A DNA stretch of 34,166 nt from a virus: positions 1 through 34,166 of IMG/VR virus record IMGVR_UViG_3300031851_000086; one strand, written 5' to 3'. The notes below the pieces were generated by a model. It saw nothing but the letters and a program-made list of their open reading frames with translations, was not told the DNA's origin and searched no databases. Shown piece by piece: positions 1-34,166 of the stretch (position 1 is the first letter of the stretch; every line of letters starts with the position of its first letter). The position numbers and the translations under genes are program-made.

Positions 1-237
1 GATCTGAAAGATACCAGGAACTTTACCAGCACTAGTGAACTTCTTACCATCGGACTTAACTGCTTGAACAAGATACTCTAGTGAAGTTACACACCCACTA
101 AGATGTCCTGCTTCATATTGTCCACAGGCATTCTCATAGTTTGTACTACTATAACCCCACACTTCAATTCCTTTCTCCATCATACGGCGAGACATACCTT
201 CACCAGTACGACCAAGACCAATCATTCCAACTTTCAT
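1..237 (-). CDS. gnd: 6-phosphogluconate dehydrogenase, N-terminal part (cut by window edge)
   Basis: Seventy-nine codons are visible, starting with ATG at 237 and running off the left edge. The protein begins MKVGMIGLGRTGEGMSRRMM, the Rossmann N-terminus of the 6PGDH family with the GLGxxG dinucleotide-binding loop at residues 7-12, followed by an arginine pair typical of the GndA/YqeC-type short 6PGDH. In cyanophages gnd encodes the oxidative pentose-phosphate enzyme that converts 6-phosphogluconate to ribulose-5-phosphate, CO2 and reduced nicotinamide cofactor, supplying reductant and pentose for phage nucleotides. An AGGAAAG ribosome site lies just upstream, and the small membrane-protein gene ends 7 nt before the start, so it is probably co-transcribed with petE. 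Catalytic residues lie outside the window; a 3-hydroxyisobutyrate dehydrogenase-like paralogue cannot be fully excluded. Confidence 0.85.
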   Translation of the reverse strand, partial: MKVGMIGLGRTGEGMSRRMMEKGIEVWGYSSTNYENACGQYEAGHLSGCVTSLEYLVQAVKSDGKKFTSAGKVPGIFQI

Positions 238-244
238 AACTTTC

Positions 245-439
245 CTACAAATTAATTTTTAACCATGGTAATAGTGGTGGGATTATTCCAATGAGTCGAA
301 GAAGACCCTCAGCAAAAAGTGCGAGAACAACCCAACCAACACACATACTAATAATTCCAGCATTACGATTGTGCTTTCGTATTGCATCGTCAATCATCTC
401 CTGTGCTTGTTCTTTGGTTACGTAATTCTTATTCCACAT
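245..439 (-). CDS. small predicted membrane protein
   Basis: A 64-residue protein whose ATG overlaps the end of plastocyanin by 11 nt, which implies translational coupling. Residues 1-26 are charged and probably cytoplasmic. From about residue 27 to 48 there is one hydrophobic segment, with a second weaker Pro/Leu stretch at 51-60, so one or two membrane passes are likely. No family is recognised. Its place between plastocyanin and gnd suggests a membrane-associated accessory role during infection, but this is inference from position only. Confidence 0.7.
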   Translation of the reverse strand: MWNKNYVTKEQAQEMIDDAIRKHNRNAGIISMCVGWVVLALFAEGLLRLIGIIPPLLPWLKINL

Positions 440-752
440 GAACTACGCCAGTCATCCCTGCTCCCTGGTGAGGACCACAGAAGAAGTTATAGTCTCCCAC
501 ATCAGCAAACACAACGTCTTGTGATTCTCCTGGAGCAAACAGCAATGCTTCTCTAGAAAGATCTGGACGTGCCTCAACAATAATATTGTGAGGAGGTAGT
601 GATTCATTGATGAAGTGAACTGTGTCTCCTGCTGAGATTGTGATCTCATTTGGTGAGAATGCTAGGTTTCCACCAGCACCCATTGATACATCGACTGCCC
701 ACACTGGAGCAGCAAAAAATAACACGACCAGAAACGTGATTAAAGCTTTCAT
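429..752 (-). CDS. petE: plastocyanin
   Basis: A 107-residue cupredoxin with a signal peptide: a basic start, a hydrophobic core (residues 4-15) and an APVWA-V cleavage site near residue 19, giving a mature protein of about 88 residues for the thylakoid lumen. All four type-1 copper ligands are present: His55 (PPHNI), Cys92, His95 and Met100 in the CGPHQGAGM loop, which matches the plastocyanin CxPHxGAGM signature. It carries electrons from cytochrome b6f to photosystem I, or to a terminal oxidase. The viral copy is known from marine T4-like cyanophages and is thought to maintain electron flow when host transcription stops. Its ATG overlaps the stop of the upstream 55-residue gene by 4 nt (ATGA). 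Nothing suggests inactivation. Confidence 0.95.
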   Translation of the reverse strand: MKALITFLVVLFFAAPVWAVDVSMGAGGNLAFSPNEITISAGDTVHFINESLPPHNIIVEARPDLSREALLFAPGESQDVVFADVGDYNFFCGPHQGAGMTGVVHVE

Positions 753-916
753 TTTGATACAGAATATTGTTCTTTATAAGTATTGAGTTTTTGTATTAAA
801 GCGTTATACTCATCCCACATGTATTCAGAACCTGTCTTCTCTTGATAGAGTTGGCAGGCTTTAACTAAACGTGTGATGTCGCTGTCGTTTAAACGCATTG
901 TCATATTAGAACTCAT
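749..916 (-). CDS. small hypothetical protein, 55 aa, coupled to plastocyanin
   Basis: ATG at 916, TGA at 749-751. The protein starts MSSNMTMRLNDSDITRLVKA and contains CQLYQEKTGSEYMWDEYNAL; it is helical-looking with alternating charged and aliphatic residues and no cysteine pair or membrane segment. It fills an otherwise empty gap, and its stop overlaps the plastocyanin ATG by 4 nt, the same coupling used by clear genes elsewhere in the window, which supports it as real. A minus-strand TATAAT lies at 923-928, so close to the ATG that a transcript from it would be almost leaderless; no convincing -35 goes with it. No family recognised. Confidence 0.7.
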   Translation of the reverse strand: MSSNMTMRLNDSDITRLVKACQLYQEKTGSEYMWDEYNALIQKLNTYKEQYSVSK

Positions 917-955
917 AATGTAATTATAGATTGTGTGAGTAAAATTGCTCTATTT

Positions 956-980
956 TAACATACTTTTAATAAGTATGTTA
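956..980. repeat. perfect inverted repeat at the end of the DUF6321-like gene
   Basis: TAACATACTT (956-965) and AAGTATGTTA (971-980) are a perfect 10-bp inverted repeat around a 5-nt loop. The right arm contains the TAA stop of the upstream minus-strand gene. Neither strand has a T-run after the stem, so a classical intrinsic terminator is unlikely; a mRNA 3'-end or processing hairpin, or a protein-binding dyad, is possible. Confidence 0.6.
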
Positions 981-1256
981 GCAATTCCACGCACGTAGAG
1001 ACTTATTGATGCGACTGTCTTTATCGTTAGCAGTCTTCTTACTGGTCAGTTTCTTTTTCATGCCCTTCATTCGAGCGCAGAACGATGCGCGACGGGGGTT
1101 TCCAACCTTTTTGCTTGGTGCTTTAAGGTCAGATCCTGGATTTTCCTTTTCATAAGATCTTCTTCCCTTTTCATTAAGACCTCCTTCTTTATTTTTGCCT
1201 GCTTTTTTAGTCCATGCAGACTCAGAAAGTTCTTTAATTTCTCTGTATGATTTCAT
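978..1256 (-). CDS. DUF6321-like small basic protein
   Basis: A 92-residue, strongly basic protein. Residues 12-50 carry ESAWTKKAGKNKEGGLNEKG, then a GRRSYEKENPGSDLKAP stretch, followed by GNPRRASFCARMKGMKKKLT and a C-terminal SRINKSLRAWNC. This matches my recollection of the family annotated as DUF6321, small proteins very common in marine phages and of unknown function. The high Lys/Arg content and single-domain size suggest nucleic-acid binding (inference). The ATG at 1256 follows a CTAAATA late-promoter element at 1276-1282 that overlaps the end of the oxygenase gene, so it may have its own late transcript. Confidence 0.8.
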   Translation of the reverse strand: MKSYREIKELSESAWTKKAGKNKEGGLNEKGRRSYEKENPGSDLKAPSKKVGNPRRASFCARMKGMKKKLTSKKTANDKDSRINKSLRAWNC

Positions 1257-1270
1257 GAGAGCAGAGTGTT

Positions 1271-1900
1271 TTAACTATTTAGTTCACCGTGCATGTTTTG
1301 TATTGCATCATATTTTTTCCATAAGTTCATAGCAGCACATACTCTACGACCCATTGTTGGCTTTACACGATGCTCTAAAATACCAGGAAACATTACAATC
1401 ATTCCTTCTTCTGGATACACATCTAATCTATCTTCAAAACATAATGGAGATGCATGTTCTTCAACTTCGATATAATAAACTGCTGCCCAATCTGTTGGGT
1501 AGTGCCCATGTTTTCTTGCATAGTTTCCTTTACTGTATTCTGCAATCCAAAAATTATCCACATACATGGGAACACTTAACTCATGCTGGTAGTAATTTGA
1601 AAGTTTTTCTGATACGTCCAAAGAAAAATCAATCAGTTCTTTGACGATAGGTTCGGGACATTCCATATGCATCATGAAACTACTTCTCCAATCTGTTTTT
1701 AGATTGGACATTTTAGTTCCGTTGTACTTGTCTCTATGTCTTTTGATATATTCTTTTAGTTCCTGATTAACTCTCTTATGATCAGGAATTTTAGTTGTAA
1801 ATACAGGACATGGTTTGTCTACTTTCTGGACACTGATTGCTTGCTTCCCTGGATCATCCAGAGAATGACTCACGTTTCTAATATAAGATGGTCGATTCAC
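1271..1900 (-). CDS. 2OG-Fe(II) oxygenase family protein (putative, PF13759-like)
   Basis: A 209-residue protein with the double-stranded beta-helix signature of the phage 2OG-Fe(II) oxygenases: His131-Gly-His133 followed by YYIEV, then a GMIVMFPGILEHRV segment with distal His177, and Arg185/186 as candidate 2-oxoglutarate anchor before a final beta strand (AAMNLW). Members use Fe(II), O2 and 2-oxoglutarate to hydroxylate a substrate; the substrate here is unknown. The start is GTG at 1900, overlapping the gp16 stop by 4 nt, and is fixed by a perfect AGGAGGT ribosome site at 1906-1912. It is the last gene of the gp13-gp16 operon, so it is expected late. Whether it modifies protein, nucleotide or a small molecule cannot be told. 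Confidence 0.8.
   Translation of the reverse strand: MNRPSYIRNVSHSLDDPGKQAISVQKVDKPCPVFTTKIPDHKRVNQELKEYIKRHRDKYNGTKMSNLKTDWRSSFMMHMECPEPIVKELIDFSLDVSEKLSNYYQHELSVPMYVDNFWIAEYSKGNYARKHGHYPTDWAAVYYIEVEEHASPLCFEDRLDVYPEEGMIVMFPGILEHRVKPTMGRRVCAAMNLWKKYDAIQNMHGELNS
1276..1282 (-). promoter_or_regulatory. T4-type late promoter element CTAAATA
   Basis: The minus strand reads CTAAATA here, inside a short AACTA..TAGTT dyad. It is about 20 nt upstream of the DUF6321-like start codon and overlaps the last codons of the oxygenase gene. The match to the T4/cyanophage late consensus is the only evidence. Confidence 0.5.
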
Positions 1901-2307
1901 CTTTTACCTCCTCCCATTTCTTTCAACATTTTCTGTAACTCAGTTGTGCTACCAACAAACATAGCGTTGTTTGTAACAGATGATGGACCTTTCTTTGCTT
2001 CAGCGTCAAGATCTTTCATCTTCTTATGCAAGTCCTGTAACTTCTCAGTCATGTCTGCAACGTGCTTCATTGCCGCTACAGCGACTTCATACGCTCTTGG
2101 GTGCCCTGACTCCTGAGCGACCTCTAAGGCACCTCTGACCGCCTCCTGACCCTGATCTATGAGTGAGTACAATTCTCCTCTGGTGTATCGGTAATCTTTT
2201 TCCCTATCATCCTCATCAACCTTAGGTGGAACAGGTTTACTAGGTTTACTTTTTACAACCTCAACATCAATGTTGAGCATCTCTTCCATGTTATCTTCTA
2301 AACTCAT
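1897..2307 (-). CDS. gp16: terminase small subunit
   Basis: A 136-residue protein in the gp16 position of a gp13-14-15-16 series. The core TRGELYSLIDQGQEAVRGAL, followed by EVAQESGHPRAYEVAVAAMK, corresponds to the coiled-coil centre of T4 gp16 (helix, SxHPRAxEV turn, helix). The C-terminus is Lys-rich (KEMGGGKR). The small subunit regulates the packaging motor gp17 and helps recognise concatemeric DNA. ATG overlaps the gp15 stop by 4 nt (ATGA). It is slightly shorter than T4 gp16 (164 residues). The large subunit gp17, its usual downstream neighbour, is not in the next 1.9 kb. Confidence 0.88.
   Translation of the reverse strand: MSLEDNMEEMLNIDVEVVKSKPSKPVPPKVDEDDREKDYRYTRGELYSLIDQGQEAVRGALEVAQESGHPRAYEVAVAAMKHVADMTEKLQDLHKKMKDLDAEAKKGPSSVTNNAMFVGSTTELQKMLKEMGGGKR
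1906..1912 (-). promoter_or_regulatory. strong ribosome binding site fixing a GTG start
   Basis: The minus strand reads AGGAGGT five bases before the GTG at 1898-1900. It lies inside the end of gp16 and identifies GTG as the oxygenase start. Confidence 0.85.
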
Positions 2308-3104
2308 AATACTGTAAACCCACTATTGAATCCAAAGTCATCATCTGGAGTAACAAGAACATCATCGTTTGCATCAACTTGTCCATCTTGATTGATATCT
2401 GTTTTTGCTTTTGGAGTGTAAGTAAGTTCTGCGGCTCTGCGACTGACTTCTTGATCTCCAACAGTTTCGATGACCTTTGCCTTTCTGATAATATCTGCTT
2501 TTCTGTAAGGACCATAGAGATATGTCTTAGCAGAAAATTGCAATGTGTATATAACTAATCTTCTATTGAGAAAACTTTCATCCCATTCGTCTTCTAGATT
2601 TACTGAGTTGAGAGTAACAGATACATCTCTCTTCTCATCCATGTCTGGAATCATCTTCAATGTAATATTAAAAGATGGTTGAAAGAAAGGTAGAATCTGT
2701 TCTAAGATTTGTAGACCAGTATCTTGGTCTTTTGATAGAATGCCTAGTTCAAAGTTCAGCGTATATGGAACAGGAAGATACTGTACTCTTACCTCGTTAC
2801 CATTGTCCTCAATAACGTTCTTGTATTTTTGAACAGGACTTGTTTTCCTAGCAGAATCATATGAGATACCAGTCATCTCAAAATAAATTCTAGGCATTGT
2901 GATTGCTACCTTCTGTGTGGAAGGGTTTTCAAACAATCTGTATAAGTATTTTTGTTTTGGTCCATACGCCAAAGCAACCTTTTCCGTTTCAATAACCTCA
3001 TTAGTTTCTGGATCCCTAGTCTTCACATTAATATTATTAAAAAGAGTTCCAAAACCGATTACTGTTCTTCGGATGGTTTCGTTATAAAAGTGGGATCCTA
3101 ACAT
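2304..3104 (-). CDS. gp15: tail completion / proximal tail sheath stabiliser
   Basis: A 266-residue homologue of T4 gp15, which caps the finished tail tube and sheath and joins the tail to the neck. The N-terminus MLGSHFYNETIRRTVIGFGT, with LFNNINV after it, is the family hallmark; GPKQKYLYRLFENP and the TMPRIYFEMTGISYD strand (about residues 69-83) are also conserved. The C-terminal DDDFGFNSG motif is retained. Just before it, residues 236-247 read DINQDGQVDAND, a perfect dockerin/EF-hand-type calcium loop pattern (D-x-N-x-D-G-x-V-x-x-x-D), which I do not expect in this protein. ATG at 3104, 1 nt overlap with gp14. Confidence 0.93.
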   Translation of the reverse strand: MLGSHFYNETIRRTVIGFGTLFNNINVKTRDPETNEVIETEKVALAYGPKQKYLYRLFENPSTQKVAITMPRIYFEMTGISYDSARKTSPVQKYKNVIEDNGNEVRVQYLPVPYTLNFELGILSKDQDTGLQILEQILPFFQPSFNITLKMIPDMDEKRDVSVTLNSVNLEDEWDESFLNRRLVIYTLQFSAKTYLYGPYRKADIIRKAKVIETVGDQEVSRRAAELTYTPKAKTDINQDGQVDANDDVLVTPDDDFGFNSGFTVL

Positions 3105-4507
3105 CAGAAACTACCTGTAAAATTACCAAATTCACCAAAAGGATTGCCTTCAGTCCAATCAATTAATTCGTCCGCTCCATCTTCAATCGCTTTGTTCTGA
3201 TCGTAGTTAGAGTTAGAGTTATCAATGGAACTGAACGACCCTAATGTATATAGGGCACCAGAAATAGTGCCTCTTATGAGGTCACCATCACGGAAGTCGC
3301 CTGACTTATTCATCAACTCTAGAGTTAGATCACTACCATTCCAACCACCTACTTCACCAATACTATCTGTAGCTAGATCATATAACTTTGCTCTTTGACC
3401 ACTAGTATCTGTAGGTTCGTAAGCATTTATACAGTATCTGTTGTTAGCAGAATCATAGTAGAAGTGACCCTTAGTTGTAGTTGGTGTAGTTCCGTTGTAG
3501 GTATAACGATACCTTAATCTTTGATCTTCAAAGTCCCAGTAAAAATATTTGACCTGAGTTGTAGTAGCAAATATTGGATCAAACGATCCATTGTGATCAA
3601 CATAGATCTTACCTGATCCATCAGAAGACCATGCTCTATTACCACCCTGATCGTTAAAGTTTCCTGCTACGATATGTTCTCTTGCTTGGAAATCTACAGG
3701 GGTTTGTGGTCCATCAATAGTAACTGTAGGTGGTGTTAAATATCCACTACCACTATCTGTAATAGTGATAGCATTAACTGCACCGTTGTAGATAGTCGCT
3801 GTACCAGTTGCTTGAGTACCACCTGTAGGTGGTGCTGATAGTGTTACGATAGGAGCAGATCTATATCCAGAACCACCACCAGAAATAGGAATGTTATTTA
3901 CTGTTCCGTTATCTAAAGTAGTTGTAGCAGTTGCTGTGGATCTTAGATCACTAAGGTTCAATGTAGTCATTACAGAATGATCTAGTTCGATAGCATCAAT
4001 CTCGTCGATACCAGTATCAAACTCATCATCACCCTGCTCGTAGATCTCAGCGGTAATCTCATAAAAATAGTTTTTACCTAACTGGTAGAATGGTAGCTCT
4101 CTTTCAACAAATTTAATTTCGTATGCATTACCAGTTAGGGGATAGTAAATAAGATCCCCTTCATTAGGTCTTTGTGTGATGGTGAGATTTAAAGCAGGAA
4201 TTAGAGACTGTTCCCATCTTCTTTTAGACAGAATGAACTTAATTTCATCACTGATTCTTACACCAAACTTACTGATAAAATCTACAGGAGATCCAAATCC
4301 TTCGACATTAACCAGCAGCATTTCAATCATATAAGATTGATTAAACTCTGAGTAAATAACTTCGCCCAAAGTTTTATCCCTTAGCATAGTTCTAGGGATA
4401 TAATAAACATCGGTGCCGAACAGTTTGATTTGTTCGTCAACCAAATCTTGTACTAGATTCTGTTCAGTGGTATTACCACCGTGCTGAGGAAAATAAACTT
4501 TTTTCAT
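3104..4507 (-). CDS. gp14: neck protein with a large internal insertion
   Basis: The first 190 residues (starting MKKVYFPQHGGNTTEQNLVQ) and the last 30 (the GADELIDWTEGNPFGEFG motif) are those of T4 gp14, which with gp13 forms the neck complex closing the filled head. T4 gp14 is 256 residues; this protein has 467. The extra part is residues about 190-430: two glycine-rich beta units each containing GSGY (212-215 and 253-256) followed by a segment rich in Tyr, Asn and Gly (YFYWDFEDQRLRYRY). The insertion probably projects from the neck surface. ATG overlaps the gp13 stop by 4 nt. Confidence 0.92.
   Translation of the reverse strand: MKKVYFPQHGGNTTEQNLVQDLVDEQIKLFGTDVYYIPRTMLRDKTLGEVIYSEFNQSYMIEMLLVNVEGFGSPVDFISKFGVRISDEIKFILSKRRWEQSLIPALNLTITQRPNEGDLIYYPLTGNAYEIKFVERELPFYQLGKNYFYEITAEIYEQGDDEFDTGIDEIDAIELDHSVMTTLNLSDLRSTATATTTLDNGTVNNIPISGGGSGYRSAPIVTLSAPPTGGTQATGTATIYNGAVNAITITDSGSGYLTPPTVTIDGPQTPVDFQAREHIVAGNFNDQGGNRAWSSDGSGKIYVDHNGSFDPIFATTTQVKYFYWDFEDQRLRYRYTYNGTTPTTTKGHFYYDSANNRYCINAYEPTDTSGQRAKLYDLATDSIGEVGGWNGSDLTLELMNKSGDFRDGDLIRGTISGALYTLGSFSSIDNSNSNYDQNKAIEDGADELIDWTEGNPFGEFGNFTGSF
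3710..3910 (-). repeat. two GSGY-type beta repeats inserted in gp14
   Basis: Residues 200-225 and 241-266 of gp14 are two copies of a unit of the form N-G-x-V-N-x-I-x-I-(T/S)-x-(G/S)-GSGY-x-(S/T)-x-P-x-V-T-(L/I). A related copy with GSGYTSPPS lies in the large virion protein near 31120-31310. Such units are common in marine phage structural proteins and are likely surface beta modules. Confidence 0.7.
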
Positions 4508-5340
4508 CCGATCATATCAAGCGGTGGTAACTCATATGTACTGGAAGAAGCATCCATCAATGCTTTAATTTCATTTAAAGCATCTTCATATAATTGTCTT
4601 CCGTTCATAGACACTCCACCTGGGAGTTGGACACCATTGAATTTGATCAAGTTTTGTCCCCACTGTCTCTTGATTAAAGCAGTAGCATATTTTTTAACAA
4701 AAGTATCGTTAAAGACTTCTCCAAACGTGGAAGGATCAAGAGCTCTATAGCAGTCAATAAGTAACCATTGATCTTTAGTAACTCTCATTGGATCAATATC
4801 AATATACAAACGATCTTGTCTGCAATTAAATCTATACCCAACCAGTGAACCAGTATTGATAATCATATCAATATTTTCAAAGTGTTGTTTTACCATGTAG
4901 TAGTTGACCATATCAACACCACCAAAGGCAAGACCTGTACCCGATGAATATGAAAACAAATCCATCAAATAATATTGGTTGCTCATACCAAACAAACTAT
5001 TTCTTACAAAGTTTGAACTGATACCATATACCTTACTGATACCAAATACATGCTCTGGAATTTCTAAGTAGTTCTTTCTATTTTCCCATGTTGCTGCGTC
5101 AGGTGCGGCAGTGGAAACAGTTTCGTTTTCTGATGTAAACCTTGTTATATCAGCATCAGTAAACTGGTGCTTAAGGTACATTTTTTCGGCACCATTAAAA
5201 TGCCTCTCTCTAAAATACTGCAACGCATCATCAATTGCGTCATCAATCTGATCATCATCTAGATTAATTTCAAGTACAGGAGCGCCTAACTGCCTTAAGC
5301 AGTAGTCTCTCAGTTCTTGTCTGTTGGATGGTTGAGCCAC
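4504..5340 (-). CDS. gp13: neck protein, head completion
   Basis: A 278-residue homologue of T4 gp13 (309 residues), the head-completion and neck protein added after packaging. Recognised from MAQPSNRQELRDYCLRQLGA followed by PVLEINLDDDQIDDAIDDAL and then QYFRERHFNGAE, which is the conserved N-terminus of the family, and from its position directly before gp14 and gp15. The start codon is GTG at 5340. The only Shine-Dalgarno-like sequence is AGGGG at 5350-5354 (minus strand), which lies inside the 3' arm of a terminator-like hairpin, so translation may depend on which promoter made the transcript. First gene of the gp13-16 operon. Confidence 0.93.
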   Translation of the reverse strand: MAQPSNRQELRDYCLRQLGAPVLEINLDDDQIDDAIDDALQYFRERHFNGAEKMYLKHQFTDADITRFTSENETVSTAAPDAATWENRKNYLEIPEHVFGISKVYGISSNFVRNSLFGMSNQYYLMDLFSYSSGTGLAFGGVDMVNYYMVKQHFENIDMIINTGSLVGYRFNCRQDRLYIDIDPMRVTKDQWLLIDCYRALDPSTFGEVFNDTFVKKYATALIKRQWGQNLIKFNGVQLPGGVSMNGRQLYEDALNEIKALMDASSSTYELPPLDMIG

Positions 5341-5372
5341 AAAAAAATACCCCTAGTCTCCCAGAGGTATTT
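5341..5372 (-). terminator. intrinsic terminator between hypothetical gene and gp13
   Basis: On the minus strand AAATACCTCT (5372-5363), an 8-nt loop and AGGGGTATTT (5354-5345) form a 10-bp stem with one mismatch, followed by an uninterrupted T-run down to 5341. It would stop transcripts of the 151-residue gene. It ends directly before the gp13 GTG and contains gp13's AGGGG ribosome site in its 3' arm. Confidence 0.75.
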
Positions 5373-5374
5373 AG
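5368..5374 (-). promoter_or_regulatory. late promoter CTAAATA embedded in the terminator stem, for gp13 operon
   Basis: The minus strand reads CTAAATA, overlapping the outer part of the hairpin's 5' arm. With T4-like spacing the transcript would start near 5361-5363, inside the loop side of the hairpin, so it would lack the 5' arm. It is 28 nt upstream of the gp13 start. Confidence 0.65.
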
Positions 5375-5375
5375 C

Positions 5376-5831
5376 TTATTGAGCTTCTACTTCATGTAGG
5401 AACCAATGTCTTGCTGCAGCAATTGTATCAAATACACGTTTCTCATCTTGAAATTCACAATACCAAGTGATTCCACCATCTTTTCCTTCAGGAATTTTAT
5501 CCATCAAAAGTTGGTTATCTGATAGAGTATGCATTGCTTCTAACTCTTTCTCACTATCGGCAGTAAGCATTGCATCAATTACCATGTTGTATTTAAGTGG
5601 ATCCCACTTTTCCTCAATCTCTTGGATGACTTCATACATTGGAAGTTCTTCGATAGACTTACCATACCCCTCTCTATCGATCTCGATAACCTTTCCTTCT
5701 TCCCATCCTGGTTCACCACGGCGAAGAGCTTCGAGTTCTTCACCTACAGCAAAGCGATGCTCAGCATTCATGTCCATCTCAGAGATGTCCAACCCAACAG
5801 TTTCCGAACGGTTTTCCGTAATATCACTCAT
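5376..5831 (-). CDS. hypothetical acidic protein
   Basis: A 151-residue protein of no family I recognise. It is rich in Glu and Asp. Visible blocks are an N-terminal acidic region, a GKVIEIDREGYGKSIEELPM segment, a helical middle, and a compact C-terminal part (ITWYCEFQDEKRVFDTIAAARHWFLHE) that looks like a small folded domain. It is separated from gp13 by a terminator and transcribed from the 5832-5925 region, where a minus-strand GATAAATA lies at 5864-5871. No Shine-Dalgarno is evident before the ATG. Start chosen because no in-frame start lies upstream before the promoter region. Confidence 0.75.
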   Translation of the reverse strand: MSDITENRSETVGLDISEMDMNAEHRFAVGEELEALRRGEPGWEEGKVIEIDREGYGKSIEELPMYEVIQEIEEKWDPLKYNMVIDAMLTADSEKELEAMHTLSDNQLLMDKIPEGKDGGITWYCEFQDEKRVFDTIAAARHWFLHEVEAQ

Positions 5832-5841
5832 TTTATGCTAG

Positions 5842-5849
5842 AATAAATA
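5842..5849 (+). promoter_or_regulatory. late promoter element AATAAATA (plus strand)
   Basis: Matches NATAAATA about 77 nt upstream of the first plus-strand gene. It faces the minus-strand GATAAATA 14 bp away, so the two predicted starts nearly coincide. Confidence 0.45.
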
Positions 5850-5852
5850 ACG

Positions 5853-5897
5853 ACAGTATAACATATTTATCTGTTGCGAGTTGATGAGTTATACTGT
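5853..5897. repeat. 10-bp inverted repeat in the divergent promoter region
   Basis: ACAGTATAAC (5853-5862) and GTTATACTGT (5888-5897) are a perfect 10-bp dyad with a 25-bp spacer. The right arm abuts the TATAAT box of the plus promoter and the left arm overlaps the predicted late start sites, so it could be an operator; alternatively both arms merely reflect -10-like TATACT sequences. Confidence 0.5.
5864..5871 (-). promoter_or_regulatory. late promoter element GATAAATA (minus strand)
   Basis: Matches NATAAATA on the minus strand, 33 nt upstream of the 151-residue gene. Confidence 0.5.
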
Positions 5898-5902
5898 ATA
5901 AT
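5874..5902 (+). promoter_or_regulatory. host sigma-70-type promoter for plus-strand cassette
   Basis: TTGCGA (5874-5879) and a consensus TATAAT (5897-5902) are separated by exactly 17 bp. A start near 5909 gives a leader of about 17 nt before the ATG at 5926. This fits an early or middle promoter read by host RNA polymerase. Confidence 0.7.
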
Positions 5903-5925
5903 GTCTGTATTACCGAATAGAACCC

Positions 5926-6366
5926 ATGAGTATTAAAGCCCTTATCATTGAAGGTGGAGAGACCGTCATTGCTGATGTACAAGAAGTACATGATAAAGAA
6001 AAGCAAGAATTTCTTGGTTATAGAGTAACTAATCCATATGTTGCAGAACTTGTATGGGACTCACGACCAGATGCTCCTGTAGATGGAACTGATATTAATG
6101 GAAGAGCTCAAGGTGCAGAAGTAAATTTTAGATATTGGGCACCTCTCTCTTCAGCAAGAGAATTTGATTTTGTTAAAGATTATGTTCGTGTTATCTATGA
6201 TGTTCATGAAGATACTCTCAAACTTTATGCATCAGTAATTGCTCATCAACAAGAGCACTTTGAAAATGCAGTAAGTCCAGAACTATCTAAAACTGTTGTT
6301 AGTGTTGCATCTGATGAATCTGTAGCAGACGTTGCAAAAGCTACAAACCAAGCATTTGACTCCTGA
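5926..6366 (+). CDS. conserved phage protein, LSm-like fold suspected
   Basis: A 146-residue protein. The N-terminal half alternates short beta strands: KALIIEGGETVIADVQEV, a GYRVTNPYVAELVW strand pair, an NFRYWAPLSS turn, and FDFVKDYVRVIYDVHEDTLKLY. This pattern (gE-x-VIADV ... Y-x-(L/V)-x-NP ... (W/P)-AP(L/F)S ... D-x-V-x-x-IYD) resembles a conserved cyanophage family with Sm/LSm-like folds; that assignment is from memory and moderate. The last 35 residues are low-complexity and polar. It leads an operon whose next ATG overlaps its stop by 1 nt (TGATG). Confidence 0.8.
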   Translation: MSIKALIIEGGETVIADVQEVHDKEKQEFLGYRVTNPYVAELVWDSRPDAPVDGTDINGRAQGAEVNFRYWAPLSSAREFDFVKDYVRVIYDVHEDTLKLYASVIAHQQEHFENAVSPELSKTVVSVASDESVADVAKATNQAFDS

Positions 6367-7247
6367 TGACTGAACTAATTATTGACGAGGGTATTAAAGG
6401 AAAGATCCTCCAGACAAATTGGGAAGATATTTGTGGTAGTGTAGTTTCTACACAAGATATTGAAGACTATGGTGATTATGCAATCATTGATGACTTCATC
6501 GAAAAAATTGATGCTCTAACAGATGTAGTATCTAGATATCCTTCTGATGCAAGATCAAAAGATATTGAAGCATCACATCTAGAATTTGGTGAGTTTCAAA
6601 AAGGATTCAAGTTTCCTGGTATTGAACAACTACTACCATCCGAATATTTTAATCCTCTTTTGTTTGCATGTTACAAATCATTTGTTGAATGTGAATTCAT
6701 TCCACATGATCTAGACACTAATGTTAGTGAAGAAGGAAAAATTAGATTCATGCAGAAGCTTCCACAAATTTCTGTGGTAAAAGGAACTCTTCTTCATGAA
6801 GGTATGATCATTAATAAAAATGGCGAGGCTCCTGGACTTGGTAATTTTGATTATCAAGCAACTTTATTTTTGACTGAACCTCCAGCAAATAGTGGTATTG
6901 GACTTTATGATTTAGTTTTTGGTGATACTCGCTGTTCTGGTGTTGAAGATCTGATGGATCTAGAAGATCAAGAGGAACGAAATACGATGGCTAATTGGTT
7001 GAATGAAAACGCTACATGCGGTTCTGAAACTGTTGAGTATAAAAACTATGAAGAGAACGATCATTTTCAAATGACTCGATTTATCGAGGCAAAGAAAAAT
7101 CGTTTGATCTTGCATAAAGGAACTCTTTTTCAACGTTATCAGTATGAAGGAACTGGCGACATGTACATGCTAAGCATCTACATGAATCAACCTCCTAAAG
7201 CAAAAGAACTTGAAGGTAATGAAATTGATCAGCAAGAAAACTATTGA
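6366..7247 (+). CDS. DUF6445/2OG-oxygenase-like protein with altered iron site
   Basis: A 293-residue protein resembling the two oxygenase-like genes that follow. The region NRLILHKGTLFQRYQYEGTG (about residues 245-264) looks like the distal part of a double-stranded beta helix, with His250 as iron ligand and Arg258 possibly anchoring 2-oxoglutarate. Where the next gene has HVD, this one appears to have NFD (160-162), so one iron ligand may be missing and the protein may be inactive, use another ligand (His144 or His114), or play a partner role. Coupled to its neighbours: ATG overlaps the upstream stop by 1 nt, and its own end overlaps the next gene. Substrate unknown. Confidence 0.7.
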   Translation: MTELIIDEGIKGKILQTNWEDICGSVVSTQDIEDYGDYAIIDDFIEKIDALTDVVSRYPSDARSKDIEASHLEFGEFQKGFKFPGIEQLLPSEYFNPLLFACYKSFVECEFIPHDLDTNVSEEGKIRFMQKLPQISVVKGTLLHEGMIINKNGEAPGLGNFDYQATLFLTEPPANSGIGLYDLVFGDTRCSGVEDLMDLEDQEERNTMANWLNENATCGSETVEYKNYEENDHFQMTRFIEAKKNRLILHKGTLFQRYQYEGTGDMYMLSIYMNQPPKAKELEGNEIDQQENY

Positions 7248-8088
7248 TATTCCTGAAATCTTTTTAGAAGATTTCAGTACATACTCCACCCATGAAATTA
7301 TGGATGTTTGTATGATGAATGATATTAAAGATATCGAAATAGATATTGGTAATGTCGAAGGATTGAGATATTTTAAAGCAAAAAACCTTCTTAAAAATCC
7401 TCTAGGACTTAGAGAGTTTCTCAAAAAATTTCCAGCAGAAAATAAAGAGAAGAGTTCACTAGAAGGACACTCTTTCAGTGGTAGTAAATCTCCTGGTTTG
7501 CAGCAACCCATTGAAAGAGCCTTCCTGGGATTTATGGGTCATCAACTCATCAATCTGTGTAAACAACATAGTTTTTTGAAGTATAAAGAAAACGCAATCA
7601 GTTGGAAATACTACACAAACTATTACTATAATGGTATGAGAGCGTGGAATAAAAACTACTTACCTCATGTAGATCCATTCTCTTATGCAGCAAATATCTT
7701 TGTTACAGATTCTAGTGAGCATGGAACTTCATTTTTTAAATATGTAGATCCAGTAACAGAAAAATCATACTATAGTATGGGAGATGTTATGTCTTCTAGG
7801 CAAGATGTTAGGGAAAGATATACAAAAGGATTAACCGATTGGTATGGTTATGAAGTATCTGATCCAGATCACCCAGTCAATAAGAAAGGAACTGGGGTAA
7901 TGCAATGCGCTAATGGTGATTCTCCATGGGTTCATTACACAGGAGATGATTTTTACACACGATATCATTTTCTACCATCTGATTTTAATTCACTTTCTAT
8001 GTACAGAGGTAACAGGTGGCATAGCGCAACTTTTAATGCACAGACTAGTAAGACTGGTAGATACTCTTTGGTTGGTTGTATCCTATGA
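7219..8088 (+). CDS. 2OG-Fe(II) oxygenase-like protein (DUF6445-like)
   Basis: A 289-residue protein with a complete facial triad candidate: His150-Val-Asp152 in LPHVDPFSYAANIFVTD, distal His268 in GNRWHSATFN and Arg281 in TGRYSLVGC before the final strand. The HGTSFFKYVDP segment after the first pair is typical of DUF6445, a family of predicted 2OG-Fe(II) dioxygenases. Substrate unknown. I chose ATG 7219 over a TTG three codons upstream, because AAGG lies just before it. It overlaps the preceding gene by 29 nt and the following gene by 4 nt, so all three are one translational unit. Confidence 0.8.
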   Translation: MKLISKKTIDIPEIFLEDFSTYSTHEIMDVCMMNDIKDIEIDIGNVEGLRYFKAKNLLKNPLGLREFLKKFPAENKEKSSLEGHSFSGSKSPGLQQPIERAFLGFMGHQLINLCKQHSFLKYKENAISWKYYTNYYYNGMRAWNKNYLPHVDPFSYAANIFVTDSSEHGTSFFKYVDPVTEKSYYSMGDVMSSRQDVRERYTKGLTDWYGYEVSDPDHPVNKKGTGVMQCANGDSPWVHYTGDDFYTRYHFLPSDFNSLSMYRGNRWHSATFNAQTSKTGRYSLVGCIL

Positions 8089-8627
8089 AAAAGATGGTGT
8101 GGGATAGGTCAGAGATCAAGACCTTTGAAGATGTCTTTTCTAGGGAAGACTTCATAGAACTAACAGATTATATGAAACTTCCGAACTGGTCTTACGGTAA
8201 TATCTCGAATCCTAACTCACCATCTACACCATTCTTTCATAATGATTTGATGGAAGTTCCTTTCTTTACAGATAACCTGTTTGAGAAAGTATGTAAATTA
8301 ACTGGTAAAGACTGGAATTTAGATAGGTGTTATGCTAATGGTCATGTATTTGGAACACAAGGTGCTCCTCACCAGGATGATTCTTCTGGTGATGGATATA
8401 CATTCTTAGTTTATTCTAACTTCGTTAACAGTGAAGTTAAAAAATGGAAACCTGAATGGGGAGGTAAGACTATCTTTTATCTAACTCTAGATGAATGTAT
8501 GTGGGTCTTACCAAAACCAAACAGCGCTACATTTTTTCCTGGTAATATATTTCATCATGCAGAATCTGCAACCCGACATTTTGAAGGATTGAGATTATCT
8601 GTAGCATGGAAATTAAAGACAAAATAA
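8085..8627 (+). CDS. 2OG-Fe(II) oxygenase (prolyl-4-hydroxylase-like)
   Basis: A 180-residue single-domain protein. The order YANGHVFGTQGAPHQDD (His96-x-Asp98), YTFLVYSNF, GGKTIFY, PKPNSATFFPGNIFHHAE (distal His157/158) and LRLSVAWKL (Arg170) is the classic HxD...H...R arrangement of the PF13640-type prolyl-hydroxylase-like family. In cyanophages such proteins are common, with unknown targets. The ATG at 8085 forms ATGA with the stop of the previous gene, so I prefer it to the TTG at 8076. Last gene of the plus cassette; its stop sits at the foot of the terminator stem. Confidence 0.85.
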   Translation: MKKMVWDRSEIKTFEDVFSREDFIELTDYMKLPNWSYGNISNPNSPSTPFFHNDLMEVPFFTDNLFEKVCKLTGKDWNLDRCYANGHVFGTQGAPHQDDSSGDGYTFLVYSNFVNSEVKKWKPEWGGKTIFYLTLDECMWVLPKPNSATFFPGNIFHHAESATRHFEGLRLSVAWKLKTK

Positions 8628-8652
8628 AAGGGGTCGTAAGACCCCTTTTTTT
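8626..8652. terminator. bidirectional intrinsic terminator
   Basis: GGGGTC (8630-8635), loop GTAA, GACCCC (8640-8645), extended by AAAA on the left and a T-run (8646-8652) on the right. The plus strand ends in seven T; the minus strand ends in TTTTATTTT. It separates the convergent plus cassette and the minus-strand 134-residue gene and should serve both. Confidence 0.9.
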
Positions 8653-8654
8653 AT

Positions 8655-9059
8655 TCAGATAATGCCGCCTGTTGGCGTTGGTTCATCGTCAAGATAAATC
8701 CCGACAAGTGCATTTTCTTTTTTATGTTTTTGTGGGCAATTTGCATTCCAGATGTCTGCAAGTTGTCCAACAATATCATCATCAATAACTTGCTTTCTAC
8801 CAGAACCAGGACCAATACCTGCAGTAGTACCATCTACTTTAGCTTCGTCTCTCAACAAAGCGTGGTAACATGCTTCAGCAGAAGCCATCAATCCCAAGTT
8901 TACTTGTGCGTCTTCCTTTGAGACTCCTTCACCATCAAAATCCCATTCAGCACCACATGCAGCAGTAACTGCATTTAGTCTATCTTTTAGATCTTGTCTT
9001 GTGTGATTCATCTCTAGGAGTTGAAAACTCCCATCAAAACCTTTTTGTGGTTCAGCCAT
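8655..9059 (-). CDS. hypothetical protein, 134 aa
   Basis: Not a family I can name. The protein begins MAEPQKGFDGSFQLLEMNHT, continues with a helical segment (RQDLKDRLNAVTAACGAEWD), a second helix with paired cysteines (GLMASAEACYHALLRDEAK), a glycine turn (GIGPGSGRKQ) and an acidic C-terminus. CGGAGAG at 9069-9075 on the minus strand gives a well-spaced ribosome site. It follows the 1907-residue fibre protein by only 68 nt, so it may be a fibre-associated small protein or assembly factor (inference from position). Confidence 0.75.
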   Translation of the reverse strand: MAEPQKGFDGSFQLLEMNHTRQDLKDRLNAVTAACGAEWDFDGEGVSKEDAQVNLGLMASAEACYHALLRDEAKVDGTTAGIGPGSGRKQVIDDDIVGQLADIWNANCPQKHKKENALVGIYLDDEPTPTGGII

Positions 9060-9091
9060 TTGTTTGTACTCTCCGTTTGTTAATAGATTTT

Positions 9092-9113
9092 GGAGGAGGG
9101 TTGCCCCTCCCCC
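9092..9113. repeat. stable GC-rich hairpin after the fibre gene
   Basis: On the minus strand GGGGGAGGG, a GCAA tetraloop (GNRA type) and CCCTCCTCC form a 9-bp stem with one G-U pair, 14 nt after the stop of the 1907-residue gene. It is followed by AAAA rather than T, so it may protect mRNA 3' ends or pause the polymerase rather than terminate. Confidence 0.6.
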
Positions 9114-9127
9114 TTAGTGTGTATAAT

Positions 9128-12100
9128 TTACGCCTGAGACTCAGACCACGTAATACGTGCCGAGATCTGATATGGGTTAGCGCTAGAAACACCACCCGAG
9201 TCAACGATGTTAGCAGTTACAGTTAGTAGGTCAGGTCCGTTAGGATAGATGCCGTCACCACCAAGGATCGAGTTACCTAGAGCACTAATTCTAGATAGGT
9301 CGAAGGTAGTAGAAGACGTTTGACCGTTACCTGCACCCGCTGCACGGAAGGATAGAATGACTGATCCACCAGATACTGTATCAGATGATGAGTGCTTAAC
9401 CAACTGACATAGTGAAGGATCATCTACATTCTCAAATGTGTCCGTAGATAGTGATGGGTTCAGAATCAGAGAGATCTCTGTTTCGTGCGTAGTTAGAATA
9501 CCAACTGAGTCAAGTGCTAGTTGCATTCTGTTGATGATTTCACGTTCACCTAGAGCACCAGTGATAGAAGAGTCAACCGAAGGTGCAAGTCTAATCGAAA
9601 CCAGAGGAATATTCAAAGGAATCAATACAACTTGGTTAGTTGCTGCAGAACCGATGTTCATGGTTGTTCCACTGGAAACTGCAGGGCTACCTAGAGCACT
9701 GTTGATCGCAGAGTAGTAGTTACGTGGGAAGTAACGAGTAGTTCCCTGTAGATACTGAACATAAACATAGTGATAGCTACTATCAGTATAAGTTCTGGTA
9801 TTAATTGATTTACCAGACTGGAAGTAACCATTAGCAGCACTTGCTTCAAAGATCAGCGTGTTAACCGTTAGTGTACTAGAATCACCAGTTGGGAACGGAA
9901 TACGGATGAAGTATTCTCTAGACCAGTAAGATCTATACGCTTCGGTGATTGTGCTGTTACTTGCTGTTACTGCAGAAGTACCAGAACTATTGGTATACTT
10001 CAGTGAGTTACCAGACGCCGTGAATAGATATGCTTCGTCATCCTGGAACATACCATCCATGATGACTGAAGTACCCCAGTGGAACAGAGTTCCTGTGTAA
10101 GTAGGTAGATCACCATTCTCAATCTCATAACGTGCAGGTAGGTTACCAGAACGGAAGTAAGATTCAGTCAGTTTGTTGTTATGCTTAAACTGGTGGAAAT
10201 ACTTAACGTGTCCGTGAGAATCCTTGAATCCGAAGCGGATCTTACCAGCACCATACCAGGAGTAATCCATGTAGCACATCTGGATCTTGGATAGGTCTAG
10301 AACATATCCAGACTTACCATTACCATCTCCCTTATCAATGTTCCACTGAGTCTGAGGTACTTTAGTATCTACAGTCTTAGTGATGATAACGTCGGAGTTA
10401 GTTACACCTCTATAAGAAGGTTGAATCGTCAACTGAGTGTTGTTGGTTACCTTAACAACCTTGTAGGTCATACCACGGATAACAACGTTATCACCTGGAT
10501 TCAACTGAGATGTAAAGTTGGTATCTGAACCAACTACGACGTGAGAGTCTTTAGCAACAGCGACTCTACCAGGAACCTGCTGAACAGAAGATCTTCTTAC
10601 ACAGTTTAGTGTATCACCATCAAACTCGAAGAAGAATCCGTTCTGATCATCGAACATACCACAACGGATATCGCAATCAGTCCAAGAAAGAACTGCGAGT
10701 GTTGGGAATCCACCACCACTAGTAGCAGTTGGTTCCTCAAGCAAGAGATATGTAAACTTAAAGTCGTCAATAACAGTCTCAACTGGACCTTCGACATTAA
10801 ACTGAGTAACATCAGTATTGATAACTTTGATCTTCAGTGCAGTTGTTAGCTGGTGTGGCTTGCTAGTTTGTGCAGTAGCGGTAATCTTCTGCTTAAACTC
10901 AACCGTACCACCAGCAAATGTAGTCTCAACTGGGTTAGTTAGTTCTACAGTAGTAGCATCGACAATAGACTTGATTCTTGTTTCCTTAACAAGGCAATTT
11001 GTTGCTGTACCAGAACCTAGAACAAGTTGACCAACAACCAGACTTGCGGAGCTAGTAATAGTAATATTGCTATTACCAGCAGTACCACTAGCAGTAGTTT
11101 CAACTCTTTGAGCACCAGTTGCAACATAGTTAATCTTCAGAATTGGAATCTGAGGAATGAAGTTAATTGCGAGTGAGGTCTGGATACCTTTACCTGACTG
11201 ATAACGGAAATACTTACGAGTCTGTCTAGAAATTCTAGAGTTAGGTGACTTAGAAGTACCGATTTCCATACCACCGTCAAATGGTCTGTGTAGGAAGAAT
11301 CCATCAGGTCTTACATAGATGTAAGAAGGAATTAGATAGTTTGTACCAGACTGAGCGAAGGAGAACGCTTGATCGACAAGAAGTAGATCGTCGTCAGTAA
11401 TAGCAGTAACTCTTCTGGACTCAAGAACACCTGGAGTACCACCAGTTGTATTAACAACCTTGATGATATCACCGATCTTAAAGAATCTCTGGAACGCTGC
11501 GTTTGTACCTTCAACTCTTCTAGAACCAGTAGAAACTTCAATCGTACCAGTACCAGTAACTTCACCAGATAGGTTTGCAGAAATAAATTCTTGAATACCC
11601 GAAGATACACCAGAAATAGTAATGATGTTTGTATTATCTAAAGCATCTTGCAGTGAAGGTGCAATTTGGAAGTTGTTGTTATCAATTAGAACTGCATAGT
11701 AGTCAGTGTTATTAGTCAAACCACCAATATCGGATCCGCCGTTATTGCTGTAGATAATTCTAGTTCCAGTGGAGTAGAAGTGGTTGTTGATGTTAATGCA
11801 GTTGTTACCCAAATCAACGTTTGTTGCACTTGCATCAAACTGCTTAACGGTAGGTGCAATTTTGAATGGAATTGTAACTTCAAGTTCATTCTCGGAGATT
11901 GCTCTAGTCGTGGTGTAAGAACCATCAACAGTACCAAAGTCTGCAGTAGTATTCTCGAATGCTGTAATTCCGCTACCTTGACCAGTAAACTCAATCTCAG
12001 TACCACTACCAGCATTAGCAGATGTTGTTGCTAGTTGGAATCTGTCACCGTCAATAACGATAACATAGTAAGAGTTGCCGTTAACAAAACCACTAGGTAC

Positions 12101-14851
12101 AGAACCTGGAGTTGTTACTTTCAGTAGTTCACCAGTAGAGAATAGGTTGTCCTTAATATAGAAGGAATATCTAGCAGGGTTATTAATAACACCAGTGAAG
12201 GTGATATTACCAGTTGCATATCTCAGTCTGATAGGAGAAGCACCAGTGCTTGTCTTAATTCTGAAACGGTTGTCGTCAATTCTATCGATATAGAATGTAC
12301 CAGAACTATAGTTGTTCTGGTTCATGTTTTGATCATAGAAGTACCTGATAGTACCACCGTCAGCAATAGACAGAGTTACATTCTGGTTGTTGGGGAATCC
12401 ATGACTCTCTTTATAGAAGGAGTCATTAGTAGAGGTATTTCTCTTAACAAGTGCGATATACTGGTTAGTATAACCATCACTGTTATATGAAGCGAAATAG
12501 CGGTCAAGATATGCACCCCATCCTTCCTGATAGTACCAGAAGAACCAGTCGTTACCTCTAACTCTGACGTAGCTAGGGCTAACGTAATCAGTGTAGAAGT
12601 TGTCTCTATAGTAATAGGTACTACCTAGGTTACTGCCATAACCCTGTACGGTGTATGCTCTGTCCCACTGGTTAGATTCGCCTTGGTCATTGATATAACG
12701 GTTGTTATTATCAGTTAGGAAGTCATAGTTACCATTGAATCTAGAATCAGTTCCGAAAGGAAGAGTCTCATGGTTATATCCATAAGTTCTAGGTCTTGTA
12801 CCTCTGTTATGATAGTATCTGTTGATAAAATAGTAATCTGCGCTGTTATCGCCCATTTCAGGACGTGTTGTGGAGAAGAATACCGTTCGATCCCATCCAG
12901 TACCGCCTAGACCATAGGTGCTGTTAACTGCCTGGAAGTCATGACCAGATTTAGTTCCAGACTGATCCCAATAGAAGGTATAGAAGTATGCGTACCAGTT
13001 ATACCAGTCTTTCTTCTCTCTACGGATGTTATATACAAGACCAAAGTTATGATCACCGAAAGTCCAAGTACCATCATGTGGGTACGATGCTGCAGGATAT
13101 GCATCCTCTAGATTAATAGCACCTTGGTTTAGACGCTGAGACTGGTGTAGTTTGATGGTATCATCATCAACTCTCTCAACATAATAAACCTGCATTCTTC
13201 TCAAACCACCAATAGGTCTGTTGCCTGGGTTTGGATAGTAGAGTAGTGCGTAGTGGTTTTGTAGTTGGTGACCAGTAATCCTGATAGTGTCGGAACTGTA
13301 ATCGACATCATCCTCACCAAATCTCTTGGTGTAAGTACATTCGTAATTGTAGTTGAATGTTTTTGTTCTATCTACTACTACGCCAACAGTTGCTGTTGGA
13401 TCCTCATCAACATATGGTCTTCCATCAGGTGCAGTCGCTGTAGGATTTTGAATTTCAAGAATCTTAGGCGAAACAGTGTTAACAAAGTAGAAGTTGGTGT
13501 TGTCTGCGAAACCATGCTCAGAGACAGTAGTTAGATAAACCTTAGAAGTTGCTTTAGTAACAATAGTGAAGGTTTCTCCCATTCCACCATGAGCATCACA
13601 ATAGTAACTCAAAGGAGATGGAGTAGCTGAATCAATGTAAATTCTTACGTATGCTCCTGCTGTGCCTGGGTTACCGTGTGCATATACAAATGAGGTAAAT
13701 TCCGAACCACCACCATGAGTACCATCTTGCGTAGCTGATAGTCTGAATGGGTGAGTATTAACACTAGGATCAGAAAGATCAAACGTGTAGATAGACTTTC
13801 TAGAAAGTTCTAGAGTAGGTTGCTGTTGAAGATTTCCATCAGATTCAATGAAGTATCTGTTACCACCAGCAGCAACACCACTAGTTCCGTCAAGTGTGTA
13901 TGTAACGCCTGAACCAATTAGATCAATTGCTTCGCCATTTTGGAAGGTGCCTTGAATATCATAGACATCAATGGTTGCGCCAGAAATCTTACCAATAACA
14001 CCAGATCCACCAGCAGCACCATTAACAGTTGCACCAAGAAACCATTCATTTTGATCAATTGTTGTTGTTGCTGTTAGGACTGTAATTGCTTTTACAGTAA
14101 CAGGTAGATTATAGAGATCGGATACAATACCAATCGACTGGTCTAGGGAGATTTGAGAACCTTGGAAGAACTTACCTGGAATAATCGAGGTATAAGTACC
14201 TTGCAGTTCTCTGGTAGTTGGTTGGTTTGCCCTTGCCTTATACGTAAAGGTAGTTACAGTTGGAACTGCCTGAATAATATAAGTACCTTCTGCAGTAATT
14301 TCTGCAAGACCTGTAACAGTAATGGGAACACCACTTGTTAGGTTATGGTCAAAACTTGTAGTAACAGTAATAAGTTCTGAACCAGCAACTGCTTCTACCT
14401 TAGAAATGAAGGGGATGGTAGTATCAGAGGTAGACGCATAGAACGACGGAATGTTGTTGATCGTCTGAATGGTCTCCCATTTAGATGCCTGAGGTCCGTA
14501 CTCAAAGTCGGTATCAATCAGGTTTTCTGGGTTAGAGACTCTGAACTTAGATACAGCGTCAACAAAAGTTTCCGATGGTTCAAATTTTACCGAATCTTCC
14601 TCTTCAAAAATTTGAAGCGCATCCGTATCACTCATTGACGAAGTGTCATGAAGTAGAGTGATTGTAGTTTCATCTGCAACACCATCATAACTGAATGTAC
14701 CAGTCTTGGTACTATCAGCAAAGTTGTAGATGATAACGTTATCTGTTGTGTTTGTAATCATCAACAGACGGCGCTGGTGGTGATTACCTTTTAGTTTGAC
14801 CGTTTTTGCCGAAGCATCAAACGTAAAGTCAAAGAGCAAATGTTTTGCCAT
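9128..14851 (-). CDS. very large virion/fibre protein with cupredoxin-like domain
   Basis: A 1907-residue structural protein. The N-terminus (MAKHLLFDFTFDASAKTVKL) and the stretch DTDFEYGPQASKWETIQTIN with NNIPSFY after it (about 115-140) are typical of a large marine cyanomyovirus tail/fibre family. Modules in order: N-terminal attachment part (1-150); beta modules with repeated 'HNLTSG' type segments (150-340); a cupredoxin-like domain (340-432); more beta modules; a Tyr/Trp-rich region (610-800); further repeats; and a conserved C-terminal part (GAGKIRFGFKDSHGHVKYFH, NLPARYEIENGD, then REIINRMQLALDSVGILTTH). The shared N- and C-termini with variable middle suggest a distal fibre or whisker that contacts the host. 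ATG with AGGGGAA nine bases upstream. No signal peptide or membrane segment. Confidence 0.85.
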   Translation of the reverse strand: MAKHLLFDFTFDASAKTVKLKGNHHQRRLLMITNTTDNVIIYNFADSTKTGTFSYDGVADETTITLLHDTSSMSDTDALQIFEEEDSVKFEPSETFVDAVSKFRVSNPENLIDTDFEYGPQASKWETIQTINNIPSFYASTSDTTIPFISKVEAVAGSELITVTTSFDHNLTSGVPITVTGLAEITAEGTYIIQAVPTVTTFTYKARANQPTTRELQGTYTSIIPGKFFQGSQISLDQSIGIVSDLYNLPVTVKAITVLTATTTIDQNEWFLGATVNGAAGGSGVIGKISGATIDVYDIQGTFQNGEAIDLIGSGVTYTLDGTSGVAAGGNRYFIESDGNLQQQPTLELSRKSIYTFDLSDPSVNTHPFRLSATQDGTHGGGSEFTSFVYAHGNPGTAGAYVRIYIDSATPSPLSYYCDAHGGMGETFTIVTKATSKVYLTTVSEHGFADNTNFYFVNTVSPKILEIQNPTATAPDGRPYVDEDPTATVGVVVDRTKTFNYNYECTYTKRFGEDDVDYSSDTIRITGHQLQNHYALLYYPNPGNRPIGGLRRMQVYYVERVDDDTIKLHQSQRLNQGAINLEDAYPAASYPHDGTWTFGDHNFGLVYNIRREKKDWYNWYAYFYTFYWDQSGTKSGHDFQAVNSTYGLGGTGWDRTVFFSTTRPEMGDNSADYYFINRYYHNRGTRPRTYGYNHETLPFGTDSRFNGNYDFLTDNNNRYINDQGESNQWDRAYTVQGYGSNLGSTYYYRDNFYTDYVSPSYVRVRGNDWFFWYYQEGWGAYLDRYFASYNSDGYTNQYIALVKRNTSTNDSFYKESHGFPNNQNVTLSIADGGTIRYFYDQNMNQNNYSSGTFYIDRIDDNRFRIKTSTGASPIRLRYATGNITFTGVINNPARYSFYIKDNLFSTGELLKVTTPGSVPSGFVNGNSYYVIVIDGDRFQLATTSANAGSGTEIEFTGQGSGITAFENTTADFGTVDGSYTTTRAISENELEVTIPFKIAPTVKQFDASATNVDLGNNCININNHFYSTGTRIIYSNNGGSDIGGLTNNTDYYAVLIDNNNFQIAPSLQDALDNTNIITISGVSSGIQEFISANLSGEVTGTGTIEVSTGSRRVEGTNAAFQRFFKIGDIIKVVNTTGGTPGVLESRRVTAITDDDLLLVDQAFSFAQSGTNYLIPSYIYVRPDGFFLHRPFDGGMEIGTSKSPNSRISRQTRKYFRYQSGKGIQTSLAINFIPQIPILKINYVATGAQRVETTASGTAGNSNITITSSASLVVGQLVLGSGTATNCLVKETRIKSIVDATTVELTNPVETTFAGGTVEFKQKITATAQTSKPHQLTTALKIKVINTDVTQFNVEGPVETVIDDFKFTYLLLEEPTATSGGGFPTLAVLSWTDCDIRCGMFDDQNGFFFEFDGDTLNCVRRSSVQQVPGRVAVAKDSHVVVGSDTNFTSQLNPGDNVVIRGMTYKVVKVTNNTQLTIQPSYRGVTNSDVIITKTVDTKVPQTQWNIDKGDGNGKSGYVLDLSKIQMCYMDYSWYGAGKIRFGFKDSHGHVKYFHQFKHNNKLTESYFRSGNLPARYEIENGDLPTYTGTLFHWGTSVIMDGMFQDDEAYLFTASGNSLKYTNSSGTSAVTASNSTITEAYRSYWSREYFIRIPFPTGDSSTLTVNTLIFEASAANGYFQSGKSINTRTYTDSSYHYVYVQYLQGTTRYFPRNYYSAINSALGSPAVSSGTTMNIGSAATNQVVLIPLNIPLVSIRLAPSVDSSITGALGEREIINRMQLALDSVGILTTHETEISLILNPSLSTDTFENVDDPSLCQLVKHSSSDTVSGGSVILSFRAAGAGNGQTSSTTFDLSRISALGNSILGGDGIYPNGPDLLTVTANIVDSGGVSSANPYQISARITWSESQA
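12452..13024 (-). other. Tyr/Trp-rich segment of the 1907-residue protein
   Basis: Residues about 610-800. By my count about 29 Tyr and 8 Trp occur in some 190 residues, with runs such as WYNWYAYFYTFYWDQ and FFWYYQEGWG and many Asn, Gly and Asp between them. This composition differs sharply from the Thr/Ser/Val-rich flanks. Confidence 0.75.
13556..13834 (-). other. cupredoxin-like domain with type-1 copper ligands
   Basis: Residues 340-432 read as strand SRKSIYTFDLSDPSVNTHPF, a DGTHGGG loop, a YVRIYID strand and the closing loop YYCDAHGGMGETF. His367, Cys418, His421 and Met424 reproduce the H...C-x2-H-x2-M ligand order of blue copper proteins. Similar domains occur in many marine phage structural proteins (from memory); copper binding has not been shown here. 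Confidence 0.75.
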
Positions 14852-14857
14852 TTTCTG

Positions 14858-14950
14858 TTATTCCCCTAGTTTTTGTTTATAGTTACGAATTGTAGTTTTC
14901 AAGTCAGTGCTCACATTGATAATAAATCTCTTGTAAAAAGTCTTGGGTTC
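14858..14950 (-). other. possible +1 frameshift extension of the Mtd-N-like protein
   Basis: Directly after the UGA of the 69-residue gene the +1 frame is open for 30 codons and protein-like: EPKTFYKRFI, then INVSTDLKTTIRNYKQKLGE, ending in TAA at 14858-14860. Shifting at UGG-U-GAA would give a protein of about 99 residues. It fills the whole gap up to the ribosome site of the next gene. A sequencing indel or chance would also explain it. Confidence 0.4.
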
Positions 14951-15158
14951 ACCAACCCATAGCAGCCATCATTCCCATTGAGATGGTGATTTGCTCAACC
15001 ACATAGTCTTGTCTTGCATGAGGAATACCACCAGCTGTGGCTCCATCATGCAACACCAAACTCATTGTGTCGGTATCTACAGTAAGTTCCGCAAGGGCAC
15101 CAGTAAATGTAGATTGTTGTACTGTAGTACCTCTTCTCAGCTGTACCTGTTTGGTCAT
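14949..15158 (-). CDS. stand-alone Mtd N-terminal-domain-like protein
   Basis: A 69-residue protein starting MTKQVQLRRGTTVQQSTFTG and continuing ALAELTVDTDTMSLVLHDGA with TAGGIPHAR. The RRGTT..Q..TFTGA.(G/A)E.TVDTD......HDG.TAGG signature is that of the major-tropism-determinant N-terminal domain, which usually heads phage tail fibres and receptor-binding proteins and forms trimeric beta-prism-like necks. Here nothing follows it in frame except a Met-rich tail (ITISMGMMAAMGW). AGGGG six bases before the ATG and a perfect late promoter TATAAATA at 15187-15194. It lies between the two giant fibre genes and may form a connector between them (inference). Confidence 0.82.
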   Translation of the reverse strand: MTKQVQLRRGTTVQQSTFTGALAELTVDTDTMSLVLHDGATAGGIPHARQDYVVEQITISMGMMAAMGW

Positions 15159-15186
15159 GGGTATCCCCTAGAAATTATGCTAGTTT

Positions 15187-15194
15187 TATTTATA
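15187..15194 (-). promoter_or_regulatory. T4 late promoter TATAAATA
   Basis: A perfect T4 late consensus on the minus strand, 28 nt upstream of the Mtd-N-like gene. It occupies the loop of a 6-bp inverted repeat (AGTTTT 15182-15187, AAAACT 15195-15200). Confidence 0.75.
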
Positions 15195-15208
15195 AAAACT
15201 GGAGATCT

Positions 15209-18200
15209 TTAAATTATAGTGACGAATGTGAATCCAACTTCAAACTTGCGATACTCGGTAGTAGCATCACCGTCAAGTGTGATATTACCATTTCCAACGT
15301 AAGTAGAATTACCGAATCTGTCTTTGCCGTTTCCACTGAATGTGAATAGAACTGTGCTTTCTGGTTTGTTGGTTGTCTTGGATTCTGCTGTTCCGCCTGC
15401 AGTAAATAGTGAACCAGATCCATTGAAGTGTGGAATAAATCTGACTTCTGTTGCACCACCAGAAATTGTATATTGTGCTGTATCTCCAACATATCTTTCG
15501 GTGTGCTTCTCTTCTGATGTTCCAGATAGAGTTGCTGAACCTGTTCCTTGATAACCCTTGCGGATAAACGATTCGTTTGCTCCTCCAGAGAATCTTGCGA
15601 TGAGTGTATCTGCATCTGCAAACGCAACTGCTTCTGCTGCTCCGCCGACTGCGAATAGAGAACCAGAACCAACATGTGTTTGTAGTGTTCTTTCTTCTGT
15701 GGATCCAGTAATCGAAATAGATCCAGATCCAACAAAGTCTCTTGTTCTTGTAGTTTGAGCTGTACCAGAGAATGTAAAGAGAACTGTACTTTCTGGTTGA
15801 TTTGTGGTCTTCGATTCTGCTGCTCCACCAGCAGTAAACATAGAACCAGAACCAACGAAGATTCCAGTAAACCTGGAAACAGATTCGCCAGAGAGTTGAA
15901 TCTGTAAAGTCTCGTCGTCTGCGAATGTAACTTTCTCGTCGATCGCCTGACCAGAAGCGGTGAGGATAGAACCAGATCCAGAGTATTCGCGCTTGACTGC
16001 ACTTGTACTTGCTCCAGAGAATGTGAAGAGACCAAATCCATCTGGACTGAAAGTAATCTTCTCTTCTGTAAATACGGTTGCAGCACCACCTTCGAGGAAG
16101 TCCATGACTCCCGATCCAGTGTAATGATCCAGTTGTTCTTCGACTGAATCTCCACTGAAGGTGTATTGTGCAGTATCTTCTGGAGGATTGGCGATGAAGG
16201 ACTCTGTACTGAATCCACCAATTCCATAGAGACCGATTGCTGTCTCGACGATCGTAGCACTCTCCGCTGCACCACTGAATGTGGATATAGATCCAGATCC
16301 AATTTTGAAGCGGATGACTCTGATATTTGTTGCTTTACCAGATAGTGTTGCAGTACCAGAACCAACATAAGATTCTGTATGTCTTTCTACCGATGTACCA
16401 GCAGCGGTGAAGAGAACTGTGCTTTCTGGTGGGTTGGTTGTGATAGACTCTGAAGAACCAGATGCTGTGAATATAGATCCAGATCCAACAAAGTCTCTTG
16501 CTCTAGTAGTATCACCATCACCAGTGAGGTCAATGGAACCACTACCGACCCAGTTAGGAATGAACTTAACGTTAGTTGCTTCACCACTGTAAGTAAACTG
16601 AGCAAAGTCACCGATATAACGTTCGGTGTGTTTCTCGGATACTCTTGTACCAGATAGGGTTGTGGATCCAGATCCAACTTCTCCTTTAGGAGTGAAAGAT
16701 TCTGCCTTGCTTCCACCAAAGACAAGTAGATAAGTGTCTTCTGGGGGATTGAATGTAACTCTTTCTGCACCACCACCAACTGCGAAGAGGTTGCCTCCAA
16801 CAGAAGGTTGGTAATGAACAGTGAATACAACATCACCGCTGATGGTGATAGTTCCGCCTTCCTCGTCTGCTTGTGCAACTCTCTCGGAGCATGTACCAAG
16901 CAATCCAGGATGAGAACCAGAACCAATAAATGGTTTGGTAACTGCTGCTGTACCAATGCTTCCAGCAACTGTAAAGATAACAGTGCTTTCTGGTAGATTT
17001 GTGGTCTTGGATTCAGCAGCACCATTTGAGGTGAATAGTGTACCAGTACCAGTCCAATGATACTGTTGGCTAACAGTACCTTCACCTGTAACAGTGTATA
17101 TCGGAGCGTCTGCAAGATATGCTTCGGTATGTTTCTCGGAAACTCTTGTTCCAGAGAATCCACCATAAGAACCAGATCCGATTTCTGTTGCTGGAGTAAA
17201 GGATTCGTCTTTGCTTCCTGAGAACCTGTATAGTCCTGTGGATTCTGGTAGATCGACAGTCTTGCTTTCTGCAACACCACTGAGTAGATTGATAGTACCA
17301 GAACCAGGATATCTGACTCTGTAGATAAACTCGACTGCACCACTGAAGGTGTATAGTGTAGTTGGTTCTTCTGCAAAGGTAACTTTCTCGACCAGAGCCT
17401 GACCAGAGAATGTAGATAGAGTTCCGCCAGCAAATACTTCTCTGACCGTAGCAGACTCGGATCCAGTTCCAGATGCAGTAAGCAGAATTGTGCTTTCTGG
17501 TGGATTGCTGGTCTTCGATTCTGCTGCTCCACTAGCAGAGAATAGTGATCCAGATCCAACGTAACTGACGATGTAGACGAATTCAACTTGACCACTGATC
17601 GTGTATAGTCCAGTTGCTTCTTCTGCAACTCCAACTCTTTCGATAAGAGCTTGACCCGAGAAGGTGGATAGAGTTCCAGATCCAATTTCTGTCGCGGGAG
17701 TAAAGGATTCTGCTTTGCTTCCACCAACAACGAAGATGACCGTACTTTCTGGTGGGTTGCTGGTCTTGGATTCGGCAGCTCCACTTGCTGTGAATATGGA
17801 ACCAGATCCGACTTCGGCGTTGCTTTCTCTTTCTGTAGCAGATCCAGATAGAGTATACTGAGCAGCATCTCCAAGGTAACCTTGTGCAACTCTCTCGACT
17901 GAAGTACCAGAAAGTGTGATAGGTGTCGCAGTACCGACATAACATTCGGTGTGCTTCTCGATACCAACACCAGATGCGGTAAACAGAACTGTACTTTCTG
18001 GTGGATTGCTGGTCTTGGATTCTGCTGCACCGTTTGCTGTAAACAGTGATCCAGATCCAACCCATCTGTCTGCTTGTCTTTCGACTGCAGTACCAGATGT
18101 AGTAAATAGACCTGTAAATTCTTCTCTGACCGCAACTGCTTCTGCAGCACCACTAGCAGAGAATAGTGATCCAGATCCAACGTAATCGTTAGTGATTCTG

Positions 18201-21200
18201 AGTACAGTTGATCCAGATGTAGAGAATAGACCAGTTGCTTCTTCAGCGACTGTAACTTTCTCGATGAGAGACTGTCCAGAGAAAGTGGACAGACTTCCAC
18301 CAGCAAATACTTCTCTGACTGTAACGGAGTCTGTAACAGTACCAGCTGCAGTAAATATAACTGTGCTTTCTGGTAGATTTGTAGTCTTGGATTCTGACGC
18401 GCCACCAAAGAGAGGTAGATTTCCAGAACCAACAAACTTGAATGCAAACCTGTAGGTGTTACCAATGAATGCAGCTGATGTGAATAGAGTATAAGTACCA
18501 AATCCATCAACATTTCCGAATCTAGCAAGGCGTTCAACAGCAACACCAGAGAAGGATGCAGAACCAGATCCAATGTATCTTCTTTCAAACGGAGTCTCAG
18601 CAACACCACTAATGGTGTAAGTACCATGTGCAGGATCAATTAGATGTTCTAGAGTTCCATCTTCGCCATAATCAACTTCGCCAGTTGTTAGTGGGTTGGA
18701 TACCTGACCTTGATCTTCGTAGGATGTAACAGGAGCATCGACAGAACCATAATCTTCTGGTGTGAGTATGGTAGGAAGATCTCTGTCGTATACCCAAGTT
18801 CTGGATTCTGCAACACCACTGAGTGCATGGAGTGTTCCAGATCCAGCATATGCACGAGATCTGATTGTGTCTGCAACACCACTGATTGCAAAGAGTCCAG
18901 TGGTATCGTCTGTTTGAGCGACAACTTCGACAAGTCCACCAGCAGTGAAGAGTGAACCAGCACCAACGTAAGAGGAGTTAGCAACAACAACTGTTGCACC
19001 ACTGATTGTGTATGTTCCTTCAGCAGGAGTGATGGTGGTATTGAGAATACTGCCGTTGTTTTCTTCGCCTGCAGTAGTTGGTAGAATGATACTACCGTTA
19101 TCGTCTGCAGTTGTTGTTGCAGCAGAGATGATACCGTTATCAACCTGAGTAAATGGTTGTAGAAGTTCATCGCTATAATCATAAGTTCTAGATTCTGCAC
19201 AACCATTAAGTGTGAATAGAGATCCAGAACCAACGTAATCAACAACTGCTCTGAATACAGTAGATCCAGATACACTGAAGAGACCAAACGTATCGTCTGT
19301 TTGAGCGACAACTTCGACAAGACCGCCAACTGCGAATAGAGAACCACTGGAGAATTCTCTAACAACATTTTTCTCTGTTGCTGCATCACCAAAGGTGTAA
19401 GTTCCTGTAGCAGCATTGACGGTAGAAGTATGGATAACTGTACCGTTGTTTTGAACACCTGCAGTGAGTGGATTGGTAACGCTACCATAATCAACGATGG
19501 ATCCAGTAGCAGTAATGAGACCCTGATCGTCTGTAGTGAATGTGACGACTGTGGTATCGCTGTAATCCCATGTTGCAGATTCTGCAGCACCACCAATAAC
19601 GGGGAGGGTACCAAAGGAATCCCACTTCCAACAGAATCTATATGTGTTACCAATGCCTGCTTGAGAAGTGGATAGAGTAAAGAGTCCTGTTCCAGTTTCA
19701 ACAACAGCAACTGCTTCCGCTGCTCCACCGACTGCAAACAATCCACCAGAACCAACCATTGCGAAGGTAGGCTCGTACTTAACATCGCCTGATTGTTCTT
19801 GTGTCGCTTCGTCTCCAACCTGAGGAATAAGTCCTGTTTCTGGAGTAACATAATCTGGGTTGACGAATAGCAAGAGGTCGATATCCTCTTGAGTAAGTGG
19901 TGCTCTTACGAGACCAAGTTGAATCGTTCCTGTTGTTGCTCTGAGAGTTCTATTGGGTAGCGCAACCAGACCATTGTTTTCTTCGCCAGCAGTTACAGGA
20001 CTGGATATAGAACCATCATCTGCATATGCTGTAACTGTATCGGTAACAAGACCATGATCTGTAGATGTGTATACAAGAACTGTGTCGTCGTTATAATCAA
20101 AGGCGACTTTCTCGACACAACCACCAACACTGAATAGAGATCCAGAACCAACATAATCGTTGGATTTGGAGAATGTAGTTGTACCAAGAAGAGTGAATAG
20201 ATAAGTCGATTCGTAATCAACAACAGCAACTTCGACTGCACCCGATGCTGTGAATAGTGAACCAGATCCAACAAAGTCTTTCGTTCTTGGAGTCTGAGCG
20301 ACACCAGTAAGATCGATTGTTCCGTATGGATGTGTTTTAGCAGTGAGAATAACTGTGCCGTTATTCTGTTCACCTGCAGTGAGAGGATCTGTGACGAGAC
20401 CGTTGTCTTCCAGAACCGTTGTGGTAGCGGAGATAGTACCGTTGTCTTCGGTATTGAATACAACAACAGAAGATAGGTTGTAATCCCAGGTAACTTTCTC
20501 GACTCCACCAACAACGGTGAAGAGAGATCCAGAACCAACAAAGTCTCTCGATCTTGTAGGAACTGCTGCACCAACAAAATCGTATAGTGTAGTTGCTTCT
20601 TCTGCAAAGGTAACTTTCTCGACCAGAGCCTGACCAGAGAATGTGTTGAGCGTGCCTCCACCAATCTCGCGTGCAATATTCTTCTCTACAGAATCGCCAC
20701 TTACAACATAAGATCCTGTTAGTGGATATACTGTAGATGTATTGACGACTGTTCCATAACTGAACTCGCCATCGGTTGTTGTCTCAGTGACTGAACCATC
20801 ATCAAAGAAGTCAGCAATTGTAGATGGTGTACCAGTAACATTGCCGTAGTCGGCAGATGTGAATACAACAATGGAGGATTCATTGTAATCCCATGTTGCA
20901 GATTCAGCAGCACCATTAAGAGTGAATATTGAACCACTGCCGATGAAAGGTCTTGTTCTACTGAATGCTGTAGATCCAGATACATTGAATAGACCAATAG
21001 TAGATTCAACAACTGCAACTGCTTCGACTGCTCCGCCGACTGCGAATAGAGAACCAGAACCAGTCTGAGCAAATGCAGGTTCATACTTAACATCACCTGA
21101 TTGTTCTTGTGTTGCTTCATCACCAACCTGAGGAATAATACCTGTCTCAGGAGTAACATAATCTGGGTTGACGAACAGTAGGAGATCAATGTCTTCCTGA

Positions 21201-24200
21201 GTAAGTGGTGCTCTCCGATATCCATATGTGAATACAGGTCCAGTTCCACCATCGTAAGGTTGAACTGTTTGATTGTATATAATTGTATTGTAATCTTCCT
21301 CTCCCGCGCTGAGAGGTTCTGCAACCAGACCATTTGTAAAGTGATCTTTGGAAGGATTTGTGGAAGCAGTAATGCTACCGTAATCATCAGTAGTGAAGAC
21401 AACATCTGCACCATAATCGAAGGTGACTTTCTCGACTCCACCACCAACAGAGAAGAGAGAACCTGTAACTGGAGGTGCATTCCAGCAGAATCTGTAAGTA
21501 TTACCAATACCTGCGGCAGAGGTAAAGAGTCTGAAGAGACCTGTAAATTCTTCATCAACACCAACTGCTTCTGCAGCACCAGATGCTGAGAATAGTGAAC
21601 CACTGCCGATGAAAGGTCTTGCTCTTGCAGTATCACCATCACCAGTAAGGTCAATGAGACCAGTAGCAGCATTAACGGTAGAAGTATGGATAACTGTGCC
21701 GTTGTTTTGAACACCCGATGTAAGTTGATTAGTAATACTGCCGTAATCAACGATGGATCCAGTAGCAGTAATGAGACCTTGATCATCAGTGCTAAACGTG
21801 ACGATAGTAGTATCGTTGTAATCAAAGGCGACTTTCTCGACGCCACCATTGAAGGTGAATAGAGATCCAGATCCTACCCAATCATTAATAACTCGGAATA
21901 CACTTGATCCAGATACACTGAATAGACCCGTTGATTCTTCGGCAACTCCTGCCTTCTCGATGAGAGCTTGACCAGAGAATGTAGAGATAGATCCAGATCC
22001 AACCCATCTGTCTGCTTGTCTTTCGACTGCAAAACCACTAGTTGTAAGAGTTCCTGTAAGAGCATTAACTGTAGAGGTATGAATAACTGTACCGTTATTC
22101 TGCTGACCTGCTGTAGTTGGATTAGTGATGCTTCCGTAGTCAACAATAGACCCAGTAGCAGTGATGAGACCTTGATCGTCTGTAGTAAACGTAACGACTG
22201 TGGTATCGTTGTAATCAAACGTTGCAGATTCGACTCCACCGTTGAAGGTGAATAGAGATCCAGATCCAACCCAATCAGCAGTTGCTCTAAGTACGCTAGA
22301 TCCAGATACACTGAATAGACCAGTAGATTCTTCTGCGACTCCTGCTTTCTCGATGAGAGCCTGTCCAGAGAATGTGGAGATAGATCCAGAACCAATGTAT
22401 CTGTCTGTTTGAGAATCTGTTGCTGAACCACCAGTTGCAAGAGTTCCTGTAGCAGAGTTAACTGTAGAGGTATGAATAACTGTGCCGTTATTTTGGATAC
22501 CTGCAGTGATTGGATTTGTAATAAATCCGTTGTTAGCAGTTGTTTGAACTGCGTTGGTAATAAGACCGTTGTTTGCAGAAGTAAAGACAACAACTGTACT
22601 ATCGTTATAATCCCAAGTTGCAGATTCAGCAGCACCGTTGACGGCAAATAGTCCTCCTGTAACTGGAGGTGCATTCCAACAGAATCTATAAGTATTACCA
22701 ATACCTGCTGCTGATGTGGATAGCTGGAATAGACCAGTGGATTCTTCTGCGACCCCAACAACTTCCGCTGCACCACCAACTGCGAATAGAGAACCAGAAC
22801 CAATCTGACCAAAGATTGGAATGTATTGAACATCTGCAGATTCTTCCTGAGTTTGTTCAACACCAACAACAGGAACAAGTCCCGTCTCAGGAGTAACATA
22901 ATCTGGGTTGATGAATAGTTTTTCGTCGATCTCTGCTTGAGTCCAAGATGGTCTTCTGAGAGAGAAGGTGACTCCACCTGTAGTACCTTCTACAGTTTGA
23001 CTGTAGATGATATTTCCTAGATTTTCTATTCCTGCTGTTAGTGGATCTGTAATAGATCCATTGTCTTCTGTTGCTGTAACTGCACTGTTAACAAGACCAT
23101 TATCAACAGGTGTAGCATAAGTAACAATGGATGATAGGTTGTAGTCAAAGGCGACTCTCTCAACTCCTCCGCCCATGGAGAAGAGAGATCCATTAAAGAC
23201 TTCACTGAATATAGATTTCTCAACACCAGTACCAGATATGGTAGTAAGAAGTGTACTATCAGGATCATCGAATGTTGCTGCTTCGACTGCACCACTAAAC
23301 GCGAATAGAGAACCACCAAAGACTTCTCTAACAATATTTTTCTCGGTAGATGTACTGCCGAATGTGTAAGTTCCAGTAACAGCGTTGACGGTAGAAGTAT
23401 GAATAACTGTACCGTGATTAGCAATACCCGATGTAAGTGGGTTAGTGATGCTACCGTGGTCAACGATAGATCCGCTAGCAGTAATGAGACCTTGATCGTC
23501 TGTAGTGAATGTGACGACAGTTGTCTCGTTATAATCCCAAGTTGCAGACTCTGCACAACCATTAAGTGTGAATAGAGATCCAGAACCAACCCAATCATTA
23601 GTAACTCGGAATACACTCGATCCAGATGTAGAGAATAGACCAGTGGATTCTTCTGCAACTCCTGCAATTTCAACAGCTCCACCAACTGCGAATAGAGAAC
23701 CACCAAAGACTTCTCTAACAATATTTTTCTCTGTCGCTGTATCACCAAAGGTGTAAGATCCTGTAGCAGCATTAACTGTCGAGGTATGAATAACTGTGCC
23801 GTTATTTTGGATACCTGATGTAAGTGGATTGGTAACGCTACCATGATCAACGATAGATCCACTAGCAGTAATCAGACCCTGATCGTCAGTAGTAAACGTA
23901 ACAACTGTAGTGTCGTTATAGTCAAACGTTGCAGATTCTGAACAACCATTTAGAGTGAACAGAGATCCAGAAGCAACGTAATCTGTTACTGCACTGAATG
24001 TTGTAGATCCAGATACACTGAATAGACCAACAGTAGATTCCGCAACAACAGATACTTCTGCTGCTCCACCGACTGCAAACAATCCACCAGATCCAGTCTG
24101 TCCAAAGATTGGAATATATGAAACATTTCCAGATTCTTCTTGTGTCTGCTCAGCACCAACAACAGGAACGAGACCTGTCTCAGGAGTAACATATCCTGAG

Positions 24201-26281
24201 TTGATGAATAGTTTTTCATCAATTTGTTCCTGTGTCCAAAGGGATCTGGTAAGACTCCAAGTGAGTCCACCAGTAGTACCATATACATCTTGAGTGAATA
24301 CAATATGGTCAAAGTCAACAGCACCCTGAGGAATACCTTCGGTTGTAGAACCAGAGTCCTCATTTGTAGAAGCAGAATTTGTAACGAGATCTCTATCTTC
24401 AGTCGTGAAGAGATTGATAGAAGATAGATTGTAATCAAAGGTTGCTCTCTCAACTCCACCACCAACAGTGAATAGAGAACCAGAGAACACTTCGCGGAAG
24501 ATAGACTTCTCAACACCAGCACCAGAGAAGGATGCTAGAGCAGTATCTTCTGGCGGGTTAGATCCAACTGCTTCTGCGACACCACTAGCAGAGAATAGTG
24601 ATCCAGATGCAATGAAAGGTCTAACACGAGCATATGTGTTAAACTCAGCGCCAGGACCGTTAGTAAGCGTTGCAGTTCCGAATGGAGTTGCTGGTCCAAG
24701 ATGATTAATGTAGTACCAGTTCTCTTCTCCACCTGACTGGATCTCGGTAATAAGACCGATATCTTCGGTTGAAGTTGTAGTGAACCCTGCACCATAATCT
24801 TCTGTAGAGTATGGTAGAGTAGAAGAAATATTGTAGTGGAATGTCGCCGCTTCGACAAGACCGCCAAATCCAAATAGAGATCCAGATCCTGTCCAATGAT
24901 CTAACTTAAGAACAGGGAAGGCATTGCCTCCGTAACTGTATAGAGTTGTAAATTCTGGTAGATCGACAGTCTTGCTCTCTGCTGCTCCACTGAATGCAAA
25001 CAGAGAACCAGAACCTGCTTGTCCAAATGTTGGTTTGTATCTCTCAGATACTTCACCACGGAATCCAACTATGGTTCCAGTTCCAACCCACTCATATCTG
25101 TTGATGGGTAGATCAGCAACTCCAGTAGCGAGAGTTCTAGTCTGATAACGTAGACCAGTTTCTTTACGTTCGCCTAAAGTAAACTTACCTCTAGCTGCTT
25201 CTACTGTTTGTGTATCATGAACAGTTCTGCGTCTCTGTCCAAATACTATAGAACCGTAGTCGTCCTCTCCCTCGCTGAGAGGTTCTGAAATTTCTCCGTT
25301 ATCTGGGGTTGGGAAGTATGGATCTTGACCAAGAATAAATCTTTGATTCTGTAGATAACCCTCATGTAGAGGTTCTAACGTTCCGTAGTTATCATCAGAT
25401 AGTAGTAGATCAGAATCAATACTGTAATCTACAATATGCTTATCAACACCAGAACCTGATAGTGTAGTGCTACCAGATCCAATCCAGTCAAAACTTGCTC
25501 TGAATACACTCGATCCAGATGTAGAGAATAGTGCTATATCTTCTACTGGTTGTGCGACCGTTGCTTCAGCAACTCCACTAGCACTGAATAGTGATCCACT
25601 AGCAGTATATATTCTAGATTGAGCATAGGTATTACCCTGTGCATTTGGACCATTTGTGAGTGGTAGTATACCAGACGCACCTCTTACATTAGTTGTGTTG
25701 TAAGTGAATCCGAAATCATCTATTCCTTGATCGAGAGGATCAATGATAAGTCCATATACATCAAAAGAGGACGTTGTAGCAAATCCTGCTCCAAAGTCCT
25801 CTGTATTGAATGGGACGAACAGAGTATCGCTGTAATGACCAGCAACTCTCTCCTCCTTAGTACCAGCAACGGTAAGTCCACCAGAACCGACCCAGAACGC
25901 AGAACTGCGCTCCATACCACCGCCCATCTCAAATAGAGTTCCTGAACCAACCCAGATACGCTTGAGAGACGGCGCAGAGGCACCATACGCGCTTATATTA
26001 CCTGATCCGATATAAGTTGTCCTAGCGAACGCTTCGTTCGTTGTAGAGGACATAGACGCTACAGCGCCCATAGGTGTAATTGTTTCGTTTGCAATTTCTC
26101 CTCTATCGCCATCTATGTCGCTTTCTGCTAATAGAGGAGTTGCTGCTAAAGTATTTGTTGGTGATTCTGTAAGGTCTCCGTAATCTACGGTAACTGGAGA
26201 CGCAGAAATTTGACCTAAATTTTCTGTTTCAAAATATAGGTCTAAATCGTTATTCGTATCAGCGTATACGTAGTTCGCCAT
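15209..26281 (-). CDS. giant repeat protein, 3690 aa, putative fibre/adhesin
   Basis: One uninterrupted frame of 3690 codons. The N-terminus (MANYVYADTNNDLDLYFETE, up to about residue 95) is unique. The rest is built from a short beta unit, aromatic-(V/I)-GSGSLF(T/A)x(S/G)G-(A/G)xE, about 65 copies by eye, alternating with a partner unit such as ESTVLFTxSG. In residues about 95-2560 these are interrupted by long super-repeats: a D(Y/H/N)G-rich stretch (TTDDQGLITASGSIVDHGSI), a VNPDYVTPETG...EATQEQSGDVKYEP block (four copies) and a NTYRFCWNAPPVTG block. Residues 2560-3690 hold only short units. No enzymatic motif, signal peptide or membrane segment. Position among fibre genes suggests a very long virion fibre or decoration. 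The ATG lacks a Shine-Dalgarno and lies 8 nt from the T-run of a terminator. Confidence 0.85.
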   Translation of the reverse strand: MANYVYADTNNDLDLYFETENLGQISASPVTVDYGDLTESPTNTLAATPLLAESDIDGDRGEIANETITPMGAVASMSSTTNEAFARTTYIGSGNISAYGASAPSLKRIWVGSGTLFEMGGGMERSSAFWVGSGGLTVAGTKEERVAGHYSDTLFVPFNTEDFGAGFATTSSFDVYGLIIDPLDQGIDDFGFTYNTTNVRGASGILPLTNGPNAQGNTYAQSRIYTASGSLFSASGVAEATVAQPVEDIALFSTSGSSVFRASFDWIGSGSTTLSGSGVDKHIVDYSIDSDLLLSDDNYGTLEPLHEGYLQNQRFILGQDPYFPTPDNGEISEPLSEGEDDYGSIVFGQRRRTVHDTQTVEAARGKFTLGERKETGLRYQTRTLATGVADLPINRYEWVGTGTIVGFRGEVSERYKPTFGQAGSGSLFAFSGAAESKTVDLPEFTTLYSYGGNAFPVLKLDHWTGSGSLFGFGGLVEAATFHYNISSTLPYSTEDYGAGFTTTSTEDIGLITEIQSGGEENWYYINHLGPATPFGTATLTNGPGAEFNTYARVRPFIASGSLFSASGVAEAVGSNPPEDTALASFSGAGVEKSIFREVFSGSLFTVGGGVERATFDYNLSSINLFTTEDRDLVTNSASTNEDSGSTTEGIPQGAVDFDHIVFTQDVYGTTGGLTWSLTRSLWTQEQIDEKLFINSGYVTPETGLVPVVGAEQTQEESGNVSYIPIFGQTGSGGLFAVGGAAEVSVVAESTVGLFSVSGSTTFSAVTDYVASGSLFTLNGCSESATFDYNDTTVVTFTTDDQGLITASGSIVDHGSVTNPLTSGIQNNGTVIHTSTVNAATGSYTFGDTATEKNIVREVFGGSLFAVGGAVEIAGVAEESTGLFSTSGSSVFRVTNDWVGSGSLFTLNGCAESATWDYNETTVVTFTTDDQGLITASGSIVDHGSITNPLTSGIANHGTVIHTSTVNAVTGTYTFGSTSTEKNIVREVFGGSLFAFSGAVEAATFDDPDSTLLTTISGTGVEKSIFSEVFNGSLFSMGGGVERVAFDYNLSSIVTYATPVDNGLVNSAVTATEDNGSITDPLTAGIENLGNIIYSQTVEGTTGGVTFSLRRPSWTQAEIDEKLFINPDYVTPETGLVPVVGVEQTQEESADVQYIPIFGQIGSGSLFAVGGAAEVVGVAEESTGLFQLSTSAAGIGNTYRFCWNAPPVTGGLFAVNGAAESATWDYNDSTVVVFTSANNGLITNAVQTTANNGFITNPITAGIQNNGTVIHTSTVNSATGTLATGGSATDSQTDRYIGSGSISTFSGQALIEKAGVAEESTGLFSVSGSSVLRATADWVGSGSLFTFNGGVESATFDYNDTTVVTFTTDDQGLITATGSIVDYGSITNPTTAGQQNNGTVIHTSTVNALTGTLTTSGFAVERQADRWVGSGSISTFSGQALIEKAGVAEESTGLFSVSGSSVFRVINDWVGSGSLFTFNGGVEKVAFDYNDTTIVTFSTDDQGLITATGSIVDYGSITNQLTSGVQNNGTVIHTSTVNAATGLIDLTGDGDTARARPFIGSGSLFSASGAAEAVGVDEEFTGLFRLFTSAAGIGNTYRFCWNAPPVTGSLFSVGGGVEKVTFDYGADVVFTTDDYGSITASTNPSKDHFTNGLVAEPLSAGEEDYNTIIYNQTVQPYDGGTGPVFTYGYRRAPLTQEDIDLLLFVNPDYVTPETGIIPQVGDEATQEQSGDVKYEPAFAQTGSGSLFAVGGAVEAVAVVESTIGLFNVSGSTAFSRTRPFIGSGSIFTLNGAAESATWDYNESSIVVFTSADYGNVTGTPSTIADFFDDGSVTETTTDGEFSYGTVVNTSTVYPLTGSYVVSGDSVEKNIAREIGGGTLNTFSGQALVEKVTFAEEATTLYDFVGAAVPTRSRDFVGSGSLFTVVGGVEKVTWDYNLSSVVVFNTEDNGTISATTTVLEDNGLVTDPLTAGEQNNGTVILTAKTHPYGTIDLTGVAQTPRTKDFVGSGSLFTASGAVEVAVVDYESTYLFTLLGTTTFSKSNDYVGSGSLFSVGGCVEKVAFDYNDDTVLVYTSTDHGLVTDTVTAYADDGSISSPVTAGEENNGLVALPNRTLRATTGTIQLGLVRAPLTQEDIDLLLFVNPDYVTPETGLIPQVGDEATQEQSGDVKYEPTFAMVGSGGLFAVGGAAEAVAVVETGTGLFTLSTSQAGIGNTYRFCWKWDSFGTLPVIGGAAESATWDYSDTTVVTFTTDDQGLITATGSIVDYGSVTNPLTAGVQNNGTVIHTSTVNAATGTYTFGDAATEKNVVREFSSGSLFAVGGLVEVVAQTDDTFGLFSVSGSTVFRAVVDYVGSGSLFTLNGCAESRTYDYSDELLQPFTQVDNGIISAATTTADDNGSIILPTTAGEENNGSILNTTITPAEGTYTISGATVVVANSSYVGAGSLFTAGGLVEVVAQTDDTTGLFAISGVADTIRSRAYAGSGTLHALSGVAESRTWVYDRDLPTILTPEDYGSVDAPVTSYEDQGQVSNPLTTGEVDYGEDGTLEHLIDPAHGTYTISGVAETPFERRYIGSGSASFSGVAVERLARFGNVDGFGTYTLFTSAAFIGNTYRFAFKFVGSGNLPLFGGASESKTTNLPESTVIFTAAGTVTDSVTVREVFAGGSLSTFSGQSLIEKVTVAEEATGLFSTSGSTVLRITNDYVGSGSLFSASGAAEAVAVREEFTGLFTTSGTAVERQADRWVGSGSLFTANGAAESKTSNPPESTVLFTASGVGIEKHTECYVGTATPITLSGTSVERVAQGYLGDAAQYTLSGSATERESNAEVGSGSIFTASGAAESKTSNPPESTVIFVVGGSKAESFTPATEIGSGTLSTFSGQALIERVGVAEEATGLYTISGQVEFVYIVSYVGSGSLFSASGAAESKTSNPPESTILLTASGTGSESATVREVFAGGTLSTFSGQALVEKVTFAEEPTTLYTFSGAVEFIYRVRYPGSGTINLLSGVAESKTVDLPESTGLYRFSGSKDESFTPATEIGSGSYGGFSGTRVSEKHTEAYLADAPIYTVTGEGTVSQQYHWTGTGTLFTSNGAAESKTTNLPESTVIFTVAGSIGTAAVTKPFIGSGSHPGLLGTCSERVAQADEEGGTITISGDVVFTVHYQPSVGGNLFAVGGGAERVTFNPPEDTYLLVFGGSKAESFTPKGEVGSGSTTLSGTRVSEKHTERYIGDFAQFTYSGEATNVKFIPNWVGSGSIDLTGDGDTTRARDFVGSGSIFTASGSSESITTNPPESTVLFTAAGTSVERHTESYVGSGTATLSGKATNIRVIRFKIGSGSISTFSGAAESATIVETAIGLYGIGGFSTESFIANPPEDTAQYTFSGDSVEEQLDHYTGSGVMDFLEGGAATVFTEEKITFSPDGFGLFTFSGASTSAVKREYSGSGSILTASGQAIDEKVTFADDETLQIQLSGESVSRFTGIFVGSGSMFTAGGAAESKTTNQPESTVLFTFSGTAQTTRTRDFVGSGSISITGSTEERTLQTHVGSGSLFAVGGAAEAVAFADADTLIARFSGGANESFIRKGYQGTGSATLSGTSEEKHTERYVGDTAQYTISGGATEVRFIPHFNGSGSLFTAGGTAESKTTNKPESTVLFTFSGNGKDRFGNSTYVGNGNITLDGDATTEYRKFEVGFTFVTII
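18600..25990 (-). repeat. DNA-level super-repeats in the giant gene
   Basis: Blocks of several hundred bases recur with high identity. Examples are the segment encoding GNTYRFCWNAPPVTG near 21467-21520 and again near 22654-22705; the segment encoding TTDDQGLITA(S/T)GSIVD near 19528, 21774, 22166, 23487 and 23876; and a stretch of about 40 identical bases encoding the SLFTLNGCAES unit near 19195 and 23551. Boundaries are approximate. Confidence 0.8.
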
Positions 26282-26288
26282 ACAGTAT

Positions 26289-26321
26289 CAAAAAAATAGG
26301 GGGACCATAAAGAAGTCCCCC
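26289..26321 (-). terminator. intrinsic terminator upstream of the giant gene
   Basis: On the minus strand GGGGGAC (26321-26315), a 9-nt loop, GTCCCCC (26305-26299), then TA and seven T (26296-26290). It follows the 344-residue gene and ends 8 nt before the giant ATG. A near-late element CATAAATC (26326-26333) lies just upstream. Confidence 0.85.
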
Positions 26322-26353
26322 AAGCGATTTATGATATAAAGTAGAGTCAGATA

Positions 26354-27388
26354 TCAGTCGAGGCTGATGTTCAAGGTAACTTTGATTTGGTCACCGTTGT
26401 TCTGAATCGGGTATGGACCATTGGTGAATCTTTCAGCGAACATGATGCTGCTATAAAGAGTCAGGTTACCAGTGCCGTTAAGCGCGGGTGTGGTCTCAAA
26501 TGTTGATCCTGAAGGAACATCGAAGATTGTGTAGGTGTTCTCTGTAGATGTGGTGTTAGAAGTACCACGAGCGATGTAGATAACGTCGCCTTTCTGTAGA
26601 CCGTGTGCAGAGGTTGTAGTAACTGTGGTGTAATTCAGGTTGATCGTAGGATCGGTTGCTGACTGAATGTTATCAGTTAGAAGAACTGCTACGTTAGATG
26701 CATCACAGAGGTAGATTCTGCGAGTTGCGCGGTCGATACCACCAACAAACACACCAGATGCTGCAAGTGCTGCAGTTGTTGCTGCACTGACTTCCATACC
26801 AAGCGTAACATTATCCATGATGGATGCAGTGTTAGGCAGGGTGATGTAATCTTGTCCAATAACGCCAATACATGGAGAACCAGAACTACCTTTGTTGATA
26901 GTAGCGGCAGCAGCACCAGAAGCAGCATCAACAACGCCATGAATTAGGATAGGCATGTTGTTTGCTCTTACAATGTAATAACCGTAGATATTACCAGCAG
27001 CACCAGAGAAGGTAAATGTCTGCTCAGGATAAGTAGCAGTGGTTACAACGTTTGCAGAGGAGTCTTGGTTGATTTTCCAGCGAGCACCGTTTAGAAGAAT
27101 ACCATACGCATCTGTATAATCGTAGCGAGCTTCGGTACGATTGTTTGTTGCGACATCATATCCTGTGGTAGATGCAGTACCATATGTGTTAGTGTTACCA
27201 TTGGCATATGGTTCGTAATATGCTGTGGCGGAAGGTACATCGCCTTCAGCGGGGGTAGTGTCGCTGCTGTACAGCTTAAGAATTAGATCTCTAGGAGCAT
27301 TGTCCTCGCGATCTAGAACATGATTGTTGTTATTGATTAGATAACGAAGCGACTCAAGTTCGCCAATATTAGGTACTAGCAGTGCCAT
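26354..27388 (-). CDS. virion structural protein, fibre-associated family
   Basis: A 344-residue protein. The N-terminus MALLVPNIGELESLRYLINN, with DLILKLYSSDTTPAEGD after it, and the central TFTFSGAAGNIYGYYIVRAN followed near the C-terminus by MFAERFTNGPYPIQNNGDQI and KVTLNISLD make up a phage structural family common in marine myoviruses, usually listed as virion structural or tail-fibre-like protein. The central strand pair is separated from the C-terminal signature by about 150 residues of Ala/Thr/Ser-rich beta sequence, an apparent insertion. Preceded by a perfect TATAAATA late promoter 40 nt upstream and followed by a strong terminator, so it may be a single-gene late transcript. Role in fibre attachment is inferred from position. 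Confidence 0.75.
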   Translation of the reverse strand: MALLVPNIGELESLRYLINNNNHVLDREDNAPRDLILKLYSSDTTPAEGDVPSATAYYEPYANGNTNTYGTASTTGYDVATNNRTEARYDYTDAYGILLNGARWKINQDSSANVVTTATYPEQTFTFSGAAGNIYGYYIVRANNMPILIHGVVDAASGAAAATINKGSSGSPCIGVIGQDYITLPNTASIMDNVTLGMEVSAATTAALAASGVFVGGIDRATRRIYLCDASNVAVLLTDNIQSATDPTINLNYTTVTTTSAHGLQKGDVIYIARGTSNTTSTENTYTIFDVPSGSTFETTPALNGTGNLTLYSSIMFAERFTNGPYPIQNNGDQIKVTLNISLD

Positions 27389-27427
27389 TTAACTTAACTC
27401 CAAAATTGTTGTGTGCTTGCTTACGTT

Positions 27428-27435
27428 TATTTATA
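27428..27435 (-). promoter_or_regulatory. T4 late promoter TATAAATA
   Basis: Perfect late consensus on the minus strand, 39 nt before the ATG of the 344-residue gene. A second element, GATAAATA, at 27454-27461 overlaps the stop codon of the preceding gene. Confidence 0.75.
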
Positions 27436-27459
27436 AATCTTTCAACCGTAAATTATTTA

Positions 27460-28170
27460 TCATAACAAGACTTTCAAGCCAAGCATGAATCGTCTAATGC
27501 TTGTTACGCCTTGTACTTCAAATCTGAGAATATCCCCTGCAACCAGAGTCTTATCCCATACGGTTAAATTATCGTTGTTTCCCTTTATAGTTCCGCTCGC
27601 GATAGTAGGATAGTCCGTACTAACAATTGAAGCAAATCCACTTGGATAATCATTATAACTGCACTTCTCAATATCTAATCTGAGAAATCCATTTACATCA
27701 CCAACGATGGTCCATGTATCAATTTGTCCTGTAACATCTAAGGTTAGTTCACCTTTGATTCCAGCAGTCATATCTTGAGATCCACTACTATGAACGAAAT
27801 TAATTGTCCTAGTTAGATCTGCAGTTGTTGCCAAAGCAACAACGAAAACTTTATCTCCTACAGAAGGAGGGGTAGTAAAAGCAATTTGACTATTGCTGAC
27901 TGAGTAATCAACACCTGGGTGTTGTACTAAACCATTCACAGAAACAATAATTTGACTAGAGTCAGTTGGAACGTATATCTCGTTGTTATTTGTTAAATTA
28001 AATACAGTTTGAGAATTGTTGAACTGACTAGTAAAGTCATCCAGAACAATGTTGTTATTCTGGAGATATTTTGCAGGTATATCATAAGTAACTCCAACCG
28101 CATACTTTTTCTGCGCTGGAGTAATTACATTGTAATTGGAATTCTGTACGCTAACGTTGTACGTAGGCAT
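27460..28170 (-). CDS. virion structural protein, hypothetical
   Basis: A 236-residue, largely beta protein rich in Asn, Val and Thr. After a short polar N-terminus it has the motif NNNEIYVPTDSSQIIVSVNG followed by LVQHPGVDYSVSNSQIAF and TTPPSVGDKVFVVAL (about 62-115), a pattern seen in phage tail-fibre and baseplate-linked proteins where a 'VxVNGVLQxPGxDYxVsgxxIxFxxxPxxGDxV' domain recurs. The second half has an SGSQDMTAGIKGELTLDVTG segment and a C-terminal strand (IRRFMLGLKVLL). Its ATG overlaps the stop of the preceding 111-residue gene by 1 nt. Likely part of the fibre/baseplate periphery; exact role unknown. Confidence 0.75.
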   Translation of the reverse strand: MPTYNVSVQNSNYNVITPAQKKYAVGVTYDIPAKYLQNNNIVLDDFTSQFNNSQTVFNLTNNNEIYVPTDSSQIIVSVNGLVQHPGVDYSVSNSQIAFTTPPSVGDKVFVVALATTADLTRTINFVHSSGSQDMTAGIKGELTLDVTGQIDTWTIVGDVNGFLRLDIEKCSYNDYPSGFASIVSTDYPTIASGTIKGNNDNLTVWDKTLVAGDILRFEVQGVTSIRRFMLGLKVLL

Positions 28171-28505
28171 CAGGATACTCCTGGTGTTACTTCAATTATA
28201 CCTTCAATAACTCTTGATTTAGTTCCTGACGGAGCAGTCAAAAGAATATCATAGACATATCTTCGGGCTTCTAGTCCTGCTGTTACTGTGTTTGTTAATG
28301 AGATTGATAAAGCACCATTATATCTATCTGGGTAACCAACAACAAAGTCGGTTGCAGTAGATGCTGAATAACTTCTTCTCAACTTAGCAACAGCAGTATA
28401 TCCAGTCAGATTTAGCGGGGTAGTGTTTACTTCGTTCTGAATATTGAACGTCGCAGAGAAATCTGTACCCTTCTCACAAATCAAATTAATTGGTATTGCC
28501 GCCAT
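28170..28505 (-). CDS. small virion protein with Ig-like/BppU-N-like fold
   Basis: A 111-residue protein, all beta: ICEKGTDFSATFNIQNEVNT, LNLTGYTAVAKLRRSYSAST, ALSISLTNTVTAGLEARRYV, YDILLTAPSGTKSRVIEGII. The pattern 'G-x-D(F/W)xxxF...DLTGYTaxxqlR....axxxfxv......l.LsLtxxxTaxLpxGxYxYDl' is that of the small baseplate upper-protein N-terminal/phage Ig-like domain that connects fibres to baseplates. It is the first gene of a late unit whose promoter lies inside the terminator at 28513-28542. No good Shine-Dalgarno; GAGGGG is about 15 nt from the ATG. Confidence 0.75.
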   Translation of the reverse strand: MAAIPINLICEKGTDFSATFNIQNEVNTTPLNLTGYTAVAKLRRSYSASTATDFVVGYPDRYNGALSISLTNTVTAGLEARRYVYDILLTAPSGTKSRVIEGIIEVTPGVS

Positions 28506-28512
28506 CAGACTA

Positions 28513-28542
28513 AAAGAAAACCCCTCACTATTTAGCGAGGGG
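28513..28542 (-). terminator. intrinsic terminator downstream of the 74-residue gene
   Basis: On the minus strand CCCCTCGC (28542-28535), loop TAAATA, GTGAGGGG (28528-28521) form an 8-bp stem with one G-U pair, followed by TTTTCTTTT (28520-28512). It separates the small coiled-coil genes from the 111-residue gene and carries a late promoter in its loop. Confidence 0.85.
28529..28535 (-). promoter_or_regulatory. late promoter CTAAATA in the terminator loop
   Basis: CTAAATA occupies the hairpin loop plus one closing base. A transcript starting some six bases further would begin within the 3' arm and could not form this hairpin. The next ATG is at 28505. Confidence 0.65.
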
Positions 28543-28572
28543 GATATTGTTTAAGTTTTTCTTGCAGGTAAT

Positions 28573-28797
28573 CTACTCTGCAGATACTTCTACTTCAGCA
28601 GTAGATTCTTCTGCTGGGTGTTCGTGATTACCATTTTGCTCATCTAGTAGTCCCAGAGTTTCTAGACCACCTTGCAGTTTGGTGCGGTACTCTTGGAGTC
28701 GTACTAGTTCTTCTCGTACTTTTGCGACTTTTTGATCAGCGTCTTTTAGTTGAGCTTCAAATTCGCCACGAAGTTTTTCAGTGTGATTGCAGGACAT
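28573..28797 (-). CDS. small coiled-coil protein
   Basis: A 74-residue protein: MSCNHTEKLRGEFEAQLKDA, then helical DQKVAKVREELVRLQEYRTK with heptad-like Leu/Val spacing up to about residue 52, and an acidic tail (HPAEESTAEVEVSAE). A Cys-x-His pair sits at the N-terminus. No family recognised. A late element AATAAATA at 28821-28828 lies 24 nt upstream, and a terminator follows, so it can be a separate short late transcript. A structural or scaffold-like helper of the adjacent baseplate proteins is possible. Confidence 0.7.
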   Translation of the reverse strand: MSCNHTEKLRGEFEAQLKDADQKVAKVREELVRLQEYRTKLQGGLETLGLLDEQNGNHEHPAEESTAEVEVSAE

Positions 28798-28803
28798 AAT
28801 TAT

Positions 28804-29010
28804 TCATGAATTGTCTGACCTATTTATTATAGCATGTAGTATCGACTTTAGTTCGGTTATTTCGTCCTTTAAGTTCTTAAGCTCATTATCTTGTAATGAT
28901 TGCCTCAACCTTGCTGTTTTAACCTGCTCAAATGTTTTGGTATCCTTATTGATGATAGCACCAGTAGACGGATCTCTAAACAGTCCGTCCTCTCCTTCTA
29001 CTTTATACAT
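28804..29010 (-). CDS. small conserved cyanophage virion-associated protein
   Basis: A 68-residue protein. The N-terminus MYKVEGEDGLFRDPSTGAII, followed by NKDTKTFEQ, matches a short protein I recall as conserved in T4-like cyanophages (MYxVExxxGLxRDPxTxAIlN). The rest is a coiled coil (QSLQDNELKNLKDEITELKS). Its ATG overlaps the stop of the large upstream gene by 1 nt, so the two are coupled and it may be a chaperone or small baseplate/fibre component. Function not established. Confidence 0.75.
   Translation of the reverse strand: MYKVEGEDGLFRDPSTGAIINKDTKTFEQVKTARLRQSLQDNELKNLKDEITELKSILHAIINRSDNS
28821..28828 (-). promoter_or_regulatory. late promoter element AATAAATA
   Basis: Matches NATAAATA on the minus strand near the 3' end of the 68-residue gene, 24 nt before the ATG of the 74-residue gene. 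Confidence 0.5.
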
Positions 29011-32000
29011 TAGAATGATGCTACCGCTCTCATATCTTGCACTTTAGGTGCATATGACGGATTATCAGATTCCATAATAATTTTTACTGCAAATGATGTA
29101 AATTCTGGTAGATTATCTACACTGAATGGTAGTTCTTGATAAGAATCTTGTTTTTCAAAGAGACCAGAGATTTCATTCTCTGCGGATGCTTCAATACTAA
29201 TATCTGGAGTACCAGTTTCATTGAAGAATGCCCATTCGATATCATCGAAATTTTGCTCACTTGAAGATTCTTTAATCTTATAAAGAACTTTGATGTTTGA
29301 AATTTCTCTGATATTTGCTGTTAGTTTAACATCAATAGTTGTTCCTGGGTTATCTAAAGAAATTTCTTTAGTTACATACTTGGAAACACCAGATGTATTC
29401 TTGGATCTGTTTTCAGGTACAAATTCAATACCAGAGGTATATCCAACTTTTCTAACAATCCACCAATCATTTGTATTTGCTGGTTGATTTACATACTGAA
29501 CAGCATCCCCAACACGGAAGACATCTGATGCTTGATTTGTAGGTTGTGTATTTCTAGTGAATGCAGAACCAGCAGTTACGGAAGATGCGAAATCTCCATT
29601 AATTGCTTCCTTATCATTAAACACTTGTAGGACTTGTGACTGGGAGTCCCAATCAATGATACTACCACTAATTTTATCAAGATACAATTCATCGTCAGCA
29701 ACAGAAGAATTCTGTGAGGTATTGTATGCGTTGAGTGTAGTATTGATGCTGAATGCTGGTTTAATTTCAGCTGCTCCAGTATTTGTAATAGTAACACCAG
29801 TTAGAGTTGTTTGAGTGGAGAAAGTCAATGCTTCAGATGCTTTGAACTGTCCGTTATTTCTCAACTGTACAGTCAGAGTATTGGTCGAAGTATCCCATGC
29901 TAGAACCTTACCACTACCACCTTTTAGACCAGCAACTTCAGAAGTGTTGGTATTTGTGGTAGAGTCAACTGTCTGACCTACAGTAATATCAGTACCACTG
30001 TTACCAGTAATAGCAAACTGATAGATCTTAAAGAATTCCAAGAGTTGGTTTTGTCTACCATATCTTCTCTCAGATCCTTTAGCAGATTCAATTCTATTAC
30101 TAATAGTCTTGATAGAACTTGTTCTTAAATCAATAACAGGAGAAAGGTTACTTACTTCTGAAGATAGATCTAGTTTGTAAACCAGTGAATTAGATACACC
30201 GTTATACAATTCATTTACACGGGATGCAACTACTTTCTGATTGATGAAGTAATGCTCTTGCTTAATGAAAGTCTTTTCATATCCAGTCTGTGAATATGAA
30301 ACATAGTTTACGGGTCCATTATCGATTGGAATAATGTTAGTTGTTTTAACAGAAGAATCAATTTTGGTTTCCTTGAATGAAAGATACCCGATATCAGCAT
30401 ATAGTTTTTCAAACTTTCTATTAGTAGAGATCAAACCAGCACTACCACCAGAAACATCGTTAGAACTTGCTTCTGTAGGTGATATGATATTGAAACTATC
30501 AATACCAACATTTTCTACTTGGAACAAGTTAGTATTGATTGTAGATGATGCAACACCACCTGTAGATCCTACACCTTTGAAGAATACGTAAGACTTACCA
30601 CCTTCTTCAAATCCATGATCTCTGTGATTAACACGTACATACTTGTTATTACCTCTGAATTTTTTCAGTGTAGCACTACTAAATGCCTCACTACTTGTAG
30701 AGATAGGATCAAGTTCCATGGTCTCGAAACCAAGTTGTTTGTTAGTTAGAAGTACACTAGCATCTCTACTTGTATCAAACTCTGCTCTCATTAGAGTAAA
30801 CTTGATATCTTCTCTGAGATCTTCGGTCCAACTTTCTACGTTTTGAGATCTGAATACAGATCCAAGACCAGAGATGGGAGTAACAGTACCAGAACCAGAG
30901 GAAGCACCAACTTCAGATGCCCAAACTTCATACTCGGTAGAATCAGTTTCTACAACAAATGCATACTCAGATTCATTTTGTAGATATACTGGATATTCAA
31001 ACTTAAATAATGTTCCTACACTTCCTTGTATATCAGTTTCAAGGTTTGTAGCAACACCCATAGACACTCCTGGACTATCCATATCAATAACACTCTGGAT
31101 AGAAGCACCTGCATTTCCTGCACCAGTACCATTAATTACGATAGATGGTGGACTTGTATATCCAGAACCAGAGATCGATACTTCTGAATTATAGATCTTA
31201 CCACCAGAAACACCTAGACTACCAGTAGAAGTTGTTCCTCCAGGCAATTGAGGACTCTCGATGACCATTGAAGCGGTGTCGTAATTAGTTCCTGTAGTCA
31301 ATACTTTGAGGTCAACCAACTTACCAGAATCTTTAGCAATGGTCAGAGTAATGTTAGTATTGTTTGTATTATTTGCTAGAGTTAGTGATGGTACAGTTAG
31401 TACCTCTCCAGCCGTAAATACCTCACCATTGTTATTAGAAAGAATTAGAGTATAAACTTGATCAGCAGAAAGAGGAATCTTATCTGCAGTTCCTGGTAGT
31501 ACCTCAGTACCAGTTCTATCAAAGATCTTAAATACAGGACCAGATGCACCAGATGTAGATCCAGCAACAGATTCTCCAATCTCTACAGATGCATCCTGAG
31601 AGATGAATACTTTTAGTTTTGTTTCTGGAGCGATAGTAGATTCAGTACCAGGAACAATTGATTTGCCTGGTTTTGCACTAGCAGTATTTGTTAGATATGT
31701 TCTAACTGGAACTTTTAGATCTTTTTTGTTAAAGAAGAGTTTTATACCAGTTACAAAACATCCACCATCCAAGTTCTCTACTTTGAATGTTTGTGTTAGT
31801 GGAGAAGGTTTCTTAGTTGCTCCAGTGTCTGTATCGACAATCTGTCTTCCTTCATTGGTTTTGAGATTTGCAGGGAGAGTAGAAGTAATTGTAGATGTAT
31901 TTCTAGGAAGGACTCCCGTTGGATAGTATTTGACTTCGGTAAATGTTTCGACATTTTCCTTTGATGTATCAGTTGCACTAGATGTAAATCTAATGGTCTT

Positions 32001-34166
32001 CTCACCGACAGTGAATTGCAGTTGCTCTGCATTAGTGTCGTACTGTGTATTATAGATATAATTATTCCAAGTGCTACCCTGAATAGGAGGATATCCGTTT
32101 GGAATTAGAATCAGTCCACTAGCATTACCAGCATCATCTGTTGTAATACTAGAACCAAACGTAGATAGGGAATTACCTGCAACTCCACTGTATCTAAGAT
32201 CAGGATTTGTCCATCTAGAAATATCTCTTCCTTCTAGGAATGGGTAGATCTTAGTATTGGGTTTCATTCTGCGAACAGTGAATCTGATCGCTTTAGATCT
32301 AGCAAACTGTTGTAGTGAACTAGCGATAGAAGATTCGCCAACAACTTTTGTTTGTAGACCTTTACCAGTCTCATTATTCTGAGGACTAATATTAGAAGAA
32401 CTTCCAGTATTAGCAATCTGTACAGAAGATGTAACTGCGTCTGAGTTGATCTCAGATAGAGAATTGATATTAAAGAAGTTTTGATCAGATCCTACCCAGT
32501 TTACAGCATAAGAATTGTAGATGCTAGAATACGCTTCTCTTACATTATCCTTCGCTAGGAAAATAGTATAGAGTTGTGTATTGTTATCTGTAATTAGAGG
32601 AGCGTCAGTATTCTCATACCAAGAATCAACAGGTGCATCTAGAGATGCATCACCGACATATTGCAGAACAACAAACGGATTTGGGTTAATTTTTTTAGTT
32701 GCGAATGGGTTCTCAAGAAGAGTTAGTTCTTCATATGGTAGAGTTAGAATATCACCATTTCTAACATAACCTGCTACAACTCTTTCATCTTCTTTAGTGT
32801 TGACTTCTTGCAAGTCAATACTGTCTTCTCTAGATTGCGATCTCAATACAGATTGCTTGGTATCAATAGCACACTTATAATCAATAGCGCTAACTCTACC
32901 GACTTTGTGAGTTTCAAAGTTATCTACTACAAAACCACTCTTAAATCTTTCAAATCCACCAGCATCTTTAATTTGCATGTTTAGTGCTTGCTGTTCCAAG
33001 ACACTGAGTAAAGTATAATACTCTAGTCTTTCTACACGTTTTTCTAGTTTGCCGATATCACGCATCGTATAGCGCTTGTTATCAACAGGAATTGTGCGAA
33101 CGTCTTTACTAGATGTTGTGAAAGCGGGAACATATAGATATGCGAGTGCAATTGCATCATCTACTAGTTCTGGTTTGGACGGGTTGAGTGAAGAATTACC
33201 TTCTTTGATTAGAAACTCACCTTTCTTATTCAAGAAGAGACCATCAATTCTATCCAGATACTGACTCTGATAGAAAGAAATTGTAAATGGTAAATTAGAA
33301 TCTGATGCAGGACATGCCGATACAACACCACCTTCTCCAGTAAATTCATTAAAGATGTTTCTTGCGAAGTTGGATTGATCTTGGAAACCAGTAATTGTCG
33401 CTGCGGTATCAACTTTTGGTCTGAAATCAATAACATCTCTAAGGTTTGTTACGCCATATACGGAAGAATTGAATGTTGGAATCTCATCTGCAGAAACACC
33501 TGCTTCATGGATATAAGAATCAACAACACAAAAGTCTCCAGAAGAATGATCAAAATAATCAAATGCGATTAGAATCTGACCTGTTGGATTGTTGAATCCA
33601 GGTTTTAGAACAATTCTAGAAACGTCATAGAAATTATCTCTTTGACCATCGTCAAATGTATATCTGTTAGTAACATCAGTACCACTAATCAATTTACCAG
33701 CACTATCAATCTCAGGAGGTGTAGTAGTAGAACCTTCATAAATGTAATTTAGTTTGATTACATCAGAATAAGAGATTGTATTAATTTCTGCTGCATCCTG
33801 ATCTTGTCCTCTGATGGGAATAACTCTATCACCAGAAGGAGTAATAACAACTTTTTTGTTTCTGATAATTGTCTTTAGTCTGGGACGTGCCTTAGAAACT
33901 TCTAGAGTTGCAGTTAGTTTTAGTTTTGGATATGTAGATCCACCAGAAAGTGTACCGAAATATGAGGACGGTAGAGTAACTGTCACACTACCTGCGGTTA
34001 GACCAGTAGATGTATCTGTAGAAGATGCTACAGCAACAGTAGATGCTGGGACATATACAACATCTCCAGTTTCGATGGATGTTGCATTACCTTTGTCTAG
34101 TACGCTGAGTAGGAAGTTCTCTTCACTGAAAGATACAAACTTTTGAGTACCAAATTCAAGTTGTGC
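29010..34166 (-). CDS. large virion structural protein, DUF4815-type (5' end outside window)
   Basis: The frame stays open from 34166 to the stop at 29010 with no start needed inside; a GTG at 33984-33986 is only an internal valine, because 60 further codons (including FVSFSEENFLLSVLDKGNAT) lie upstream in frame. At least 1718 residues are visible. The DUF4815-like core is seen in DFRPKVDTAATITGF, the QSQYLDRIDGLFLNKKGEF strand and a helical MRDIGKLEKRVERLEYYTLL with SVLEQQALN after it. Later parts are beta modules, including a GSGYTSPPS unit near 31160, an NHRDHGFEEGG segment, and a C-terminal ligand-like domain (PEFTSFAVKIIMESDNPSYA). In T4-like cyanophages this is a baseplate/fibre-region protein; exact role not established. 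Confidence 0.85.
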   Translation of the reverse strand, partial: AQLEFGTQKFVSFSEENFLLSVLDKGNATSIETGDVVYVPASTVAVASSTDTSTGLTAGSVTVTLPSSYFGTLSGGSTYPKLKLTATLEVSKARPRLKTIIRNKKVVITPSGDRVIPIRGQDQDAAEINTISYSDVIKLNYIYEGSTTTPPEIDSAGKLISGTDVTNRYTFDDGQRDNFYDVSRIVLKPGFNNPTGQILIAFDYFDHSSGDFCVVDSYIHEAGVSADEIPTFNSSVYGVTNLRDVIDFRPKVDTAATITGFQDQSNFARNIFNEFTGEGGVVSACPASDSNLPFTISFYQSQYLDRIDGLFLNKKGEFLIKEGNSSLNPSKPELVDDAIALAYLYVPAFTTSSKDVRTIPVDNKRYTMRDIGKLEKRVERLEYYTLLSVLEQQALNMQIKDAGGFERFKSGFVVDNFETHKVGRVSAIDYKCAIDTKQSVLRSQSREDSIDLQEVNTKEDERVVAGYVRNGDILTLPYEELTLLENPFATKKINPNPFVVLQYVGDASLDAPVDSWYENTDAPLITDNNTQLYTIFLAKDNVREAYSSIYNSYAVNWVGSDQNFFNINSLSEINSDAVTSSVQIANTGSSSNISPQNNETGKGLQTKVVGESSIASSLQQFARSKAIRFTVRRMKPNTKIYPFLEGRDISRWTNPDLRYSGVAGNSLSTFGSSITTDDAGNASGLILIPNGYPPIQGSTWNNYIYNTQYDTNAEQLQFTVGEKTIRFTSSATDTSKENVETFTEVKYYPTGVLPRNTSTITSTLPANLKTNEGRQIVDTDTGATKKPSPLTQTFKVENLDGGCFVTGIKLFFNKKDLKVPVRTYLTNTASAKPGKSIVPGTESTIAPETKLKVFISQDASVEIGESVAGSTSGASGPVFKIFDRTGTEVLPGTADKIPLSADQVYTLILSNNNGEVFTAGEVLTVPSLTLANNTNNTNITLTIAKDSGKLVDLKVLTTGTNYDTASMVIESPQLPGGTTSTGSLGVSGGKIYNSEVSISGSGYTSPPSIVINGTGAGNAGASIQSVIDMDSPGVSMGVATNLETDIQGSVGTLFKFEYPVYLQNESEYAFVVETDSTEYEVWASEVGASSGSGTVTPISGLGSVFRSQNVESWTEDLREDIKFTLMRAEFDTSRDASVLLTNKQLGFETMELDPISTSSEAFSSATLKKFRGNNKYVRVNHRDHGFEEGGKSYVFFKGVGSTGGVASSTINTNLFQVENVGIDSFNIISPTEASSNDVSGGSAGLISTNRKFEKLYADIGYLSFKETKIDSSVKTTNIIPIDNGPVNYVSYSQTGYEKTFIKQEHYFINQKVVASRVNELYNGVSNSLVYKLDLSSEVSNLSPVIDLRTSSIKTISNRIESAKGSERRYGRQNQLLEFFKIYQFAITGNSGTDITVGQTVDSTTNTNTSEVAGLKGGSGKVLAWDTSTNTLTVQLRNNGQFKASEALTFSTQTTLTGVTITNTGAAEIKPAFSINTTLNAYNTSQNSSVADDELYLDKISGSIIDWDSQSQVLQVFNDKEAINGDFASSVTAGSAFTRNTQPTNQASDVFRVGDAVQYVNQPANTNDWWIVRKVGYTSGIEFVPENRSKNTSGVSKYVTKEISLDNPGTTIDVKLTANIREISNIKVLYKIKESSSEQNFDDIEWAFFNETGTPDISIEASAENEISGLFEKQDSYQELPFSVDNLPEFTSFAVKIIMESDNPSYAPKVQDMRAVASF
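31120..31310 (-). repeat. GSGY-type beta repeats in the large virion protein
   Basis: Two units, one with TTGTNYDTASMVIESP and one with ISGSGYTSPPSIVINGTG, resemble the pair inserted in gp14 (3710-3910). They are flanked by Gly/Thr-rich linkers. Confidence 0.65.

Follow-up and report, generated by a model that had tools for sequence, protein, structure and literature searches.

A 34,166-base IMG/VR fragment (hereafter the window, that is, the whole stretch of DNA analyzed) encodes a giant repeat protein of 3,690 residues. In a marine T4-like cyanophage of the Kyanoviridae type, this protein probably forms the shaft of a tail fiber of exceptional length, with which the virus would reach its host cell. 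This reading follows from the gene order, the adjoining adaptor genes, and modular changes in length, which together lend good support to the phage fiber proposed in the original prediction. The window itself is a fragment of such a cyanophage. It carries a plastocyanin gene (429-752, minus strand; Pfam Copper-bind, E 1.9e-19), and photosystem genes (0/5 in the first contig set) are found on the three largest contigs bearing relatives of the giant in the second set. This combination points to a cyanobacterial host.

Repeat architecture and family of the giant protein

The giant frame runs from an ATG at 26281 to 15209 on the minus strand with no internal stops, exactly the single open frame of 3,690 residues first described, for which no strand had been given. 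G, S, and T are abundant in its product. Shuffled sequences contain GSGS 0.7 times on average and at most 4 times, whereas the protein contains it 32 times; GSGSLF, absent from the shuffles, occurs 17 times. An iterated repeat-unit HMM with the consensus RYIGSGSLFTAGGAAE recovered 53-54 units above the counting threshold of 3 bits, and 81 stretches when weak ones are included, making the earlier figure of about 65 repeats a fair estimate. The same HMM found 0 units in five shuffles and 0-1 per protein in six other proteins of the window. The repeat is thus real, but the idea that it consists of one simple unit does not hold. Autocorrelation peaks lie at 20/21, 42, 84, and 129/131 residues, with long-range peaks at 440 and 571, and the repeat is hierarchical, building from half units of about 20-21 residues to 42, 84, and 129/131, with a DYGSIT block in addition.

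Three regions can be distinguished along the minus-strand frame. The N-terminal part (residues 1-720; 24122-26281) contains D-type blocks of the form DYGDLT followed by GSG units. Residues 721-2620 (18422-24121) are made of compound modules of about 129-131 residues that combine GSGSLF units with the DYGSIT block, as seen in self-BLAST, in autocorrelation lags of 129, 131, 440, and 571, and in DNA tandem repeats of 387/393 bp, of which the gene holds two arrays that are 80% alike. The second block type within these modules, DDQGLITATGSIVDYGSITNPLTAGVQNNGTVIHT, contains three [D/N]xG[STL][IV] turns. In residues 2621-3690 (15209-18421), GSGSLF and PESTxLFT units alternate with a 42/84-residue period (lags 21, 42, and 84).

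The sole family found to cover the giant is PHROG 11522 (E 7.1e-207, 690.9 bits, 22 stretches), which also matches members from S-SSM7, Sf-FS3, and S-SCSM2R. Searches of Pfam, NCBIfam, and the PDB gave no credible match to a described repeat family and no enzyme match; Pfam matches to Aspzincin, DUF4330, and MCPVI fell far under cut-offs and were rejected, and the single PDB profile match for a C-terminal alignment (3jx8, E 0.037) is at chance level. The original idea of a new class is right in part only. The family already exists as the unnamed cluster phrog_11522, with neither an assigned function nor a repeat description, and at this locus other cyanomyoviruses usually encode unrelated fiber-like giants of 3,200-3,700 residues. 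Literature searches on the tail fibers of S-SCSM2R and S-CAM1, or on a rope-like tail fiber, found nothing.

Relatives among isolated phages are the Synechococcus phages S-CAM1, S-CAM3, and S-SCSM2R, to which S-SSM7 and Sf-FS3 were added by locus and PHROG; S-SM1, S-PM2, and Syn9 are absent among the tblastn hits obtained with residues 1428-3690. The 2,130-residue S-CAM1 protein shares the family, locus, and C-terminal signature of the window giant, which is 1.7 times longer and has about 53 units versus 19. The family proteins of S-CAM1, S-CAM3, and S-SSM7 bear the accessions AOV58104, AOV59077, and ADO98176, and those of S-CAM3 and S-SSM7 are 2,558 and 1,529 residues long. The family is widespread, two scans of viral contigs having recovered 14 and 60 loci, respectively.

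A conserved fiber locus

The giant is encoded beside fiber-attachment proteins, all on the minus strand. At the window end, which cuts it, lies a DUF4815/"virulence-associated" structural protein in a gp10-like baseplate position (29010-34166; C-terminal 1,718 residues). It is followed by small proteins of 68 residues (28804-29010), which corresponds by position only to a small T4-GC112-type gene of other cyanophages, and 74 residues (28573-28797). Next comes a 111-residue LtfC/BppU_N-like adaptor (28170-28505; phrog_3304 "L-shaped tail fiber assembly," 1.2e-24), whose Pfam matches to LtfC (0.003) and BppU_N (0.004) are both under cut-off and whose PDB match is 8hqz (E 0.15). A 236-residue fiber-adaptor-type protein (27460-28170; phrog_10330), of which residues 46-112 resemble the tandem N-terminal domains of the capsule (K1) depolymerase 9k4a, and a conserved 344-residue partner (26354-27388; phrog_10467) complete the upstream cassette. 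Downstream of the giant is a 69-residue Mtd_N-domain protein (14949-15158; PF18454, E 2.5e-13), its DNA conserved in the window and seven relatives, then P0003, a 1,907-residue virion structural or fiber-type protein and possible distal partner (9128-14851; phrog_5838, 1.5e-181). The neck and sheath-end genes gp13, gp14, and gp15 bound the locus (2304-5340; T4_neck-protein 1.6e-23, T4-gp15_tss 8e-77, gp13 by position).

The order DUF4815 gene, small gene(s), LtfC-like, 236-residue, 344-residue, giant, and Mtd_N is shared by the window, S-CAM3, S-SSM7, and Sf-FS3. S-CAM1 has the same cassette order, but a gene of the same size takes the place of Mtd_N, and in S-SCSM2R the next large protein starts with Mtd_N-like letters. 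Across 17 further contigs bearing the giant, the LtfC-like and 236-residue genes are adjacent in 14 and the 344-residue gene is present in 15. In P-HM2 and S-CAM9, which are without the giant, the LtfC-like gene still follows the DUF4815-position gene and precedes fiber-type genes, and in Melnitz-1 it lies among "tail fiber" genes ahead of the neck.

Since the locus adjoins gp13 and gp14, we considered whether the giant could instead be a collar or whisker (fibritin-like) protein, or a fiber decorating the capsid, which from its place on the neck or head would aid adsorption or assembly. In T4, wac sits directly before gene 13, and the gene after the giant in S-CAM1 carries the annotation "possible hoc." The S-CAM3 counterpart of that gene scores as Mtd_N, and the adaptors beside the giant are of LtfC/BppU_N and Mtd_N types, that is, modules for attachment at the tail tip or to fibers. 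We regard a neck or head location as unlikely and favor the tail-fiber shaft.

The gap between the 344-residue gene and the giant ATG (26282-26353, minus strand) contains a terminator-like hairpin, GGGGGAC..GTCCCCC with a U tract (26299-26321), 17 nt upstream of the ATG. It is also present in L001, L002, L005, L006, L008-L011, L013-L017, and L019, and its stem letters vary among relatives with pairing retained, including in S-CAM1, S-CAM3, and Sf-FS3. No Shine-Dalgarno sequence is visible between hairpin and ATG, and several neighboring genes have one. The hairpin may be either an intrinsic terminator read through by the giant transcript or a brake on low-copy fiber expression. A T4-type late-promoter-like TATAAATA lies in a fitting position ahead of the 344-residue gene (27428-27435, minus strand), and another ahead of the Mtd_N gene (15187-15194, minus strand) is invariant in the window and seven relatives; the count of such sites is not above chance.

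Several further features of the region were observed. A second terminator-like hairpin (14944-14959) follows the Mtd_N gene, which is shorter than the size cut of the initial ORF list. The 344-residue protein spans 333 to 487 residues among relatives, with middle insertions and conserved ends, and fragments of it occur in small ORFs of 131-132 residues (G007:C1:126316-126495 and G006:C1:1083-1256, on the contigs of L053 and L051), about 3-4 kb from a photosystem gene and remote from the fiber locus. P0003 has a cupredoxin-like stretch, HPFRLSATQDGTHGGG...YYCDAHGGMG, recognized by eye around residues 350-430. Between the fiber and neck genes are four ORFs on the opposite strand (5926-8627, plus), of which two weakly match DUF6445 and one a 2OG-Fe(II) oxygenase. 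The gp14 protein (3104-4507, minus) is 467 residues long versus 292 in S-PM2, its extra stretch holding two GSGY..(A/P)P.VT(L/I) repeats, and the sheath stabilizer gp15 (2304-3104, minus) has a dockerin-like calcium-loop motif, TDINQDGQVDAND, close to its C-terminus (Pfam E 0.042).

Module gain and loss, selection, and the C-terminus

Comparison with the relative L005 showed collinear blocks of about 79-87% DNA identity at offsets of 0, 137, 261, 393, 521, and 603 residues. The two proteins thus differ at five points by steps of 137, 124, 132, 128, and 82 residues, approximately one 130-residue module four times and two 42-residue units once. Steps of this size show that length changes by whole modules between close relatives, and recombination between repeats would be the obvious cause. 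Complete family members (n = 11) range from 1,369 to 3,690 residues, and their length correlates with unit number (r = 0.989, from eleven members that share kinship and hence are not eleven independent points).

L005, L008, L010, L014, and L017 all carry an intact copy of the frame; frames disrupted in close relatives, named at the outset as grounds for doubt, were found in none of these five. Its dN/dS against relatives, calculated with our own Nei-Gojobori script, is 0.27-0.36, which indicates that the whole frame is translated and under constraint at the protein level. For the same relatives, dN/dS is 0.06 for the 236-residue gene, 0.08 for the 111-residue gene, 0.10 for the DUF4815-type gene, 0.15-0.17 for the 344-residue gene, 0.23 for P0003, and 0.27-0.33 for the giant. 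In the L014/L017 pair, P0003 reaches 0.41. A climb from baseplate and adaptor genes to fiber genes is as expected for a fiber when one moves from its proximal to its distal components.

The last 12 residues of the giant, KFEVGFTFVTII (15212-15247, minus strand), represent a family signature seen in all complete C-termini examined, which in most members takes the form aromatic-x-P-x-[RF]-x-[FY]-x-x-I-I. Endings include FVTII, YGWII, YVSII, FGTII, QVWII, YVVII, and FTIIV, preceded in most by the x-P-x motif. One list of C-termini had been pre-filtered on such an ending; the other, unfiltered lists held no exception among complete C-termini, the entry for L069 in one of them being a different ORF. 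A variable receptor-binding tip was not found at the C-terminus of this family, where one signature is kept while the repeats vary, and this argues instead for a cap or docking peptide. The conserved end is most likely such a peptide, serving a distal adhesin or chaperone. The receptor-binding tip is probably another protein, and our claim for the giant extends to the shaft only.

Fold, comparison with known fibers, and implications

AlphaFold2, run with family alignments on two segments (residues 1155-1760 and 3190-3690), gave mean pLDDT values of 26.5 and 40.4 and no usable model. Strands spaced about 20 residues apart make up nearly all of the second model, which has no helix and is of low confidence (40.4). 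The beta-solenoid originally suggested is therefore unsupported, both predictions being low in confidence and the PDB giving no sequence match. The trimeric, rod-like, and beta-structured nature of the giant is what we infer from its sequence; low pLDDT would fit an intertwined oligomer and would equally fit poor alignments, and those behind both runs were gappy.

The giant might also be a virion fiber in the form of a single-chain rope, either beads or a monomeric solenoid, in place of an intertwined trimer. The regular strand-turn-strand pattern of 20-21 residues would suit such a chain, as would the strand spacing in the second, low-confidence model. Monomeric solenoids are usually predicted confidently even with shallow alignments, and pLDDT here is just 26-40, a weak point given the gappy alignments; solved phage fibers are, moreover, mostly trimers. 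We consider a single chain improbable and prefer an intertwined shaft.

Roles outside the virion, such as secreted adhesin or infection-stage matrix protein, are very unlikely. Adhesins commonly hold short repetitive units, but inspection by eye revealed neither a signal peptide nor an anchor in the giant, its gene lies within a structural block, and a scan of 84,980 genomes with one pattern found 0 cellular homologues; the secreted adhesin was rejected on gene context. A tape-measure or internal tail protein, which great length, repeats, and a tail gene block might suggest, is scarcely credible and was rejected on composition and repeat type, for the repeats are beta-type and G/S/T-rich, not helical, the low-confidence model lacks helix, dN/dS exceeds that of core genes, fiber adaptors adjoin, and gaining or losing modules (family length 1,369-3,690 residues) would change tail length.

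A close likeness in organization is to the lateral tail fibers of T5 and DT57C (Ltf/LtfA with LtfC), in that a small LtfC-like gene lies just upstream of the giant. In DT57C, LtfC forms the collar, a ring, that holds the lateral tail fibers (PMC10713586), and we propose that the giant is likewise a long fiber held by a small beta-rich adaptor. The resemblance stops there: LtfA has no sequence similarity to the giant, T5-like records are absent among tblastn hits with residues 1428-3690, the N-terminal coiled coil of the lateral fiber is not apparent in the giant, and attachment would be to a myovirus baseplate as opposed to a siphovirus tail tip. BPP-1 Mtd has an N-terminal domain like that encoded downstream of the giant, which differs in being a stand-alone protein of 69 residues without the receptor-binding domain.

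Giant-sized fiber-like proteins also follow the DUF4815-position gene in S-PM2 (3,338 residues), S-WAM2 (3,219), and P-HM2 (3,678, likened by size and position), and those of S-PM2 and S-WAM2 likewise precede gp13. GSGSLF units are absent from the S-PM2 and S-WAM2 proteins, and the proteins preceding them differ from those in the window. Large fiber-like proteins of S-PM2, S-WAM2, and S-SCSM2R were considered as homologues and treated as unrelated, BLAST matches being weak and of low identity (composition correction off) with 0 repeat-HMM units. Unrelated proteins of 3.2-3.3 thousand residues in S-PM2 and S-WAM2 suggest that giants are normal and exchangeable at this position. Virions of S-CREM2 contain a long tail fiber detected by 286 unique peptides (PMC10665884) and 4,971 residues long as computed from its coordinates; it is likened to the giant by size, and is located elsewhere in its genome.

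In the mechanism we propose, the 111-residue LtfC/BppU_N-like protein would dock onto the baseplate or tail, and the 236- and 344-residue proteins would make up a joint. Three giant chains would then intertwine, as in most phage fibers, to form a beta-structured rod or rope in which each 20-21-residue unit adds one strand-turn-strand element, so that reach would be set by module number. Depending on the fold, this might amount to a reach of some 100-300 nm. The C-terminal peptide would dock a distal adhesin or chaperone, with P0003 or the Mtd_N protein as a candidate for that partner. Tentatively, and with a clearly greater chance of being wrong than right, the giant may represent a new fiber-shaft architecture, namely a length-tunable beta rope with an undescribed 20-21-residue unit, recombination of whole modules, and a C-terminal peptide that docks exchangeable adhesins.

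Such cyanophages influence primary production in the ocean, and the construction of their long fibers is little understood. In the giant family both the repeat and the attachment cassette are defined, and its members form a natural series of lengths (1,369 to 3,690 residues), through which one could test whether module number tunes the length of the fiber, and for what ecological reason. If the shaft is indeed a beta rope with docked, exchangeable adhesins, reach and specificity would evolve separately.
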